Virus record (IMG/VR): IMGVR_UViG_3300009128_000003
Coordinates: 51,051-115,050 of that record
DNA length: 64,000 bases
Reading direction: 5' to 3' (one strand)
Origin: a virus
Shown here piece by piece: positions 1 to 64,000 of the stretch. The position numbers were made by a program, and so were the translations under genes. The notes beneath the pieces are model-generated. The model did no database searches. It was not told where the DNA came from and saw only the letters and a list, made by a program, of their open reading frames with translations. The first letter of the stretch is position 1; every line of letters starts with the position of its first letter.

Positions 1-340
1 TAGCATCGGGATCGGTTGTGCTGGATTCGGCGGCAGTCTTGGTGCACCAGTGGCTAAAGCCGTTCGAAAACGTGATCCCAGTCGGAAACGCAAAACTCAT
101 TTTTGTTGAAGCTGGAACCATCAACACCAATCCGGCTGCTGTAGTGCCTGCTGTCGCATCAGTCACGTCCGCCATCTTAAAATACACGACAAAAGCATTT
201 CCTGTGTTATCGACCTCGACCATATAAAGTATGCCGGAGTCACCGGTGGTGTTGTCTGCAGCGGTACCGTCTGCATCGCTATCGTAAACGAGCTTAGTTC
301 CGATGGGATTTACTTGAGTGCTAACTGTGACAGTAGACAT
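1..340 (-). CDS. Small putative virion protein, C-terminus cut by window edge
   Basis: An open minus-strand frame starts at ATG 340 and runs without a stop to the window edge, giving at least 113 residues. The start is preceded by an AGGAGC ribosome-binding site at 8-base spacing. The protein is rich in Thr, Ala, Gly and Asp with beta-type stretches such as ILYMVEVDNTGN and FVVYFKM, a style common in small phage decoration or fibre proteins, but I do not recognise a family. It lies directly after the major capsid gene, separated by a strong terminator and a late-promoter-like element, so it is probably transcribed separately and late. Function is inferred only from position. Confidence 0.65.
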   Translation of the reverse strand, partial: MSTVTVSTQVNPIGTKLVYDSDADGTAADNTTGDSGILYMVEVDNTGNAFVVYFKMADVTDATAGTTAAGLVLMVPASTKMSFAFPTGITFSNGFSHWCTKTAAESSTTDPDA

Positions 341-366
341 AATGAATGCTCCTTTGAGTTGTTATA

Positions 367-376
367 ATATATAGTC
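367..376 (-). promoter_or_regulatory. Candidate late promoter element
   Basis: The coding strand reads GACTATATAT about 27 bases before ATG 340 and just downstream of the terminator at 387-417. It is a variant of the ACTATTTAT element found before many structural genes here. Position between a terminator and a gene start supports a promoter role; the match is imperfect. Confidence 0.4.
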
Positions 377-386
377 TCTTGAAAGC

Positions 387-417
387 AAAAAACCCGCCCT
401 CCGAAGAGAGCGGGTTT
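387..417 (-). terminator. Intrinsic terminator after the major capsid gene
   Basis: On the minus strand a stem of about 11 base pairs (AACCCGCTCTC paired with GAGGGCGGGTT, one G-U pair) is closed by a TTCG tetraloop and runs straight into six T residues. It follows the capsid stop codon by about 20 bases, as expected for a very highly expressed gene. Confidence 0.9.
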
Positions 418-438
418 CTTTTAAGCAATTACCAGTGT

Positions 439-2244
439 TTAGCTAGTAGCGCCTGCCTCACCGAGGAGTCCGCGGACGATAACAAGACCGTACATATCAG
501 GACGCACCATCTTCTTAGCGTAGCGCGTCATGACTCCCTTGCGGGGCACGAAGTCTTCGGGTCCGAAGATTGTGGGTGTAGTTTGCAGCGGCACGTACGG
601 AGCGTACACATATCCACTTTCAAGGAAAGAGGATCCGCGACGTCCAACGAGGACCACGTTGCGAAGGAAGTACGGGTCAACAATGACATCGAACTTCTTG
701 CTCAGTGAACCAACGTTTACAGCACCGACGCTACCCTTCTCATCATCATGAGTGACGTTAGCACGGAAGCCAGCGGTGAACTCAAGAATGTTGGCAACTT
801 CAGGTCCGCAGACGAGGAAGTTAGCGCCACCACGCAGAGTCTTGCGATGGATTTGTGCAGACACATCATTGATGGTCTCGATAAGGGTCTCATACCACTC
901 GGAAACAGTACCGGTGAAGTCGGGAGCCGCAGAAGCAGCACCGATCTCAGTACCAGTTACCTTGTTGAGGAACAAGCCGGGGGAACGCGACCAGTAGTAG
1001 GTAGCACCCTTAGCACCGTTCACAAGGTCACCGAGGATCTCACGGTCGATCTCAAGAGCAACTTGCTCAGAGAGAATCGAGGTAAGCTCGACCTCAGCAT
1101 CAAGGTTGTGATAGGCGTTAAGGTCTTGACCTAACTCCGGAGTCCACTTAGCCTTGAGCTTCTTGGTTTGCGCTGTGACAGCCACAGAGTCGACCTTGAT
1201 GTCGATTTCTGGGATGGCAGCGTTACCTTCGAGCCCCCATGCAGTAGCACCCTCGATTGCACCGAGAGGACCAGCCGCTTGGAATCTATCAACGATAGGA
1301 CCAGAAGCGGACATATACGGACCAGAAAGACTCGTTGCCTTCTGTGCGGCAGTCGTCAGGAAGATCTGGTTAACATAAGTTGCGCTATCTTCTGCAGACT
1401 TGCTCAAGGTTGTCAAACGACGAGCCTGTTGGCAATTATCTGCCGTGATGGTTGTGGATGTTGCAAAGACGTTATCCAACTGCTCGATGGAAGACGAGAG
1501 AGCCGCGAGGTTGTCAAAGTCAAATGTACCAACCGTCGGAGACGATGCAGTAAGATGATCCTTGTTAACCGTAACACGAACAACCCATGTTGCCGTAGCA
1601 GTACTTGAGGATAGAGTCAGAACATCCGGATCAAATCCGATCTTCTTCTTTTGAAGCTCGGAAGAGCCAGTGACACCCCAAACTTCGACCCACTGGGTCG
1701 CGAGACCAAAGGCTCCTGTCGGAGATGCATATGCATAACCGCGAGCACCAACCGTCCGTGCACCACCGAGGTCACCCTCGATAGAGCCAAGCAGATCGAT
1801 ACCACCAGTCACTTGCATACCAACTTCGTCAGAACCGTAAATTGACTTGTTGCCAATATTACCCATTCTCTTCGCGTCCTCGTCTGAAGCACCGGCAATA
1901 TCCGGTGAGAACACGAAGTCGAGGAAGAAGATGAGACCGCTTGGCAGACTCATCGGCTGAACACTAACGAGATCGTTTGCGATCAGCCCTGCGAAAACAC
2001 GCCGAACGATGGGGAATGCGACGGCAGCAAAGCCCTCAACATCTCCAGCACTCATGCTACTACTCTCGCGTAGAAGCTCTTTCGCTTGATTTTCAAGCAA
2101 ACGAGCCATTGAATTTTTTTGTCGGTCATTTCCAAGTCCTTCGAGAAGACCTGTGCGCTCCCACTTTGACATCAAAGCGTGACCTTCAGCGCGCATATCA
2201 CGGTTAACAACTCCTTCGGTTAACCGTTCAACAATACCAGCCAT
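439..2244 (-). CDS. Major capsid protein, T4 gp23-like
   Basis: A 601-residue protein that should form the hexamers of the head shell. The N-terminal third carries the gp23 hallmarks: KWERTGLLEGL near residue 27, a LLENQAKELL segment near 50, and the block FPIVRRVFAGLIANDLV followed by SVQPMSLPSGLIFFLDF at about 77-112. In T4 the precursor loses about 65 N-terminal residues to the gp21 protease; LRESS near residue 58 has a suitable L-x-E site but the exact cut is not known here. The gene follows the scaffold gene as in T4 (22 then 23), has a GGAGGT ribosome-binding site, and ends at a strong terminator. Length fits gp23-type proteins. Confidence 0.95.
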   Translation of the reverse strand: MAGIVERLTEGVVNRDMRAEGHALMSKWERTGLLEGLGNDRQKNSMARLLENQAKELLRESSSMSAGDVEGFAAVAFPIVRRVFAGLIANDLVSVQPMSLPSGLIFFLDFVFSPDIAGASDEDAKRMGNIGNKSIYGSDEVGMQVTGGIDLLGSIEGDLGGARTVGARGYAYASPTGAFGLATQWVEVWGVTGSSELQKKKIGFDPDVLTLSSSTATATWVVRVTVNKDHLTASSPTVGTFDFDNLAALSSSIEQLDNVFATSTTITADNCQQARRLTTLSKSAEDSATYVNQIFLTTAAQKATSLSGPYMSASGPIVDRFQAAGPLGAIEGATAWGLEGNAAIPEIDIKVDSVAVTAQTKKLKAKWTPELGQDLNAYHNLDAEVELTSILSEQVALEIDREILGDLVNGAKGATYYWSRSPGLFLNKVTGTEIGAASAAPDFTGTVSEWYETLIETINDVSAQIHRKTLRGGANFLVCGPEVANILEFTAGFRANVTHDDEKGSVGAVNVGSLSKKFDVIVDPYFLRNVVLVGRRGSSFLESGYVYAPYVPLQTTPTIFGPEDFVPRKGVMTRYAKKMVRPDMYGLVIVRGLLGEAGATS

Positions 2245-2275
2245 TTTTAATACCTCCTATTTATATGTATTTGCA

Positions 2276-3421
2276 TCATTTGATGCCAGCTAGCCTCTTC
2301 ATCCTTTCATTGAAAGGATCCGAGGGCGTGCTCTCTTGACGAGTTGCACGCAAAACAGAAGTCCGACGACCGATTGCTTCGCTCAGTGATTGTGGGCTTC
2401 GCTTAGGCTTAGCCTCCACTGTGCTTTCAAGCGTGTGGTATATTGTCTTCGCTTCTGCTACTGAACCAGCGTTTGAAATCGCTTCGGCAATCTTAGTTTT
2501 CTGCCGCTCATTTAGGGAGGTATTTCTTAGCACACGGTTCGTATATAACAAGCGAGCGTTAGAAAGATTCACATCTTGTAAATTTTCCTTAAGCTCGTTA
2601 AATGCTTGCTTATATTGTGAGTTTTGCTCGTTGAGTTGGTTATTTTCGAAAACCAACTCTTCTTGAGCCTTCTTCAAATCTTTTAATTCTTCTTCCATAT
2701 CAGTGGAACGTCGATGGGCTAATGCTTTTTCCATTTCCCACTTCACACTGTCAGAGGAGCGACCAGCCCAGCCGGCAAGTTCTGCTCCCATATCTACTGT
2801 AAGCTTTTCCACGATGGCATCGATGAGTTCGTCGTTTCCAACACCCTCTTCAAATGCGCCTTTCTGGGCAGCATCGGTGGCGTTGACGGCTGCGGCACTG
2901 CCTGCGAGGGCGGCGGCACTATCATCATCGTCATCTTCTTCTTCATCGGCTTCTTCGCCGGCGAAAGAACCAGAGTCTTCAACTTCTTGAAGCTCCTCTT
3001 CTTCCTCTTCAAACAAGGCAGCGAGTTCTTCTTCATTGATCTCCACCTCTTCTTGCTCTTCTAATTCGTTTTCTAATGCCTTGACAGCTTCTTGTAGTGC
3101 ATCAAGATCGATGTTTACTGGAACTTCCTCTCCTTCTGTCGGAAGACCGGGAGGAATTTCCCCTTCCTCCTCATTAAGGTTGTCTGTTGCGGCAAGCGGG
3201 ATGTTGGCGGCTACTTCTTCTGTGGAACCTGCTGGTTCTCCCCCAAGCGCTGGCTCTTCTGCTCCTAGATCGGCAGCCAGCTCATCTTGTTCTAAAAGTT
3301 GTTCGAGAGTTTCTCGGACTTCGCTCGAATACTTCTCAATGATAGCAGTCTCGGCGTTTTTCAAGGCGGAATCACGTAGCGCTTTGGCGTCGACGATAGC
3401 TTCCTTAAGTAAATTTGACAT
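2276..3421 (-). CDS. Prohead scaffold / core protein (gp22-like position)
   Basis: A 381-residue, very acidic protein with long Glu-rich stretches at about 70-170 and a predicted coiled coil at about 225-290. Composition, length and position immediately before the capsid gene match a T4 gp22-type scaffold that assembles the prohead core and is degraded by the prohead protease. Identification rests on position and composition, not on a conserved motif. The last residues are ERMKRLAGIK, a tail almost shared with the 826-residue protein at 10610-13090 (ERWKTLAGIK); in scaffolds the C-terminus often binds the capsid protein. A late-promoter-like element lies 31 bases before the start, and CTCCT on the plus strand marks the ribosome-binding site. 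Confidence 0.85.
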   Translation of the reverse strand: MSNLLKEAIVDAKALRDSALKNAETAIIEKYSSEVRETLEQLLEQDELAADLGAEEPALGGEPAGSTEEVAANIPLAATDNLNEEEGEIPPGLPTEGEEVPVNIDLDALQEAVKALENELEEQEEVEINEEELAALFEEEEEELQEVEDSGSFAGEEADEEEDDDDDSAAALAGSAAAVNATDAAQKGAFEEGVGNDELIDAIVEKLTVDMGAELAGWAGRSSDSVKWEMEKALAHRRSTDMEEELKDLKKAQEELVFENNQLNEQNSQYKQAFNELKENLQDVNLSNARLLYTNRVLRNTSLNERQKTKIAEAISNAGSVAEAKTIYHTLESTVEAKPKRSPQSLSEAIGRRTSVLRATRQESTPSDPFNERMKRLAGIK

Positions 3422-3452
3422 TCAGTATGCTCCTAAAAGGCAATTGTTCAAA

Positions 3453-3462
3453 ATAAATAGTC
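3453..3462 (-). promoter_or_regulatory. Candidate late promoter element
   Basis: The coding strand reads GACTATTTAT 31 bases upstream of the scaffold ATG, in the 116-base gap after the beta-propeller gene. This gap has no convincing terminator. It is one of the cleanest copies of the recurrent element. Confidence 0.5.
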
Positions 3463-3537
3463 AGTAGGGTACTAAAAACCCATTTTTAATGATATGCGCG
3501 CGGCGTACTAATTGCCACAGTAGTTTATTCGTCTATA

Positions 3538-4545
3538 TTAAAAAGGCTTCACCTTATTGTAGTCTATCACAAGAACTTCTTCCGCGGAGGTGTGTCGCAG
3601 TGTCCACGACTCGCCGTTGTCGGTTGATGTGTGGACTTTGTTGTCTTTACCTCCGCATACAATTGTTGTTCCATCTGACGCTAATGCCATAATTTGACCA
3701 GCGCTCGGGGTGGCCACATCGGTGGTGGTCCACGATGCGCAGTTGTCTGTTGACAGGTATGGCTGATTGCCGAAGTTGGCAGTCATCCACGTATCTCCGG
3801 AGATATGGCAGATTGCCCACATTTGTTCAGAGATGCCCGTTACGGCGCTCCAAGTATCTGTTGTATCGCTATTCGCAATCGAAGTTATACGGTAGGAGGT
3901 GGTACCATGACCGGTCATAAACCATACTCCGTTGTTATACTCGATGCCGTTCGCTCGCGTGGCGGTAGATTCGTACCAATTTAAGCCGTCATCCCATGAT
4001 TTAAGAACCTTTACTGTGCCCCCAAGCAGCCAAGTTCCTGCACCGTCAGTTGCCAAGCAGAGCATCAGACCGGCGCCAGAAGCCACTGCGGTAATCTTGG
4101 TCCAGCTGTCGCCGCCATCAGTTGATCTAAACACATCATTACCTGTTCCGGCAATCCAAGTCCCGGTGGCGCCATATTCGACTGTTCGAGCCAAATCGCT
4201 GGTGCCGGAGAAATCGATTGATGACCAAGAACCGGAGTTTGTAGGGTCTGCTGAGTACCTGAGTTCCGGGTTTGTATTGGTAGCAATAATCCAACGCGGA
4301 CCATCGGAGTCGTCCTTTCCAAAAGATATGTCCCAGTAATCCGACGTTTCTCCGGCTGGGCTTTCATACTCAGTCCAACTTTCAGCATCTGATGAATACA
4401 TTACACGACCGTCTCTTCCAACTCCGGTCCACAATGGGACGTGGGCGCTGGCGCCATTGATACTTTGAATGGAATTCGCGGCAACATCGTTCACCGATGC
4501 AATATTGTCATCATCAGTCCCGTTTACTGATGTGTAATTAGCCAT
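3538..4545 (-). CDS. Asp-box (BNR-repeat) beta-propeller protein, putative fibre tip
   Basis: A 335-residue protein built of repeated Asp-box-like units: SSDAESWTEY, YSADPTNSGSW, STDGGDSWTKI, SWDDGLNWYES, STDNCASWTT and STDNGESWTL. The S-x-D-x-G-x-x-W pattern repeated five or six times is characteristic of sialidase-type or photosystem-assembly-type beta-propellers. In phages such domains occur on fibres and receptor-binding proteins; an enzymatic role cannot be claimed because I did not find a catalytic triad. It overlaps the stop of the preceding fibre gene through TAATG, so the two are translationally linked and probably act in the same fibre. Expected location is the virion surface (inference). 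Confidence 0.7.
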   Translation of the reverse strand: MANYTSVNGTDDDNIASVNDVAANSIQSINGASAHVPLWTGVGRDGRVMYSSDAESWTEYESPAGETSDYWDISFGKDDSDGPRWIIATNTNPELRYSADPTNSGSWSSIDFSGTSDLARTVEYGATGTWIAGTGNDVFRSTDGGDSWTKITAVASGAGLMLCLATDGAGTWLLGGTVKVLKSWDDGLNWYESTATRANGIEYNNGVWFMTGHGTTSYRITSIANSDTTDTWSAVTGISEQMWAICHISGDTWMTANFGNQPYLSTDNCASWTTTDVATPSAGQIMALASDGTTIVCGGKDNKVHTSTDNGESWTLRHTSAEEVLVIDYNKVKPF

Positions 4546-6296
4546 TAAACAATTACCAGATAATCCGGGCTCGGATTAAAATATATCACATTTGCTGTGG
4601 TTGTGCAGGTGCCAATGACCCTTAGCGATTCTCCCGACCCTGACGGGCGGTCGGTGGTAATCCCTCCGCTAGCAGTCAAGTATAACGTTGTTCCAATTGC
4701 AAACCCTCCCGATAAATATGTGTGGGCATCAAAAAATCCACGAATTAACATTCCATCGGATGCGGGAGATGTTCCCAGAGCCACTCCTATCATTCCAAGA
4801 CCGCCAGATGCGGCGATCATAATGCTTGTTTCTTCCCAGTCGCCACTAGAGTGGAGATAATAGGTCTTACCTTTAACTGTCGTTCCTCCACCAAAGAGGA
4901 CTATTTCGCCGGTGCCCGCATCGTTAGCCAAAGAAGTTGGATTGTGTCGGATGGTTAACCCAGCCCCATCGAACGTCAAACCCGACTCACCATTAATGGA
5001 TCCGGAACCGGCAGATGTTAACACATAGTTATCGGTGGCGTTCGTATAAGTTGATATGAGTCCACCGCCGCCGGCTACATTAGTAAGGTGTCTCCCGTCG
5101 CCATAGAAATATGACGCGCTGACTGAAAGTGAGCAACTGAGGGGGACTGATGCCGTGAGCGCAGTTCTACCCCCATCTAAAGCGAAGTAGGTGGTTGAAA
5201 CTCCGCCGGGCTTTGCTTTAAGTTCAAGGTCTCCACCGGTGGCGTCTTGTGCCATAATAAAATTTCCACCGGAGCCGAGCTTAACATATGATTTGGCGAC
5301 GCCGGCGGTTCCAAATCTCACAAACGCGTCCGAACTACCGCCGCCATCCACAAACACCGTGGTGCCTCCGGCGCCGTTAACGTGTAAATCATAACTTGGG
5401 TCGTTGGTGTTGATGCCTACGTTGCCTGTGATATATGCGCCGGCGCTGGCGGTTAGTTTATTCGTTTTAATCTCGCCAGAGCCCGTATAGTCCATTGCTA
5501 TAATGCGATAACCAGAACCACTGAGGTCTGAGCCATCGAAGGTGAGTGCAGAACCATTCACTGTATTGGATGTGGCGGCGCCCACTACTATTTTGTATTG
5601 TCCAGCGCTACTGTATGTTGTAATGGGACTAAATGTAAGGTTGCTTTGTAGGTACGTCGCCAACGTTCCCACGGTCATGCTTCGGAGTGCGGGCGCTGAT
5701 GGGTTTGCGCCGGCGACGTCTTGTACAAAGAGCTTATCGCCAGTTGCCAATGATTGACCGTTATTAGAGATATCATATGTAGTCGTGGCATCAAGCATCA
5801 ATGTGGTGGCGTTAAAGTTTAAACCACCGTATGTGTCTAGACTTGGTTTAATTCCTCCGGCATTTACCACAATGCCGGCGCCGCCTGATACAGCGAGGAC
5901 GCCACTATCAGACCGCAGCCCATCTCCAAACTTAATGCTCGATGCGCTGATGGTTGTCGTAAAGCGATCTCCGCGCAGGGCGGTTAGCCCGGCGCCTGAG
6001 CCTGTGAATGCGCCCGTGAGGGTTGTGCCGTTAAAGGTAAGGTTGGCGCTACCCTCTAACCCCGAAGCTCCATTAAAAAACGAAACACGAGTGGCTGATG
6101 CGTTCGTAACACTATTGACCACGGGCGCTGTTATTTGGTTGCCCGCCCCGTCATATAAAGCCACACTCGATGTAATTGCACTAGTAAAAGTTTTAACTCC
6201 GCCTATGCTTTGTGCTGTGGTTTGATCCACTGTGTTTTCTAGGGAGCCGTTGTCTCCCGTAAATTCAACGTTGCCTTTTAAAATATTGTAAGCCAT
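4545..6296 (-). CDS. Fibre-like virion protein, 583 residues
   Basis: A Gly-, Ser-, Thr- and Ala-rich beta-repeat protein of the kind that forms trimeric phage fibres. It contains ASYFYGDGRHLTNVAGG near residue 400, a motif shared with the 7985-8710 protein (SYFYGDGSQLTGI), plus DLHVNGAGGTTVFVDG and similar short beta repeats. The C-terminal part (about 520-583) resembles the end domains of other phage fibres, with SLRVIGTCTT near the end. It has its own late-promoter-like element 24 bases upstream and lies just downstream of a terminator, so it and the beta-propeller gene form an insulated unit. Receptor binding is plausible but inferred. Confidence 0.75.
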   Translation of the reverse strand: MAYNILKGNVEFTGDNGSLENTVDQTTAQSIGGVKTFTSAITSSVALYDGAGNQITAPVVNSVTNASATRVSFFNGASGLEGSANLTFNGTTLTGAFTGSGAGLTALRGDRFTTTISASSIKFGDGLRSDSGVLAVSGGAGIVVNAGGIKPSLDTYGGLNFNATTLMLDATTTYDISNNGQSLATGDKLFVQDVAGANPSAPALRSMTVGTLATYLQSNLTFSPITTYSSAGQYKIVVGAATSNTVNGSALTFDGSDLSGSGYRIIAMDYTGSGEIKTNKLTASAGAYITGNVGINTNDPSYDLHVNGAGGTTVFVDGGGSSDAFVRFGTAGVAKSYVKLGSGGNFIMAQDATGGDLELKAKPGGVSTTYFALDGGRTALTASVPLSCSLSVSASYFYGDGRHLTNVAGGGGLISTYTNATDNYVLTSAGSGSINGESGLTFDGAGLTIRHNPTSLANDAGTGEIVLFGGGTTVKGKTYYLHSSGDWEETSIMIAASGGLGMIGVALGTSPASDGMLIRGFFDAHTYLSGGFAIGTTLYLTASGGITTDRPSGSGESLRVIGTCTTTANVIYFNPSPDYLVIV

Positions 6297-6317
6297 TCAG
6301 ATATTGTTCCTTGGTGT

Positions 6318-6334
6318 CTATAAATAGATAGTCC
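6318..6334 (-). promoter_or_regulatory. Candidate late promoter element
   Basis: The coding strand reads GGACTATCTATTTATAG about 22-38 bases before ATG 6296, downstream of the terminator at 6382-6414. A second related sequence, GACTACTTATAG, lies at about 6368-6379. The terminator-then-element arrangement is strong positional support for a promoter. Confidence 0.5.
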
Positions 6335-6381
6335 GTTTCTTTGCGAGACCTCCATTTAAAACTCATCTATAAGTAGTCTCC

Positions 6382-6414
6382 AAAAAAGAGGACGCCCCCA
6401 CAAGGAGGGCGCCC
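6382..6414 (-). terminator. Intrinsic terminator after the 469-residue fibre gene
   Basis: On the minus strand GGGCGCCCTC pairs with GGGGCGTCC with two wobble pairs around a short loop and is followed by TCTTTTTT. It lies about 40 bases after the stop codon at 6454. Confidence 0.85.
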
Positions 6415-6453
6415 AATATAGAAGATAAATCTTCCGGATTGCAAAAGCAAATC

Positions 6454-7863
6454 CTAGTAGACTGACCAGCGGTTAGTAGCAACGTACACAAGCGAAACAG
6501 AACCACTAGGTGATTCAAGAAGAAGCGATGCTTGTCCATCAATCATCTGGCTACCTGCGCCAGCAATAGTGAGAGCATACGCGCTATCATCTTTCTTGAC
6601 ACGAACAACATCCGAGATGTCCGGAGAAGCTGGAAGCGTCCAAGTGCGAGCTTGGCTAAGAGAAGCAGTAGCAACATTGAAACCTTCTTGCAAAGTAACA
6701 GCAGCATTACCCCATCGGATAACCCCGGTAGCAGCGTCAGTTGTTAACTTACCGGAATCGACCTTCAGACCAGCGCCGGCGATATCGCCAAGATATACAC
6801 TGTTGAGCATGCGCTTCATCGACTTCGAGCCAGCGTCATAATAGAAAAGACTATCAGAAGCTTCCGCGAAATCAGCGTCATCAGCCAAACCGTAGAATCT
6901 AACTGTAGATCCACTGAATGTGGTGGCACCATTGTTACGCCCGAGAGTCGTAGCTCCGACGACAGTCAAGGTGCTAGAAGCAGACAAGCTTGTAGCCTTG
7001 ACACCAGCGTTAGCAGTCAGAATACCGTGAGCGATAACAGTACCATTGACTGTAGCGTTATCAGCGATATTCAAATCGCCAGAAGCCGAAAGTGAGGTGA
7101 ACTGACCAGAAGACTGCGAAGCAACACCGATAGTCATCCCATCGATAGAGCCGCCGTTAAGATCGGCAGTCGTGACCGAACCGAGGTCCGCACAAGTGCG
7201 AGTAGTAGCCGTCCAGTTAGAACCGAACGAGAAGCTAGCACCATCAGCAGAAATGCTATCGAGAGCAATGTCACCAACGTTTGTGATGTTTGCATCACCC
7301 ATTGAGGCACCACCGTGAGCAGTGAGCAACCCATACACACCAGCAGTACCATTCACAGTTGCGTTATCCGCAATGTTCAAGTCGCCAGAAGCCGAAAGTG
7401 AGGTGAACTGACCAGAAGACTGCACAGCAGCACCAATGGTTGCGGCATCGACAGAACCGCCATTGATGTCGACAGTCGTGACCTCACCAAGGTTCGCACA
7501 AACGCGACCAGCAGCCGTCCAGTTAGAACCGAACGAGAAGCTAGCACCGTCGGCGGAGATAGTATCAAGTGCGATATCGCCAACGTTTGTGATGTTTTTG
7601 TCGTTGAACGACGTAGCACCGAGGCTGGAACCATCAGTAGTAGCTGCGATAGTGCTGCCGAAAACTGCGGCGCCGCTTACGTTAAGCGTGCTCTTGAGGT
7701 GGGCTGAACCCACAAGGCGCAAGTTACCAGAACCAGAGACGAGACCGTTGTCGCGGTTAACGCTAAAGCGTAAAGAACCTTCGTCGTCAGAAACCTCCAG
7801 TGTGCCTTCTTGCACAAGGGCGCCGCTCATAATTGCGTCGCCTAATTGAAATTTATAAGCCAT
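6454..7863 (-). CDS. Fibre-like virion protein with tandem repeat, 469 residues
   Basis: A Gly-, Ala- and Ser-rich fibre-type protein. Residues roughly 85-275 contain two copies of a 102-residue unit (GDIALDTISADGASF... and GDIALDSISADGASF...), reflecting a 306-base tandem duplication in the DNA. The last 70 residues form a small domain with the pattern VRVKKDDS...ITIAG...MIDGQASLLLESP...W, shared in outline with the two next genes (7985-8710 and 8734-9450), so the three proteins are C-terminal paralogues. Such end domains usually fold the trimer tip. The start ATG follows a GGAGGG ribosome-binding site. It is followed by a terminator. A role in host contact is inferred. Confidence 0.75.
   Translation of the reverse strand: MAYKFQLGDAIMSGALVQEGTLEVSDDEGSLRFSVNRDNGLVSGSGNLRLVGSAHLKSTLNVSGAAVFGSTIAATTDGSSLGATSFNDKNITNVGDIALDTISADGASFSFGSNWTAAGRVCANLGEVTTVDINGGSVDAATIGAAVQSSGQFTSLSASGDLNIADNATVNGTAGVYGLLTAHGGASMGDANITNVGDIALDSISADGASFSFGSNWTATTRTCADLGSVTTADLNGGSIDGMTIGVASQSSGQFTSLSASGDLNIADNATVNGTVIAHGILTANAGVKATSLSASSTLTVVGATTLGRNNGATTFSGSTVRFYGLADDADFAEASDSLFYYDAGSKSMKRMLNSVYLGDIAGAGLKVDSGKLTTDAATGVIRWGNAAVTLQEGFNVATASLSQARTWTLPASPDISDVVRVKKDDSAYALTIAGAGSQMIDGQASLLLESPSGSVSLVYVATNRWSVY
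7040..7603 (-). repeat. 306-base tandem duplication inside a fibre gene
   Basis: Two diverged copies, about 7040-7297 and 7346-7603, share long near-identical blocks such as AGCCGAAAGTGAGGTGAACT and CCGTCCAGTTAGAACCGAAC at a constant offset of 306 bases, keeping the reading frame (102 residues). Differences are mostly at third codon positions, so the duplication is not recent. Confidence 0.85.
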
Positions 7864-7930
7864 GTTTAAAAACCCTCCAAATTATAGTTTTATAATAGCA
7901 TTGAATAAGATACACTTATCCAATTTTGAT

Positions 7931-7948
7931 CGCCGGATTCCTCCGACG
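7931..7948 (-). other. Short GNRA-type hairpin in intergenic spacer
   Basis: In the 121-base gap between two fibre genes the minus strand can form a 7-base-pair stem (CGTCGGA with TCCGGCG) closed by a GGAA tetraloop. There is no following T tract, so it is a poor intrinsic terminator. It could be an mRNA processing or stabilising structure. The rest of the gap shows no gene. Confidence 0.35.
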
Positions 7949-7984
7949 GTCGCTTATAATTAGAGTGACGGGCACGATAAATTC

Positions 7985-8710
7985 TCAGCAAATAAAGTAT
8001 TTGTTCGAGCCGTTACAATAAAGCTGAACAGATGCATAGGGTGACTCCAAAACTATCGAATTTTTACCATCGATTGTTTCGGCGCCAGACGCTAAAATGG
8101 TGATGTTGTTGCTATTGGCAGCACCGCCTTCATCTTTTACAACGTACGTTTGACCATCCAACAGGAGCGATGCGCTTGGTAGTCTAATATCGACGACATT
8201 GTTTGTTGTGTCTACGCCGATATAATAAGTCTTAGTGGAAGCAGTAAGGGTGGCAGCTGTGGATACGCGGGCGAATTGAAGTCCTCCTGCTACTGCCAGC
8301 CTGTCGCTCTCAAACCGCAATCCGAAAGAGCCTGTTAAATTTCCGCTAGCATTTTTAAACTGAACCGAATAATTGGGACCAACAGGGTTAGCATTGCTGA
8401 TTCCGGTTAGCTGGCTTCCATCTCCGTAAAAGTACGAACCGGAGACTGGTGCACTAGCGCTCAACCCTCCAACGATCCCCATGAGTGAGCCGTTAAATGT
8501 GAGATTCGTCTCACAATTTAAAGCATTGGCGTCTCCACCTACATTTGTAATGATGCCATTGTCAGTGGCGTTCTGCACGCGGGGGACATTAATGATCGAT
8601 TGACCATCAGAGGTACTAAGGTTACCCGATAGAATATTCGTGCCGGCATTGAGACCCGGACCAAAATAGCTTGGGGCGATTACGGTGCCCGTCAGTGAAT
8701 TATGAGCCAT
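7985..8710 (-). CDS. Small fibre-like virion protein, 241 residues
   Basis: A fibre-type protein with the SYFYGDGSQLTGI motif near residue 95, shared with the 583-residue fibre protein, and a C-terminal domain (about 165-241) with DGQTYVVKDEGG, TILASGAETIDG and a terminal NGSNKYFIC strand. The same C-terminal pattern ends the neighbouring 8734-9450 protein and, more loosely, the 6454-7863 protein. It is separated from the next fibre gene upstream by 23 bases with an AGGAGG-like ribosome-binding site, so it is cotranscribed. It probably forms a distinct fibre or fibre segment; receptor specificity cannot be read from the sequence. Confidence 0.7.
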   Translation of the reverse strand: MAHNSLTGTVIAPSYFGPGLNAGTNILSGNLSTSDGQSIINVPRVQNATDNGIITNVGGDANALNCETNLTFNGSLMGIVGGLSASAPVSGSYFYGDGSQLTGISNANPVGPNYSVQFKNASGNLTGSFGLRFESDRLAVAGGLQFARVSTAATLTASTKTYYIGVDTTNNVVDIRLPSASLLLDGQTYVVKDEGGAANSNNITILASGAETIDGKNSIVLESPYASVQLYCNGSNKYFIC

Positions 8711-8733
8711 TTACAGGTGCCTCCTAAAACTAA

Positions 8734-9450
8734 TTAGAAGACAAACCAGTTGGTACCATCTGAATACAAGTTAATTGCTGGCATTGTGCCGGTTAATTGA
8801 TAGTAAGAACCGCCCTCAACAAGATCGCCGTAGCCGCTCTTAGAGAGGATCAGCGAACTTGTTCGTGCTGTGACTTGATCTTTTACTACCATAACATGAC
8901 CTTGTTTTGCTCCTTGGGCGCGCGCATCATCTAAAGTAATTGTTGTGTTAGCAGTGGCTGTGACGCCGTATAGATAAGCTCTTTTGGTTAGGTTGGCGCC
9001 ACCATTTAACGTAACGGTGCCGGTTACTTCAAAATAGTTACCCCGAATCGACTTCAAGTAAGTCATGTGATTGGTAGCAGATGAACTTAGAACAGGAGTA
9101 ACCGAACTCCAAACTGCCCCAACGGCGCCCGACACAACATTCAAACTACCGGTTCGAAGATGGATATCGTCGGCACTATTACCAAAGATAGTAGAACCAG
9201 AGATGACCTCTGTGTCGATGATCTTATAGGCGCTGGCGGTGATAGCGCCGCTAACAATAAGGGCGCCGGTCAATACCAGTGTACTTGTAGTGCCGCCCGG
9301 TGTGCCACCGCGAGACGCAGTGAAATACATAAGATTACGCGAACCTGTCATATTCGATCCGCTTGTATGAAACTGAATCGACCCTGTGGGTCCGGTAGCT
9401 GTTCCACCGGCGCTAGCTGTACAGCTTATATATGCCCATCCGGTAGCCAT
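8734..9450 (-). CDS. Small fibre-like virion protein, 238 residues
   Basis: A Thr-, Ser- and Gly-rich protein with a short N-terminal region (ATGWAYISCTASAGG), a central beta-rich part and a C-terminal domain of about 70 residues ending in LYSDGTNWFVF. The C-terminal domain follows the pattern V-M-V-V-K-D ... I-x-L-x-x-x-G-T-x-W shared with the two following genes. Its ATG overlaps the last base of the preceding gene (TAATGG), so the pair is translationally coupled. Related small fibre genes in series suggest duplication and diversification of a receptor-interaction module (inference). Confidence 0.7.
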   Translation of the reverse strand: MATGWAYISCTASAGGTATGPTGSIQFHTSGSNMTGSRNLMYFTASRGGTPGGTTSTLVLTGALIVSGAITASAYKIIDTEVISGSTIFGNSADDIHLRTGSLNVVSGAVGAVWSSVTPVLSSSATNHMTYLKSIRGNYFEVTGTVTLNGGANLTKRAYLYGVTATANTTITLDDARAQGAKQGHVMVVKDQVTARTSSLILSKSGYGDLVEGGSYYQLTGTMPAINLYSDGTNWFVF

Positions 9451-9896
9451 TATCCGACTCCGGCAGAACCTGACCAGTTCGGACCAAGGCGCCCTGCTGT
9501 CTTCTTGCGATCAATACATGTGAGACCGGCTACGACGTCGACTCGTGAAGAGCCCGAGGGACTGGAAATCCAAATGCCCGACACCTTTACGCGAAGCTCG
9601 CCAGTAGTGGCAGCGTTACCCCCGAACGTCTCACTGGCGCCTGAAAGCTCTATAAAGTTAGTGCCGCCAACACCGACCGATGAAAAGCCAACCCTAACAG
9701 TGTGAGCACCATGGTTGGTCACTTTGATCCACGACGAGACCATGGGAAGCGCTACCTCGGCTGCGCTGCCGGCTATCTGTGTGCTGACGAATGGTCGACC
9801 GCTTACTTGATATGAGCCGACATTGTTGAGTCCTACTTCGGGTACCCTGATTGAACCCGATGGATAATATGCTGATCCTCCGTAACCACGTGCCAT
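9450..9896 (-). CDS. Small virion surface protein, 148 residues
   Basis: An unrecognised protein with beta-rich sequence: IKVTNHGAHTVRVGFSSVGV followed by NFIELSGASETFGG. This V-T-N-x-G-x-x-x-V-R-V-G-F pattern is typical of small phage beta-barrel proteins that decorate heads or tails, but I cannot assign it to a named family. It begins the fibre cassette, with a late-promoter-like element 31 bases upstream, and is translationally coupled to the fibre gene that follows. It has Gly-rich, likely flexible ends. Confidence 0.6.
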   Translation of the reverse strand: MARGYGGSAYYPSGSIRVPEVGLNNVGSYQVSGRPFVSTQIAGSAAEVALPMVSSWIKVTNHGAHTVRVGFSSVGVGGTNFIELSGASETFGGNAATTGELRVKVSGIWISSPSGSSRVDVVAGLTCIDRKKTAGRLGPNWSGSAGVG

Positions 9897-9926
9897 TAAA
9901 ATTCTCCTAATTTAAACATGTTCATT

Positions 9927-9935
9927 ATAAATAGT
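9927..9935 (-). promoter_or_regulatory. Candidate late promoter element
   Basis: The coding strand reads GACTATTTATAATG around these bases, 31 bases before ATG 9896 and overlapping the stop codon of the bS21-like gene. It is positioned to drive the fibre cassette. Confidence 0.5.
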
Positions 9936-10180
9936 CACTTATTTCTTCTATTACGCCTTTCTTTTGCTCGCTGGCGTTTTTGTTCATCGCGAGCTTTCTG
10001 CCTTCGGGCTCTCTCACTCTTCTCTCGCTTCGCTACCGAAGGCTTTGTATATTCTTTGCGATTGCGAATCTCTTCGATAATTCGTGACCGCTTTGTTTTC
10101 TTGATAAACTTTCTTATCATTTTCTCATGGTTGCCGCGGCACTCTTTTGATGTTACTTTAAAGTTAGATTTTTTGCGCAT
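9935..10180 (-). CDS. rpsU: Ribosomal protein bS21 homologue
   Basis: An 81-residue, strongly basic protein. Residues about 13-55 follow the bS21 pattern: a MIRKFIKKTKRSRIIEEIRN helix, then RKEYTKPSVAKREK, where bacterial bS21 has a helix, R-x-R/K-x-x-Y-x-K-P-S/T and a basic K/R-rich tail. The Arg/Lys-rich tail (about 55-81) also fits. bS21 sits on the 30S platform near the anti-Shine-Dalgarno sequence, and viral bS21 genes are known from marine phages (established knowledge). Phage copies may steer host ribosomes toward phage mRNAs, but that is inference. The start has AGGAGC at short spacing. It is unusual in lying between a head-core gene and fibre genes. An alternative is a generic basic nucleic-acid-binding protein. 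Confidence 0.75.
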   Translation of the reverse strand: MRKKSNFKVTSKECRGNHEKMIRKFIKKTKRSRIIEEIRNRKEYTKPSVAKREKSERARRQKARDEQKRQRAKERRNRRNK

Positions 10181-10187
10181 GATGCTC

Positions 10188-10613
10188 CTACTTCATCGCT
10201 TTCCAGACAGCAGAGGCGCCGCCCACTAAAGAACTAATATCAACGCCAGAATCGGCTGGGGCCCCCAAATCAACGTTGCCGCCGCCCGGACTACTAGCTT
10301 CATACTGGGACATCGGCGCAGTTCCTTCAAACAGATTAACGCCGTTATATGCGTCTTGTCCAATAGCTTCCATCATTTTCTTTCGCTGGGCTGCAAGCTG
10401 CTTGTTCGTTTCGCGAGTCTTTCGGGCGCGAATCTCTGCCTCTGGCTCCTGCGGTGTCTGGGGTCTTTGGACACCTTCAACCACAAGACCTCCTTGCATG
10501 CCTTTCGCTACCTCTGCTACTACATTGGACAAAAGTCCTTCTTCTATTAAAAGCTCGTGAATGCACTCTTTGACCATAGGCTTCATTAGCTCTTTAAGAT
10601 CTTTCTTTTTCAT
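10188..10613 (-). CDS. Small protein with head-gene-type N-terminal helix, 141 residues
   Basis: I chose ATG 10613 because it overlaps the stop of the previous gene as ATGA; a longer frame exists. The protein starts KKKDLKELMKPMVKECIHE followed by LLIEEGLLSNVV, an amphipathic helix with an L-I-E site similar to gp21-type protease sites. The rest is low-complexity with QTPQEPEAE and ends in a Gly-, Ser- and Ala-rich tail. No catalytic motif is seen. Its location between the large 826-residue head-block protein and bS21 suggests a head or head-associated role; function unknown. Confidence 0.65.
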   Translation of the reverse strand: MKKKDLKELMKPMVKECIHELLIEEGLLSNVVAEVAKGMQGGLVVEGVQRPQTPQEPEAEIRARKTRETNKQLAAQRKKMMEAIGQDAYNGVNLFEGTAPMSQYEASSPGGGNVDLGAPADSGVDISSLVGGASAVWKAMK

Positions 10614-13090
10614 TTTATTCCTGCTAGCGTCTTCCAACGCTCAATTGTTTTGGATTCTTTAAGGGTTTTGCCTTCTTCGTAACCTACAGCCTGTTTCATA
10701 AACGGCTGGGACGATTTTAAACCACCACTTCGTATGCGTTCTTTAGATCTCGCGATGTGGGCAGTACGGCGCTTAGCGGCATTGGCGGCGGACTTGTCGC
10801 GGTCGGCTTGGGTTCGGCGCTGACCCAAATCGACAACTTCGCCTCCCTTTGTCTCGGGAGCCTCTTCTTCCGCTGCCTTCACTCGAACTTTTTGTAACAG
10901 ATCGTTTAACAAGCCTCGGGACTGCTTCTTCTGAAAGACTCTCGCCATTCTTTCCACTTTCCCTGCTTCTACCTTGTCTCGGGTAGCTAAGCGCTCCCAA
11001 GCCTTAAGAATTTGAGTCTTCTTGGCGGTAAGGTAGTTGCTGTCAGCAATCTTCCCCACGGCCGATTGGCGATCTCTTTCTCTAAGAAGCCTTTCGGGAA
11101 GGAATGGTCCAAAGAAATTTAGGAAGGAATTCAAATCGTCTTCAAACTTCATTTTGGAGCCGCGAACTTGCTTGCCCCTGTTGACGTTCTTCCAGCTTCC
11201 TTTTAGCTTGTTGGTATTAAAGTCGTCTGAAAGGTAGTATACTTTGCCTTCTCCGGGGTCCGCCTCTTCTTCGGCTTCGCCTTCTGCGTCTTCTGCGCCT
11301 TCCTCGCCGGGTTCGCCTTCTGCGCCGGCGGGGGCTATATCTTCCGCCCCTTCAGGGGGAGCTTCGCCCGGCGCGGTACCGAGCATTGCGCTGAGATCTC
11401 TGAGGGGTTCAATGTACTTATCGCCTAGTTTTTTCAACTCTTCCATTCCGGGCTTGTCGGCAACCTTGTCATACAGTTCGAGCGCCTTGTTAACACCCTC
11501 TTGTACATCTTCGACCGATGCCTCGATGCCTGCTGCCTCTAGAGCATTTATGATAGCATCCTTGGCACCTTGGGCGCCGCGGACTTTGTCCATAGCTTTA
11601 ACTAGAGGTATTAACTTAAGGACCAATGGTCCAAACTTGCCAGCTTTCGCGGCGATCTTTCCAAAGGGAATGAGGGAAAACAGTGCCAATGCCGCCGATT
11701 TCAAATCCCCTTGTGCTATATTAATGAGAGATTCTGCGATAGACGCCGGTATATTGGCGCCGGGCACCAGTGACAATACGCTAGCCAAACCTTCGACCGC
11801 TTTAACAGCGGGCGTGTTTGCTAAATCTTGAACTTTATCTATAACACTTTCGTCTTCTCCATCCGTATCGGTGGTGCCCTCTGGGTCGATTGCTGGCTCT
11901 TCAACACCGGTACCGATGTCCCAACCGCCTTCGCGCAATTGAGTCTTGCAACAATCATAAATGGCTTGTGCAACTTCTTGGTCGGCAAAGATCTTAAAGA
12001 TGCCAGAAAAGTCAACTGCATGCGACTTAGCCGGCTTTGAGTCACTTCCCTTAACTTTGCGCCCTTTGCGTGGAGATTTTTCAGGGGTAGTTACGCCGGC
12101 GATGTATTCTCGGATAGTGCTGTCTGCATCCATTTGTTTAATGATGCCGGCACTGACGCTTTGCTTGACCATATAGTCACGCAGTTCTTTATACTTCTCC
12201 GGTGCTATTTGATACTCATTCTTTATCGCCGATAAAAAGTATGCTAGTGTGTAGCCGGGATTGCTGGGCTTTGGCTTGAATTTGATTTTGCTACAGTCGC
12301 CGACCACTGCGTCCGGATATTCTTCCACGTCGACGGGGGTCGGCGCCTGAGTCCCATCTTCTGGCTCTTCCTCTTGACCGGGTGTGCCACCCTGCGGTTG
12401 TGGCTGTTGTGGCTCTTGGGGCGCTTGTGGTTCTTGGGGCTTTTGGGGTTCTTGCTGCTTGGGCTTTGATTTTTTAAACCAGTTGGGAAGGTCGTTCCCT
12501 TCTTTGCCGAAGAAGCCGGCACGTGCAAGAATCTTATAGAGATGGTCTTTGGTCTTTTGTGTAGTGAGCGCAGCGTTGAATACTTTAGCAAGATTTGGGT
12601 ATTTATTTACGTCCAACTCGCCGTTGGGACCCAACTTGGGCATCCGGCTAAGAATTACAGATGCCTTGTGAATTGATTGTTCCTCGATTGTATAATTATT
12701 TCCTTGAGGGTTTGTAATAAGGTCTTCAAGTTCGTTATATAATACATCGCGCTTAACTTCTACGTTTAAAATTCGACGGATGTCGTCAATTGCCTTATAA
12801 AGAGCAGCTACGTCGTCGGCGTTATAAGTTTCAGGCTCGTTGCCTGCGCCCTCTTCCTCTCCATCGCCGCCGGCACATTTGTCGCCCGGCTTGCATACCA
12901 GATCGCCTGTATATTGATGCTTGTCATAGCTAAGTCCGTGTTTTCCTCCGGTCTTTCCCCACTTAAGTTTTCCGAAAAACTCATCAAGAGGAACATCTTC
13001 TTTGATCTTAGGTTCGACACTCTCGGCTAAAAAGCCTTTCCATGCGTCGCTGCGCTTTTTAGCGTCTTTAAAACTACTCCAGTCACTCAT
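10610..13090 (-). CDS. Large putative internal head / ejection protein, 826 residues
   Basis: The start is taken at ATG 13090, overlapping the protease stop by 8 bases. Near the N-terminus is RSDAWKGFLAES, resembling the ENWRKF tag of other genes here and containing an L-A-E site. Then come a two-Cys segment (CKPGDKC), a Pro-Gln-Glu linker (about 215-255), a hydrophobic block at about 430-500 (GLASVLSLVPGANIPASI, ALALFSLIPFGKIAAKAG) that could insert in a membrane, a Glu-Gly-Ala linker at about 585-630, and a basic C-terminal region ending ERWKTLAGIK, almost the scaffold tail. The gene lies between prohead protease and scaffold. I infer a protein packaged in the head and perhaps ejected with DNA; no enzyme motif was seen. 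Confidence 0.65.
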   Translation of the reverse strand: MSDWSSFKDAKKRSDAWKGFLAESVEPKIKEDVPLDEFFGKLKWGKTGGKHGLSYDKHQYTGDLVCKPGDKCAGGDGEEEGAGNEPETYNADDVAALYKAIDDIRRILNVEVKRDVLYNELEDLITNPQGNNYTIEEQSIHKASVILSRMPKLGPNGELDVNKYPNLAKVFNAALTTQKTKDHLYKILARAGFFGKEGNDLPNWFKKSKPKQQEPQKPQEPQAPQEPQQPQPQGGTPGQEEEPEDGTQAPTPVDVEEYPDAVVGDCSKIKFKPKPSNPGYTLAYFLSAIKNEYQIAPEKYKELRDYMVKQSVSAGIIKQMDADSTIREYIAGVTTPEKSPRKGRKVKGSDSKPAKSHAVDFSGIFKIFADQEVAQAIYDCCKTQLREGGWDIGTGVEEPAIDPEGTTDTDGEDESVIDKVQDLANTPAVKAVEGLASVLSLVPGANIPASIAESLINIAQGDLKSAALALFSLIPFGKIAAKAGKFGPLVLKLIPLVKAMDKVRGAQGAKDAIINALEAAGIEASVEDVQEGVNKALELYDKVADKPGMEELKKLGDKYIEPLRDLSAMLGTAPGEAPPEGAEDIAPAGAEGEPGEEGAEDAEGEAEEEADPGEGKVYYLSDDFNTNKLKGSWKNVNRGKQVRGSKMKFEDDLNSFLNFFGPFLPERLLRERDRQSAVGKIADSNYLTAKKTQILKAWERLATRDKVEAGKVERMARVFQKKQSRGLLNDLLQKVRVKAAEEEAPETKGGEVVDLGQRRTQADRDKSAANAAKRRTAHIARSKERIRSGGLKSSQPFMKQAVGYEEGKTLKESKTIERWKTLAGIK

Positions 13091-13688
13091 CTTCAAGTAC
13101 CTCGTTTAATAATCTGTTGATGCGGTCCGCTTTGGTGAACACTCTGTTGGTGTATCCTTTAGCTTCTTTCATCATAAAGGCGCCGGGCGTGGAAGGTTCA
13201 GATACAAAATCAAAGCAGATAAGCTGGAAATCGTCTTCAACAACTGTGTTGCCGGCGGATTCCGATACAGAACCCATTCCCCGAGACGAAATGCCGATGC
13301 TTACGCCGGCTTTCACTAGGGAATTTAAGACCTGACCGGACGGAGTATCGAGCACTTTGGCTTTGCCCATCACATTTTTGCCGTCCCACCAAACTTTGGT
13401 CATCATGTGGGACGCGTTCTTAAGGTTGATCACAGAGTCGTCAGGGTGGTCCAACTCTCCCAAAGCTCGGCGCTCGCTAACTAATTTTTCATAGTTCTTT
13501 ATCTCGCGCATGAGGACCTTGTGAGGATAAACTCGACCGTTGCCGTTAACTGTGTCTGCTTTCTGAATAATTCCAGTAAGGTACATGCCGCCATCAGCGA
13601 CATATGCCTTCTCTTCTTCAGTCAGCAAGTCTTGACAAATGCCGCCTTCGCAGAGTTCATAATATTCTCTAAGTAACTTCTGACCCAC
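13083..13688 (-). CDS. Prohead core protease, T4 gp21-like
   Basis: A serine protease of the herpesvirus-assemblin / gp21 fold that matures the prohead. Visible catalytic signatures are GELDHPDDS (His, about residue 81), GISSRGMGSV (Ser, about 134-135) and the following CFDFVSEPS segment (about 158-166). An early NGNGRVYP segment is also typical of the family. T4 gp21 cuts scaffold, capsid and internal proteins after I/L-x-E. I prefer GTG 13688, preceded by AAGGA at 8 bases; the frame opens farther upstream at TTG 13709. It sits between portal/core genes and the internal-protein gene, matching T4 order. It is the likely processing enzyme for the tagged proteins described in the findings. Confidence 0.9.
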   Translation of the reverse strand: MGQKLLREYYELCEGGICQDLLTEEEKAYVADGGMYLTGIIQKADTVNGNGRVYPHKVLMREIKNYEKLVSERRALGELDHPDDSVINLKNASHMMTKVWWDGKNVMGKAKVLDTPSGQVLNSLVKAGVSIGISSRGMGSVSESAGNTVVEDDFQLICFDFVSEPSTPGAFMMKEAKGYTNRVFTKADRINRLLNEVLEDE

Positions 13689-13733
13689 AGTTAGGATCCT
13701 TTGCAGCAACGCCTAACGGGCTGCAGCATCCAT

Positions 13734-14057
13734 TTATTTGTCCAAGTATTTGTGTTCATGTTTAACTCCGTTGTCTCCAAAGACCATGTTTAATATATAG
13801 GATGTTCCCGAAGATAACCATCCAAGAAGGAAGAAATTGAATACGGAAACGTCAAAACTAAATAGTTCTGTGTATGGGGAAAGCAGCATCAAAAGCCATC
13901 CGACGTGAAATCCCATGCACATAGGGCAGTGAAATACCTTGCCATAGCCGCCGGCGGCGTCCTTTGGGGGGCGTAATTTTTGTAAAGCGGGTAGATCGCT
14001 ATATACTAAAATTTGAGTGAGCCCGTAGGCACACAAGACAAATGTCAATAATTCCAT
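13734..14057 (-). CDS. Small membrane protein with CPMC motif (DUF1360-like)
   Basis: A 107-residue integral membrane protein: a hydrophobic N-terminal segment (ELLTFVLCAYGLTQILVY), then KVFHCPMCMGFHVGW followed by a hydrophobic stretch, and another around residues 70-92. The C-P-x-C-x-G-F/W pattern inside membrane segments is that of DUF1360-type proteins found in many bacteria and phages; their biochemical role is not established. AGGAAA precedes ATG 14057. It is embedded in the head-gene operon between the protease and a putative internal protein, an odd place for a membrane protein. Confidence 0.65.
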   Translation of the reverse strand: MELLTFVLCAYGLTQILVYSDLPALQKLRPPKDAAGGYGKVFHCPMCMGFHVGWLLMLLSPYTELFSFDVSVFNFFLLGWLSSGTSYILNMVFGDNGVKHEHKYLDK

Positions 14058-14072
14058 TTTGTTTCCTAATGT

Positions 14073-15002
14073 TTAAGTTGTAGCAGCAGTGTACTTGCTA
14101 AGGTTTATCTTTTTTCCACCGCCCGTGTAGCGCGAGAATCTCGATAAAGAAGTGCCGAGGGCTTTGATAACCAACTGGACGCCGCCGACTGCAGAGACTG
14201 CTGCATCCCACCATCCCTTGACGCCCGTAGATACTGAAATGAGTTTTTCTACCATTCCAACAAACTGAGTCTTTAAAACATTTAAAAAGGTGCTGTTGAC
14301 TGCGGCTTTGAGCCAAGTCTTAAACTGTTCTGCCATTCCTTCACTCTCATCCGATTCAAGCTTTTTACTCCACGTTCTATAGCCTTCTATAAAATCTTTA
14401 ACCTTTTCCCATATCCACGTAAACCCTATGGATAATCCAGCAGTGGCGATTGCCTTCTTCCATCCTGACAGGGATTTAACCGACTCGATTACTTTATTTA
14501 TAGTGTCTAAGGCTCTTTGTGCGATAGAAGCAAAGTTGGGCATATCCCACGTCGGCAATCTTTGTATTAAATCTTCCAATATGGGCTTTAGACCGGTGCG
14601 CCACTTGTGTCTTAAATTTACTTTCCATATGGCGCCCGTGAAATTGGGAATTAGATCTGGGTTTGTTGCAACTCGATACAGTTGTTTTACGATAGCCCAA
14701 CCTTCTTTGCCAAACTTTTTAATCCCCTCGGCAGCGTCGATAAACTTGCCGGCAACTTTTCCGGCGGCGTCCTTAACCGTTTGGACCGCGTCATCCCAAA
14801 AGGATTCAAACAACATTTGCTCATGCAGAATTTGTTTTTTAAGTTCTTCGCTTAGAGGGGCAATATTGCCCGACTCAGTAAGAGGGAGTACGATCCCAAG
14901 TACGCCCGCAATATATGCTGTGTCTTCAAAAAGCGTTTGGTTCTTATACTCTTGGAGGAGGTAACCTCGCCACCCATTCATAATTAAATGCATTTCTGAC
15001 AT
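14073..15002 (-). CDS. Putative internal head protein, 309 residues
   Basis: The N-terminus MNGWRGYLLQEY (residues 8-19) resembles the ENWRKF tags of two genes downstream and the capsid targeting sequence of T4 internal proteins, and includes an L-Q-E site. A second motif, LHEQMLFESFWDDAVQTV, follows at about 58-75. The remainder is alpha-helical and amphipathic, Trp- and Lys-rich, with moderately hydrophobic segments near 180-200 and 265-290. No catalytic motif was seen. Position among portal, core and protease genes supports a head-internal location. A late-promoter-like element lies 20 bases before the start inside the preceding gene. Confidence 0.6.
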   Translation of the reverse strand: MSEMHLIMNGWRGYLLQEYKNQTLFEDTAYIAGVLGIVLPLTESGNIAPLSEELKKQILHEQMLFESFWDDAVQTVKDAAGKVAGKFIDAAEGIKKFGKEGWAIVKQLYRVATNPDLIPNFTGAIWKVNLRHKWRTGLKPILEDLIQRLPTWDMPNFASIAQRALDTINKVIESVKSLSGWKKAIATAGLSIGFTWIWEKVKDFIEGYRTWSKKLESDESEGMAEQFKTWLKAAVNSTFLNVLKTQFVGMVEKLISVSTGVKGWWDAAVSAVGGVQLVIKALGTSLSRFSRYTGGGKKINLSKYTAATT

Positions 15003-15011
15003 TGCTCTCTC

Positions 15012-15551
15012 CTAGATTGTATATAGATAGTTTAAGGAATAGGGATCTCGGGTAAAGCCGGGTCGAATCGAGCCCTTCTCAGTTGATTGAGGTACCTCGC
15101 CTAACTCGGTGGAGTCTGTGTTGTCTGGGTGCGTCAGTTCGTCGTCCGTCATCGAGACAATCGCTTCTGTGGCTTCAAAGTACGGACGTTCTTCGTTAAT
15201 AAAGTTCGAGATATTGATAAGTGTGAACTTAGCCGCATTCAGGCTCTCTTTAAACGGCTCTTCCATTGTCGCCTCAAACGAGCCGTAAAAGGCTCCGGCT
15301 TGAATTGACTCTGGGATCACTAGTCCCTTTTTGCGCAAGTGGGCAAATAGACGATTTTGTGCACCATATACCATATCATTCATCGTCTCTTTGGGAAATG
15401 CTACAATTTTATTTTTAGAGGGAGACAACACAATGTCGATATCTCCATGATCAAAAATCATGAGATCTCCGTTGAGACTCTTTCGCAAATCCATTTCCAA
15501 TCGGACGACTGCCGACTGGTGTCCTCTTCCGATCTTAATCGTCAGCGCCAT
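15012..15551 (-). CDS. Unrecognised protein between portal and protease, 179 residues
   Basis: The protein begins ALTIKIGRGHQSAVVRLEMD and contains a beta-rich N-terminal half (VLSPSKNKIVAFPKET), a central GAFYGSFEATMEE segment and an acidic, probably disordered C-terminal third. I do not recognise a family. The ATG overlaps the end of the preceding gene by 17 bases, so translation is coupled. Genes in this position in T4-like phages (67, 68) encode prohead core components, which is the best positional guess. No signal peptide or membrane segment is visible. Confidence 0.55.
   Translation of the reverse strand: MALTIKIGRGHQSAVVRLEMDLRKSLNGDLMIFDHGDIDIVLSPSKNKIVAFPKETMNDMVYGAQNRLFAHLRKKGLVIPESIQAGAFYGSFEATMEEPFKESLNAAKFTLINISNFINEERPYFEATEAIVSMTDDELTHPDNTDSTELGEVPQSTEKGSIRPGFTRDPYSLNYLYTI
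15020..15032 (-). promoter_or_regulatory. Possible late promoter element inside a gene end
   Basis: The coding strand reads AAACTATCTATAT 18-30 bases before ATG 15002, within the last codons of the preceding gene. It resembles the ACTATTTAT element but is constrained by coding, so it is weaker evidence than the intergenic copies. Confidence 0.3.
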
Positions 15552-16368
15552 CGTTATAGATCTCCCCTACTAATTCTTGTGCTTTAAGCACGGTGAACAA
15601 CACTGCATCAGAGGGAGGCTCTTGCGCAAACTTGTTCAGCTTTTCGACTACTTGATTAGCCTTCTGTACCATTACTTCGTCATCTTTAAAGCACTCGGTC
15701 GCGGAGGCGCCCTCTAATTCTTGCTTAAGCCGCGCAATCTCTTCGTTAAGATACATTTTAAGCGCAAGAGAATTATCAACAAAAGACGAGATATAGGTGC
15801 TTAAAAGCTGCTGTTGCTCTTCGCGGAGACTCTCTCCGTACTTGTCATTAAACTTTGTGACAAACGTATTAAGGAGTAATTTATCAACTGGTTCGGGCTC
15901 TGTGTTGTCTGGTGCTGCCTGTGTCATGTTGGTGACGATTTCGTTTTCGAGCATGATTACACTCTTCGGATCAGTTTTGATATTAAAAATCTGATCGATG
16001 GTAGCTAAAGTTTTGTAATTGGGAACAAAATTGTTAAAGACCTTGGTGTCAATTTCTTTATTGACGTCATGAATCATTGCACTCTGAGCAGCGAAGAGTC
16101 CTGCAGGGTTTACAAGCATCTTTTGCATTTTGGCTTCGCGCAGGATCTTCTCGGATGTTTCTTTGGTTAGGTTTTGGTTCTCATATAATGAGCGGTAACA
16201 CTCTAAATCTTTTCTCAGAATGGTCTTGGCTCCAAAATGTTTCTTAATCACATTAACAACGCTCTGCTTTCGCTCGGCGTCTCCTTTGATTATCGACAAT
16301 GTAGCTTCTTTGATTAAGGCTTCATAAACAAAAGCGGTGTTTCTTTTTTTATTATGTTTTGTCTTCAT
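15535..16368 (-). CDS. Putative head / prohead-associated protein, 277 residues
   Basis: An alpha-helical protein with a basic N-terminus (KTKHNKKRNTAFVYEALIKE) and a mostly charged helical body including a long coiled-coil-prone segment at about 190-240. No recognised domain. It overlaps the portal stop (16352) and the next gene start by 16-17 bases, showing tight coupling to the portal. The position after the portal and before the protease corresponds to prohead core or portal-associated genes in T4-like phages. A role in prohead core assembly or portal binding is inferred from context only. Confidence 0.6.
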   Translation of the reverse strand: MKTKHNKKRNTAFVYEALIKEATLSIIKGDAERKQSVVNVIKKHFGAKTILRKDLECYRSLYENQNLTKETSEKILREAKMQKMLVNPAGLFAAQSAMIHDVNKEIDTKVFNNFVPNYKTLATIDQIFNIKTDPKSVIMLENEIVTNMTQAAPDNTEPEPVDKLLLNTFVTKFNDKYGESLREEQQQLLSTYISSFVDNSLALKMYLNEEIARLKQELEGASATECFKDDEVMVQKANQVVEKLNKFAQEPPSDAVLFTVLKAQELVGEIYNDGADD

Positions 16369-18379
16369 CTTTCTTCTGCTCCGTTAATAATTTTTTATTT
16401 TCTAAATCTTGGATCAATACCCTAAGAGAATCATTGATGTTAAACAACTTATCTTCTTCGGTTTGTTCTCTCAAGTTATAAATAGACTGTTCTTGCTCGT
16501 AAATCCCTGCTGCTGCGCTGGGGATCTTGTTGATCTCCGCGCCGGGGAAAACGTTTCGCAGTGTGGCGCTGGCTTTTTCTCTAGAATATTTAGCGGCATT
16601 TGAGCGTTTTCGGGCTCCAGCCTTTCGCTGATCGATAGTGGTGGGGTGATATACTTTCCCCTTTGCGCCCGGAGTAAGACGGGGCTCATTTCGCGATCCC
16701 GGGGGAACTGCGAGAAGTGGAGACTCTTCTCCTCCGCCCTCGGCGCCTCCACCAGCATCACCTGCCGGCATCTCTTCCGGACCGCCCAGATCACCGCCCA
16801 GATCGTCTCCGCCTCCAAGATCATCTCCCCCGAGGTCACCGCCACCGAGGTCACCACCAAGTCCTCCGCCGAGTCCTCCGCCGAGTCCTCCGCCGCCTGC
16901 TGCGGCTTCGCCGCCTTCGGCAACAGCTTGGAGTGCTGCATCGTGCTTACGGTCGTAATACATTTCTTTCTGGTTTCGCGCGAATTCTTCGTGAGACAAG
17001 CCAAAGATGTTATCAGCAACCCAACGACGAGAGAAGTAACCCTCGGTGGCTGCGCCGGCAATATCAAACTTAGCTTTCCAGTGTTCCACTTCTTGAAGCT
17101 CTGCAATCTTGGACGGATTGTTGAGTGCCAATTTGAAGCTTAACAGGTCGTCGCCGCGGAATCCTAAAGTATAAAGATGAATAATAGATATCTTTTCTAG
17201 TTCAGCGATAATAACGCGCTGAAGCCTCTGGACTGTGCGTGCAAATCGAATGTCTTTCTGTGCGAGTGTGGTCTTATCTTCTGCTGCTCCTTCGCCCATG
17301 GCAAGATATGCTTGGGGAATCTTTAACGCAGAGAACAGTTTATCGCGCAGATACTTAATATCGTCAATCTGTGTAATATTCTGTGCGCCGGCTAAACTTT
17401 GAATGTCAGTGACAGAGCCAGCGCGCACTGGAATAAAGTAATCTTCTTCGATGCTCATCGGATTATAACGAAGGTCCACTCTACCTGTGCTAGGATCTAC
17501 TACCGAATGGCGCTTGAGTTGTGTTACAATCTTTTGCATATACTGCTCGACATCTTGTGGGGGGATCGAGCCTACGTCGATCTTGAACACTCGGCGCTCG
17601 GAAGACCGAACAACACGATACGCCATCATCGCATCTTCCATAAGCGTCAGTTGGCGCCAGATGCGGCGGGCAGGCTCAAGGATAGAGGTGCCGTACGGGA
17701 TGTACTTGTCGTTTCCGAGAATACGGAAATGGCAAACCTGCCAATTTTCAAACGTCATTCCGGCAGAGTTCCACTGATATTGCACATAGTTGGGGTTCGT
17801 GGAGTCTTCTCCTTCCAAGCGTTCGATTTCTGGGGAAGGGAGTGCAATAACTGATTTGATGCCGTACTTCTCATCAATGTCGAGATAGAGAAAGAAGTCT
17901 CCATACTTACACATTGTCCGTGCCCAGCCAAAAAGATTGTATTGAAGGCTAAGAATGTTGTCAAAAAGAATTGCTAAGACTGCTTTGATTTCTTCATTCG
18001 GACACTTGATACTAAGCATCGGTCGCAAGTCTGAGTAGGTGGTCATCTCATCGGCATAGATATCCATGGAGGACGCGATTTCTGGCATATACTCCATCTG
18101 ATCAAAATCGATGTATCTCTCGGAGCGGCGCTGATTTGCAATTGCATTGGTGGCAATTGTATCAAGAGGATTGTATAAGGCTTTCTTAAACTGTTGACCG
18201 GATGCAGACTTGAACCGTGCAGCATATTTGTCCATATGCTGCCGCCGGATCTTGCGACCGGATTGAGACCGATAATTAACGATTGGTCCCGAGAACAATC
18301 TCGTCAGCGCTTTAAAGAGATTTGAGTCTTCGTTCGCTGGGTTTTTGCCTCTTGATTTATTTCTATTGTTGTTTGCCAT
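16352..18379 (-). CDS. Portal protein, T4 gp20-like
   Basis: A 675-residue protein that should form the dodecameric ring at the head vertex through which DNA is packaged. It directly follows terminase and carries gp20-type features: a basic N-terminus, YIDFDQMEYMPEIASSMDIY near residue 90, the DEMTTYSD segment, and later LRDKLFSALKIPQAYLAMGE and AQKDIRFARTVQRLQ. Odd feature: residues about 490-555 are an almost pure Gly/Leu/Asp tract (repeats of GGGLGG and GGDLGG) followed by a charged C-terminal tail, giving a long flexible linker. Length is greater than T4 gp20 (about 520 residues) mainly through this C-terminal extension. Confidence 0.9.
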   Translation of the reverse strand: MANNNRNKSRGKNPANEDSNLFKALTRLFSGPIVNYRSQSGRKIRRQHMDKYAARFKSASGQQFKKALYNPLDTIATNAIANQRRSERYIDFDQMEYMPEIASSMDIYADEMTTYSDLRPMLSIKCPNEEIKAVLAILFDNILSLQYNLFGWARTMCKYGDFFLYLDIDEKYGIKSVIALPSPEIERLEGEDSTNPNYVQYQWNSAGMTFENWQVCHFRILGNDKYIPYGTSILEPARRIWRQLTLMEDAMMAYRVVRSSERRVFKIDVGSIPPQDVEQYMQKIVTQLKRHSVVDPSTGRVDLRYNPMSIEEDYFIPVRAGSVTDIQSLAGAQNITQIDDIKYLRDKLFSALKIPQAYLAMGEGAAEDKTTLAQKDIRFARTVQRLQRVIIAELEKISIIHLYTLGFRGDDLLSFKLALNNPSKIAELQEVEHWKAKFDIAGAATEGYFSRRWVADNIFGLSHEEFARNQKEMYYDRKHDAALQAVAEGGEAAAGGGGLGGGLGGGLGGDLGGGDLGGDDLGGGDDLGGDLGGPEEMPAGDAGGGAEGGGEESPLLAVPPGSRNEPRLTPGAKGKVYHPTTIDQRKAGARKRSNAAKYSREKASATLRNVFPGAEINKIPSAAAGIYEQEQSIYNLREQTEEDKLFNINDSLRVLIQDLENKKLLTEQKKDEDKT

Positions 18380-18387
18380 TTATCGCC

Positions 18388-19971
18388 TCACTTAATAATC
18401 CATTTATACTGATCGTATAATTCTTTTGCTTCACCCATTTTATCAAAAATATTATCTTTTTTGTAGCCTTGTTGTCCGTTAATTTGAGTGTTCATAGAAG
18501 TCTTCGAAGTAACAATGGCATTCACAAAAGCTTTTTGATAGTTTAGGTCTCGTGCGTTTGATTGCAATGCTGTGTCCCTCACCCAGCAAGCAATCGCTAG
18601 CGCCATGATGAGATCATCATGATATCCTTTCATTGCCTGTGGTTTACCGTTCTTCCAAATAAAAGTTTTCATCTCATTAATTGTGCGAGATGAATATATC
18701 TTAATTAGTTTGTTTCTGATAAACTCCTCTAATTTCGCAACGATGAGCGGGCGCGTCTTCATTGAGGTTGTGAACCCGGCAACGGCAGAGTTTCTAACTT
18801 CTGCTTGATGTTGCTCTATATACTCATGTGTAGACTTAATAGAGTAGTACAAATTTGGATAACCGTGTTCAACGAGTTTATCGAGAACCGTGTAACCGAT
18901 GTTATTGTTCTCTACTACAAGCATCGCATTTCCAAATTCTCTCCCTACTTGATTCAAGAAGTTTGCATACATATCGGGCGTTGGCTTCCCTTGATACTCG
19001 CCCACGATTTCCAGCGTCTCTAATTTAATCATGTGTAATGTTGAATAGTCAGCGCCATCGCCTCGCGAAACATCTGCCACCGCAAGATAGTTACATGTGG
19101 GATCGAATTCTTCCCAAATCCAGAAATTGCGATCAAAGCCGGTTCTGTGCTTTGGCTCTTTAACATTTTCTAATAGCCACTTCATACAGTCAGGGTCTAT
19201 GACAGTCTCGCCAGAAGTATTGAAATTGCACTCAAGCTCTTGTGCAATCTGGCGTTTTGACATGTTCTTGGTTTCTTTCTTATACCAAGCTTCATCACGC
19301 TCGGGGTGAACGTCCCACTGGAGTGTTGTAAGGTTAAAGTTATTGCTGCCGCCTTCAGCATCCATACATGTTTTATGGAACCAGTTACCGACCCCGTTGG
19401 GCGTTGAAAGTGCTATGCATCGCCCACCAGTTGATAGTGTAGGATACAGACCGGTCCACAGTTCTTCAAGTCCTTCAATGTGTGCAGCCTCATCAAGAAC
19501 CAGCAAAGACAGTGCCTCAGAACGACCGGCATCACCAGAGGTAGACGCTGCTTTGATAGATGACCCATTAGAAAGCTCAAAGGAAGTCCGGTTATCCACG
19601 TCAATTGTGGCGATCTTAAGCCAATCTGGCAAGTTGCGCATAACGCCCTTGACCTTCTTTACTAAGTTGCCCGCTGTTGCAAATTTGGTCGCCATAACAA
19701 GAATTGATTTGTCACGGTGAAACAACATCAACCAAACAATATAGCCAGCAGTGATTGTTGAAATCCCTAACTGGCGCGCCTTTAAAATAACATTAAAGCG
19801 ATAATCATTAAAATCTTTAAGAAGGTCGTCTTGGAAATCATAAGTATCAAATAAAATAAGCCCATACATGGGATGGGAAATTCTTGCGTAAGTCTTTAAA
19901 AAATAAGCGGGTTCCTTCCCGCATTTAAGTATTTCTTTAACTTGTTGTTTTTTGTCTAATTGGAACGTCAT
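18388..19971 (-). CDS. Terminase large subunit, T4 gp17-like
   Basis: A 527-residue DNA-packaging motor with ATPase and nuclease halves. Visible motifs: an adenine-binding Q region near residue 47, Walker A KARQLGIST (about 64-72), Walker B LLVLDEAAH (D160-E161), coupling motif ALSTPNG (about 187-193), then nuclease motifs VADVSRGDGADYS (first catalytic Asp), LVVENNNIGY and YHDDLIMALAIA (last catalytic Asp). The motif order and length match gp17. It is 8 bases upstream of the portal gene and overlaps the stop of its own start region with the small tagged gene at 19968-20225. No small terminase subunit was recognised in the window. Confidence 0.95.
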   Translation of the reverse strand: MTFQLDKKQQVKEILKCGKEPAYFLKTYARISHPMYGLILFDTYDFQDDLLKDFNDYRFNVILKARQLGISTITAGYIVWLMLFHRDKSILVMATKFATAGNLVKKVKGVMRNLPDWLKIATIDVDNRTSFELSNGSSIKAASTSGDAGRSEALSLLVLDEAAHIEGLEELWTGLYPTLSTGGRCIALSTPNGVGNWFHKTCMDAEGGSNNFNLTTLQWDVHPERDEAWYKKETKNMSKRQIAQELECNFNTSGETVIDPDCMKWLLENVKEPKHRTGFDRNFWIWEEFDPTCNYLAVADVSRGDGADYSTLHMIKLETLEIVGEYQGKPTPDMYANFLNQVGREFGNAMLVVENNNIGYTVLDKLVEHGYPNLYYSIKSTHEYIEQHQAEVRNSAVAGFTTSMKTRPLIVAKLEEFIRNKLIKIYSSRTINEMKTFIWKNGKPQAMKGYHDDLIMALAIACWVRDTALQSNARDLNYQKAFVNAIVTSKTSMNTQINGQQGYKKDNIFDKMGEAKELYDQYKWIIK

Positions 19972-20225
19972 ACATCTTTCAATGCTGCTATAACTTCTTC
20001 GCGATTTGCAAGATCCCCTTCTCCGTCCAGAACAATCATTTCTTCCATTCCATCTACATGCATCATGTCGACAAGCTCAGCATCGGACATATCTTCGATT
20101 CCGTGGGGATCGAGGACATCATATGTCTCGTCTTCACCGCCCATATCATGATAATGACCCTCGCGCAAAACACTTGAGATCTCTTCTTTGATGATCTGCT
20201 TAAGGTATAATTTGGAGAATTTCAT
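19968..20225 (-). CDS. Small acidic protein with module-A N-terminal tag, 85 residues
   Basis: The protein starts MKFSKLYLKQIIKEEI, a variant of the MKITKSQLKQIIKEE module found in seven genes here. After the tag it is acidic and Asp/Glu/Met-rich (DMGGEDETYDVLD, MEEMIVLDGEGDL) with no recognised domain. It overlaps the terminase start by 4 bases (ATGA type) and follows an unrecognised 183-residue protein at 3-base spacing. A head-internal or packaging-accessory role is inferred from the tag and position; a small terminase role cannot be excluded but no DNA-binding motif is seen. Confidence 0.6.
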   Translation of the reverse strand: MKFSKLYLKQIIKEEISSVLREGHYHDMGGEDETYDVLDPHGIEDMSDAELVDMMHVDGMEEMIVLDGEGDLANREEVIAALKDV

Positions 20226-20228
20226 TGT

Positions 20229-20780
20229 CTATTCTTTCTTTCTTTTATCGTTGTCGGGGCGCTTGCCGCCTTCGCCATTCCAGCCACCAAGATCCAAAAA
20301 CTTTTTCCAGCTAGCCTCTACGGGATTGGTGGAGCCGCTGTTGTCGACGTTCATTTGCTCGGATAGACCACCAACGCGAAAGTGGAGCTTAGCCACAACC
20401 CATGAACGAACACGGGAAGAGTTCTCAACGCGCACATCAGCTTCGCCCTCTTTGGTCAGCTTGACTGATTCGCCAGTGATTCTCTTATACTCTTTCTTGA
20501 GCCATCCAGAAATATCAACAAGTCTTTGCTCAATCTCTTCTTCAAATCCGCCGGCATAAACCTCTCTGAGTTGAATATCGGACTGATATGTGAGACACAT
20601 CATGTCTCCGTAAAACTTCACGTTGAAGCCGTCCATGACCCTCTGATCGATAAGGGCGTTGCCCTCTTCTCTGCGCAGGGCGCCTACGGTTACTGGCGAC
20701 TGATCTTCTCCAAGCGCACCGTCATATGCGTTTGCTGCGGCTTGTGATAAGCCTTGAACTATTTCGTAAACTGTTGCCAT
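20229..20780 (-). CDS. Unrecognised protein upstream of terminase, 183 residues
   Basis: A soluble, mixed alpha/beta protein starting ATVYEIVQGLSQAAANAYDG and containing DGFNVKFYGDMMCLTYQSDI, a helical GWLKKEYKRITGES segment and a C-terminal charged tail (GKRPDNDKRKKE). I do not recognise a family. Its ATG overlaps the stop of the preceding tagged gene (TAATGG). Given its position just upstream of terminase and portal it may be a head, neck or packaging component. No signal peptide, membrane segment or catalytic motif is seen. Confidence 0.55.
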   Translation of the reverse strand: MATVYEIVQGLSQAAANAYDGALGEDQSPVTVGALRREEGNALIDQRVMDGFNVKFYGDMMCLTYQSDIQLREVYAGGFEEEIEQRLVDISGWLKKEYKRITGESVKLTKEGEADVRVENSSRVRSWVVAKLHFRVGGLSEQMNVDNSGSTNPVEASWKKFLDLGGWNGEGGKRPDNDKRKKE

Positions 20781-21085
20781 TATTGGGGTTCTCCTTGTGG
20801 TGCTGCGGCGGCAGCTCTTTGGTCTTTCTGAACAGCGGTCTTCACTTGTGTTAGTAGCGATGGATCGATGTCAAGCGTCTGCATCAAGCCTTTTAAAAAT
20901 TCTACTTGGGCGCTGCGGCTAACCTTCGATAGGCGCACACCCACCTGCTCGATAAACTTCTGCACTGCTTGGTTCTTGACGGTCGTCTTTGCAGAGCCGC
21001 CGAGGTCCGAGACGGCAGTTCCGATGTCGGACTCAGCAATTGCTTCTCTAATAATTTGTTTAAGTTGTGATTTATTGATTCTCAT
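20780..21085 (-). CDS. Small protein with module-A N-terminal tag, 101 residues
   Basis: Begins MRINKSQLKQIIREAIAES, one of the closest variants of module A. The body (AVSDLGGSAKTTVKNQAVQKF, then a helical RLSKVSRSAQVEFLKGLMQ) is helical with a Gln/Ala-rich end. No family recognised. The gene overlaps its upstream neighbour by 14 bases and its stop overlaps the start of the 183-residue gene. Candidate head-internal protein by tag. Confidence 0.6.
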   Translation of the reverse strand: MRINKSQLKQIIREAIAESDIGTAVSDLGGSAKTTVKNQAVQKFIEQVGVRLSKVSRSAQVEFLKGLMQTLDIDPSLLTQVKTAVQKDQRAAAAAPQGEPQ

Positions 21086-21458
21086 TTGGTCTCCAGCCTT
21101 TTTTCCATCTTTCTTCTCTATCTTCTACATATTCAATGTAACAATTATTGCAACAATCAAATTTTACAAGACAGACATCATCCATTGCACTCTTTGGAAA
21201 ATTTCCGCAGACAGGACAAGTTTTTAAAGATTCTCTATTAAGTAGTTTTTTTGTAACCTTTATCCCATTAACGTCGACTTTTTCTTCCCACTCTTTATTC
21301 TTAGAAGCGTGGCGATAGAGTTCTTTCATTTGCTGAAGATATTCTTTTTCTTTGGTCTCGTCCCAATCGGACCGAGGATTTTTAATGGCTTCTTCACCAT
21401 ATTTCGCAGCGATTGCGCGCTCAATGGCAGCTACCTCATTTAAATCTTTCTCACTCAT
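21072..21458 (-). CDS. Zinc-ribbon-like protein, 128 residues
   Basis: The start is taken at ATG 21458 (SEKDLNEVAAIERAI); the frame is open slightly farther upstream but that part overlaps the preceding gene end. The C-terminal half has CPVCGNFPKS, then DDVCLVKFDCCNNCYIEYVE, giving two C-x-x-C pairs about 25 residues apart, a plausible zinc ribbon, followed by a basic Trp-rich tail (DREERWKKGW). The N-terminal half is helical and charged. Zinc binding is inferred. It lies between the lysis cassette and tagged genes; role unknown. No nuclease motif was identified. Confidence 0.6.
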   Translation of the reverse strand: MSEKDLNEVAAIERAIAAKYGEEAIKNPRSDWDETKEKEYLQQMKELYRHASKNKEWEEKVDVNGIKVTKKLLNRESLKTCPVCGNFPKSAMDDVCLVKFDCCNNCYIEYVEDREERWKKGWRPNENQ

Positions 21459-21882
21459 TAAACACCTTATATGCACCGTAGCTTAGTGCTATTCCAGATG
21501 CTACCCCAATTGTCACCCAAAGTGCAGGATTTTTTTTACTTTGTTTTTTAAGAGCATTTGCTAGCGCACCACTCTCGCGTTCTAGCGAATCAATTCGTAA
21601 AACATATTCTTGCAAAAGGGCTTCGTGGCGAATCTGTAAGTTTTGTAATTGTAGATCATAGTCTGCTGCTTGTATATCCAGTTGATATTTCATCCTTATC
21701 TCGCAATCGTTATTTAAGGCAAACCGATCCGCAAGGATGTGAGCGGTTGCTTTTGGGTCGAACAGGACACCCTCGTATGGCGCGCATTGATTTTTCCCCA
21801 AAAAGGTAAACCTTCCGTTGTCGGCGCCGAGTGCCGGATTACTCAGCAGTGCGCTCAAAGCCATAAGTATTAACAATCTCAT
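21451..21882 (-). CDS. Exported coiled-coil protein with C-terminal membrane anchor, lysis cassette
   Basis: Residues 1-20 look like a cleavable signal peptide (LLILMALSALLSNPALGA then D); there is no lipobox Cys. The middle is a coiled coil (about 70-115, LQIRHEALLQEYVLRIDSL) and residues about 122-138 (ALWVTIGVASGIALSYGAY) form a membrane segment. It overlaps the i-spanin-like gene by 44 bases in another frame, the classic nesting of Rz/Rz1 pairs. A spanin-like role bridging membranes is plausible, but the topology (signal peptide plus C-terminal anchor) differs from canonical o-spanins, so it may be a periplasmic partner. Confidence 0.55.
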   Translation of the reverse strand: MRLLILMALSALLSNPALGADNGRFTFLGKNQCAPYEGVLFDPKATAHILADRFALNNDCEIRMKYQLDIQAADYDLQLQNLQIRHEALLQEYVLRIDSLERESGALANALKKQSKKNPALWVTIGVASGIALSYGAYKVFNE

Positions 21883-22225
21883 TGGCTAAATCCTCCGGGT
21901 TCGATGAATAGCTTTTCTCTAAACGATCTCTTTTCTGTTTTTTTAATCTTTCGACTTCTTCTTGAGATTCTAAATAGCCTCTTTCGATTTCTTCAAGAGT
22001 TGTACGGTAGCTCCTCAATGCCGCGTCTCGCTTCTTAAGTTCTTCCTCGTGAATCTTTTGTAAACCCTCTACTTGTTCTTGGAGGCTTTGTTGCGAAATC
22101 TCATACGCTTTATTAAGCGCACGATAATCAAGCTGTGTCTTAATTACAACTGCAAGGAGGGAGCCAACGACCAGCAGTTCTCGCCAGTACTTTAAACCAA
22201 ATTTAATTACTGCCGACCAATTCAC
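21839..22225 (-). CDS. i-spanin (Rz)-like membrane protein, 128 residues
   Basis: One N-terminal membrane segment (residues about 15-30, WRELLVVGSLLAVVIK) with a short cytoplasmic lead is followed by a long periplasmic coiled coil (about 38-108). This type II topology and length match Rz-type inner-membrane spanins. It begins at GTG 22225, overlapping the holin-like stop as GTGA, and overlaps the downstream exported protein gene. Together these form a compact lysis cassette. The identification is by topology and context, not by conserved sequence. Confidence 0.65.
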   Translation of the reverse strand: MNWSAVIKFGLKYWRELLVVGSLLAVVIKTQLDYRALNKAYEISQQSLQEQVEGLQKIHEEELKKRDAALRSYRTTLEEIERGYLESQEEVERLKKQKRDRLEKSYSSNPEDLANEIVNTYGFERTAE

Positions 22226-22419
22226 GCGACACCCTTAAGTTTAGCGATACCATCGATGACAGTTTGACCCCCAATGTAAATTGCTGAAATAATTACCCAG
22301 TCGCCCGACTGTAAGTCTGAAAATGCGAGGAGTCCTGTTGCGGTTAGCCATACAAGAAACTTCCGAGAAATCATTTTCTCGACTAATCTGTCTAGTTTGC
22401 CTTGTACATATTCCATCAT
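22222..22419 (-). CDS. Small holin-like membrane protein, 65 residues
   Basis: Two hydrophobic segments (about 20-35, FLVWLTATGLLAFSD, and 41-58, WVIISAIYIGGQTVIDG) are separated by a short polar turn, preceded by a charged N-terminus. Two adjacent Met codons follow GGAGACAAG; dual starts are a known regulatory feature of some holins, here only a possibility. It is followed by the Rz-like gene with a 4-base overlap. A holin that permeabilises the inner membrane is the best guess. No endolysin gene is recognised in the window. Confidence 0.6.
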   Translation of the reverse strand: MMEYVQGKLDRLVEKMISRKFLVWLTATGLLAFSDLQSGDWVIISAIYIGGQTVIDGIAKLKGVA

Positions 22420-22462
22420 CTTGTCTCCAATTATTAGCTTAAACTAAGCCTTCCTCTTCCGG

Positions 22463-23320
22463 TCATGCGTCTTCTTCCACTTTGGATGTACACATCTCTT
22501 CTGCCTCTGCTGCGGATAAGCTGTCTGCTCTTTCATCGGCGGGCTTGTCTTTTTGTGCGCAAGCCCAGCGGCGTTGCTTCTCGGAAGACACCTCTTCTAA
22601 GCCGTAATCTTGTTCAATATTTTCGCTAGCTGCGTCCATGAGTTGTGCCACCATATCGGCTAGTTGTTGTAATTCCTCTGGGTCTCCGGTGTCTAAGGCA
22701 GCTATTAATTTCATCAACTCTGTTCTTGTTGGTTCTGAGCGCTGGGCGATCCCTGCGCGAGAGAGAGTGCGAGCTACTGGAGCCATTCTGCCCGTACCTA
22801 GCGCCTCTGCGATCTCTTGTTCGATGATCTCGGCTAATTCCGCCGGCGGTTGAATCTTCTTCTTGCGGGCGGCTCTGCCAAACGCTGCCTGTCCATACCC
22901 AAGAGAGAGAGGATCTTCGCCGGTAACAGAAGCGGCTAAGTAATCAACACTAACATCTAAGTTATCAATCTTGTCTGCTAATTTATTGATCGCGCTTAAA
23001 AGGGCGGAATCGGTACTCATTTCTTCTTTGATTACTTTTATCAAGCTCTCTTCGAAGCCGATGCGCTCTGGTGCTCTATTGGATACTTCTTCAGGTTCCC
23101 TATCAAAGCCAATTTGTTGGGTCGCTTCCGGCTCTTCACTTGTTTCGGGTGGCGGACTGCCTCCCTCCATCTCCTTGAAGACAGTGGTGAAAACAACACC
23201 CACCAACTCCGGATCCATGCCGTCGACGAGACTGCTGATTCCGCCGATTAAATTCTCAATCGGAAGCGAGTCGATATTCTCTCGTATAATTTCTTTGAGT
23301 TGTGATTTTGTGATTTTCAT
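22463..23320 (-). CDS. Module-A tagged protein with Cys-rich C-terminal tag, 285 residues
   Basis: The open frame extends upstream, but ATG 23320 is the clear start because it gives MKITKSQLKEIIRENI, matching module A, and avoids overlap with the previous gene. The body is acidic and helical (SLVDGMDPELVGVVFTTVFK, LADKIDNLDVSVDYLAAS) with a second IKVIKEEM motif internally. The last 45 residues hold a distinctive two-Cys tail: RRWACAQKDKPADERAD and then SAAEAEEMC. I have an unsupported impression that such tails recur in marine phage virion proteins. No enzyme motif. Candidate internal head protein. Confidence 0.6.
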   Translation of the reverse strand: MKITKSQLKEIIRENIDSLPIENLIGGISSLVDGMDPELVGVVFTTVFKEMEGGSPPPETSEEPEATQQIGFDREPEEVSNRAPERIGFEESLIKVIKEEMSTDSALLSAINKLADKIDNLDVSVDYLAASVTGEDPLSLGYGQAAFGRAARKKKIQPPAELAEIIEQEIAEALGTGRMAPVARTLSRAGIAQRSEPTRTELMKLIAALDTGDPEELQQLADMVAQLMDAASENIEQDYGLEEVSSEKQRRWACAQKDKPADERADSLSAAEAEEMCTSKVEEDA

Positions 23321-23324
23321 GTTG

Positions 23325-23648
23325 TTAACCCATACCTTGCTTTTCAAATTTTGCAATCCAACGAAGGGCGTGACGTAGCTTATCTGATGGTTTGTTGCCG
23401 GGGAGGTCCGAATCCAGCAAGAAACTATGCAATTCGTAATAGGCATCGTAAGAAGCTTCTTGTTCTTCATCGGAGAGTGGTTCAATATCAATGGAGCCGC
23501 CAGTAAATCTTTCTTCTTCGGGCGGTGTGTGGACCGGGCGTTCCCATGCAGGAAGGCGCGCCTCCTCAATCTCTTCTTTAATAATATCAGTCTTCTCGTC
23601 CATAAAGTAACGAGGATCAATGAACTTCTTGTTTTTTCTAAATGCCAT
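23325..23648 (-). CDS. Module-C tagged protein (IDPRYFMDEK), 107 residues
   Basis: Starts AFRKNKKFIDPRYFMDEKTDIIKEE. The same segment IDPRYFMDEK-x-x-x-IKEE opens the protein at 31452-31964, 8 kb away, although the bodies are unrelated. The remainder is acidic (EPLSDEEQEASYDAYYELHS) and ends in a helical, basic segment (KLRHALRWIAKFEKQ). No recognised domain. It lies between two other tagged genes with 4- and 22-base gaps. Function unknown; a head-internal protein is inferred from the shared tag. Confidence 0.6.
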   Translation of the reverse strand: MAFRKNKKFIDPRYFMDEKTDIIKEEIEEARLPAWERPVHTPPEEERFTGGSIDIEPLSDEEQEASYDAYYELHSFLLDSDLPGNKPSDKLRHALRWIAKFEKQGMG

Positions 23649-23670
23649 TATATTATTCCTTTTATATTTA

Positions 23671-24135
23671 TTATCGGCTTGCTAAATCTTGTTCAGCACT
23701 ATCCATTTCATCCTTGTGGCGCTCAAGCCAACGCTCAGCTTCTTCATCAGAAAGATCATGAGTTAAACTCTTTAGCGCTTCCTTAGCACTTAGTCCTGTT
23801 TTCATCATCTTTTTAACGACGTGAGAGGCTGAATGTGGTTCAGCTGCTTCATTCATTTCTTGTCGGCTTGCTAACTCTTTGTACATCTCTTCTGTGTCGT
23901 TATACATTGACAATTTGCCGTCTTGGTGCTTTACTATAATAGAAGGCTTTCCATCGCTAGCAATCTCAACGAAGGCTTCGACATTAAACTTGTCAGCCAA
24001 GTCTTGTACCTCTTCGTCCCTAATTTCTTCGGGGCTCATGTAATCTTCGCCAGTATCAATATCGGCAACAGCACGACCGGGTTCGTATGCTGCTTCGTTT
24101 GTGTACTTTCGCCAATTTTCAAATAGTTTGTTCAT
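23671..24135 (-). CDS. Module-B tagged protein (ENWRKY), 154 residues
   Basis: ATG 24135 overlaps the tubulin-like stop (ATGA) and gives MNKLFENWRKYTNEA, closely matching the start of the ParB-like gene at 25296-26321 (MKLLMENWRKFVNEQ). The frame is open upstream but that would run into the preceding gene. The body is acidic, with DLADKFNVEAFVEIASDGKP and KPSIIVKHQDG, and a helical C-terminal part (VVKKMMKTGLSAKEALKSL, then DEEAERWLERHKDEMD). No family recognised. The translational overlap makes it a partner of the tubulin-like gene in expression. Confidence 0.6.
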   Translation of the reverse strand: MNKLFENWRKYTNEAAYEPGRAVADIDTGEDYMSPEEIRDEEVQDLADKFNVEAFVEIASDGKPSIIVKHQDGKLSMYNDTEEMYKELASRQEMNEAAEPHSASHVVKKMMKTGLSAKEALKSLTHDLSDEEAERWLERHKDEMDSAEQDLASR

Positions 24136-25280
24136 GTTGCTAATCCATTCATACTTAGTATCGCAATCAATCCGGGCACATTCTTGCGCACGTAAACGCC
24201 AGAGAAAAGTGTCTCGCACCGACCGCCGACATAAGCGATTGCAGACTCAATGTTTTTACTGACCTTTGGGTCAGCCACCATCTCTTCCGAGACCACCAAC
24301 ACTAACGAACCGGCGCCTGCCTTCCCCTTGGGGGGCGGACACGCAGAACGATTCATACAGTTATGAAGGATCACCGATCCAAGCTTTGCTGTATTTGGAT
24401 CTTTTATCATTGTTGAGCCCATAAAGGCTCTGCCATTATTGCTCAAGCAAGTTTCCAAATCTTTAGAATCGAAAGATTGGATCGGTGAATCCTCGGTGGA
24501 GAGTTTTAAAACTTGAGCAAGTGACTTAGCAAATGTTGTGTTAGCGACAGGATACATGCCAAGCATGCCGATTCTGCCGCGGAGTAATCGTGTGGCACGT
24601 TCGTTGTCGAGAACGATGTGCGGATGGCGGGCAACGTCATTCACGAGCGTAAGCGCGTTGCGAGCGATAGTCGGGTTCAGTGCCTCTTGCGCGGTTGGCC
24701 AAGAAACAATATAGACCACTTTTCCAGAAGCCTGAACTGATTGCATATATCTTTCGAAGACTGGCTGCAGCGCGGTTACCGAACTGCCGGTTCCGCCGCC
24801 TCCACCAGCCATAACGAAAAGCCAATCGACTTTTCCAAGCTTAATACGAAGTGCATCTTCAACGATGGCGCCATTTTGGGAAAGAATCTCTTTGCCGTAA
24901 ACGACGTTCTTTCCGATGCCGTCGCTATCGGGGATAAGAACGACGTGATCTTCTTCGACGTTCTTCGGAATGTCTTTCCCTGTGGAGTTTACCATCAGTG
25001 TTTTGTTGAATCCAAGTTCAATGAAGGCGTTCGCCATTTTGTTGCCTCCGCCGCCAACGCCAACAAAGCCCACATTAATCGAAGAAGGGGCAGTGTTTTC
25101 TGGGAGGAGATCTTCATCAGAATATTCCATCTGGAGACCGAAGTCCTCAACCATGCCGAAATCCTCTGCTGCGACTTCTTCGTGATAGTGGTCTTTCTCC
25201 TGATTAAAGGAGGGTGGTGGCTCTGCGGGAGGCAGAAAATCAAATTCGTTTTTGTCATCTTTATTTTCGTTATCAGACAT
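24132..25280 (-). CDS. FtsZ/tubulin-superfamily GTPase
   Basis: A 382-residue protein with the tubulin/FtsZ GTP-binding signatures: GVGGGGNKMANAF (T1 loop, about 74-86), NSTGKD (about 98-103), MAGGGGGTGSS (T4 glycine loop, about 157-167) and FDSKDLETCLSNNGRAFMG (T7 region, D271 and D274), matching FtsZ in order and spacing. The T7 D-x-x-D supplies the catalytic acid to the neighbouring subunit in filaments. Residues 1-65 are an acidic, Pro-rich extension. PhuZ of jumbo phages and TubZ of phages are known relatives; this one looks more FtsZ-like by eye. It could centre DNA or replication structures, or disturb host FtsZ (inference). AGGAAT precedes the start. Confidence 0.88.
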   Translation of the reverse strand: MSDNENKDDKNEFDFLPPAEPPPSFNQEKDHYHEEVAAEDFGMVEDFGLQMEYSDEDLLPENTAPSSINVGFVGVGGGGNKMANAFIELGFNKTLMVNSTGKDIPKNVEEDHVVLIPDSDGIGKNVVYGKEILSQNGAIVEDALRIKLGKVDWLFVMAGGGGGTGSSVTALQPVFERYMQSVQASGKVVYIVSWPTAQEALNPTIARNALTLVNDVARHPHIVLDNERATRLLRGRIGMLGMYPVANTTFAKSLAQVLKLSTEDSPIQSFDSKDLETCLSNNGRAFMGSTMIKDPNTAKLGSVILHNCMNRSACPPPKGKAGAGSLVLVVSEEMVADPKVSKNIESAIAYVGGRCETLFSGVYVRKNVPGLIAILSMNGLAT

Positions 25281-25295
25281 TGTTTATTCCTTATT

Positions 25296-26321
25296 TTACT
25301 GGTTTTCGTCTTCGGGATTGGGACCCTTTTGCTGGCGACCAAGTGCGTTCCCTACCGTAACCAAAAGAGGGATGACTGCATCGGCTGGCGCCTTAACAAT
25401 ATGAACGCCGGTATGCTGAAGTGCACCACCGGTACCGATAAGGGCGCCTGACCAACGATGGTGACCGTCGAGAATCTTTCCATCACTAGTGACAAAGGCT
25501 CCGCCCATATCTTTGAGTTGTTTTGCTGGATTGTTGTATGCAAATAATAGTGACTTAGCTGCCAAAATATTACTTTGCGTTGGAATCATTTTTGAGTTTG
25601 TGGCGCCGGCGTCTTTTTCAACGGCTACAGCGTCACCCGGCGCGCCGTCGAGCATCCCTTTGGTTAAGAACGCCAATGCGGCGCCCTTAATATTTTTAAG
25701 ATTGATTTGTTCTTTTTCTCCAACAGCGGGGGCGCCGGGCATTGGACCTTTTCCAAATCGTGGAAACTTGTCTTCACTGACGTTTTGTTGGGGGGTCTGT
25801 TGGGTTGCTTGCTGTACTTGTTCTACAGATGGGATCTTCCCTGCTTCGTACATCTGTTTAATCGGCTCGGGTAGTGCCTCCCACCACTCTTTAAAGCTTT
25901 CGATTTGGTTCGCAAATTTCGAACTTAGATCAACTCCCAAGGCGCCATCTTGATCGCTTAGTGCATCTACTACTGCATCGGCGTCTCCGCCCTCCAGAGC
26001 AGGCATATTAAATTTAGCTGTTTTTGCTGTAGAGATCAGTTTTTGAACTTGTTGAACTCTCGCTATGAAGGCTTCTTGTCCAATCTGCCCAAACCTTTGT
26101 TTAACTTGTTCTGGGGTGCCCAAGACGCCGCTTGCCCAGCCAGTGGCATTTTTCATCGCATTATAGAGCGGACTCTCCTGTCCGGACACAAGCTGCCTCC
26201 AGAGTTCATCAGCCTTGACGGCTCCAATATTAGTATCGGGAGTTATTTGGGCAAATCCTTGTTGTGCGGCTTCTTCTTGTTCATTAACAAATTTACGCCA
26301 GTTTTCCATTAAAAGTTTCAC
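25296..26321 (-). CDS. Module-B tagged protein with ParB-like domain, 341 residues
   Basis: Starts at GTG 26321 (overlapping GTGA with the preceding gene) as MKLLMENWRKFVNEQ. A helical middle (VQQATQQTPQQN linker near 185) is followed by a domain at about 225-325 containing IPTQSNILAAKSL, KILDGHHRWSGALI and a terminal hydrophobic strand. D-G-H-H-R-W is the hallmark of ParB/sulfiredoxin-fold domains, where this box binds nucleotide (CTP in ParB) or catalyses DNA cleavage. The biochemical activity here is unknown. It sits directly before the tubulin-like gene, so a tubulin-ParB-like pairing is notable, but the tag suggests packaging in the head. Confidence 0.6.
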   Translation of the reverse strand: MKLLMENWRKFVNEQEEAAQQGFAQITPDTNIGAVKADELWRQLVSGQESPLYNAMKNATGWASGVLGTPEQVKQRFGQIGQEAFIARVQQVQKLISTAKTAKFNMPALEGGDADAVVDALSDQDGALGVDLSSKFANQIESFKEWWEALPEPIKQMYEAGKIPSVEQVQQATQQTPQQNVSEDKFPRFGKGPMPGAPAVGEKEQINLKNIKGAALAFLTKGMLDGAPGDAVAVEKDAGATNSKMIPTQSNILAAKSLLFAYNNPAKQLKDMGGAFVTSDGKILDGHHRWSGALIGTGGALQHTGVHIVKAPADAVIPLLVTVGNALGRQQKGPNPEDENQ

Positions 26322-26848
26322 TGTTTTTTATCTCCTTGAATCTCTTGTAGCACTTCTCTAATAATGTCCTTAATCTTCTCTATGGATTCGCCGTAAGCAA
26401 GGTTAGATGAACCAACAGCGCTGGATGCGCGATGGGCAGGGGATTTATCACGTCGATACGACGACGACGATGACGACGATCTTCCAGAGCCGCGCTTCTT
26501 CCTGGCTTGCTCAATATCCCATTGAGCCTGTCGATGTTGTTCGGAGTCAGCTACATGCTTGGTTCTCCATTTTAAGAAGTCCTGGTAAGCCTCATATGAA
26601 CTCGTATCGTCGAAGTTCTGTCCTCGGGCATCTTCCCACTTGAATTGACCGGCGGCGCCTCCACTACGAAATTCTTCATAGTCTTCGCGCTCATCTTCTG
26701 GGACATTTGCCATTGGATCGGCTGCTGGGGCTGCTTTCTTGCCGCCAAGACCGAGGGCGCCCTTGATAGAGTCCACAAAACCCTCATCGACGGTGTTTTC
26801 TATTTCTTCTCTGATTACGCTTCGAAGCTGCGATTTGGTAATTTTCAT
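26318..26848 (-). CDS. Module-A tagged protein, 176 residues
   Basis: Starts MKITKSQLRSVIREEIENT, a module-A variant. Glycine-rich and charged middle parts (IKGALGLGGKKAAP, DEREDYEEFRSGGAAG) are followed by a Ser/Arg-rich stretch (RGSGRSSSSSSSYRRD) and a C-terminal helix IEKIKDIIREVLQEI, which resembles the tag itself. No domain recognised. It overlaps the next gene start by 4 bases and follows the SbcCD-like gene by 12 bases. Candidate DNA-associated internal head protein. Confidence 0.6.
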   Translation of the reverse strand: MKITKSQLRSVIREEIENTVDEGFVDSIKGALGLGGKKAAPAADPMANVPEDEREDYEEFRSGGAAGQFKWEDARGQNFDDTSSYEAYQDFLKWRTKHVADSEQHRQAQWDIEQARKKRGSGRSSSSSSSYRRDKSPAHRASSAVGSSNLAYGESIEKIKDIIREVLQEIQGDKKQ

Positions 26849-26860
26849 GCTGTTGACTCC

Positions 26861-29800
26861 TTATTGGTTTACTCTTGCATATCCATTTTTCTTTTCAATT
26901 ACAATTTGCATGTCAACACAGTCTTTGAGCGAATCAAGGTGCGAGATCAACAAAACGTTCTTAAAATACACTTTAATTAGTTCTAAGATCCTAATAAAAC
27001 CTTCCATATTTTCTTCATCTAATGCTGTGCCGGGCTCGTCGAGGATGAATAAGTCGCTTTTGGGCAGTGAAGAGACACTCAGAAGAGCCAAACGAATTGC
27101 CATCGCCGCCATGGTTTTCTCTGCGCCAGACGCCATTTCAATAGGGCGCTCGTCGTATAGAGGGTGCTTGATAAAGATGTCAAACTTATTACCAGAACTC
27201 TCAAAGAAAATTTCAAAATCTACAATATTTGCCAACACCTTCGCTATCTCTTGATTGATAACAGGAATCTTCTTTTTAATCACATCGTATGCAATTCCGT
27301 TTGGGTGCATGCACTGCATAAACAGATCGTAGGCTGCATATGAGTTCTGTAGTTCTTTGTATTCAGTTTGTTGCTCTCGCAAGTTTTCAATCTTTTGTTC
27401 GCAAGAACCAACGAGTTTAACGATATCTAAAGTCTCTTGTTCGCAAGTCGTTATCTCATTCTGCTTACTGTTCATGTCTTTTTGGTGCTTATCTTTTTCC
27501 TTTATAAGTTTCTCAAGATTCTCAATTGCTTCTTTATTTTCTTCGTATTCCTTAATTTGATTAGTAATATCTTTCAAAGATAATTCTATCTTAGATTTTG
27601 TAGCCTTGTTGCGCTCTCGCTTAAGCTTCAACTCAGAAATCTCTTTTTCAAAATTTAAAGACTTTATTTGTAAAGCGTTGTGTTCTTCAATCTCCAACTC
27701 GATTTCTTCGGGATTTAATGCGCTGCGGGCTTCTATGGACTTATCGCGCTCGTTAGCTGCAATATCCCTTGTGGCAACTGAGACGTGTGCATCTCTAATA
27801 AACTTGCACGTTGGGAACGAATCACCGCACGGGATTCCCTCTAGCAGCTTCTGTTTCTTAACGATACTCTCTAGTTCTTGATTTAACGAGGCAATCGTTT
27901 CATCTAATTTCTCAATCGACAACTTATTCTCAAGGTTCTTCTGGTGATCTATCGCGCCGAGTAGCTTCTCGGTTGCCGCGATTTCCTCGCTCTTGAGAGA
28001 TATGAACTGCGATTGTTCTTTGATTGTTTCGCCCAAAGCAACAATAGAATTAACTTTCTTTTTGTGCTCTTTGCGCAAGTTAGTAATGTCCACCACTTCC
28101 GAGGGAGTCGCTTTGATTTGTTCTTCCAATAAGCGCACAACATCCGTCAATGTATTAAGCTTAATACGCAAGGATTCACAGAGGCTCTTGTTCTTCTCTG
28201 ATTTGTTCTGATACTTATTCAACTCCTTCGTGGCGGCGGTGATGTCTGCCCCATAGTCTCGGTCTTCGTGCTTCTTAATCAAGACTTTGGCTTCTACCGA
28301 GTCTTCCTTGGACATCCTAAACTTCTTTTCAAAAATCTCCAGGTCCAAGAACTTAGCAATGATCTCTTTACGTCGAGTAGAGCCCTCATCAATAAATGCT
28401 AACGCACCATGCTGCGAGGCTAGCGAAGATACCATGAAATCATCGATAGAACCAAAATGCTTTCTGATAATTGCATCTGTCTGATTTCGCGTTGTTCCGT
28501 TCAGAGATGTTGTTTCTTCGGTGATGCGATCATATACTTCAAAATTCAAATCGGTTTTGGCTTCTAGGGTTTCCTCGCCCTTAAGCCTCTTAACGTACTT
28601 CTCTGATTTCCTTTCAACCGTATAGACCTTATTGTTTGACTCGATAGTGAGCTTGCCTGCGCATGAATCTCTGTTCTGATTAATGACGTTTAAGTTTTTG
28701 CGTTCGTTCTTGGACGTCGTATTAAACAAAGTATATAATGCAGCATCAATCACAGAACTCTTTCCGGAAAAGTTCTTTCCAAAGATGCCGATGATACCAC
28801 CCATATTTTCAAAATTAATTGAATTGTCTGTTCCATAATTAAACAGATTGTCAAACTCAAAGGTCTTAAGTTTCCAGTTTACATTGCGCGAGACTTCCTC
28901 TGTCTCCTCAATAATTTTGTTGTAAGCCCGATTGAGTTCATAAACTTTTTCGAGCGTCTCAGAGGGCACCTGATAGTCCTTAAGGTACTCATCGATAAGT
29001 TCTTCCTGAATCTTTGGATCTCGCAAGTTCTCGGTCTTGAGTCCGTCTGTAATATCTTCAACATTTCCGCGTTCACCGGTGGCTCTGTTCAAAAACGAGA
29101 TGCTCTCCGGTTTGAATCGGTGTTTGGCGATATCCATTGCGCGCTTCATCACATTGAGCGGAAGATTGTTGTTGCTCACCAAGCGCAGACGAGCGCCGGT
29201 TGGCACATCAATCTTGCGTGGCATGCGCCCCTTCATCGTTAAAGGAATTGTAAAGAATGGCTTTGGATTCTTAAGCACAATGGGCTCGATTTCCCAATCA
29301 TCCTTTGACTGGATATCCCAGATGAGAATCCCCTTATCATTTGTTTCGCCATGATTCTGCTGTACAGTTGAGCCGGCATACCAAACGCGACCTACTTCAT
29401 CTAAATATTGACGACGGTGAATATCGCCGAGCATGGCGAAATCAAAGTCTTCAAAGATAGTTAGAGTATCTTCGCCATTTCTCATTGTCCAGTTCATGTC
29501 AGTCTTACAGTTGCTGATTGAGCCGTGATACAGGGCGATGTTGATTTTATCAGTATCGCTTGGCTTTGTCCAATTATCTCGATCAAAGACTGAAAGCACA
29601 TTCAAACAGAACTTATCGTCTATGTGGGTTTCGCCAGATTCTTTGAGCAGATGCAGAGCTGGCAAGTTTAACGCATCTACAATCGGCGTCAATGCGTCTT
29701 GGCGACTACTATTCTTTAGATTGCCATCGTGGTTGCCCAATATAATATATGTGGGTGCAATCTCCGCTAAACTGCGGAAGAAATCAGAACACATTTCCAC

Positions 29801-29968
29801 AAACTCTGGTGAGATCTGTGTCTTTGTGTGTGCGATATCTCCGCAATGAACGATGTAATCGACTTCCTGCTCTCGCAGTGTCTGGTATAATTGTTCGAAT
29901 ACAATTCTATATTCGTAGTGATACTTCAAATTTTTGATATGAGTGTCACTGATGTGTGCAAACTTCAA
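26861..29968 (-). CDS. Fused SbcD-SbcC (T4 gp47-gp46-like) recombination nuclease
   Basis: Start chosen at TTG 29968, which follows GGAGG at 5 bases and gives MKFAHISDTHIKN, the usual SbcD opening; the frame is open to 29986. The N-terminal 240 residues have metallophosphoesterase motifs (HISDTH, HCGDIAH, LGNHDGN, YHGSI, LGDIHRRQY). The rest is SbcC/Rad50-like: Walker A GIFGKNFSGKSS (about 394-405), long coiled coils, a possible zinc hook CGDSFPTC near 712-719 with six residues between the Cys, signature MASGAEK and Walker B DLFILDEPGTALDEE. In most phages these are two proteins. The fused enzyme should resect DNA ends in recombination-dependent replication. It has its own sigma70-like promoter. 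Confidence 0.92.
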   Translation of the reverse strand: MKFAHISDTHIKNLKYHYEYRIVFEQLYQTLREQEVDYIVHCGDIAHTKTQISPEFVEMCSDFFRSLAEIAPTYIILGNHDGNLKNSSRQDALTPIVDALNLPALHLLKESGETHIDDKFCLNVLSVFDRDNWTKPSDTDKINIALYHGSISNCKTDMNWTMRNGEDTLTIFEDFDFAMLGDIHRRQYLDEVGRVWYAGSTVQQNHGETNDKGILIWDIQSKDDWEIEPIVLKNPKPFFTIPLTMKGRMPRKIDVPTGARLRLVSNNNLPLNVMKRAMDIAKHRFKPESISFLNRATGERGNVEDITDGLKTENLRDPKIQEELIDEYLKDYQVPSETLEKVYELNRAYNKIIEETEEVSRNVNWKLKTFEFDNLFNYGTDNSINFENMGGIIGIFGKNFSGKSSVIDAALYTLFNTTSKNERKNLNVINQNRDSCAGKLTIESNNKVYTVERKSEKYVKRLKGEETLEAKTDLNFEVYDRITEETTSLNGTTRNQTDAIIRKHFGSIDDFMVSSLASQHGALAFIDEGSTRRKEIIAKFLDLEIFEKKFRMSKEDSVEAKVLIKKHEDRDYGADITAATKELNKYQNKSEKNKSLCESLRIKLNTLTDVVRLLEEQIKATPSEVVDITNLRKEHKKKVNSIVALGETIKEQSQFISLKSEEIAATEKLLGAIDHQKNLENKLSIEKLDETIASLNQELESIVKKQKLLEGIPCGDSFPTCKFIRDAHVSVATRDIAANERDKSIEARSALNPEEIELEIEEHNALQIKSLNFEKEISELKLKRERNKATKSKIELSLKDITNQIKEYEENKEAIENLEKLIKEKDKHQKDMNSKQNEITTCEQETLDIVKLVGSCEQKIENLREQQTEYKELQNSYAAYDLFMQCMHPNGIAYDVIKKKIPVINQEIAKVLANIVDFEIFFESSGNKFDIFIKHPLYDERPIEMASGAEKTMAAMAIRLALLSVSSLPKSDLFILDEPGTALDEENMEGFIRILELIKVYFKNVLLISHLDSLKDCVDMQIVIEKKNGYARVNQ

Positions 29969-29990
29969 ACTTCCCTCCGAGCACAAATGT

Positions 29991-30033
29991 GCCTCTACTA
30001 TACAAGTATATCTTGTTCAGTAGAGGCTGTCAA
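29991..30033 (-). promoter_or_regulatory. Sigma70-like promoter embedded in a 37-bp palindrome
   Basis: On the minus strand TTGACA (30033-30028) is followed after 17 bases by TATACT (30010-30005), a near-perfect sigma70 promoter. The bases 29991-30027 form a palindrome: outer arms GCCTCTACT and AGTAGAGGC (9 bases) and inner arms ACAAG and CTTGT around ATATA. The -10 box lies in its centre and the expected start point falls in the distal arm. It lies 23 bases or more before the SbcCD-like start and after the stop of the upstream gene. The symmetry suggests a repressor operator. Confidence 0.8.
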
Positions 30034-30049
30034 GTATTTTTTTGTGCCA

Positions 30050-30388
30050 TTACTCAGAGGGCATATCGCCCATAAAATAATCACTTAACAGTTCCATGCT
30101 GTATATTACCTGATCTAACTCTTGAGAAAGCTCTGACGCTACTGGATCGCCTTGTTGTTGAAGGTAAAGCTTTGCGTCGTTAATTCTCGCCAGCATATGA
30201 TTGTGGTTAAGTTTGCGTTGTGATCGTTGTGTAAGAGGAGGCTCGCCAGTATCGTCGCGAGAAGGCTCGTCAGACTGCTCATAATCATCGTGAGTGATCA
30301 TGGAGTCATCGAAAGGCTTTTTCACGACGCCTTCATTGGCGACCTCTTCCGCGATAATCTTACGCAATTGTTCTTTTGTAATCTTCAT
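30050..30388 (-). CDS. Module-A tagged protein, 112 residues
   Basis: Starts MKITKEQLRKIIAEEVANE, close to the module-A consensus. The body is polar and charged (SMITHDDYEQSDEPSRDDTG) with a helical second half (KLNHNHMLARINDAKLYLQQ). I do not recognise a domain. The start overlaps the stop of the preceding tagged gene (30385-31299). Unknown function; the tag suggests targeting with other members of the set. Confidence 0.6.
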   Translation of the reverse strand: MKITKEQLRKIIAEEVANEGVVKKPFDDSMITHDDYEQSDEPSRDDTGEPPLTQRSQRKLNHNHMLARINDAKLYLQQQGDPVASELSQELDQVIYSMELLSDYFMGDMPSE

Positions 30389-31299
30389 TTCTTTTTGTCC
30401 TTTGCCATCTTGCGGAATGTTTTGGCTAGATTATATCTCTTCGTTCCCGGCTTGCAAGTAGGTCCGCCAAACTTATCGCCGGTGCAGACACCTTCTGTGC
30501 CGCTCTTTTCAATATCTTTTTCTGCATCTTGGATCCAATCATCCTTTTCTTCTGAGGGGGCTTCTTGCATCTTTTTCTCCTCCAGTGCGGCTTCGACTTC
30601 CTCTTTAACGATCTTCAGCATGTGTTCTCTATATGTTGATTTAAGTCCGCGCATATTACTAAGGAATCCCGATTTGATCTCTTTTTTAAGCCTATCTCTA
30701 ATCCCGGGTGGTACCGGGCGATCTAAACCATATTCAATCGCGAATCGCAATTTTAATGCTTGTTCTCTGAGCACTTTTCGGGGTTCGTCGTAGTTGTCGA
30801 AGCCATCTATATACATGTCAACTGGCATCCTCTCGTACGGTCCTCCGCGAGTGGCGCCGGATACAAGCTCATCTCCTAGTGAGCCAACCTTCTTAATTAT
30901 ACGCTCGACTGCATCGTTTGTATGCCTTAAGACTTCAGAATGCCCAGATCCTCGACCTTCAGTCACTGGCTCTGATTCGGCACCTTTTACATGCTTGGCG
31001 TATTCTCTAGTAATATCAGCCAACTCCTTAAGGGCACCTTGTTCTCGGATGGGTAACCCATAAACAGTTGTGTTCTGAAAGTGTTCTGACTTCTTCTGCA
31101 CCATAAGGTTTGACAACTCAAACATTTGTTGTAGGGTTCGGGCTATTTCATTTAGCTCGTCTCTAGCGTCTCTGTGTTTGACTTTCTGAGTGTCGTCGTC
31201 TCTGCGCGCATCCATGCCGGCAAGCCGGGCTTCAAGATCCTCTATCGAACTTAGCTCTTCTTTGATGATTTGTTTAAGCTGCGTTTTTGTGATCTTCAT
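30385..31299 (-). CDS. Module-A tagged protein with basic Cys tail, 304 residues
   Basis: ATG 31299 gives MKITKTQLKQIIKEELSS, the module-A consensus, and overlaps the microgene stop as ATGA; the longer upstream frame would overlap that gene. The body is helical and charged (DELNEIARTLQQMFELSN, YVDMYI-like segments near residue 200). The C-terminal tail has GTEGVCTGDKFGGPTCKPG then KRYNLAKTFRKMAKDKKK: a paired-Cys, strongly basic end. An internal LKIVKEEVEAALEE repeats the tag style. No enzyme motif. Candidate internal head protein with a DNA-binding tail (inference). Confidence 0.62.
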   Translation of the reverse strand: MKITKTQLKQIIKEELSSIEDLEARLAGMDARRDDDTQKVKHRDARDELNEIARTLQQMFELSNLMVQKKSEHFQNTTVYGLPIREQGALKELADITREYAKHVKGAESEPVTEGRGSGHSEVLRHTNDAVERIIKKVGSLGDELVSGATRGGPYERMPVDMYIDGFDNYDEPRKVLREQALKLRFAIEYGLDRPVPPGIRDRLKKEIKSGFLSNMRGLKSTYREHMLKIVKEEVEAALEEKKMQEAPSEEKDDWIQDAEKDIEKSGTEGVCTGDKFGGPTCKPGTKRYNLAKTFRKMAKDKKK

Positions 31300-31436
31300 C
31301 TTCCTTTCCACCACTTTGTCTTTTTCTTCTCCGGAGAACATTTGCTTCCCGAGGGGCACCATTTGTATATGTTGGACAAATAATTACTAAGCTCTTCTTC
31401 GATAATATCTTTAAGTCGGGATTTGGTGATTTTCAC
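31296..31436 (-). CDS. 46-residue microprotein consisting mainly of module A
   Basis: A short frame from GTG 31436 to TGA 31296 encodes a protein starting MKITKSRLKDIIEEELSNY (GTG start read as Met), followed by a short Cys- and Lys-rich tail (KWCPSGSKCSPEKKK, then WWKGR). The tag is obvious and in frame, AAGGA lies 8 bases before the GTG, and the stop overlaps the next tagged gene as ATGA, so coupling is intact. It is below usual ORF-length cut-offs. It shows the tag can stand almost alone with a small basic cargo. Confidence 0.7.
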   Translation of the reverse strand: MKITKSRLKDIIEEELSNYLSNIYKWCPSGSKCSPEKKKTKWWKGR

Positions 31437-31451
31437 TTGTTTATTCCTTAG

Positions 31452-31964
31452 CTACTGTTCGACGATCTGGCTAACTAATATTCCGATTGCCATTAACGCC
31501 ACGCCTCCGGTTAATCCCAGCGCAAATACTGCCGGCGTGGCGACTGCTGCAGCGCCGATCATCATGATTCCGCCGGCGCCGAGTCCGGTAGCTAGGGCTG
31601 CATCCGATAATGGATTACCCCCAAGCACCCCGTCGCCTTCTTGCATTGCGTCTGCCTCCGCTGCACCTTCCTGCGCAGCGGCTTGGACTTCGGGATCCTT
31701 CGCTGCCTGTTGTACAGCAGCCATGACTGCCGGACTTTGGGCGAGGACTTGAGCAAGCTCTTGTGCTTGTGTCATGTCAGGTTCGCGAGTTTGTAATCGT
31801 GGGGTTCGACGTGCGGAGGGCGACGGTGCGCCGGCGCCTACGCCAGCAATCTCCTTCATGCGCGTGACTTCTTTTTCTTCCTTGATTACTTCTGCCTTCT
31901 CATCCATAAAGTATCGTGGGTCGATTCTCCTGACGTTTTTTCTTGGTTTTCCCCATCTGGACAT
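31452..31964 (-). CDS. Module-C tagged membrane-prone protein, 170 residues
   Basis: Starts SRWGKPRKNVRRIDPRYF, then MDEKAEVIKEE, sharing IDPRYFMDEK with the 107-residue protein at 23325-23648, followed by RMKEIAGVG, which resembles the R-M-K-x-L-A-G-I tail of the scaffold. The middle is Gln/Ala/Glu-rich. The last 55 residues are hydrophobic and Gly/Ala-rich (GGIMMIGAAAVATPAVFA, TGGVALMAIGILVSQIV), probably one or two membrane segments. A late-promoter-like element lies 38 bases upstream. Function unknown; a head-internal protein that later inserts in a membrane is one possibility. Confidence 0.6.
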   Translation of the reverse strand: MSRWGKPRKNVRRIDPRYFMDEKAEVIKEEKEVTRMKEIAGVGAGAPSPSARRTPRLQTREPDMTQAQELAQVLAQSPAVMAAVQQAAKDPEVQAAAQEGAAEADAMQEGDGVLGGNPLSDAALATGLGAGGIMMIGAAAVATPAVFALGLTGGVALMAIGILVSQIVEQ

Positions 31965-31974
31965 GCTGTTCTCC

Positions 31975-32913
31975 TTATAGTGCTGATAGCAAATTCAACA
32001 GTAAATAGTTGTCATTATCTATAAATACAGCGTTCTTTTTTCTTTCTTCGAAAACTTCTTTCGACATGGACCCTACGTCTTCGTAGTCCGAAACATCGAT
32101 CTTATACATTTCGATATCATATTTAAGAAGTGTTTTGATGATTTTGTTTTCTTTGTCTCGCGCATCGGGGTCGAGGGCGATGTAGATTGGGGTATCGTTT
32201 GTGACGATTTTTCGGACCAGTTCGGAACCAGTTCGTAACGTGCTACCCAAGATAGGTACAGCGTTTCCGGCGATAATAGCATCAAAAATTCCTTCGACTA
32301 AAACTAAGTCTTTGTTCCAATCGATATATAGTTCATTAAATACAATATTCTTTGAAGCCTTCGGGTTCTTATACTTGTATGAGTCGCCGTTATAGGCTCT
32401 CGCAACAAAGTAACTTACGTCTCCTTCGCTGTCAAAAGAAGGAATAACAATCCTATTACGATATTCTCCGCTAAAACAATATCCAATTTTCCATTTAAGA
32501 ATATCCGTCTTGGTAAGTCCGCGCTTTTGTAAATATCTAAGCGCATACATGCCTGTGGCGGGGATATTGTCCGAACAGAGGCTTACGAATTCTTCCGGGA
32601 GTTCCGGTTTTTCCGCGTCTTCTCGACGCTCTGGTTCCATAAAGAGATCAGCAAATCTCTCAAGATCTGACCTGTTCGTAATTTCGTCCCATTTCTGTAG
32701 TTGTGTATACGAACCAAAACGCCTAACAACACGCCTAAGATTGCGACCGCGATAATCACAAACCCAGCACTTATAAAAACCTTTATCGAGATTAACAGAG
32801 AACTTACGCTTGTGGTGATTGCAGACCGGGCACGCGAAAAGTAGTTCGCTGCCTTTGTCTGCGTAGTTTCCAATTGCTGCATGTAGGATCTTCTTCGCTT
32901 CTTTCTTATTCAT
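31975..32913 (-). CDS. DnaG-like DNA primase
   Basis: A 312-residue primase. A zinc-binding domain has FACPVCNHH (C28, C31) and KCWVCDYRG (C49, C52). A later TOPRIM domain has VLVEGIFDAI (catalytic Glu, about 207-216) and IALDPDARDKENK (Asp pair, about 245-257). This domain order is that of DnaG and phage primases of the T7/T4 gp61 group, which make RNA primers for lagging-strand synthesis. No helicase domain follows, so the helicase must be elsewhere. The gene has its own sigma70-like promoter and lies just after a terminator, consistent with separate early expression. Confidence 0.88.
   Translation of the reverse strand: MNKKEAKKILHAAIGNYADKGSELLFACPVCNHHKRKFSVNLDKGFYKCWVCDYRGRNLRRVVRRFGSYTQLQKWDEITNRSDLERFADLFMEPERREDAEKPELPEEFVSLCSDNIPATGMYALRYLQKRGLTKTDILKWKIGYCFSGEYRNRIVIPSFDSEGDVSYFVARAYNGDSYKYKNPKASKNIVFNELYIDWNKDLVLVEGIFDAIIAGNAVPILGSTLRTGSELVRKIVTNDTPIYIALDPDARDKENKIIKTLLKYDIEMYKIDVSDYEDVGSMSKEVFEERKKNAVFIDNDNYLLLNLLSAL
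32002..32010 (-). promoter_or_regulatory. Possible late promoter element inside primase end
   Basis: The coding strand reads AACTATTTAC about 38 bases before ATG 31964, within the primase C-terminal codons. It is a weaker copy because it is in coding sequence. Confidence 0.25.
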
Positions 32914-32927
32914 ATGCCCTCATATAC

Positions 32928-32956
32928 AATCTAACATATGGTGGCTTGGCTGTCAA
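32928..32956 (-). promoter_or_regulatory. Sigma70-like promoter for the primase
   Basis: TTGACA (32956-32951) is separated by exactly 17 bases from TAGATT (32933-32928), and ATG 32913 follows after a GAGGG ribosome-binding site. The -35 box starts right after the T tract of the preceding terminator. The -35 region CTTGACAGCC is identical to that of the SbcCD promoter. Confidence 0.75.
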
Positions 32957-32983
32957 GCAAAAAAACCCCGCCGAAGCGAGGTT
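32957..32983 (-). terminator. Intrinsic terminator after the FKBP gene
   Basis: On the minus strand AACCTCGC pairs with GCGGGGTT (one G-U) around a TTCG tetraloop, followed by seven T residues. It lies about 20 bases after the FKBP stop and insulates it from the primase gene. Confidence 0.9.
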
Positions 32984-33004
32984 TTATTTGCCGATCAGAA
33001 TTAA

Positions 33005-33559
33005 TCAAGCTCCAAGTGCTTGGATAATCTGAGCCTTTGTGGACTTGGTGTTGACTGGCAACCCACGGGACTTTGCAACCTCTAGAAGCTCTGCTTTTTT
33101 CATTGAAGCAGACCAGTTAGCGGTGGTAGTCTCGGACTCGGCAGACATCAACTCAATCTCAAAGGTGAGTTCTTCGCCAGCGAGGGGATGGTTCATGTCC
33201 AGAATCACATTGTCTTCTTGAAGTTCGTGAATCTTAGCAAGGAAAGGACCTGCAGGACCATTTCCTTGAATAGTTTCGCCAACTAAAAACTCGAAATCTG
33301 GACCAAATGCCGTCTTCGGTACTGGCTGGAAGGCGTTCGGATTACGTAGACCGTACGCCTCGTCCGGTGCGAGAGTAAACGTCTTTGTCTCCCCCACACT
33401 CATTCCAACAACTGCGTTGTTAAATCCGAGAATCATGCGACCAGAACCGATTTCAAAATCGAGTGTCTCGCCGCGTACCCGCGAATTATCAAATTCGGTA
33501 CCATCAGTGAGGGTACCCCTGTAGTGGACTTTTACGTTATGTCCATTTGTTACTTTCAT
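33005..33559 (-). CDS. FKBP-type peptidyl-prolyl isomerase with SAP-like tail
   Basis: A 184-residue protein. The first 140 residues are FKBP/SlyD-like: VKVHYRGTLTDGTEFDNS, GSGRMILGFNNAVVGM and GETKTFTLAPDEAYG, with an inserted beta segment (LVGETIQGNGPAGPFLAKI) as in SlyD-type proteins. These isomerases catalyse cis-trans proline isomerisation and act as chaperones. The last 35 residues (MKKAELLEVAKSRGLPVN, TKAQIIQAL) look like a SAP helix-extended-helix motif that often binds DNA or nucleic acid. This fusion is unusual. It has its own sigma70-like promoter and terminator, a monocistronic unit, suggesting early or high expression. The SAP assignment is tentative. Confidence 0.85.
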   Translation of the reverse strand: MKVTNGHNVKVHYRGTLTDGTEFDNSRVRGETLDFEIGSGRMILGFNNAVVGMSVGETKTFTLAPDEAYGLRNPNAFQPVPKTAFGPDFEFLVGETIQGNGPAGPFLAKIHELQEDNVILDMNHPLAGEELTFEIELMSAESETTTANWSASMKKAELLEVAKSRGLPVNTKSTKAQIIQALGA

Positions 33560-33595
33560 TTTATCTCCTAGGTATGATGAAAGATCATCTTATGT

Positions 33596-33624
33596 ATATT
33601 AACATCGTTTAAATAGCTCGTCAA
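33596..33624 (-). promoter_or_regulatory. Sigma70-like promoter for the FKBP gene
   Basis: TTGACG (33624-33619) is followed after 17 bases by TAATAT (33601-33596); the start codon 33559 has TAGGAG 5 to 10 bases upstream. The spacer happens to contain CTATTTA, similar to the late element. It overlaps the stop region of the resolvase gene. Confidence 0.75.
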
Positions 33625-34187
33625 GCTTTTTCTTGATTATTTTGTTCTACCCTATAGCCAGCTTTGGCAACTATGATAGCATCAGCCCTATCATAGGACT
33701 CTGGCTTCGGGTTTCCGTGCTTGGTATACTCAATACTAAATGCTGGCTCATTCTCCAATAAGTGCTGCAGCACAACTTGTTTTGCCTTTTGTCCTCTCGG
33801 GACTTTAATGCCAGCTTGCTTGCGTGCGGATGAGGCGCCAATGAACTTTGGTTTGATCTCAAACAATTCATAAATTAACCACGATACGATTCCATTAAAG
33901 CGAGTGAGAGTTGATAGGGTTTTGGCGGACGATTTTCCGCCCATGAACATATGAAGAGACTGCTCAATATAAATGTGTTCAATGGGATATTCTGAGGATC
34001 CCACAAAGGCTTCATTATCGCACTGGTACATCTCGAACAAGTCTAAAAGCTTTTCTTTCAACACAATAGTCTTTTCAAATATATCCTTATACTTCCTCAA
34101 ATCAACTGAATCATAATAAAGAATCTGGTCGTCAGCAACAATAGCAAAGCCAGTGATGCTGGTTGAAATGTCAACCCCTAAAATCAT
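33621..34187 (-). CDS. RuvC-like Holliday junction resolvase
   Basis: A 188-residue RNase H-fold protein. GVDISTSITGFAIVADD at the N-terminus holds the first catalytic Asp (D6), EHIYIEQSL the Glu (about residue 73), and YDRADAIIVAKAGY near the C-terminus the final Asp pair. Spacing and order match RuvC-type and related phage resolvases, which cut four-way junctions and branched DNA before packaging or during recombination. A function alongside the SbcCD fusion in recombination-dependent replication is inferred. Three bases separate it from the small HESIH gene. No alternative start was preferred. Confidence 0.8.
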   Translation of the reverse strand: MILGVDISTSITGFAIVADDQILYYDSVDLRKYKDIFEKTIVLKEKLLDLFEMYQCDNEAFVGSSEYPIEHIYIEQSLHMFMGGKSSAKTLSTLTRFNGIVSWLIYELFEIKPKFIGASSARKQAGIKVPRGQKAKQVVLQHLLENEPAFSIEYTKHGNPKPESYDRADAIIVAKAGYRVEQNNQEKA

Positions 34188-34188
34188 T

Positions 34189-34530
34189 TTATACCTTGTA
34201 GTTTTTCCAGCTATATGACTGTCGAGTGTCTAAATAAGTTTGCGTATACATGTGTTCGTAAGCTTCTTGTTCAAATCTAATCTGAAAATATGCTTTGTTT
34301 TTGTCTCTGTATTTCACAAAGCCTCTTAGGTGGTCCCAGCCATACAATATATAAAAGAATACCACAAGTAATTCTTTTTGTTGAGCGATATGTATACTTT
34401 CGTGATTTAAAACGTCTTCGGACATTTCTTCTCGCGCAATTATAAAGGGATATAGGGTAATGGCGCAGATATCGATTACCCACGATATCGCTTTGAGAAA
34501 CCTTGGTGCTAAAATTACAATGGGCTTCAT
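34189..34530 (-). CDS. Small HESIH-motif putative metalloprotein, 113 residues
   Basis: The segment DVLNHESIHIAQQKELL (H43, E44, H47) matches the zinc-metallopeptidase H-E-x-x-H motif, and FEQEAYEHM (Glu about 89) about 40 residues later could supply the third ligand. Two hydrophobic stretches (about 13-31 and 54-65) may be membrane segments. Activity is not established; many small bacterial proteins share this N-H-E-x-I-H-x-x-Q-Q layout without known function. One base from the upstream structural gene and one from the resolvase, so cotranscribed. A role in lysis or host interference would be speculation. Confidence 0.6.
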   Translation of the reverse strand: MKPIVILAPRFLKAISWVIDICAITLYPFIIAREEMSEDVLNHESIHIAQQKELLVVFFYILYGWDHLRGFVKYRDKNKAYFQIRFEQEAYEHMYTQTYLDTRQSYSWKNYKV

Positions 34531-35964
34531 TTATACATCCATCTTCAATTTGAATGTATAGCTTTGATCTTCTTTTTTTAAAATTGGATTTGAAAGTGTT
34601 GCCAATCCAATTAAATTCTTGCTTTTGTCATATACTCCGATGCGCGAAATGTATACCTGCCTTTCGAACGAAGACGTATAATCAAAATTATTGGTCGTGC
34701 CGAAGCTTGAGCTAACGGTGTTCTTCATCAGCAGATTTGGATTTTCTTGATATACATGAGATGACGTGTAGTTAACTTTCTCTTGTCCAAATTTTAGAAA
34801 AGTTGGATTATTGGAATAGTTTGCCTCGCCGCGGCGCGCATGCGCAAAAAGTGTCATCACCTGAGTTTCGGTATTGCCCTTAAAGGACATGTCGAAGGAG
34901 ACATTGGCAAATGTTGAGTCTATGCCACCAGAACCTTTCACGGTCCCGTCATTTGCTCCAACGCCCCAATAGATCCATTTGGGTTTGACCGCGGAGGCAT
35001 CAATTAGCCTTGCAGTTTGATCGCTCATATCCCACGAGCCAGTTAAAATAACGATTCCTTCGTCATACATAACAACCCCAGCACAACTTCCACTGTATCC
35101 GAGTACGCCCGTTCCATCGTCAGTATCTGATTGTTGAATAAGCTCTCCGTTGCGACGATCATCTCTTAACTCGGCAACTAACGAGCCTGTCCAGTAGAAT
35201 TTCAAGGAGACGGTGCCGGGTTCAATTTTCGTTCCATAGAAAATAGATGGAATGTGAATCATATTAAGGGTTTGAGTGTCTTTGTCCCAAGTGGGTCCCT
35301 TCACAATATATTGCTGGCTTCTGGCGCCGTAAAAGTTTAAGCGATTCCGTAACGCGACGTAGTGCTTATTGTAGACCCCTGCTGAAGAGGAGGGGGTTTC
35401 GATATACTCGCGTGTAATGGACGAGGACAGAGGATATTGGAACGATTGGACTGCGCCGTAGGAATATTCAGTATTATATGAAACTGGCGCTACTGTTTTG
35501 AAGGACGAGCGGGCGCTGTCTTTTGAAATATATGCGTATATCGTGCCGTTGTTTGGCAAGAATGTGACGGGCTCGGTGGTGTCGTCATAGGCTTGCTTCA
35601 ATGCATTATAGCTTGCGGATGAATGAAGCCCCATAACGCCGCCGGGGTAGCCGAACGCTACCGGACCCTCGATCACTGCAGCGGTCTTTCCGCCGCCGGC
35701 GATGTTTCGGTTCGCCCAGTTCGATCTTCCCACGTTACCTGAATGGGGGCGATCTATGTTGTATTCATATAGACTAACGAAGCCGCGAGGGACATTCTTT
35801 ACTGTGCGTGCTTGCGAGCCCGTGTTCCGGTTGCCGGAGGATCCCGTCACTAACGACTCGTTATTATAGTATACGTAAGTGTCGAAAATGAAAAACTTAT
35901 TATGCGGCTGCGCCTTCATCGTGTTAAGAAAGAAGTCGTTTTCTCCTATCTTGCGGAACGCCAT
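34531..35964 (-). CDS. Virion structural protein, paralogue of the next gene, 477 residues
   Basis: A beta-rich protein starting AFRKIGENDFFLNTMKAQPH. Its C-terminal region has YSNNPTF, then VYISRIGVYDKSKNLIGLAT and LSNPILKK, matching the pattern at the end of the 382-residue protein at 35967-37115 (YSSNPTY, ITTVGLYNASNELLAVAK, LSEPLRK). The two are therefore diverged paralogues at least at the C-terminus. No named family was recognised. Their position among baseplate and tail genes suggests tail or baseplate periphery. No enzyme motif is seen. Confidence 0.65.
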   Translation of the reverse strand: MAFRKIGENDFFLNTMKAQPHNKFFIFDTYVYYNNESLVTGSSGNRNTGSQARTVKNVPRGFVSLYEYNIDRPHSGNVGRSNWANRNIAGGGKTAAVIEGPVAFGYPGGVMGLHSSASYNALKQAYDDTTEPVTFLPNNGTIYAYISKDSARSSFKTVAPVSYNTEYSYGAVQSFQYPLSSSITREYIETPSSSAGVYNKHYVALRNRLNFYGARSQQYIVKGPTWDKDTQTLNMIHIPSIFYGTKIEPGTVSLKFYWTGSLVAELRDDRRNGELIQQSDTDDGTGVLGYSGSCAGVVMYDEGIVILTGSWDMSDQTARLIDASAVKPKWIYWGVGANDGTVKGSGGIDSTFANVSFDMSFKGNTETQVMTLFAHARRGEANYSNNPTFLKFGQEKVNYTSSHVYQENPNLLMKNTVSSSFGTTNNFDYTSSFERQVYISRIGVYDKSKNLIGLATLSNPILKKEDQSYTFKLKMDV

Positions 35965-35966
35965 TT

Positions 35967-37115
35967 TTAGTAATCCAATCTAACTCTTAGCGTGATCTCG
36001 TTCGTAGGATCTTTTCGAAGCGGCTCTGAAAGCTTAGCGACCGCCAAGAGTTCGTTGCTAGCATTATACAGACCCACGGTTGTAATGTAGCTAATTGGTG
36101 GATCTGACGCCTTTTCTTTCACTCTGATTTTACTTGCGCTAGTATATGTGGGGTTCGAGCTATAGTTATACTTGTTGTGCGGAACGCGGCAGAAGTAAAT
36201 CTTAGAGTTGATCTCGGTTGTATTGTTAAACGAGATGTTTTGGATTCTCTCACGCACAATGTCGCACGAACCTGTAATGGTTCCCGTAACCATTGTTTGA
36301 ATGGCTGTGTAGGTGGCGCCGCCCATCGATTCAGAGACTATGGCTGTCGGAATTTGATTCGGTTGCCGGGGGGCGCCGGTGGATCCTGTTCCAAATACCG
36401 AGCTAGTTAATACAATAACTCCTGCCTGATACCATATGTTGCCTACCGCTATTCCTGTTGTACTGTATTGAGAACCAGACACATATAGGACGCCGTAGTC
36501 ACCGCCGGGGAGTCCGGACTTGTAGCCTCCGCTATCGCCGGACGAGGCGGAAGCATCGATAAGCGTGATAGAATATGCAGATGCGGTGGGATAATTCGAG
36601 CCAGCATTCCTGTGAGATCCTGTGCCGAGCGTCATGCTGAAGGTGCCTTTCTTAATTTGCTCTTTCATAAGAAGGCGCGATAGCGTAACGAAATAGCACG
36701 ATGTCATCTGCGCAGAATTGTCGCTGATATTCAAGTCGCTCTCAAAAATCTCAACAGTGTTGTTGCTGCCCGTATATCCCAAAAGTACTTGAGAGAATTG
36801 GTTATACATGTTGATCTTTTTGGCGACCTGTACGCCACTATAGCGCGCTGACGCAGAGAGAGTTTGCGCTGAGCCTGTCACAGCGGCTCCCTCATCAAAG
36901 CCGCAAGTAACATCAAAGAGATGGTTAGCCGAGGAGCTTAGATAAGGATAGTCGTAAGTCGACTGGAACATCCCGTGAGAATAGTTTTTGATGTTAAGAT
37001 CACTGTAGGTGCCCGAAACAATTGTGCCCGTCAGCGGTATTACTTCGTGTAATAGCGTCCGGGTTGTCGTGACATCTGTGTTTGTGTCGATATTTTCATA
37101 ATTCTGTACAGGCAT
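35967..37115 (-). CDS. Virion structural protein, paralogue, 382 residues
   Basis: Begins PVQNYENIDTNTDVTTTRTL and shares the C-terminal pattern with the 477-residue neighbour (paralogue). The middle is Ser/Thr/Gly-rich beta sequence with Cys-containing MTSCYFVTLSRLLM. Only 2 bases separate the pair. Because such duplicated pairs occur next to each other in this block, they likely form heteromeric or sequential layers of the same structure. Function unknown; localisation to the tail is inferred from the neighbourhood. Confidence 0.65.
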   Translation of the reverse strand: MPVQNYENIDTNTDVTTTRTLLHEVIPLTGTIVSGTYSDLNIKNYSHGMFQSTYDYPYLSSSANHLFDVTCGFDEGAAVTGSAQTLSASARYSGVQVAKKINMYNQFSQVLLGYTGSNNTVEIFESDLNISDNSAQMTSCYFVTLSRLLMKEQIKKGTFSMTLGTGSHRNAGSNYPTASAYSITLIDASASSGDSGGYKSGLPGGDYGVLYVSGSQYSTTGIAVGNIWYQAGVIVLTSSVFGTGSTGAPRQPNQIPTAIVSESMGGATYTAIQTMVTGTITGSCDIVRERIQNISFNNTTEINSKIYFCRVPHNKYNYSSNPTYTSASKIRVKEKASDPPISYITTVGLYNASNELLAVAKLSEPLRKDPTNEITLRVRLDY

Positions 37116-37131
37116 TTATAAACTCCTAATT

Positions 37132-38133
37132 TTAACTAACGTTCCTGATAATTCTAGCCGGCAATTGGATCACGGCAGATGTGTTGTTGCCGACAACGTA
37201 AACAACCGTATCTATATAATCGTAGGTGTCGGAGCCTCCGAATGGCGTGGCACTGATTACTCCATAATCATTATAAAGAGAGGATCTCGTGTCCGTGGAT
37301 CCCAATTCGCTCACGGTGTTGAAGACCACGCCACCGATGGTCCCTTTGGGTCCGTTGAGGGCACTCCACTGAGAAGCCCCTGATGATGTGTCTGTTATCG
37401 CGTCGGTTATGCCGGGGACAGTAAAGTTGTTGTAATTGGCTAGACCCGTCGCGGCGACACCGCTGATGCTGCCAGCGCCTACGGATAGGTTTGCCACGAG
37501 ATTATCCTCAAAATCGTTTGTAAAAGTGCTATTGGCGGCGAGTCCGGCGACTGACGCGATAAAGCGACCGTCTACTTGAACCGTAAAACTGCTATCTACC
37601 ATGTCGGTTGACACCAAAAACTTGCTGCGATTTGCCGCAGTAGATGCCAGCTTCGAGTTATTGATACCAGATTCGAACAAAATAATTCTACCGTCTCTCT
37701 GCGGCGTACCGGTGGCTTTTGAAATATACTTAGTATTGCCAATGCTGGTGGCGAGAGCTAGCTTGTTTGCTGTTGCTTGGTTGGTGGCAACATAATAAAC
37801 ACTTCCGGTCTTGAATACTGCCAGATCTGGAAGCAGTTCATTCATGTCAATTGCTGGCATATAAAGTAGCTGGGTATTTGTGATAGACAGTAGACCATAG
37901 TTGATGTTAGAGTTCATCTGGGTAGTCGCCTCTAATACGGGCGTCTGAAGTATCTCTAAGTCATAGTATGCCGAGCCTGATGGGTGATTCTTGTTATAGG
38001 TTGTATAGTTGATTTCATCATCGCCTAGGGCAAATTTCGAAATGCCAAAGTTGCCGTTTGCCATTCGTTTGCGACCGGTCTCAGTTAATACTGCATCAAG
38101 TATGATGTCGCCGGAGTTATCCAAAAAAGCCAT
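37132..38133 (-). CDS. Virion structural protein, paralogue of the next gene, 333 residues
   Basis: Begins AFLDNSGDIILDAVLTETG and contains KRMANGNFGISKFALGDDE, strongly matching the 342-residue protein at 38205-39233 (IILDAVLTDIGRKRM, AKFAMGDDEIDYG). Both end in a similar IDT-x-x-Y strand and I-R-I-T/I-R tail. They are clear paralogues. A looser match to the same pattern occurs near the N-terminus of the 485-residue protein at 46998. No named family was recognised. A late-promoter-like element precedes the gene by 20 bases. Confidence 0.7.
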   Translation of the reverse strand: MAFLDNSGDIILDAVLTETGRKRMANGNFGISKFALGDDEINYTTYNKNHPSGSAYYDLEILQTPVLEATTQMNSNINYGLLSITNTQLLYMPAIDMNELLPDLAVFKTGSVYYVATNQATANKLALATSIGNTKYISKATGTPQRDGRIILFESGINNSKLASTAANRSKFLVSTDMVDSSFTVQVDGRFIASVAGLAANSTFTNDFEDNLVANLSVGAGSISGVAATGLANYNNFTVPGITDAITDTSSGASQWSALNGPKGTIGGVVFNTVSELGSTDTRSSLYNDYGVISATPFGGSDTYDYIDTVVYVVGNNTSAVIQLPARIIRNVS

Positions 38134-38152
38134 TTATTATTTCCTCTCTTTC

Positions 38153-38161
38153 ATAAATAGT
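38153..38161 (-). promoter_or_regulatory. Candidate late promoter element
   Basis: The coding strand reads CAACTATTTATGAAAG in the 71-base gap between two paralogous structural genes, 20 bases before ATG 38133. Intergenic and clean. Confidence 0.5.
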
Positions 38162-38204
38162 TGGTATTTTGTTTGTTCTACTTATATAAGTACATTTCTT
38201 TGCT

Positions 38205-39233
38205 CTACGTACCGGCATATCTAGTGATCCTTATCGGTATTTGAAGCCGGGCGTTACTCGACAGCCCTTCAATGTATATAGTAGTATCAATATAATCGTA
38301 CAAATTGCCGTCGCTAAAAAGATCGGAGCTTCTTGTACCAAAAATATAATAGGAGTCGTCAGCGGTTGTTGTCGAGTCTCCACATAGTTCATTGAAAATG
38401 TTAAAATTAAGTGCTATTACTGTGCCGCGGGGACCTATGAGGGCTGAATTGGCATTCCTCACACTTGTGCCGGTACCGCTATTGCCGCCAAATATTTCAG
38501 TGTCTACTGCAGGAATCCTGTAACTCTCATAGTAATCTACGACTGGTGCTAATGATACTTTGATGTTCCTTTGTAGGGGTTCGAAGTTCATGTATAGATT
38601 ATTGGAAGCGTCGGTCTTAAAATATGAACCTTGGGGTTGACTTAGGACGTTCTCAACAAATCTTGAATCGACAGAAATAATGAAGTATGAATCATATAGG
38701 TTCATCTGCGTCACATATCTTTCTTTTGCCAATTTGTCGTCTGGGATCGATGTTGTCCCCAAAATGTTTATTCCTGACTCAATTAAAAGCTTGGTTTTCA
38801 ACTCAGAATTGCTTTCTAAAATATATTTATCCGAAGCCAGCGCTGTACTCAACTTGAGTTTTTCTGTGGTTTCATCATTCACTGACAGATAGTATCTCCC
38901 CACTTTGTGATCCGGGTAGGGGGTTGCTGATTCTGCTACTCTGTCATGATTTACAACAACCTCGGGCACGAAATAAATATCCAAACGTCCGTAATCTATA
39001 AGTCCGTGCAAAATTGCCGCGTTTTGTCCTGCAAACGCTTCCAAAACTGGAGTATTTTCGATGTTCGTCTGAGCGCTAAAGCTGTCTCCGGGCGCCCACA
39101 AGCCATAATCAATTTCGTCGTCTCCCATGGCGAATTTAGCAACTTTAAAGTCCCCTTGGACCATTCTTTTTCTGCCGATGTCGGTCAACACTGCGTCCAA
39201 TATGATGGTGTATGATGTGTCCTGAAAAGCCAT
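38205..39233 (-). CDS. Virion structural protein, paralogue, 342 residues
   Basis: Paralogue of 37132-38133 with the same N-terminal DIGRKRMVQGDFKVAKF and GDDEIDYG signature and a similar length. Differences in the middle (loops and insertions) suggest divergence into a related but distinct subunit. Overlaps the next gene by one base (TAATGG). Possible tail or baseplate protein; specific role unknown. Confidence 0.7.
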   Translation of the reverse strand: MAFQDTSYTIILDAVLTDIGRKRMVQGDFKVAKFAMGDDEIDYGLWAPGDSFSAQTNIENTPVLEAFAGQNAAILHGLIDYGRLDIYFVPEVVVNHDRVAESATPYPDHKVGRYYLSVNDETTEKLKLSTALASDKYILESNSELKTKLLIESGINILGTTSIPDDKLAKERYVTQMNLYDSYFIISVDSRFVENVLSQPQGSYFKTDASNNLYMNFEPLQRNIKVSLAPVVDYYESYRIPAVDTEIFGGNSGTGTSVRNANSALIGPRGTVIALNFNIFNELCGDSTTTADDSYYIFGTRSSDLFSDGNLYDYIDTTIYIEGLSSNARLQIPIRITRYAGT

Positions 39234-42010
39234 TAGTAGCTGCTCTCTCTTATTCTATATGTAATATTAAGATCTATTTTCTTGCCAGTTTTTTTAGAGG
39301 TTAGGCGCACTTTGAAGGGTGTGTCCCAGATCGTATCATCAACACCTGTTCCAATCTTTACGTTCTCCAATTGAGTTGATGCTTCTTGCTCATAGTCAAC
39401 TTCGGAATCGTCCATAAATATGTGTCGGGCGTTCGGAATAATTCTCATTAATTTTTTAAATGGTTCGGAAACTACCGCGTCATCAGACTGAGTGAGTTCT
39501 GTCTCATATAATACATTAAATTTGGAATATTTGTAGCCCCCATCATTAACTAATTCTGCTACATGTATCGGCGATATAAGACCGCTGATTCCGTGTTCGT
39601 TTAGAAACCTAAATAAATAATAGTATTTCTTGTTGGCTCGTATTTTTTCTTCGTAGAAGCAATTGGTTTTTGTGCTTCCGTACATTGTTACCGATAGATC
39701 TTTGGTTGCAACGAGTTTTCCAGCAAAGTCCGAAATAGATGCGGGCTTCTTGTCGATCCTATAAACCTCTAAAGACGACGCTCTTGAAACTGAGCGGAAT
39801 TGAGCATTTTCGGAATCCAGCAGGTTATACGAACGTAGATAATCTTGCTTATATTGCTCCTCTTGTGTTGGATCTATGGACGTCGGAAAAAGAGATGGCG
39901 TGAACGACTCAAGGTTAGCATAAAATCCTATTATTTGAGAATCGTCCATCCTTTGGTAGGGTGTAATATCCGGCGCGGATGGCATGTGATCCAAAATTGT
40001 AATTGTCTTGCTCGCCACTTCCACTTCCATTATTTTCCACGAAGGCTCAAGACTTAGATAGAAATCTGCCATATACCTGTTTTCGCTTAGCACTTGTGCA
40101 TTGGTACTAAATGCATTTGCGACAATAAGCGGGTTCTCATCAGCCGCCACATACAGTTGCGGGGATGCAGCACCATTTGACAAGTTAAAAAACTCTAGAC
40201 AATGGTCGGCTCCTGTTGCAACTTGCACGAAGCTGTTGAAATAGTCTTCGCCATGTGCATGAGAAACAGCATCACGCGTCGCATCATTCTCGCCGAGGGC
40301 TTCCAACTCTAACCCAAGGGCTGACGCCACTTTTGATAATGTGTGATCTGCGTCGCCTATCAAACGAGTCCCCAATAGATTAGTATATCGATAGTTATAG
40401 CCCTTCACAAGCACATAAGCATATGTGGTATATGTATACGTCTCGCCGTAACGAACTTGTGTGTCATAGTACGATACCCTGTTGGGGTGGGGGTTAGACA
40501 GAAAAACATTTTGAACGAAGGCTCCCCTAGTGGCGTTAGTTTTCGCTATTCTATATGCGAGAGTGTCCGCGGACACGGAGGCTTCTGCCATGGCTAAAAA
40601 GTCGACATAATTTATCGTGGATCCGCCGACACACGCTAATGGTTCCGAGTTCATTTCAGCGACTGCTGCGCTTAACACAGCAAACGCTGTTGTGCTTTTG
40701 GCGAAGCGGTAGGCGCCGTTAAAATTTCTTAGCATTAAAGTCTCTGGTGTCAAAGGCTCAAACAAATATTGATCGCTCAAAGCGCTAAAAGATGCCATAT
40801 TGGCGCAATTAAGCAGGAATTCTAAGTAATCAACACTACGATATGATACATTTCGTGTCTGCCCAAAGGGAATGATGGATCCGTCTACCAGCGCATCGTT
40901 CTCGATAAGTGCTGTGGTTGGGTAGTCTTCGACCGAGGTGGATTGGATAGCGGTCGATTCAAAGTGCGCACGGAGATTCGACAAAAACATATCCTCAAAT
41001 CCTAAACCTGCAAAGGTGCTTCGCATGGTATTATCCCCGATAGCAGGAATATCCATCGAAACATAGAAGGGTGCCCTGTTCACTGCGTTATCCTCCATGA
41101 CTGTCTGGTTATACTGTCCTTGTGCTTCCTCATTAAATAAAAAGTTCGAGAATCGACCGGTGATATAATCGAAAGTGGCGCCTGATAGCTCGCTGTTCGG
41201 GAGAGTGCCTGTCAAATAATCTCGCGCATTTCTAGTGGCGTCACGATAAAGGAAGGTGCCCCTGGGGAGATCAACCCCCGCTATTGACCTTGCGCTCATC
41301 ACATAAGGTGGTGGGTAAGTCCCGAAGTAATCCTCAAGTATATCATGTGGATCAACAGAGAGGCTGTTGCCGGCGGTGACAAAATCTGTAAGTTCTTCGT
41401 CAAAGTTATCAGTTTCATATTTTTGCCTATACATTTCTAAAATATAGAAATTGGGGATCAGTAAATCACTGTCTAAACCTTGTACATAAGTTTCATATTG
41501 TGGATAGTAGTCTTGATAGTTACATTTTATGTCGTAATAATCATAGTCTGCATAGTTTTCCGGCGTTATGTTTTTTGCGTCGAGCTTCGAATATGGCACT
41601 TCCATCGTAAAATTGTGCGCGTCGAAGGTGCCGTTGGATAAGATTCCATCATATGAAGATGTGCCATAAGTGCCTCCTGCCAAAATTGCAGCCCAGTGTA
41701 CGTCATCCTTAACTATATCAGGGTTGCCAATTACGCGGACTGGAATCCTGTAGTTCGGCGCAATAGAATCAGCAGAAGCCGTGGTCCACGGCGCCTCGGG
41801 ATGCATATCAAACTCACTTGAGTGTGCCGGCGTGACTGTCGTACCTGTGTCTGTGGAAGGTGTTTCGCTGTATATCAACGACGATCCATAGTCGGCTTCG
41901 TCTTCTGAAGACATTACGTGCCAATAACCACCGATCATATTCCTAGTCTTATCTTGCGAGCCAGAGACAAGATTGGTGTCAATGGTCGTTATTTTAATGT
42001 ATTCACTCAC
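39233..42010 (-). CDS. Large virion structural protein, 925 residues
   Basis: A long soluble protein starting at GTG 42010, overlapping the previous stop as GTGA. It has no membrane segments. Around residue 500 a segment TYTYTTYAYVLVKGYNY resembles fibronectin-type III or beta-sandwich strands, and near 790-820 KKYYYLFRFLNEHGISGL has the same style. The overall composition (Asp, Ser, Tyr, Asn) is typical of phage structural proteins. I do not recognise a named family. Position between the LamG giant and small baseplate-region genes suggests a baseplate or tail-associated component (inference). Confidence 0.65.
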   Translation of the reverse strand: MSEYIKITTIDTNLVSGSQDKTRNMIGGYWHVMSSEDEADYGSSLIYSETPSTDTGTTVTPAHSSEFDMHPEAPWTTASADSIAPNYRIPVRVIGNPDIVKDDVHWAAILAGGTYGTSSYDGILSNGTFDAHNFTMEVPYSKLDAKNITPENYADYDYYDIKCNYQDYYPQYETYVQGLDSDLLIPNFYILEMYRQKYETDNFDEELTDFVTAGNSLSVDPHDILEDYFGTYPPPYVMSARSIAGVDLPRGTFLYRDATRNARDYLTGTLPNSELSGATFDYITGRFSNFLFNEEAQGQYNQTVMEDNAVNRAPFYVSMDIPAIGDNTMRSTFAGLGFEDMFLSNLRAHFESTAIQSTSVEDYPTTALIENDALVDGSIIPFGQTRNVSYRSVDYLEFLLNCANMASFSALSDQYLFEPLTPETLMLRNFNGAYRFAKSTTAFAVLSAAVAEMNSEPLACVGGSTINYVDFLAMAEASVSADTLAYRIAKTNATRGAFVQNVFLSNPHPNRVSYYDTQVRYGETYTYTTYAYVLVKGYNYRYTNLLGTRLIGDADHTLSKVASALGLELEALGENDATRDAVSHAHGEDYFNSFVQVATGADHCLEFFNLSNGAASPQLYVAADENPLIVANAFSTNAQVLSENRYMADFYLSLEPSWKIMEVEVASKTITILDHMPSAPDITPYQRMDDSQIIGFYANLESFTPSLFPTSIDPTQEEQYKQDYLRSYNLLDSENAQFRSVSRASSLEVYRIDKKPASISDFAGKLVATKDLSVTMYGSTKTNCFYEEKIRANKKYYYLFRFLNEHGISGLISPIHVAELVNDGGYKYSKFNVLYETELTQSDDAVVSEPFKKLMRIIPNARHIFMDDSEVDYEQEASTQLENVKIGTGVDDTIWDTPFKVRLTSKKTGKKIDLNITYRIRESSY

Positions 42011-42768
42011 GCAGAACTCCCATAATCGGCGCCCATTCTTTCAAGTGACAGAGTTACATTCTGATCTCCTTCAGAAACTGCGAAAGCAGCCAAATTTGAC
42101 GTTCTTAACATTAAAGATTTCGCTTTAGAAAAGTGGAGATCTCGACTGGGGAAAGTTTGGAGAACTTCTATCGCTAAAGAGCGCATTTTCTCGGATATTA
42201 CTTCTTCAAAGGTGGAGCCCGGGACGCCACCAAATCTGTCTATCAAACCTTGCACTTCTTCGGGAGTATACTCCACCCTCCACTCATCAGCAGCCTCATA
42301 ATAAGAAGGTGTCGGCGTTAGAAAAGTTGCCCCGCCGGATGAATCTTCGGCAGCAAAGTTTTGAACTGCGGCGACATTCCTAAACATTTCGTATTGGTAC
42401 GCTTCGGTAAACGTTTGGGCGCCCATTATCTCATAATTGCAAATCCCAATAGCTTCGTTGCCCAAACCCTGCAGGATTGTATCAAATTGATTTTCACCAG
42501 TCAGAGCTTCAGTAAATAGATCATCGGTTGCGTCCTGATTATACCAAACAGGCTCTACAGAATTCGGCTTAATAAGCCCATCACTATCGAGACTATTCGC
42601 AGTAACTGTAAATAAAAGGCAAAATTCGCTCTCTGGCACTACGGTCTTGCGGGATTGGTATCTCAGTTCAGTGCTGGGGTCGACAGCGACGTCGCGGAGA
42701 ATGCCCTCCGAACTCCTTGGGGTGTAGCCGTCGCCACCACCGACTTCAGCTTCGTATTCACTAGTCAC
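42007..42768 (-). CDS. Unrecognised structural-block protein, 253 residues
   Basis: GTG start at 42768, only a few bases after the previous stop; the ribosome-binding site is weak. The protein is acidic, with VEPVWYNQDATDDLFTEALT, a helical EEVQGLIDRFGGVPGSTFEE segment and a C-terminal beta region. No recognised domain. Probably a baseplate or tail component by context. The overlap with the next gene (GTGA) indicates coupled translation. Confidence 0.55.
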   Translation of the reverse strand: MTSEYEAEVGGGDGYTPRSSEGILRDVAVDPSTELRYQSRKTVVPESEFCLLFTVTANSLDSDGLIKPNSVEPVWYNQDATDDLFTEALTGENQFDTILQGLGNEAIGICNYEIMGAQTFTEAYQYEMFRNVAAVQNFAAEDSSGGATFLTPTPSYYEAADEWRVEYTPEEVQGLIDRFGGVPGSTFEEVISEKMRSLAIEVLQTFPSRDLHFSKAKSLMLRTSNLAAFAVSEGDQNVTLSLERMGADYGSSA

Positions 42769-42771
42769 TTC

Positions 42772-43353
42772 TTATGCCCCTCCGTATCTTGTAAAGTTTC
42801 TCAATGTGGGCTGACGTGGATCTTCGGTTATCTTATTCATGTCATAAGCTATAGATATTAAATTCGGCACAGTTTCGGCTGACGCGATTGCTTCCATTTG
42901 AGTTTGTTTTCTTATGGGGGGCGCGTCATCGAGCACATATATAGGATCGTTTAAATTGGGAAACATCGGTCCTAATGTTATTTTTCTTTTTTGAATATTT
43001 GTATATTGTGACGGATTCAAAATATTTGGATTGTCTAACGTTTCCGTGTCCAGTTGAGATGCGATCAGCGAGAAATCTATTTTGTTTCGATTTGTGTGAG
43101 TTGTGAGTGAAATGCCGGCTATCTGTAGAACTCCGGATGCTAAATTTTGAACGCTGACGTTCGGATTGCTGTTGTTTTTTAGTCCCGCCCGTTGCATTCG
43201 TTTGTTAATTTTTCTAATCGTCAATTGGTCAAAGTCGTGGGCTGGCGAATAGACTTGACCGTCGATCACCTGAAGATTGTTAGCGTTCTTTATGCGCCGA
43301 CGACTGCTTTTGCTTTGTAGGAGTCCGGAGCTTAAAGTTGTGGAGAGTCCCAT
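42772..43353 (-). CDS. Unrecognised structural-block protein, 193 residues
   Basis: A basic, Asn-, Gln- and Ile-rich protein starting GLSTTLSSGLLQSKSSRRR and containing KINKRMQRAGLKNNSNPNVS. No named domain. It has a late-promoter-like element 22 bases before its ATG, so this may begin a late transcription unit. The C-terminal part has DPIYVLDDAPPIRKQTQM. A baseplate or tail role is inferred from neighbours. Confidence 0.55.
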   Translation of the reverse strand: MGLSTTLSSGLLQSKSSRRRIKNANNLQVIDGQVYSPAHDFDQLTIRKINKRMQRAGLKNNSNPNVSVQNLASGVLQIAGISLTTHTNRNKIDFSLIASQLDTETLDNPNILNPSQYTNIQKRKITLGPMFPNLNDPIYVLDDAPPIRKQTQMEAIASAETVPNLISIAYDMNKITEDPRQPTLRNFTRYGGA

Positions 43354-43374
43354 TTAAAAAATTCCTTTTCAACA

Positions 43375-43382
43375 ATAAATAG
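43375..43382 (-). promoter_or_regulatory. Candidate late promoter element
   Basis: The coding strand reads TTCTATTTATTGTTG 22 bases before ATG 43353, within a 57-base gap. Matches the recurrent element except for the first base. Confidence 0.45.
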
Positions 43383-43410
43383 AAAGCTGTACAATTTATA
43401 AAACTTATTA

Positions 43411-46400
43411 TTAGGTGCCATATGGTGCAGTAAATTTATAACCGGCGAAGGTCCGCCAATCTGGTTCCGCCTCGATATTTTCCCACAAGCTCTGGTCCGC
43501 ATCATAGAATGAGGATTTGGTCTTGCCAAAAAGTCCGCGGCGTGACGCACCCTCGAAGGCATTGGTTCGCTTACAGCCGGCGCGTAAGACATAGTAATTA
43601 TAACGACTGTCCGTTAGTTGTGCTTGATCGTCGATCTTCTGACCACTATTTTCTTCAGAACCCTCTATGTCGGCTCCACCGGTGCCGGGCTCTCCCGTAG
43701 GCACAGTGATTGTGGCAGTCGTGTAGATCAGTGGCGCGAGATCGCCGCCGTATGCGGTTCCGCCTTCAGTCGCGCGCGCATACCACATAATGGTATATGT
43801 AATGCCGGGATAAAGCCACACTGTGCGGTATTTTTCTGTGCTTGGTCTACATTTGTTACCATCGTAATCCCAATTACTATTATACAGGTAAATCCCGGTT
43901 GCGTCGGCTTTGTCGCGACCGTAAGGGGAGCATATTTGCTCCAGCGTGGCAGCGGTTGAGGCGGTGGCGTTTTCGCCATTGGGAAGCTCTTGAAGTCCGC
44001 CAACAGGCGTAATCCTAATGTATCCATCAGAATCGTGATCGGTGCTGTGCTTGGGGATCTGTTTAAATCCAAATGCCATCTTGACCATCTTTAGACCGCC
44101 GCGGGTGAACGGCGTCACGGCGCCGCCTTGGTCATCTTCTCCGAAGATATCGTCAGGGTCGACGTCGCCCACGACCAGCTCGGTAGGCATGGTGCTAATT
44201 TGGGCACCAACCGGCATGTCGGTCTTCAATTCCGGGAGCGGAAAATATGTTTTTCCGGCGCCGCCGAAGATTGTGCGCGAGTTGCGCAACCCCTCAGCAT
44301 GTGCTGGTAGTCCCTCTGGATTGGAGGGTTCATAGTTTATGTTGTATAGCTCTTCTATCTTCTCTCTAAACGTTTTTACGTCCTCCAATCTTCCTGTAGT
44401 TGGATTTATGCCTTCACTTTCGCGAATAGCAGCATCGATTATCTTATCGAAGCTTCCGCCAAATGCATCCGTTAGTAGATCAACATGAAAATAATATATA
44501 ACTGGCGCCATAATCCATGGGGCTTGTTCAGGTTCCTCTGAGTTTTGTTGTTCCATGGCTGTCTGAAAAAATGTGTTGAAGTTGCCATCAACGTTGTTGT
44601 AGCTGCAAAATTCATATGCAGCATCATAATACTCAATGAACGTGTCTCTCATTGACATATATTGAGAAATAAGCAAGTCATAGACGTCTTTCGTTTTATC
44701 TTCCACGACAACCGAGAACATCAAATAATCGTTGAAGGTTGGTTCATAGTCGTAATCAGTGCGCTGGTTTTTTGATAACTCTTGGAACTCAAATGCCATG
44801 AGGCGGTACGGCTCTCCGTCGATTGTTAGCTTATCGAAAAAATCAAAATTCCTTATGAAATCGTGAGTCGTGTGTGTGGTGCCGGCGGTTACCCCAAATA
44901 TCTCGACATCATCTTCTACGCCGTCGATATTTTCCCGTAAGAAATGAGGCAGCGCGCTGATGTTGCGGTCTTCCGTATATTGTATTGACCCCCAAGTGCC
45001 CCCTCCATACTCGTTTTTGTACTCTGAGTTTGTATAATTTCTATAATATTTCACGGTGGGGTACAGGTTGACATCGGCGTCGGTCTCGCCGGAAAATGCT
45101 TCGGCGCTAAAGTCAAACGCGTCAGTGTCATATATTGTTAAACACTGGTTAACTGCTACCGTGGGGGGGATCTCGGTGACTTCCGAAAAGTTTGTGTTGT
45201 TGCCCCATGGGTTGGATGGGTCGGGACCCACCGAGGGGGTGCCCGCATCCGGGGAGGGGCAGTCCGACTCATGTCGCGTAAGTTTACCGCCCCAGCCGAG
45301 GAAGTATGTATTTATATTATCTAAAATACGCTTGCGCGCATGTAATGTGTGCATCAAATTGAAACAAGAATTTAGCACCCCTCGTCCGAAATAGGCATCT
45401 ATCTTTTTAACCCCATTGTGAAAAATGCGGGCGATGTTTGATGTTTTCCTGAGCGCTCTTTCATAATCAAAAAACCAGTATCCGTTTATGTAAATATTCT
45501 GCTTGTTCTCGCCGGTGGCATGGGCATATCGACCTATGTGCAGTCCGTATTTGTTAATTTGCATAAGATCCGTATTAATAAAGTTGTGCTCTAATTCTGG
45601 CGCGCCGATCTCTATGTCCTCGTCTGCCGGTGGTTGCCACGTGAGCGGCTCAGTTGAGCGATAGTCCATTACTACCGCACTTTTAATCAGCTTTTTCATC
45701 AGCACGGTGCCTCTTTTAACTGCGTTGTCTGCGTTATAAAGCATCACTTTGAAACTTTGATATATCTTGCCGGGGGCGGTAGCTGTACTCGTGTCCGGAA
45801 ACGTTTTTCGGAAGACATCCAGTCGAGGCAAAAGCTCGGGACTATCTCCATATTTTTCCAAAATATAGTTTAGGCTATCATATATGTCTTGTATTTGACT
45901 ATCTGACGATAGCCCTGTCCCCACAAACGCCTTAAACTTGCTCCTAATTTCTTCCAGCGTCACATCAACTGGGGCGTAATAAACGCTGTCAATCGCCTGA
46001 ATTGGTGTTTCATCATATTCTGACTGGTTCGGCAACACATAAATTGATATAGGGTCCGAGTCCACGACACCAAAATTTGTTACTTTCTCGTACGTTGCGT
46101 CGGACACTTTAGCATCATATAGCTTGCCTATGCCTTTGTTGGAGCGAGCAGCAGCCAAGAAGTCATAATTGGTGGAGGTAATGTCCAGATCGTGATGAGC
46201 AGTAAACGCCACCATACTAAGCTTGGGTATTCGGTGGAACTGTAGGATAAACTGATGCATCGAGGCGTCGTCAGTGGCAAGATCTAGACCGACCACGTAT
46301 TTATAAATGGGATTACCATTGGCGTTGTATATGGTTTCCGGAATAGAAGTAAAGCTGTCAAACGCAAATCTGTAAAAATTCTGCCTGTATGTTCCAAACG

Positions 46401-47007
46401 AGGGGTACAGTAGGGGCGTCCCCATCAGAGTAGTGGTCGACGTCACCTCAGTGGGAATATCAAGACCACCATCAAGAGCGCAACATTCGTCGGGATCTGA
46501 CGAATCGCCGCCCGAGTAGATGGGCTCTCCATCCCATTCGCCATCAATTTTGTCGATTCCGTCGATGGTAAAAACATCAGCGGCGTTGTACGGAGAATCA
46601 CGGTCGAATTCTTCCTTGGCTGCAGCCAAAGCACACATGGATGGCTCGCCGGCGTATCTCACGAGGTCTAAAATCGTTTTTTCGCCGCTTAACAATTTCT
46701 CAAGACGGCGGGTGCCTTCTACTCCTATTTCATCAATCGGATAGTATTCAGCTATTGCCGGGTTTGTCGAAGATGCCCAATATGGCGAGGTTTCACCGTC
46801 AAGCACAAACATCACGTAATAGTTTAAGTCATTAAGATAGTCAGTGGCGTACGCTGCGAATGCGTCTTCTTGATCTTCAACAGCATCAACATACATGGCT
46901 AGCTTAACCCTGATGTGAGTATCGTAAAGGTAGATCTTCTCAAAATACAGGGTTGGCAACATCTTGCCAAACTTGTTAATTGTGTTTCCAGAGAATTTTA
47001 CAGACAT
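43411..47007 (-). CDS. Large virion structural protein, 1,198 residues
   Basis: Starts SVKFSGNTINKFGKMLPTLY and runs with no membrane segments. Composition is Asp, Tyr, Gly and Thr rich, with beta-strand-rich blocks and a Gly-rich C-terminal region. I do not recognise a family. Its size and position between baseplate wedge and other structural genes are consistent with a baseplate or tail component. The start overlaps the preceding gene by 10 bases. Confidence 0.6.
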   Translation of the reverse strand: MSVKFSGNTINKFGKMLPTLYFEKIYLYDTHIRVKLAMYVDAVEDQEDAFAAYATDYLNDLNYYVMFVLDGETSPYWASSTNPAIAEYYPIDEIGVEGTRRLEKLLSGEKTILDLVRYAGEPSMCALAAAKEEFDRDSPYNAADVFTIDGIDKIDGEWDGEPIYSGGDSSDPDECCALDGGLDIPTEVTSTTTLMGTPLLYPSFGTYRQNFYRFAFDSFTSIPETIYNANGNPIYKYVVGLDLATDDASMHQFILQFHRIPKLSMVAFTAHHDLDITSTNYDFLAAARSNKGIGKLYDAKVSDATYEKVTNFGVVDSDPISIYVLPNQSEYDETPIQAIDSVYYAPVDVTLEEIRSKFKAFVGTGLSSDSQIQDIYDSLNYILEKYGDSPELLPRLDVFRKTFPDTSTATAPGKIYQSFKVMLYNADNAVKRGTVLMKKLIKSAVVMDYRSTEPLTWQPPADEDIEIGAPELEHNFINTDLMQINKYGLHIGRYAHATGENKQNIYINGYWFFDYERALRKTSNIARIFHNGVKKIDAYFGRGVLNSCFNLMHTLHARKRILDNINTYFLGWGGKLTRHESDCPSPDAGTPSVGPDPSNPWGNNTNFSEVTEIPPTVAVNQCLTIYDTDAFDFSAEAFSGETDADVNLYPTVKYYRNYTNSEYKNEYGGGTWGSIQYTEDRNISALPHFLRENIDGVEDDVEIFGVTAGTTHTTHDFIRNFDFFDKLTIDGEPYRLMAFEFQELSKNQRTDYDYEPTFNDYLMFSVVVEDKTKDVYDLLISQYMSMRDTFIEYYDAAYEFCSYNNVDGNFNTFFQTAMEQQNSEEPEQAPWIMAPVIYYFHVDLLTDAFGGSFDKIIDAAIRESEGINPTTGRLEDVKTFREKIEELYNINYEPSNPEGLPAHAEGLRNSRTIFGGAGKTYFPLPELKTDMPVGAQISTMPTELVVGDVDPDDIFGEDDQGGAVTPFTRGGLKMVKMAFGFKQIPKHSTDHDSDGYIRITPVGGLQELPNGENATASTAATLEQICSPYGRDKADATGIYLYNSNWDYDGNKCRPSTEKYRTVWLYPGITYTIMWYARATEGGTAYGGDLAPLIYTTATITVPTGEPGTGGADIEGSEENSGQKIDDQAQLTDSRYNYYVLRAGCKRTNAFEGASRRGLFGKTKSSFYDADQSLWENIEAEPDWRTFAGYKFTAPYGT

Positions 47008-48455
47008 ATTTCGGGCTCCGTCACTGGTCCATAGATATCGTTAAAGACCGGGTCATCGGCTTCAGGCGTGCACTCAAAGTCAAGATCGATATAATAAGAG
47101 TCCTTGTTGTATATCTCGGCGCCTTTGCATGCAACCTCTTCGTTGATCTCATAATCTTTATAGATATCAAAGTAGTAAGCGACACTGCTTGTTAGTTCGC
47201 TCATATCCACAACTGCTGATCCCATATATGATTCGCCTCCCAAGAGACCGCCGGCAATTCTTTCGGTGTCCTTCTCAAAATATTTGCGTCGGAACGCGTC
47301 GGTGGGCACTTCGCTGTTGGCTGGGTTAGGGGGATCAGCTTCGGTGATATTGGTTGCTGGGATCTCGCCTTCCAAAATTTTAAATACCTCGATATCAAAA
47401 TTTTCTGTGAGCAGTACAGTGTTTAGTTCTTCGGCATATAACATGAGATCTTCGCTAACTAATTTAATTACATTCCCATCAGAGAATTCATAAGTAGAAG
47501 CCAAGGTATTTCTATAGTCTTCTTCTTCTATGCTGCCGATCATATCATATGGTTCAACTTTTTTAAAGTAGTTTAACTCAATGTTTATTTGAGGAATGTT
47601 AATGTTATTTAAAGTGTCTGTTTGGGAGGAAGACTTTATCGTTCCGTCTAAAGTCACTATCTTCCATGCCGGGGCTTTTTGAGTGTTGCCCTCTAATCTG
47701 GCGTCCCCCAACATGCCCTCGAACCGATAAGAATCCATTCTCGGAATTTGCATTGTTGGGGTGATATCAATTTCAAAGTAGGAACGCGAATCCGAGCCAT
47801 CGGCTTGGAGTTCAGCCCATGTTCCGTCCATGGTGAAGGTGTTGCCCCCTTTATCGATGTCTTCAAAAACTACTTGCGTTCCCAAGTACTGCGTATCATT
47901 TTTAATTCTCGAATGAATTTTGTTTTGAGGTTCTGTGTTAAACTTAAAAGCGGTTACAGTTGCCGAACCGTCAGAGAATGCCGTACCTGTGACAGTTTTT
48001 CCAACGCCAGCAGAGCCGGTCGCGGTCATTGTCAAAATAACGTGTTGTTCGTCTTGCTCTGCTGTGATTGAGATGTAGCCGCCTGCATATGCAAAATTGG
48101 TCGCAATTGCTACTTGTGCAGCATATTGTGTGGCGTTTGAGAGACCATTGATTCGTATGATAGATGCATCCACAGTCGGCGGAGAGAGACCATCGTTGAA
48201 TGTCATCGTATGCGTTCTCCCGGTCGCATCCTCTAGAATTAAAGTTTCGTGGGTAACGTCCGCCGGTGTCGTTTCAACATGTGTATAGACGGCTGTTGGT
48301 TGTCCACTCGTCGCGTAAACACTGTCGTAAATCACGTTATCGTCATAAAACCCATAATACTCCGGTTTAAACGAGCCCACCGAGAACAGGTAGTGTCCGT
48401 ACGGAGTAAGCCTGAAATCATATGTTCTCTCTTTCTTGTTGATAAATTTAGCCAT
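46998..48455 (-). CDS. Virion structural protein, 485 residues
   Basis: Begins AKFINKKERTYDFRLTPYGH followed by YLFSVGSFKPEYYGFYDDN, a pattern (T-P-x-G-x-x-L-x-x-G-x-F ... D-D) that loosely matches the N-terminus of the paralogue pair at 37132-39233. The rest is beta-rich with a central region of Ala/Thr-rich strands and a helical acidic C-terminal third (AYYFDIYKDYEINEEVACKG). It overlaps the stop of the giant gene through TAATGG. A distant third member of that paralogue family is inferred. Confidence 0.6.
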   Translation of the reverse strand: MAKFINKKERTYDFRLTPYGHYLFSVGSFKPEYYGFYDDNVIYDSVYATSGQPTAVYTHVETTPADVTHETLILEDATGRTHTMTFNDGLSPPTVDASIIRINGLSNATQYAAQVAIATNFAYAGGYISITAEQDEQHVILTMTATGSAGVGKTVTGTAFSDGSATVTAFKFNTEPQNKIHSRIKNDTQYLGTQVVFEDIDKGGNTFTMDGTWAELQADGSDSRSYFEIDITPTMQIPRMDSYRFEGMLGDARLEGNTQKAPAWKIVTLDGTIKSSSQTDTLNNINIPQINIELNYFKKVEPYDMIGSIEEEDYRNTLASTYEFSDGNVIKLVSEDLMLYAEELNTVLLTENFDIEVFKILEGEIPATNITEADPPNPANSEVPTDAFRRKYFEKDTERIAGGLLGGESYMGSAVVDMSELTSSVAYYFDIYKDYEINEEVACKGAEIYNKDSYYIDLDFECTPEADDPVFNDIYGPVTEPEICL

Positions 48456-51400
48456 TAGTAACCTCCTTTAAACTTCATTGAGCGCCGGCTGGCGACACGT
48501 GTCGGAGCAATAGGTTGAATTGAAGTCGCTCTAGACACTGACGTAATTTGCGGAGAAGCTGCCCCCAGCACCCCTCTCAAGACAGGCGATGGAGTGCTAG
48601 TGGATCCTCGATAGCCGGGTGCAGTGACGAGATCATTGACCATGCTCCCAAAATCTTGGGGAGCAGTAGAGGCAAGTACTCCCGAGGTGCCGATGGTATC
48701 ACGTGAGATCGTGCGTGGTTCAGAATAAAGGATCTGCGCATCAATCTTAATTAATTCGATAAGTGAGACATAATCATATGGCCAGTTATATTTAACGACG
48801 CTTCCGCTCTTAGTTTTAATCTGTCCTTTGTTTCCTGTTGGGACCGTTGTTCCGCCGACTCCTAATATTTGAGCTTCACCAACTTGCGGCAAAGTCAAGT
48901 CATAGTAATCTGCTTGAGCCTTTTGTTTGACCTTAAACACCATCCAACGAAGGTTCTGGTTTTCTGCCAACTCTGTTTCGCTTAAGAGTTCTGTGTTGAT
49001 GAGTTCGTGAGCTACAGACTGCGATTGAAAGGAGATCTTTTGGGAATCTCGCGGCGCTAGGTTCTGCCACATATAGTTGAGATCGTCTTTGTCAAAAGTG
49101 TATTCAAATTCGAAGATATACATGGCAATCGCTGGTAGTGATTCGTTGTTCAGAAAGTCCATCTCAGGCGGCAGTACATAGCGCTTCATCTTTTGCAATT
49201 GCTTCCTAATCGATTCTCCAGCAGTTATCAAGGAATCTCCCTCGGCAGATCCGATCCTATCGTCTTTCGCTGCCCTCAGTCTCTCGGGACTTATCTCAAT
49301 GAATTTTTTACGATTTGCTGTTGCTGCGGTTGTGGCGCCGATATCTTGCGCGTCTACCGTCTCTGTGATATAAGGCACCGCCACAATAGCTTCTCTTATC
49401 GTTCTGCTTTTTGCTAGCTGCCCTAATCTCTTGCGAGGCTTACCTTTGTCAAATCCGACAAGACTTGTCAATGATTTGATCTTTGTGTAATCATTCATCA
49501 TGCCGGCTTCGCCGGGGATGCCGTGACCGATCGATGTCAGTTGAGGGGTGTACTTGTTATAAACGCTCCCCGTATTAAGCATTGTCCAATGGTATTTGAG
49601 CCAAGCTTCTGGGATATCTCCGATTTGCATGAAAATGCCTTTATCGGGATCCGGCTCGATTATACCAAACTGATGCCACATTCCGCGGGGAACTGAGGCT
49701 GATAGGTTGGGGGGTGAACTTAAGTACCCGGGTTCTCCTGCGCCGTCTTCCCACCGCTTGATACCGTCGTCGTCCCTTAAGGAACCAGATTTGATCGGGT
49801 GTGGTCCCGTATCGGTGAAATTTAACATCGGAGTTTCGTATTTGGGCTTGATGACCCAGCGCTGCCCAACGGAATCATTTCGCGTGGTGGTCAGGTTTCC
49901 GAAAGCGTCAGTTTCTTGGAACGGTACTTCTTCAATTCCAAACAGATTGAAGCTAGCGCTTAACTGCATTGCGTTTTGATTAATCGCGATACCAGCAGAG
50001 GGGTACTTAGAGCCGGCTTCTACAGCCAAGTTACCCGAAACACTTGGACTTCTAAACGAACTGCTAATAAGTAGTGTTTGCGTTTTGCTAGTTTGGTTCA
50101 AAAACTCTGCGGGTCCGGCGTCACAACGCCAGTATTGAGTAATTGTTTCTGCCATTATTTGTTGAATATCGTAAGACTTGGTGTGATTTGGTCGGAAGAT
50201 CAAATCTGCCCAAGCTTCGCCGTGGTAATAAGGTGGAGTAAACGACCAGTTAAATCCATTAAATGAATCAAGCGGATAATGATATGTATTTTTATTATAC
50301 ACAGTGTCGGACCCACTCGCTTGAGACCACGGCATTCGTCCGGATAATTCCGGTCCAAAGGCAGTCGGTCGGCTGTACATCGTGAACGATTCGCGATATC
50401 CGGGCATATGATATGGATCTTGTGGCAGAGGGTATTCTGCTGATGCGCCGGCAACGCTGCCGCCTGTTATGAATGAGCGAACTCCTTGTAGGTGGTTGAA
50501 CGCTCTCGCTCCTAGGACCCCATATCCGTAGGCGTAAGTACTTGATGCGCCGGCGGAATTAGTGACATGAATGCCTCCCTTTTCATTTAGATAGGATCTA
50601 GATCCTGTCATTGAGCGATTAATTTTAACACGTGCCATGTATGTGGAGCCGGAAACAAACCGCAAGTTTTCGCGCAAAACGCCGGACTTCAATGAAGTAT
50701 AATCGGCATCTTGCAAGAAGAACGCTGCTGTTTCCCCAAAGAAGTTGCTAGCCATTAAAGTATATGCGTCATCTTCCTCGTCTCCAGCAAAAGAGCAGGT
50801 AACATTCCATAGAGATGCTGATGGGTGTGCTTCTTGATCTGGTACTGATAATCCGTTAAGATACTTAGCTGGCGTTAACATGGTCTCGAATGGCAGGCGC
50901 TTATCCCAAAAAACTTTTTTGCTGTGGGAACTGTCGGCAGCTGATATATCACTATTTGTGTATTGGTTCGGATTAAATGTCAAAGCATAGTTATCTTGAG
51001 CACCATACTGGTGTAGGTCCAGAGCATTAAATGTGGTGCTGCTAATCGACCCTGATCCAAGTGCACCATAATATTGGCGCATCATTCTGTTGCCATTCAG
51101 TACGAGTGGATAATCCACCGCTAAGCCGGATTTTATAGAATTATACAATATGCCGGGAGAACAGATCGCGCTCAAAAGTGGGCGCGCCGAGACTGGGCGA
51201 GTATGGCTGCCGGCTTTTCTGTAAAATATCTCGTCGCGGTTGCCTCCGCCCGGGAAGATATCATCAGAATCGGGTTCCCGACCGGTGATGGAAAATAGCG
51301 ACTTTTGATAAGACTTTCTAAACTGAGATACCAAGTCAATCGTCCGTTCTGCTGGATAAAATCCCTTATACGGGTTAAATCTTAAGGCGGCAGAACAAAC

Positions 51401-54400
51401 CATTTTAATCTGTGTTGCGCCGAGCAATGTTTCGCGCTTAATTTTTAAGAAGTCTTGTAAAAATTCTGTATTTGAGTAGTCTATGAAGAAATTCTGAGTG
51501 TTCAAGCTATTATACGAAGCTGAAACATCTACATCGACGTTGAAGGTCGCGAACCCGTCATCGGGAACCTTGTTGGTGCCCACGATCTCATATGTTCCCT
51601 TGTACGGTAAATCGCCGTCTGGAGATGTATCAACCGTTGTCTGACGTGTTTCGAGCGGATCTTTTTGCAGGTATTCATTCACATGCTCGCTAATTCTGTA
51701 TTCAGGTACAATCCCATAATCTTTCGCCAATAATTTAAGCTCGTAACGATAATCTTCGTAAGTATCAAATTTCCATGGCGCGGATTGAGATAGATTAAAT
51801 CCCCACGAAGTGTCAGAACCTTTGATACCCAGTTTAGCGTTCTCTGCGGAACCACCGTAGTCAGCAGTCACAACGCCAGCTTGGGTGCCTGCCTCCCATA
51901 AGGCTTCTCCGCCGCCGATTGGCCAGATTTGTGCAGCGTTTGACCATGCATGACCGGCGCGTGAGCTTGTTTCCGGGATCTTCATTCCGCTTGGTCCCAC
52001 CACCGACGCCGAAATCGACAAGAGGTGCTTTCGCGAATACAAAGCTCCGCAACCTACAACTGCGAGCATCCAATGGTCATATGATCTCGGACGCGATGAC
52101 CTTGTCCATGGATTTTGTCCGGACCATGGATAGAAGGTCTTGAAAGAGGCTGTAAAGTAATTAGTGTATGCATTTTGTAGCTCGCCGGCAGATCCAGTGC
52201 CTCCCCGATACAAATAGGGCAGCGTGACCGATGAGTACTTCCAAAACATCGGGCGTGTTCTTGTCATAAAGTCGTCGGGGGCGTCTAATGGCCAAGAGCT
52301 TTGTTTTACGATAATTCCCAGACTATTGTACGAAATATCGTTGTTTCCAAATTCAACGGCGGCAGGCGACGTGGTCTGGTATGTGTATGCTCCCTTCGAA
52401 TTTCTAGCTTCGCGGTTGCTTGTCCAGAACCTGTTGTCGTATTTTATTCGCTCGTTTGATCCAGATGTAAATTCGTTTCGTGATGATGGGAAAAGCTTTT
52501 GAGTGTAGAGGACCCAGTTCAACTGTGTGGGGGATGCCGGCTGCTTCACTGATTTGATAAGCTGTTCAAACGGGGTATCGTATAAATCATATTGGATATC
52601 TAATTGATTTTCCATAGCTACTGAAGGGTAATAAACCGATTCATTGTTGTGAGTGACGTCCAAGCCGAAGCTCATACCGTTCGCTGTTAAGTTTACTGTC
52701 ACCGGGCGACCTTCCATCGATACCGGCGGAACGTTATAACGTGCGATGTCACCGCGGGCGCCAGTGAGACTCATCATAGAAACAACGTTATTCTTTCGTT
52801 CCCAGCGCGTGATGGGGTTGTCTCCAGTTCTAACTTGTCGCCATATGGGATATCCATAAATGCCCTGTCGGTTTAGTGTGAGGGCGTTTAGAATGCTGGC
52901 AGATGATTCTGCGTTTTGTACTTGGTTAATTATATCATAATTGATATAGTCTTCTGCCGGCAGTCCAATCCGCGGGTTTGAGCCTGTTCGTCCCATAGTG
53001 TTGATCGATGTATTCAGTTGATCTACGATGATCGTATTCATTCCCACAAAGTCGACTGGAATAAACTTATTGACACTTATTCCCGCAGCGACGCTAGCCG
53101 ACGTCCAACCAAATCGGCTTCGGTTTGAGCCGGCGGAGGTTTGATAGTATCTACCGAAGTCACTTTGACTCACAAAATTATATGCGTTCTTTGTGCCGCC
53201 GGTGCTGGAGGATATCCTGAATGTTGCTGGTGCGTATCCAAACACACCGTTAGTGCTGGCTAATGAACGGGTTACCCATGTGTACTGTTTCGATGACCGG
53301 GGGATCGGATGCTTAACGTAGAAATTGTCATAGATGGTCCTGTCGGTGCAGGTGGTGGTTGTGGTGGCTCCGGTTATCACCGAGGCGCAGCCTGCCAATA
53401 CTGACGCATGACCAGCGCCGCCTGTTAATTCAAATGCGGGGTTAGTGCCACCGTTAACTGCCAACGGCAAATATGTTTTGGTACCCGTGAAACCGACGAC
53501 GCGGTTGCCTATACCATATGTACCGGCATTAGCTGTTCGGATGTCGGTCTTCTCGTTGGTGCTGCCGGTACCGAATCTGATCCAATCCCACAGCTTCGAA
53601 ACATCTGAAGTATATGCAGTTGATTGGGTAATATCACAGGGTGTTCCACTATTATATATGCTGCGGACTTCAAGCGGGGTGAGCGGGCGAGTCCAATAAG
53701 TATATTCGTCAATGGCGCCTGACATGGGGCGAAGACCGGTGAAGTCTCCGCCAATCGAAAATGCGCCGTTATAGGTTACGACAATGTTGTTGGGAGGAGT
53801 AGAAAACCCAAATGCTCCAGATTTGGTTGCATCCCATGTGCTATAATAGTTTTTAGTTGTGTTGCTATCTACCCGCGAGGCTTCTGTATCGACTCCATTA
53901 TAGTAAATCTTCATGTATTTGTCAGCAACTGAAGCCAGAGAGCCATTGGAGACGGCGCTGGCATCCCACACAACCGAAAAGTGGTTCCATCCCGAAGACC
54001 AATTATCAGTGGAAGTGAACTCCCATAAATTATAGTCGCCCGCTCCGCCGCCGGTTCTCCATCCGCCGGCGGTATTTTGAAGACGTAAGTATACTTGAAA
54101 TTTGTACTCGCCTGAACCGTGTGTTTTCTGAATTTCGAAAAAGGTTTTGTCAGTATGGCGTAAACCAAGAGCTGTGACGCTCTGGGTCACGGCGGATCCC
54201 TGATCTCCAAAGTTGATCCAGCCGGTCCATGAGAGACCGCTTGATGTAACAGCGCCGATTAAAGGCATGATGGTATTGGTCGCATCGTTGTTGTCTGCGC
54301 CAGTCAAAATGAGCGTCGATAAATAATTGGCAGCGCCGAAATCATAACCGGAACTGTTTGTAAGCGCTTTATTGTATCCATAAGTAATTGTATCAAGACA

Positions 54401-57400
54401 CTTAGGGCGCCCCACATTATTACGGTGGACTTTGTGGAAGCCGGGCAATTGATTGTAGGTACCTCCGGGTGCGGCATTACCATAAGGAACAGCTGTACTT
54501 GTCACAAACAATGAGTCGCGACCAAATCGCGCCGTGTGTCGCGAAAGCTGTGAGCGCAATCCATAGTCGAATCCGTGAATATCCGATACGCGGATGCCCT
54601 CAGTTTCCGAAATTGTGCCGCTGGGTCCTTGTGAGGGCTTGATAACCGTTAAATTCTTAAAGTTAAGAGCATTGTAGACTGAATACTCGGAGGATCTGAA
54701 ATCTTGATGTCCTCTCGACTGTACTTCTGGTCCGCCGTGGTTTGAGAATCTCCCCACAATAACTGACTTGTTAATCGCGCTTGTCAAATAAGATGTAGAG
54801 TAATCGCCAACAAAGGTAAAGTGACTGTCTTGAATTGCGGCAGGGACGGTTCCCGGGCGTAAGAGTCGCGGCATGTCCAAGATGGTATTGGTTGATGTGG
54901 CGCCTGTTGTATGTGTTTGGAACACGTTTGCGGGAAATGTCGGCTGGTTCTCTATGAAGCCGCGGGGGTTGTTAAAGGTCCCGACGGTGTTCACAAAATC
55001 ATATGTGTGTCTGTAATTTCCTAGGATGGTTGAGCCGGTCGTGAGTTTGATATTCTTGATGTTGACCGGGCGCTTTGCCACAACATCACGATAATAAACC
55101 GCCTTCAAAGCTGCAGTCATCGGATACGCTGGGTAATTCCCGGGAACGTCGGGATATCCGTTCCACTCTGGCCATGGGTAATCGGCGCCGACCATTCCGA
55201 TGGCGCCTGTGAATGTGGCATCGCAAGTTCCGAGCAAGATCTTCCATGCTTCGGGGCGCGTTCTCCATGTATCTAATGGGTGCGTAGAACTACTATAGTT
55301 TACACGAACGTGTCTCGACTGGTGTCCGCCAACCACATGCTCAGTAAATGGTCCCTGCAACGGCTTTTCCATATCTGGTCCATAAACGTCGTTATGGAGG
55401 TTAGTTATTTCAAAGCTTGCTGTTAATCTGTCATAAACTTCTTTCTGGTATCCGGTCTTGACCGACGAACTGATGAGATTGAAGGGGAACACCAATGATG
55501 ATTTGAGATGTTCATCGCTTTCTCCGACTTTGGCGCGACCATGATTTACAGTAATGTACCTCTTTATCTTTTCTATCGGCAGTTTTGGATCGTTATCGTA
55601 TGGGAGCGCAACCAAATCCTTCATAAAGGCTATTAAAACATTTTGAGGGACAAATCGCCCGCCGGACTGGTCTACTGGACCCGCTGGATGTAGGGCAGCG
55701 TATGTAAAGTGTATATTTTTGTTAGCATCAAAATTTACTCCTCCCTTGATACTTCCGCGGGTGTCGTATTTTTTGTCTGCTGTGACTTTGAATAACTTCG
55801 AAAGGGTGTTGATCTTAAACGCGTTGCCGGTGTATGTGTTGTTCGTTTTGTGGTCGTAGAAAGTCGGTGCAGATCGACTCATGTGAGGTGCAGAGACAAT
55901 AACTTTTCTAAACGTTTCGCGTTGGGCATCAATGATTGCTGCCGCTGCGGCGCCTACAAAGCGTGCGGCAGAGATCTCATCGGCGGAGCGAATTGCGCGA
56001 GTCTTCCAGAAAGGAACGTGGCGAGTTGTGTCGCGAGGTGATCGAGGAACAGTCGTGCGCTCTAATTTTGCGTCCCACGCGGATTCCGCTTCGCCCCCCA
56101 CAACTCCCACAAGATCGGGCACTTGAGCATCGAGAGTGGGATATTTGGTTTCGTATTTCGAGCGATCTAGCACGGTTGGTTCGATTGTGTTTAGCACTCC
56201 TTCTACTAAGTTGGAAGATGCTGGAACAAGCTGAGATACAATCTCTGTGATGGCATCATCAAACCACTTATAGTAGCCTACAAATTTCTCAACATCGGTG
56301 ACGGCTGTTACTCTTCTATAAAATGCCTCTCTTAATTTCTCCAGATTTTTGTATCGATCTCGATATCGATTGATGGGAGCGCCGATTAAGTTATTAAAGT
56401 CGATTACGCCGGCAAAAAAGTCAAGCATCTCGTCAGAAACTGCTTGCTGTTGGCTCTTCTCCAAAGTATAGATGAAGTCGGGTACTGTTTCAACCACGCC
56501 GAACACCTCGTCATCCTTGTCTAAAATTTGGATCATGTCAGACGAAACAGCTTGCTCCGGATCAATGAACTTGAACACGTTTGTAAGTTGCTTTTGGACA
56601 ACTGCTTTCTCTAAAGGCGGGAATCCCCAGCCATAACCACCGTGTTGATAGCCCACCACCTCTCCGAGCCAGCCGTAGTTGTCTCTCAATAGCGCAGAGC
56701 CAGAGCTATAGTCTGTCACATTAAAGTATCCGCCGGCGTTGGAGCTAGTTAAGTTGTCAAATCTCCAATTTAATGCGATAGTGTTGGCGTTTGTTAAGTC
56801 TAAGCCGGCATTGTTTGTATCTCGTGGCGCGATCTCCCGATAAGATCCGGAAATTCCTGCGTTTTCTAAGTCGTAAACATGCTGATCTAGGGAAAGGTTG
56901 TCTAATACTTTAGTCCAGTACTTTATGCTGCTGAATCTCACGTCAGACGGGTTTAAAACTGTTCCCGTAAGGTTTGTTCTGCGTGCGCCGGCATAAACTC
57001 TCTTCGCGCTATGCAGGAAATTTGTGCCGCTTAAGTATGAGTTAGCTGCGCTATAGCCGGCTGGGTAATGAGTTGGGGCGCCCATCACACCGGTAACTTC
57101 GAATGAATTTCGAACTGTGCCAAGGATAGTGTTGACGCCTCGGAATATAACATCATATGGATAGTTTGTAGTTGATCCAGTCACCATTCCATCGAGCGGA
57201 TAGCCTCTCGGCTTAATTCTTACGGATAAGTTCCATTGCGAATCATCATAGGCGCCGGGGAAAGTCGAACTGCTCAACGTTGGTATCGGATGAGGGGAGA
57301 TTGAAGAAGTTAATAAGAATCTTACATTCTTAGAATATTCTGCGTCGCGGACTGCAAAGATTTGGAAGTTTGTCTCGTCGGAGGCTCTCAGTGTGGTTGC

Positions 57401-59659
57401 TGAACCACTCTCGTTTGTGATACTACCCGTTGTAACTTGGTATAATCCAAACAGCGATGAGGAGATCCACGTTCTATTAAACTTGTCGTTAGTGGAAAAG
57501 AATTTTGGCAGCGTCAGCGATGCCTCGATAGTGGCGCCGTAGCGTGCTTCTGCGTTATAGGCGCCGGCGGTGCCGCGTGATGCACTTATATATCCAAGAG
57601 CCTGACCGCCTCTAGAAACCGGCGTGGCTGTTCCTGTTAGCGCCTGATAAACAACCGCATGAATATTGCCCGACTGGTTAAAGTCTAGCGATGAACGATC
57701 CAACATTGATTGTTGCAGATTGTTCTTTAGTTGATATGTGTTGTCCCGATTATAAACTTTTAGTTTAAGGAGCGAGTCATCGAGGTTGAAACATCTCATG
57801 ACATTTCGAATTGATTTTTCGGTGCCCTTAGATTTGTATATGTTTGTTAAGTTATTATAAAGATTGAGGTAAATGAGATTCTTGGCGTCGACCAGCTTGC
57901 TTTCAAAAAGTTCTTTCTCTGTTCGACTCTCAAATTTCTCTAAAATCGTAGAATCCACAAATATTTCTGGCGAATATAAGCCAAGCGACTGTGGCAAATG
58001 GTGCGCAAAGGGGTAGGGTCGATGAGACGCTGTTGTATAAGTTGTCTGACGCAGCGCTGGCATCTGACTGGTCAGCAAATACATTTTGTCGAAGTAAGCA
58101 CCCATGATGTGCGAAATAATCTTTAAGTTATCATTGCCTTCATTTTCGTGCTCTTCAATAACCCACGCCGGCGCATAATTAATAAACGAAGAATTGTTAT
58201 TTGAATCATAGAACGAACCCGATTCCAACAAATTAGTTTGTAATGTTGATACATCTGTATGCTGCGAGCGCATAATCGGATCTGGATCTTCCCGAGAAGC
58301 GGCTGACGCAGATACAATCGCAGAACCGGTGTTTCGAGAGGTACTTGTGTATCCAGTCCAAGCGCCGTTAGTTACGCGCCCAGCATAGTCCAAAACAATG
58401 CTATCCGTGGCGGCTACAGTGGTTATGCCCTCGTTAAATTTATAATAGACACCCAAGGTCGTGTTAGAAATATCTGTGTTTACGCCGCCGCCTACGGGCA
58501 CGAAGAAGCTCTCTCCAATTTGCTGCGCATTTCGTGCAACTTTCCAATAACGGAATTCGTCAAGAGACGCTGATAGCCTGCCATCGCCATTGCGCGCAGA
58601 GCTTGCAGAGACTCGGTTGGTCATCGGATTAGTTATAAGTGCGCCGATGCGACCGATCATACTTCCGGTGATCTCTCCCAAGCTTCCGTTTGTTGTACCG
58701 GGAGTTGAGAAGGAAGATGTGACGTCGTTAATATAGCCATTAACATACAGTTGGGTCTTGAGCATCGAGCCAGAATTTTGGAAGACGAAAGCATAGTGTC
58801 CCCAAGACGTTAGAGAACTAGGCGTAAGACCGCTTCCTATCGACTGAGTAACAAAGGAAGCTGATACAGTGCCGGATTGCGCTGTTAATAGGAATGGCGT
58901 TGCCGAGCCCGAAGAACCTTGAATCGTAATCGTCAATCGCCCGTAGTCTGTGTTTCCAACGCTTGCGCTGTTCCAAAGATCGAAAACAACTTCTTGCTGG
59001 GTTGCAGTAACATCGAAAGCCTCTTTCTTCAGCCAAAATTCAACGGTTACGCCGGTATCAAAATTAGCCTTTAAGTTCGATTGTCGAGTGCCTTTACCAT
59101 AATCAGTTGGCAGGTTCTCCGTAGTATAAATGTCCGTGTCATATATGTTACTGTAGTTAAACTTGTTCGAGTAAGCGTTTGGCGATTTCGACACCAATGT
59201 GCTGCCGGCAGAGCCTGTTCCGGGTCCACCCTTGAACGTGATGTATTCGTATGAGCTTGGAGTACCGTAGCCATCCGAAGTCATGTCGCCAACACGGGTA
59301 TAGCCGGCGGGACTTAAAACCGCATAACCAGTAGACTTCGGATAAAGATTGTCGAAAACATATTTCTCGACCCCCATCAATCCATTGTAAAACTCGTTCT
59401 TTTCAGCTTTTGAGCCATCGTAAGGATAGAAATCCAAGATCCTGTTCATCGCGCCGCTATAATAAAGATAAGCCGAGCCATACTTAGCGAAGTTTTCTGG
59501 TTCCGCAAAGTCCACTTGCGGTACAAACGTATTTTGTTTCAATTCAATAGCTTCCGCATTTCGCGCTGACTCTATTGGTTCGAAAGTTTCTTTCTGGTTT
59601 TTATAATCGGCTGACTGTAGGTCTCCTACGGTCTCGCCAAAGAGTTTCTTAATACTCAT
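48455..59659 (-). CDS. Giant virion structural protein with LamG-like domains, 3,734 residues
   Basis: A single uninterrupted frame of 11.2 kb, 17 percent of the window. It contains three concanavalin/LamG-like segments at about 200-395 (TVEFWLKKEAF, then DEFRYWKVARNAQQIG), 770-930 (SIKYWTKVLDNLSLDQHVYD) and 1790-2010 (SGLSWTGWINFG, DEYTYWTRPLTPLEVRSIYN). The x-E/K-x-x-Y-W-x-x-x-R/L pattern is typical of LamG_3-type jelly-roll domains that bind glycans or form structural sandwiches. Long Asn/Thr/Tyr/Gly stretches separate them. It starts with a conventional ATG and overlaps the previous stop. Likely a tail or baseplate giant, perhaps for glycan contact with the host (inference). I am sure of the frame, not of the role. 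Confidence 0.75.
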   Translation of the reverse strand: MSIKKLFGETVGDLQSADYKNQKETFEPIESARNAEAIELKQNTFVPQVDFAEPENFAKYGSAYLYYSGAMNRILDFYPYDGSKAEKNEFYNGLMGVEKYVFDNLYPKSTGYAVLSPAGYTRVGDMTSDGYGTPSSYEYITFKGGPGTGSAGSTLVSKSPNAYSNKFNYSNIYDTDIYTTENLPTDYGKGTRQSNLKANFDTGVTVEFWLKKEAFDVTATQQEVVFDLWNSASVGNTDYGRLTITIQGSSGSATPFLLTAQSGTVSASFVTQSIGSGLTPSSLTSWGHYAFVFQNSGSMLKTQLYVNGYINDVTSSFSTPGTTNGSLGEITGSMIGRIGALITNPMTNRVSASSARNGDGRLSASLDEFRYWKVARNAQQIGESFFVPVGGGVNTDISNTTLGVYYKFNEGITTVAATDSIVLDYAGRVTNGAWTGYTSTSRNTGSAIVSASAASREDPDPIMRSQHTDVSTLQTNLLESGSFYDSNNNSSFINYAPAWVIEEHENEGNDNLKIISHIMGAYFDKMYLLTSQMPALRQTTYTTASHRPYPFAHHLPQSLGLYSPEIFVDSTILEKFESRTEKELFESKLVDAKNLIYLNLYNNLTNIYKSKGTEKSIRNVMRCFNLDDSLLKLKVYNRDNTYQLKNNLQQSMLDRSSLDFNQSGNIHAVVYQALTGTATPVSRGGQALGYISASRGTAGAYNAEARYGATIEASLTLPKFFSTNDKFNRTWISSSLFGLYQVTTGSITNESGSATTLRASDETNFQIFAVRDAEYSKNVRFLLTSSISPHPIPTLSSSTFPGAYDDSQWNLSVRIKPRGYPLDGMVTGSTTNYPYDVIFRGVNTILGTVRNSFEVTGVMGAPTHYPAGYSAANSYLSGTNFLHSAKRVYAGARRTNLTGTVLNPSDVRFSSIKYWTKVLDNLSLDQHVYDLENAGISGSYREIAPRDTNNAGLDLTNANTIALNWRFDNLTSSNAGGYFNVTDYSSGSALLRDNYGWLGEVVGYQHGGYGWGFPPLEKAVVQKQLTNVFKFIDPEQAVSSDMIQILDKDDEVFGVVETVPDFIYTLEKSQQQAVSDEMLDFFAGVIDFNNLIGAPINRYRDRYKNLEKLREAFYRRVTAVTDVEKFVGYYKWFDDAITEIVSQLVPASSNLVEGVLNTIEPTVLDRSKYETKYPTLDAQVPDLVGVVGGEAESAWDAKLERTTVPRSPRDTTRHVPFWKTRAIRSADEISAARFVGAAAAAIIDAQRETFRKVIVSAPHMSRSAPTFYDHKTNNTYTGNAFKINTLSKLFKVTADKKYDTRGSIKGGVNFDANKNIHFTYAALHPAGPVDQSGGRFVPQNVLIAFMKDLVALPYDNDPKLPIEKIKRYITVNHGRAKVGESDEHLKSSLVFPFNLISSSVKTGYQKEVYDRLTASFEITNLHNDVYGPDMEKPLQGPFTEHVVGGHQSRHVRVNYSSSTHPLDTWRTRPEAWKILLGTCDATFTGAIGMVGADYPWPEWNGYPDVPGNYPAYPMTAALKAVYYRDVVAKRPVNIKNIKLTTGSTILGNYRHTYDFVNTVGTFNNPRGFIENQPTFPANVFQTHTTGATSTNTILDMPRLLRPGTVPAAIQDSHFTFVGDYSTSYLTSAINKSVIVGRFSNHGGPEVQSRGHQDFRSSEYSVYNALNFKNLTVIKPSQGPSGTISETEGIRVSDIHGFDYGLRSQLSRHTARFGRDSLFVTSTAVPYGNAAPGGTYNQLPGFHKVHRNNVGRPKCLDTITYGYNKALTNSSGYDFGAANYLSTLILTGADNNDATNTIMPLIGAVTSSGLSWTGWINFGDQGSAVTQSVTALGLRHTDKTFFEIQKTHGSGEYKFQVYLRLQNTAGGWRTGGGAGDYNLWEFTSTDNWSSGWNHFSVVWDASAVSNGSLASVADKYMKIYYNGVDTEASRVDSNTTKNYYSTWDATKSGAFGFSTPPNNIVVTYNGAFSIGGDFTGLRPMSGAIDEYTYWTRPLTPLEVRSIYNSGTPCDITQSTAYTSDVSKLWDWIRFGTGSTNEKTDIRTANAGTYGIGNRVVGFTGTKTYLPLAVNGGTNPAFELTGGAGHASVLAGCASVITGATTTTTCTDRTIYDNFYVKHPIPRSSKQYTWVTRSLASTNGVFGYAPATFRISSSTGGTKNAYNFVSQSDFGRYYQTSAGSNRSRFGWTSASVAAGISVNKFIPVDFVGMNTIIVDQLNTSINTMGRTGSNPRIGLPAEDYINYDIINQVQNAESSASILNALTLNRQGIYGYPIWRQVRTGDNPITRWERKNNVVSMMSLTGARGDIARYNVPPVSMEGRPVTVNLTANGMSFGLDVTHNNESVYYPSVAMENQLDIQYDLYDTPFEQLIKSVKQPASPTQLNWVLYTQKLFPSSRNEFTSGSNERIKYDNRFWTSNREARNSKGAYTYQTTSPAAVEFGNNDISYNSLGIIVKQSSWPLDAPDDFMTRTRPMFWKYSSVTLPYLYRGGTGSAGELQNAYTNYFTASFKTFYPWSGQNPWTRSSRPRSYDHWMLAVVGCGALYSRKHLLSISASVVGPSGMKIPETSSRAGHAWSNAAQIWPIGGGEALWEAGTQAGVVTADYGGSAENAKLGIKGSDTSWGFNLSQSAPWKFDTYEDYRYELKLLAKDYGIVPEYRISEHVNEYLQKDPLETRQTTVDTSPDGDLPYKGTYEIVGTNKVPDDGFATFNVDVDVSASYNSLNTQNFFIDYSNTEFLQDFLKIKRETLLGATQIKMVCSAALRFNPYKGFYPAERTIDLVSQFRKSYQKSLFSITGREPDSDDIFPGGGNRDEIFYRKAGSHTRPVSARPLLSAICSPGILYNSIKSGLAVDYPLVLNGNRMMRQYYGALGSGSISSTTFNALDLHQYGAQDNYALTFNPNQYTNSDISAADSSHSKKVFWDKRLPFETMLTPAKYLNGLSVPDQEAHPSASLWNVTCSFAGDEEDDAYTLMASNFFGETAAFFLQDADYTSLKSGVLRENLRFVSGSTYMARVKINRSMTGSRSYLNEKGGIHVTNSAGASSTYAYGYGVLGARAFNHLQGVRSFITGGSVAGASAEYPLPQDPYHMPGYRESFTMYSRPTAFGPELSGRMPWSQASGSDTVYNKNTYHYPLDSFNGFNWSFTPPYYHGEAWADLIFRPNHTKSYDIQQIMAETITQYWRCDAGPAEFLNQTSKTQTLLISSSFRSPSVSGNLAVEAGSKYPSAGIAINQNAMQLSASFNLFGIEEVPFQETDAFGNLTTTRNDSVGQRWVIKPKYETPMLNFTDTGPHPIKSGSLRDDDGIKRWEDGAGEPGYLSSPPNLSASVPRGMWHQFGIIEPDPDKGIFMQIGDIPEAWLKYHWTMLNTGSVYNKYTPQLTSIGHGIPGEAGMMNDYTKIKSLTSLVGFDKGKPRKRLGQLAKSRTIREAIVAVPYITETVDAQDIGATTAATANRKKFIEISPERLRAAKDDRIGSAEGDSLITAGESIRKQLQKMKRYVLPPEMDFLNNESLPAIAMYIFEFEYTFDKDDLNYMWQNLAPRDSQKISFQSQSVAHELINTELLSETELAENQNLRWMVFKVKQKAQADYYDLTLPQVGEAQILGVGGTTVPTGNKGQIKTKSGSVVKYNWPYDYVSLIELIKIDAQILYSEPRTISRDTIGTSGVLASTAPQDFGSMVNDLVTAPGYRGSTSTPSPVLRGVLGAASPQITSVSRATSIQPIAPTRVASRRSMKFKGGY

Positions 59660-61577
59660 AGTCTTCTACTCGGAACTTAAATGTGTCGTCTTGTTCATTC
59701 CACGTGCTGAGTTCGCTGTTATAGAACGCAAACTTGACCGCGTATTCATATCCGGGTTCCAGTAGTTTCATGTTCAAGTCAAAGTAATTTCCAGACACAT
59801 CGTAGGATAGCCCAGTTGCATAATTTGATCCAGTGTTGTGTCTGATCGCTGGGTATCCGTCCAGCACTCGATATACCCGATAAGATGCGCTTTGAATAGC
59901 AGTCGTTGCCACGTTAGTATTGGCTTGTGTGTAAACTGTTGGGCTCCAGTTCTTATCTCTTACATAAAGGTACATGCGTGCGGTCTCATCAGCCCTATAT
60001 TCGTTCTGAAGATTGGTGATGTTGAGGTAGTGAATCGGTGTTCGACGCGTCATTTCGCCATCTTGAAGTATCGGCTGGATTGAACCGGTAAAGTATTCGG
60101 TGGTGCCGTCGTGCCAAACATCGAACAAGTGTGTGATTGATGAAGAGGCGATCCCTATGTCGCAGGAGTAGATGCCGGTCGAGACATATGCGCCGGTTAT
60201 GTTCTTGACGCCGGCGCCGATAGGAGTGCTGGCGGCAATGGACGACAACTTGGAGCCGGTTGGGGCAGAATTGTCTGAGGAGCCTGAGTAAAGGCTCACA
60301 TAAGGATTGCCAGTTCCGATGTTCGGAATGTTTACCAAGCGACCGCGGACGTAATTGTAAAGAAAAATGGTGTTTAAGTTGTCGGCGGCAGGCGCTAACG
60401 ATGAACTATAATGAAAGTCTCCGCGTTGGTCCTGCTTGGTGTCGTCCCATCTCGCTTCAATGCGTGGGCGCTTAAACCAATACTGTGATCCTCGCGCAAA
60501 GAAGCGCTTTGTATAATAAGATTTGGTGGCGCCATCGGTATTGTTAAGGACGCTGCCGCTGTTCTCACCATCGGAACCCGAGAAATACGCTTCATATGAG
60601 CGGGATAGGTGTACGCCCACTCCGTAGTTTTCATAGGTGCCGGCAATCCAACTTTCGACCAAGCCGGTAATATCTACTTCTAGATCTTCTAATCCGGTTT
60701 CAAACGACTGCTCAAAGAACGGATAAGAGCCGCCTGTCAAATAGCTTCCACCAACACTTTGCCAGCGAGAAGCATTGCCGCCGGCTTGAGGAACAGAGAC
60801 GGTCAAATAACTCAAAGTCCCGTAAACACTAGTATCCGTTGAGGAGCCAGAATTGCTAGCTGTAACATAGACTGTGGCGCCATCGATATTAGCTGAGAAG
60901 CCACTCTGAGCAGAAGCTGTGGTTTGAAATGCGCCGGCGATGGCGGCTGCTGATCCTAAGCCGTTGATGTCGACTCGGATCTCCGTTCCGTCTGCGTCTG
61001 GGAGTGAGTCGGCGCCGGTATTTTTAAACCAAAAATTGTACCGAGTAGACGTGTTATAAAGCTTTACATAGTTTGCGCCGGCGCCGGCGGCGTATTTTGT
61101 CGGATCACCAGAGCCAAACACAAACTTGGTGATCTCGGGGACGTCCTTACTAATTCTGTCAATCCAGTTGGCGCCGGTGTTGCCCTTCGTGTAATCTTTG
61201 TAGCCTTCTAAATCTAATCCGACGCCCTCTTCCCATGACTGTGAAACAGCATGAACTACAAGCTTATAATCGCGCGGTGTTGTCTTGGAAATCTGAGCAT
61301 TATATAAACTAAGATAGAACCTTACACTGCCACTGGCAGGCACCAATCCACTTGTTCTGTCGGCTGAAATTCCTGCAGTAGGAAATTTGATTAGCAATCG
61401 CGATAATTCTTGAGATCCTTGTGCGGCAGAGCTACTGGGTGTCTGCCTTCCGTAAACGGAGAAAACCTCCATAACATCTGCCATCCCCATATTGGAACCA
61501 GTTCCACGAGTCGATAAATTGGGCTGATAGGCGTTAACAATGGTGGTATCAGCAGATGCTGTATATTTTCTAATCAT
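59649..61577 (-). CDS. Virion structural protein, 642 residues
   Basis: A beta-rich protein beginning IRKYTASADTTIVNAYQPNL, with the pattern of DNRLRE-type or carbohydrate-binding-like proteins: LLIKFPTAGI, SVRFYLSLYNAQISK and WEEGVGLDLEGYKDYT near 135-150. The last third has repeated aromatic-Gly strands (YKLVVHAVSQSW earlier, AVKFAFYNSELSTW at the end). I would call it a baseplate-associated structural protein because it follows gp6 and precedes the giant LamG protein. The exact family is not certain. Its stop overlaps the giant gene start. Confidence 0.65.
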   Translation of the reverse strand: MIRKYTASADTTIVNAYQPNLSTRGTGSNMGMADVMEVFSVYGRQTPSSSAAQGSQELSRLLIKFPTAGISADRTSGLVPASGSVRFYLSLYNAQISKTTPRDYKLVVHAVSQSWEEGVGLDLEGYKDYTKGNTGANWIDRISKDVPEITKFVFGSGDPTKYAAGAGANYVKLYNTSTRYNFWFKNTGADSLPDADGTEIRVDINGLGSAAAIAGAFQTTASAQSGFSANIDGATVYVTASNSGSSTDTSVYGTLSYLTVSVPQAGGNASRWQSVGGSYLTGGSYPFFEQSFETGLEDLEVDITGLVESWIAGTYENYGVGVHLSRSYEAYFSGSDGENSGSVLNNTDGATKSYYTKRFFARGSQYWFKRPRIEARWDDTKQDQRGDFHYSSSLAPAADNLNTIFLYNYVRGRLVNIPNIGTGNPYVSLYSGSSDNSAPTGSKLSSIAASTPIGAGVKNITGAYVSTGIYSCDIGIASSSITHLFDVWHDGTTEYFTGSIQPILQDGEMTRRTPIHYLNITNLQNEYRADETARMYLYVRDKNWSPTVYTQANTNVATTAIQSASYRVYRVLDGYPAIRHNTGSNYATGLSYDVSGNYFDLNMKLLEPGYEYAVKFAFYNSELSTWNEQDDTFKFRVEDYEY

Positions 61578-61584
61578 GTGTTTT

Positions 61585-63381
61585 CTACCTGACCTTTCCT
61601 CTGATATCTACAGAAGGGTACTTAATCTGAAATATGGCGTTTGCCGGTGCAACTAGCGATGAACCATCTGGCGATAGGTTCTTTTGAACATTAAATGCAA
61701 CTGAAGAATAACTTCCTCCGAGTTTATTGTGTAGTTTTACCGTAACAACGTCTAAGACACCCTCAACTTGGCTGAGTGTGCTATAAATACTGCTAATTGA
61801 CATAGACTCGGCAATGAAGAACGACTCTTCGTATTTTGCTGTCAAGGCTAAGATACCGGCGTTTAACGTATCGGTGCGGTTTGCGCCGGGTGCAGTTTTG
61901 ATAACGAAATCAATTCCTATATCGATAATATGTGGATCGAGAATGTCCACAGTGTCATTAATCATTCTATACTGTTCAAGCCAAGTTTTTAAATTATTTT
62001 TTATGGTTGCGTTAGTTTTTGTAAGCATTCCAAAGCTATCCTCCGAAATAACATACATATTTAAATTTCTTTTAAGGGAATCTTGGTCTTTCTGAATGCA
62101 AACTCTCTTGAGAGAACCGTACTTCCCCGGCATGCGGTAGGCTAAATTTTCATAATCGCTTTGAGTGACTGCTCGATTTTGAGTCGGAAACGTATCAAAG
62201 ATTCTTCGCTTGATTTCCGATGTTGACGGTTCGGCGACGCTGCCGACTATGGGCGTCTCGTTAGAGACTTCCGCGGAGTCGATGACCGCTTGAACATTGA
62301 GCCCGCTTAAGCTGCTCCGATCTTCAAAGTCAAATAACACGGTGCTTACGCTATTTAGTGACCCCACTGCAACATTTGAGTTGGTCGGATTTGTAGTGCG
62401 ATAGGTAATGGTTAAAGTTGTGTTTGCTGGGCAAATTCCATAATTCTTGTTTTTAGACAATCTCGTTGGATCGAATGTGGTATCCGTAACATAGCTTTTT
62501 CCAAATACGTCAATTGCCACTTGTTGTGGGTTGGCGACGACATTCGATTCTGCCTCATTGCCGCTCCCAAACTGCAGGTATGTGTCTGCTATGTCCCGTT
62601 CTACGGTGAATTTTCTAGATACCAGCATTGGCTTTAAAATGGATGGGACGTTGTCGCTCTTGTAGTTCTGGTTAGCAAGCTCTTTGAATACCATATCTTG
62701 AGCAAGATACTCTACTTCAAAATATTGATTTCCTTCGGAATCGAACACTGAGATGATCTCTGAAATATCTGGGGATGCCACTCGGATACGCTTAAACCTC
62801 TCAAAAGCTCCCACCACAACTTGTTCCTGTGAGAATCGACCGGAGACTACGTTTCCGTAAGCTTTGATGGCATAGTAAGTGGGGGCGCCGGAGATGCTAT
62901 CCACCTGCGATACAACCACTTGGTTAACTGGTTCGGAAAACGATATATTCTCTGTTAAAACAAAGGACAGCCCGTTATCAGACGTAAACGAACTCCCGCG
63001 CAGCATGGTGGGAATATAGCGAGTGTCGGGTCCCATTCCAGTTGTGGTAGCCGGTACCTGAATGTATACAGCTGCTGTGCCATGGGTCGAGGGTCGACCG
63101 GGATTTTTATATCCGAGAACGCGACCATGGCGCACAACATTATTAAGCTGGTATGCTGTGTCTAGAAACGACTCGTTTACGTTGTAATCTAGATATAATG
63201 ATAGTTGATCACCGACATACGCAACCGCATCAAGCATCAGGGCTCCAAATGAAGCTTCGCTAAAATCTTGAAAATTTTCTGGGTAGTATCTTTCTGCCAG
63301 TTGCAGCAGGTCTTGCCGGATGCCCTGATACTCTCTGTGAGTATAGTTAATCGGTAAAATTTTCTTCTGTTCGTCAGCCAT
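61585..63381 (-). CDS. Baseplate wedge protein, T4 gp6-like (J family)
   Basis: A 598-residue protein with the gp6-type N-terminus: YTHREYQGIRQDLLQLAERY, YPENFQDFSEASFG and LDAVAYVGDQLSLYLDYNV, which is highly characteristic of T4 gp6 and related J-type baseplate proteins. A later GSGNEAESN and the SVAEPSTSEIKRRIFDTFPTQN motif also fit. gp6 forms the ring of the baseplate inner wedge. The frame opens at TTG 63384 but ATG 63381 with GAGG 8 bases upstream is preferred. It follows gp25 with a 16-base gap and a late-promoter-like element. Confidence 0.9.
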   Translation of the reverse strand: MADEQKKILPINYTHREYQGIRQDLLQLAERYYPENFQDFSEASFGALMLDAVAYVGDQLSLYLDYNVNESFLDTAYQLNNVVRHGRVLGYKNPGRPSTHGTAAVYIQVPATTTGMGPDTRYIPTMLRGSSFTSDNGLSFVLTENISFSEPVNQVVVSQVDSISGAPTYYAIKAYGNVVSGRFSQEQVVVGAFERFKRIRVASPDISEIISVFDSEGNQYFEVEYLAQDMVFKELANQNYKSDNVPSILKPMLVSRKFTVERDIADTYLQFGSGNEAESNVVANPQQVAIDVFGKSYVTDTTFDPTRLSKNKNYGICPANTTLTITYRTTNPTNSNVAVGSLNSVSTVLFDFEDRSSLSGLNVQAVIDSAEVSNETPIVGSVAEPSTSEIKRRIFDTFPTQNRAVTQSDYENLAYRMPGKYGSLKRVCIQKDQDSLKRNLNMYVISEDSFGMLTKTNATIKNNLKTWLEQYRMINDTVDILDPHIIDIGIDFVIKTAPGANRTDTLNAGILALTAKYEESFFIAESMSISSIYSTLSQVEGVLDVVTVKLHNKLGGSYSSVAFNVQKNLSPDGSSLVAPANAIFQIKYPSVDIRGKVR

Positions 63382-63397
63382 CAAAAAAACCTCACTA

Positions 63398-63763
63398 TTA
63401 AATAGTAAACTCTAATAAATCCTCTATTCCTATATTGGGTATTGCATATCGAATATGAACAGACAGCTTATTTAAGTCTGGCTCCATACCAAAATCAATT
63501 GCCTGAATAGAAACAGACGGCATATAGAGAGAGGTTTGTTGTAAGATCTTGCTCCTAATTTTTTCATGCGCATCCTCGCTATAGTTTAAAAACAAATACG
63601 TTCTAAGTCCTACTCCGTAATTTGGAGTCATCACGCGCTCTCCAGGATCTGTGAGTATCAACATCTTAAAATTTTGCTTAATTGTTGTTGCCAGAGTTTT
63701 AAGCATAGTAAACCCGTCGGCTGAGTCTTTTGTCAGCGGCAGGCTAACTCCTATTGAAGCCAT
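63398..63763 (-). CDS. Baseplate wedge protein, T4 gp25-like
   Basis: A 121-residue protein matching the gp25/lysozyme-like baseplate family: LPLTKDSADGF at the N-terminus, NFKMLILTDPGERVMTPNYG and VGLRTYLFLNY, followed by a helical KIRSKILQQTSLYMPSVSI and a beta tail. The T-x-P-G-E-R-x-M-x-P-x-Y-G core is diagnostic. gp25 is part of the inner baseplate and contacts the sheath. It precedes gp6 as in T4 (25 then 6). A late-promoter-like element lies 19 bases before ATG. Confidence 0.93.
   Translation of the reverse strand: MASIGVSLPLTKDSADGFTMLKTLATTIKQNFKMLILTDPGERVMTPNYGVGLRTYLFLNYSEDAHEKIRSKILQQTSLYMPSVSIQAIDFGMEPDLNKLSVHIRYAIPNIGIEDLLEFTI
63399..63406 (-). promoter_or_regulatory. Candidate late promoter element
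   Basis: The coding strand reads TTTACTATTTAATAG 18 bases before ATG 63381, overlapping the end of the gp25-like gene. It may allow separate transcription of gp6. Confidence 0.35.
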
Positions 63764-63781
63764 GTTTTAGTCCCTCTTATC

Positions 63782-63790
63782 ATAAATACT
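63782..63790 (-). promoter_or_regulatory. Candidate late promoter element
   Basis: The coding strand reads GAGTATTTATGATAAG 19 bases before the gp25 ATG and overlaps the stop of the truncated upstream gene. The match is ACTATTTAT with A-C changed to A-G. Confidence 0.4.
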
Positions 63791-64000
63791 CACTTTTTGC
63801 ATAATTTACCGTCGGCATTGAAAGGATTAGTCCGGCGGCGCCATTTAGCCCATCCACTGAAAAGGTTCATGCCGGCGGGCGGTAACATAGCGGTTTTGAG
63901 ATTATTGATCCAAACTCTAGTAAAATCAAGACCCTCGCCATCTCCTTCAGAGTTGAAATCTCTAATATTATAAAATGCTTTAAAAACTTTCTTAATGCGG
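63790..64000 (-). CDS. C-terminal end of an unrecognised gene cut by window edge
   Basis: An open minus-strand frame enters from the right edge and ends at TGA 63790. About 70 residues are visible: helical KKVFKAFYNIRDFNSEGDGE, then TRVWINNLKTAMLPPAGMN and LFSGWAKWRRRTNPF. No family recognised. It precedes gp25, so it probably belongs to the baseplate or tail group. Confidence 0.6.
   Translation of the reverse strand, partial: RIKKVFKAFYNIRDFNSEGDGEGLDFTRVWINNLKTAMLPPAGMNLFSGWAKWRRRTNPFNADGKLCKK

Follow-up and report, generated by a model that had tools for sequence, protein, structure and literature searches.

A portable N-terminal module on unrelated proteins of large T4-like phages, a candidate capsid-targeting propeptide

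The window analysed here, a stretch of 64,000 nucleotides (positions 51,051 to 115,050) of the IMG/VR virus record IMGVR_UViG_3300009128_000003, contains between positions 19968 and 31436 seven proteins that open with a common N-terminal module of 16-22 residues. All seven N-termini were found on the minus strand where the original prediction had placed them, with a GTG start codon at 31436 and ATG in the other six. When the whole 115,050-base record was scanned in six frames with a 16-column scoring matrix, the seven module sites scored 44-51 bits, against 18.1 bits for the next place and peaks of 13.2-19.6 bits in three shuffled controls; the matrix was derived from the seven themselves, so the informative results are this score gap and the lack of further sites, which leave exactly seven such proteins and no eighth copy in the record. 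The claim that the proteins are unrelated past the module was borne out as well, since pairwise identity falls from 8-12 of 16 residues within the module to 0-4 of 16 in the 16 residues past residue 20, and the best blastp match among the seven bodies has an E value of 0.21. The I-x-E that had been noticed in most of the modules has its counterpart in an [LI]-x-E ending at residue 14 in seven of seven.

The carriers differ widely beyond this point. A1 (19968-20225, 85 aa) begins with MKFSKLYLKQIIKEEISSVLRE/GHYH..., with the sites IIKE (E14) and VLRE (E22), and its body, like those of A2 (20780-21085, 101 aa; MRINKSQLKQIIRE/AIAE/SDIG...) and A5 (30050-30388, 112 aa; MKITKEQLRKIIAEEVANEG...), is free of [LI]xE. 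A4 (26318-26848, 176 aa; MKITKSQLRSVIREEIENTVDEG...) has a module-like C-terminus, IKDIIREVLQE, and is joined by A6 (30385-31299, 304 aa; MKITKTQLKQIIKEELSS...) and by A7 (31296-31436, 46 aa; VKITKSRLKDIIEEELSNYLSNIYKWCPSGSKC...), which uses the GTG start. A body similar to that of A7 follows the tag at two other loci (L027:2269 and L031:2571). A3 (22463-23320, 285 aa; tag MKITKSQLKEIIREN) contains an internal degenerate tag, FEESLIKVIKEE/MSTDSALL, at the point where free-standing carriers of other phages start (MKITKSQLKQIIKEE/LSSDSALL) and, judged from its sequence, looks like a fusion of carriers; its structure model places helices at residues 5-18 and 89-103 with low confidence (mean pLDDT 61). 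A different tag, ENWRKxxNE (also ENWRKFLNE), is present on two more minus-strand genes of the block, the class B carriers B1 (23671-24135, 154 aa from the ATG at 24135; MNKLFENWRKYTNEAAYEPG...) and B2 (25296-26321, 341 aa from the GTG at 26321; VKLLMENWRKFVNEQEEA..., with a near-identical locus in record L102), and typically reads M-K-[LK]-L-x-E-N-W-[RKN]-x-[FYH]-[LIV]-x-E. Pfam scans of these seven module genes and two class B genes gave no family above its cut-off.

The same strand encodes a terminase large subunit (18388-19971; PHROG 2, E 7.6e-55), a T4-type portal protein (16352-18379; PHROG 213, E 9.4e-72) and a gp21-type prohead protease. The protease had been proposed at 13083-13688, and the open reading frame at 13083-13709 indeed matches PHROG 207, head maturation protease, with an E value of 2.8e-57 over residues 10-183. 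Proteases of this type work in prohead maturation (PMC9026906). The major capsid protein (439-2244) contains two stretches 51% and 43% identical to the annotated Gp23 of Flavobacterium phage immuto; its putative maturation site, NQAKELLRE/SSS, aligns with NQAKQIVSE/ANV and, by analogy with T4, would be cut. The acidic protein at 2276-3421 is, from its position, a probable core or scaffold protein, and over its C-terminal 110 residues it shares 35% identity with the product of the gene that precedes Gp23 in phage immuto.

The consensus of the module is M-K-I-T-K-x-Q-L-[KR]-x-I-I-x-E-E, for which a short helix is predicted and whose amphipathicity is not significant (p 0.21). Among 299 carriers L8 and E14 are each 99% and I12 97% conserved, with columns 1-16 inflated by similarity-based picking, and conservation ends past about residue 22. 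The motif expected for gp21 cleavage, [LI]xE, is found within residues 10-26 in 98.5% of 741 carriers, a figure likewise inflated by selection, and [IL]xE stands at residues 12-14 in 53% of low-scoring carriers (18-26 bits, n=30). Placement is mostly N-terminal, as in a capsid targeting sequence, with some internal copies real: 332 of the 335 matches above 30 bits start with M, V or L, and, counted from the preceding stop, the match starts no more than 30 codons in for 299, 31-60 codons in for 21 and more than 60 codons in for 15.

The original prediction had named as an alternative a translation signal, acting in ribosome recruitment or coupled translation, in which the peptide itself would be incidental. 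The module does start at the start codon, 205 of 299 carriers have a Shine-Dalgarno-like word in the 20 bases upstream of it, and the frequency of identical codons is higher in the module than in the bodies (0.60 against 0.41 within loci and 0.53 against 0.36 between loci), which reflects some DNA-level constraint or recent common descent. Every synonymous codon nevertheless occurs at I3, T4, L8, I11 and I12, the DNA before position -15, beyond the ribosome-binding region, is at background identity, and copies exist in the middle of longer proteins; this alternative also leaves the relative avoidance of L-x-E in the bodies, described below, unexplained, and is scarcely credible. The very wide spread of the module on unrelated genes, with many carriers close together, could instead be that of a recombination target or selfish cassette which spreads without function for its cargo. 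DNA similarity, however, runs from the start codon to about codon 15-20 at most, both flanks being at background apart from the ribosome-binding region, and conservation is at the level of residues, making such a cassette highly improbable.

When IMG/VR and a collection of genome contigs were scanned with degenerate DNA patterns, at least 780 module carriers were retrieved, numbers that are lower bounds with retrieval biased to the scan patterns used. They correspond to 765 distinct ORF ends, 15 being in-frame copies within another carrier; the set excludes ORFs that are truncated, carriers shorter than 45 residues and entries that duplicate the first 50 residues, and the window carriers A4-A7 were counted once each, through the near-identical records L075 and L102. 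Among these carriers, 701 (689 ORF ends) fall into 516 body clusters, 421 of them singletons, so that the putative mature parts are unrelated here as among the seven of the window, and up to 41 copies occur in one record. A control of 36 viral loci drawn at random, 280,543 bases in all, gave no match, nor did any of their 36 whole records, although this control is not length-matched (3 of the 36 records are longer than 60 kb, and one encodes the protease); chance similarity was rejected on this result together with the gap in the record-wide matrix scan. A genome collection of 257 billion bases contained only 8 base-pattern stretches, in five metagenome-assembled genomes, and two of these genomes, searched whole, gave 22 and 27 matches, with the listed tags on a single contig each. 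An origin in the host was rejected on this scarcity and because the single contigs of these two genomes are probably phage contigs in bins.

Among named phages, tblastn with a 20-residue tag, a 45-residue tag and carrier A3 found as its sole match LR756508 (E 0.7), a weak negative given the short queries and the low-complexity filter; by module profile this uncultured phage of 484 kb has 10 tags. A tag variant is present in Flavobacterium phage vB_FspM_immuto (MW353176), in immuto35A_190 (MKKSQLRQIIKEALDAS...), about 5 kb upstream of the terminase gene. Just upstream of the same terminase, immuto35A_193 and _194 have another common N-terminus, FL.ENKLT...LKE. Searches of the open-access literature by topic and by tag letters returned no description of the module, which is not proof of absence, and, among the matches listed, nothing on phage immuto by name.

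The module keeps company with T4-type head genes and with the gp21-type protease well beyond the window. Among 33 long module-bearing records (the window's own plus 32 records, each 64 kb or longer, that the first scan retrieved, a count limited to that scan), 26 encode a T4-type portal. The original prediction held that the module should not be equally common in phages lacking a gp21-type protease, and 24 of these 26 encode one. One of the two exceptions (G029) has a portal truncated where its contig ends; the second, G005, combines a T4-type portal with one weak module, yielded no protease of the gp21-type family, and is either a real exception or a record with a divergent protease. The remaining seven of the 33 have neither portal nor protease and are probably fragments, because six are without a terminase and one has a marginal terminase match. 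Portal and protease are reported to have identical phyletic patterns in two jumbo-phage groups (PMC7824862), and their company is therefore one fact and not two. In several records of 240-290 kb the tags, among the matches listed, lie far from the head genes.

In about half of the carriers another L/I-x-E stands at a preferred position shortly past the module. Outside the columns used for selection, [LI]xE starts at residue 20 in 64 of 288 carriers (4.2 expected) and at residue 19 in 37 (4.1 expected). This second site occurs in 311 of 579 carriers with E15 against 18 of 93 with A or S at that position (Fisher p 3e-10), a contrast that would suit the notion that one good site is enough; its scarcity with other residues at 15 (14% of 51) counters this notion and points to a clade effect. 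It resembles the conserved LLRE/S of the capsid proteins of the same phages, in which L-[RK]-E/[SAQ] is kept in 22 of the 22 module-bearing records where a capsid protein was found.

The bodies behind the module, by comparison with neighbouring proteins, avoid the same motif. L-x-E is the most depleted pair relative to those neighbours in 1,511 residue-pair tests (z -5.9, the next at -3.7), while in absolute depletion it stands outside the 12 most depleted pairs of the carriers. With one protein per body cluster, and with scores of 30 or less and carriers below 70 residues also left out, the ratio of observed to expected [LI].E is 0.89 (0.82-0.97) in 516 carriers against 1.19 (1.13-1.25) in 717 neighbours. 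Control patterns in the carriers exceed expectation (reversed E.[LI] 1.29, [LI].D 1.34, [LI].Q 1.34, [VM].E 1.08), and two separately retrieved carrier sets gave 0.85 (0.74-0.97) and 0.91 (0.81-1.00) for [LI].E. The avoidance is partial: at least one [LI]xE lies past residue 26 in 60% of carrier representatives, with none in 39.9% against 32.1% expected. In the window, the bodies of A3 (5 against 4.8 expected), A6 (5 against 3.4) and A4 (2 against 1.0) are at or above expectation, as is that of the core or scaffold candidate (14 against 9.1), and avoidance is slight in the class B bodies taken together (70 against 76.1). The T4 internal proteins IPI, IPII and IPIII served as a small positive control: each has exactly one [LI]xE, located close to its N-terminus, and the mature parts have 0 against 2.8 expected.

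These motifs also bear on whether the module could target another phage structure, such as the tail, a membrane or a replication compartment, or serve as an interaction helix of a general kind, with no link to head proteolysis. Baseplate-hub and tail-lysozyme matches among the carriers, and the giant records in which the listed tags lie far from head genes, would agree with this; the tag's own I-x-E, the second L/I-x-E at its preferred position and the bodies' relative avoidance implicate the prohead protease instead, and we regard a target outside the head as unlikely.

Carrier bodies also contain tag copies, with 12 entries at 11 distinct sites over 80,499 residues against 4 over 420,242 residues of non-carriers, and 0 and 0.2 in shuffles. 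At E<=0.001, Pfam families are rare: a set of 140 carriers gave 16, every one of them in a single member, and a set of 110 gave 3. Class A matches, not tied to individual carriers, include acetyltransferase, transglycosylase, pentapeptide-repeat and ribosome-modulation-factor families, and among nine class B proteins scanned Zeta toxin and DUF2608 exceed the Pfam cut-off (in two proteins), with a sub-threshold AAA match in one. A few carriers match families that are not necessarily head cargo, namely baseplate hub, tail lysozyme and deoxyribonucleotidase. By eye, some of the cargo is lysine-rich.

It is possible that the tagged proteins enter the prohead as structural parts akin to core or scaffold, shaping the head or binding DNA, and are not effectors for the next host. 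Such a role would fit the adjacency of the window's tag genes to terminase, portal and protease, the scarcity of recognisable domains, the lysine-rich cargo, some of which could bind DNA, and the effect of T4 IPIII on head morphogenesis (PMC9026906). Carrier sets, however, vary strongly from record to record, as the predominance of singleton clusters indicates, unlike conserved core proteins, and delivery would suit some of the matches, among them the four class A families and the class B Zeta toxin and DUF2608.

Taken with the protease in nearly all portal-bearing records, the second [LI]xE in about half of the carriers and the avoidance in their bodies relative to neighbours, the reading first proposed is supported, and we put the probability that the module is a capsid-targeting propeptide at roughly 85%. 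While the head assembles, the predicted N-terminal helix would attach to the prohead core and bring its protein into the prohead, where the gp21-type protease would cut past L/I-x-E, at residue 14 or at the second site near residues 20-22, and so release the mature cargo inside the head, from which it may later be ejected into the host. Injection is less certain than loading and cutting, and the proposal of effectors delivered with the DNA is plausible. The tag is portable: within and between genomes, hundreds of small proteins with no relation to one another begin with it. Its repeats inside mosaic proteins may separate cargo domains, and the class B tag probably has an equivalent role in these phages. 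A broader model, to which we give even odds, is a common loading code of large T4-like phages, in which one or two interchangeable N-terminal tags would serve up to about forty cargoes, including mosaic polyproteins whose internal tags are both handles and cutting points, the arsenal would be built by domain shuffling between tags, and selection against L-x-E in the cargo would reveal virion-borne proteins from sequence alone.

In large uncultivated phages the majority of proteins lack an assigned function, and the tag marks which of them probably travel inside the virus particle. If it is a loading signal, hundreds of families with hardly any recognisable domains would be assigned at once to the virion interior, and their members would probably act in the first minutes of infection, the stage of anti-defence and host-takeover proteins. 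The T4 targeting sequence would then be one instance of a widespread device reaching beyond the T-even phages, and new loading tags would become available for protein delivery by phage heads.

The capsid targeting sequence (CTS) of the T4 proteins IPI, IPII and IPIII, reportedly described by Mullaney and Black in 1996 (cited in PMC9024508 and PMC10052503), is like the module a short N-terminal peptide with L/I-x-E on otherwise unrelated proteins. In T-even phages a conserved CTS is found on highly diverse internal proteins (PMC3012670), and it may be the route by which T4-like phages take up various proteins (PMC9026906). The module has roughly double the length of the CTS, often includes a further cleavage-like site, reaches 41 copies per record with internal copies too, and coexists with a second tag class; the residue past the motif is A in T4 IPII and IPIII and mostly E in module carriers (P1' of the first site in 248 of 288). 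The module profile gave nothing in T4 at E<=0.01, similarity to T4 MKTYQEFIAEA was not found, and class B resembles only its FxxE end, by eye; on sequence grounds the module would thus be an analogue of the CTS whose homology is not recognisable. The N-terminal 30 residues of P1 DarB, which send a reporter to the capsid (PMC9024508), are likewise an N-terminal packaging signal, compared here by description, but one known on a single large anti-restriction protein. Head proteins of phiKZ and SPN3US are reported to have propeptides cut by a gp21-like protease past a short x-x-E motif (PMC10052503, PMC9026906); there the motifs are S/A-x-E or A-x-E and the SPN3US propeptides mostly long, whereas the module has L/I-x-E, and the passages on these phages describe no common sequence on unrelated cargo. 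Polyvalent proteins, which are reported to have several domains, ART and GNAT among them, and are presumed to be injected along with the DNA (PMC7824862), differ from the mosaic carriers, in which small domains are strung together with a putative head-loading tag and have tag-like sites between them.

Seven genes at 19968-31436, just upstream of the terminase gene, encode proteins (A1-A7) that begin M-K-I-T-K-x-x-L-[KR]-x-I-I-x-E-x-[LIV] or a near variant, the N-terminal tag. The original prediction of seven genes sharing this module holds, as a matrix scan of the entire 115,050-base record, of which the window covers positions 51,051-115,050, places only these seven tags above chance, and the bodies that follow are mutually unrelated, as it had also claimed. 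A Pfam search places none of the seven products above a family cut-off, and against PHROGs the best match is at an E-value of 0.013. The predicted gp21-type protease is likewise encoded in the window (13709-13083), within a head-gene order that runs on the minus strand from terminase (19971-18388) to portal (18379-16352), through small genes to the protease, and after further genes to a probable scaffold (3421-2276) and the major capsid protein (2244-439). Flavobacterium phage vB_FspM_immuto (immuto; MW353176) shares this arrangement, its protease and scaffold being separated by fewer genes, and its annotation names Gp20, protease and Gp23.

Other genes of the window, all on the minus strand, include a tubulin/FtsZ GTPase-domain protein amid the tag genes (24132-25280; Pfam Tubulin, 1.4e-8) of this phage, whose head is of T4 type, and a single 1,041-residue protein (26861-29986) combining a calcineurin-like phosphoesterase with an SbcC-like ATPase, an apparent SbcD-SbcC fusion. 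An FKBP-type prolyl isomerase (33005-33559; 6.4e-22) has an additional C-terminal part, and a 3,734-residue open reading frame spans 48455-59659. The gene at 10188-10637 contains, from an internal ATG, the loosely tag-like stretch MKKKDLKELMKPMVKECIHELLIEEG, making its product a candidate core or cargo protein.

The tag is widespread among viruses. A degenerate DNA pattern of it matches at least 120 stretches in IMG/VR and only 8 in a 257-billion-base bacterial and archaeal collection; together, three IMG/VR scans and the bacterial/archaeal scan returned at least 780 carriers at 235 loci (765 distinct ORF ends), with zero carriers at 36 random viral loci. The 701 carriers scoring above 30 and at least 70 residues long fall into 516 body clusters, 421 of them singletons. 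A profile built from 80 tags found 1 to 41 copies per record in 33 long records, 10 in LR756508, a named uncultured 484 kb phage, a single marginal match in Microcystis phage Mel-JY01, and no match in T4 or Rhodothermus phage RM378. Immuto carries one variant (gene immuto35A_190, MKKSQLRQIIKEALDAS). In two metagenome-assembled bacterial genomes, the tags listed all lie on one contig each (NHDW01000006.1, 305,838 bases; PBIO01000025.1, 101,404 bases), both probably phage sequence placed in bacterial bins.

Among 299 carriers picked by similarity, which inflates conservation over the first 16 columns, L8 and E14 are each conserved in 99% and I12 in 97%, and information falls to background beyond about residue 22. 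By score, [IL]xE occupies residues 12-14 in 53% of 30 carriers (18-26 bits), 74% of 58 (26-34) and 97% of 657 (34-60), 35 carriers above 60 bits being left out. Between tags on unrelated bodies, DNA identity begins at the start codon and stops by codon 15-20, upstream identity being limited to the ribosome-binding region; identical codons are more frequent within tags than within bodies. Because codon usage within tags nevertheless varies and DNA identity is confined to the tag, selection acts mainly on the peptide.

Besides I12-x-E14, a second positioned [LI]xE starts at residue 20 in 64 of 288 carriers (4.2 expected) and at residue 19 in 37 (4.1 expected). The residue after the 20-22 form, taken as [LIM]xE, is G, A or S in 35 of 76; in a larger set, G/A/S follows the second site in 37% of 314 (23% in bodies) and Q in 12% (4% in bodies). 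The second site is present in 311 of 579 carriers with E15 and 18 of 93 with A15 or S15; since it is also rare (14% of 51) with other residues at this position, this relation may reflect clades and is given no weight. In all 22 records in which a capsid protein was found, that protein keeps L-[RK]-E|[SAQ] (NQAKELLRE|SSS in the window, NQASQVLRE|ANS in giant records), which aligns with NQAKQIVSE|ANV of immuto Gp23 and, by analogy with T4, would be its maturation site.

Were cargo exposed to the protease, selection should act against stray L/I-x-E in its body. In carrier bodies, [LI].E occurs at 0.89 of the composition expectation (95% interval 0.82-0.97) vs 1.19 (1.13-1.25) in non-carriers, and two separately retrieved carrier sets give 0.85 (0.74-0.97) and 0.91 (0.81-1.00); in carriers, the controls that match its composition or come close to the motif (E.[LI], [LI].D, [LI].Q, [VM].E) lie at 1.08-1.34. 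When 1,511 residue-pair/spacing combinations were compared without a preset motif, L.E showed the strongest depletion in carriers against non-carriers (z -5.87; next pair -3.66; spread 1.24); other pairs are more depleted in absolute terms, so the signal is a relative one. As point values without intervals, L.E alone is down in the R9 subset (0.81; I.E 1.04) and both are down in the K9 subset (0.88, 0.88). The bodies of A1, A2 and A5 contain zero [LI]xE and those of A3, A4 and A6 do not avoid it, single proteins being too small for this test. T4 internal proteins IPI, IPII and IPIII have exactly one [LI]xE apiece, in the N-terminal region, with 2.8 expected in the mature parts.

A T4-type portal was found in 26 of the 33 long records and the protease in 24 of these 26. 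In one exception (G029), the contig end truncates the portal; in the other (G005), whose portal lies amid genes resembling DNA-polymerase genes by eye, no protease of the gp21-type family was detected in the 16 kb stretch read or record-wide at profile threshold. At this locus (L376) the portal adjoins apparent DNA polymerase III parts (by eye), one apparently interrupted, in a different genome arrangement. The seven portal-less records also lack terminase, one marginal match apart, and are therefore probably fragments. Among 36 random records, mostly short, none had the module and one had the protease. As portal and protease share identical phyletic patterns in two jumbo-phage groups, according to PMC7824862, what this company shows is an association of the tag with T4-type heads.

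A second tag, class B, typically M-K-[LK]-L-x-E-N-W-[RKN]-x-[FYH]-[LIV]-x-E, begins 36 distinct proteins from 26 sources, including B1 (23671-24135) and, via a near-identical locus, B2 (25296-26321) of the window; two of nine scanned exceed the Pfam cut-off (Zeta toxin, DUF2608). Class B bodies show little motif avoidance (70 observed, 76.1 expected), so the assignment rests on resemblance and company. Strict internal copies of the first tag number 12 (11 distinct sites) per 80,499 residues in carriers and 4 per 420,242 in non-carriers, one of the 4 in a class B protein. Small domains recur among carriers in differing combinations, and in A3 a degenerate internal tag lies at the point at which a free-standing carrier of other phages begins; shared domains and internal tags suggest polyproteins cut into parts. 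Immuto genes 193 and 194 (L337:11999-13299) have a common N-terminus, F-N/D-L-x-x-F-L-x-E-N-K-L-T-x-N-x-x-L/I-L-K-E, perhaps a third class; the gene 193 body has five more [LI]xE. Two non-carriers of 275-276 residues (L026:2672, L038:7130), which by eye resemble the product of the gene that follows the portal gene (window 15535-16368), contain near the C-terminus a helix similar to the tag, LK.F.NEEI..LI.E.

Head-gene company, the placed second [LI]xE and the relative avoidance of L-x-E favor the predicted capsid-targeting function. On the T4 model, we read the tag as a capsid-targeting propeptide that would bind the prohead core, upon which the tagged protein would enter the prohead and be cut, its cargo remaining with the DNA; we put the probability that tagged proteins are loaded and exposed to the protease at about 0.85. 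Somewhat less securely, by analogy with IPI (PMC3012670) and from a few suggestive domains, most cargo may well be ejected and active in the host. To our knowledge, the tag families are new in themselves and in scale, as are the second site, internal copies of the tag and the footprint of avoidance; one open-access literature library yielded nothing on any of these. Highly diverse T-even internal proteins are known to share one capsid targeting sequence (CTS), as PMC3012670 describes, and PMC9026906 reports that T4 IPIII requires only its first ten residues, positions 4 and 7 contributing to targeting, positions 8 and 10 to processing. Homology to the T4 CTS is unsupported, and the tag is proposed instead as an analogue that works alike.
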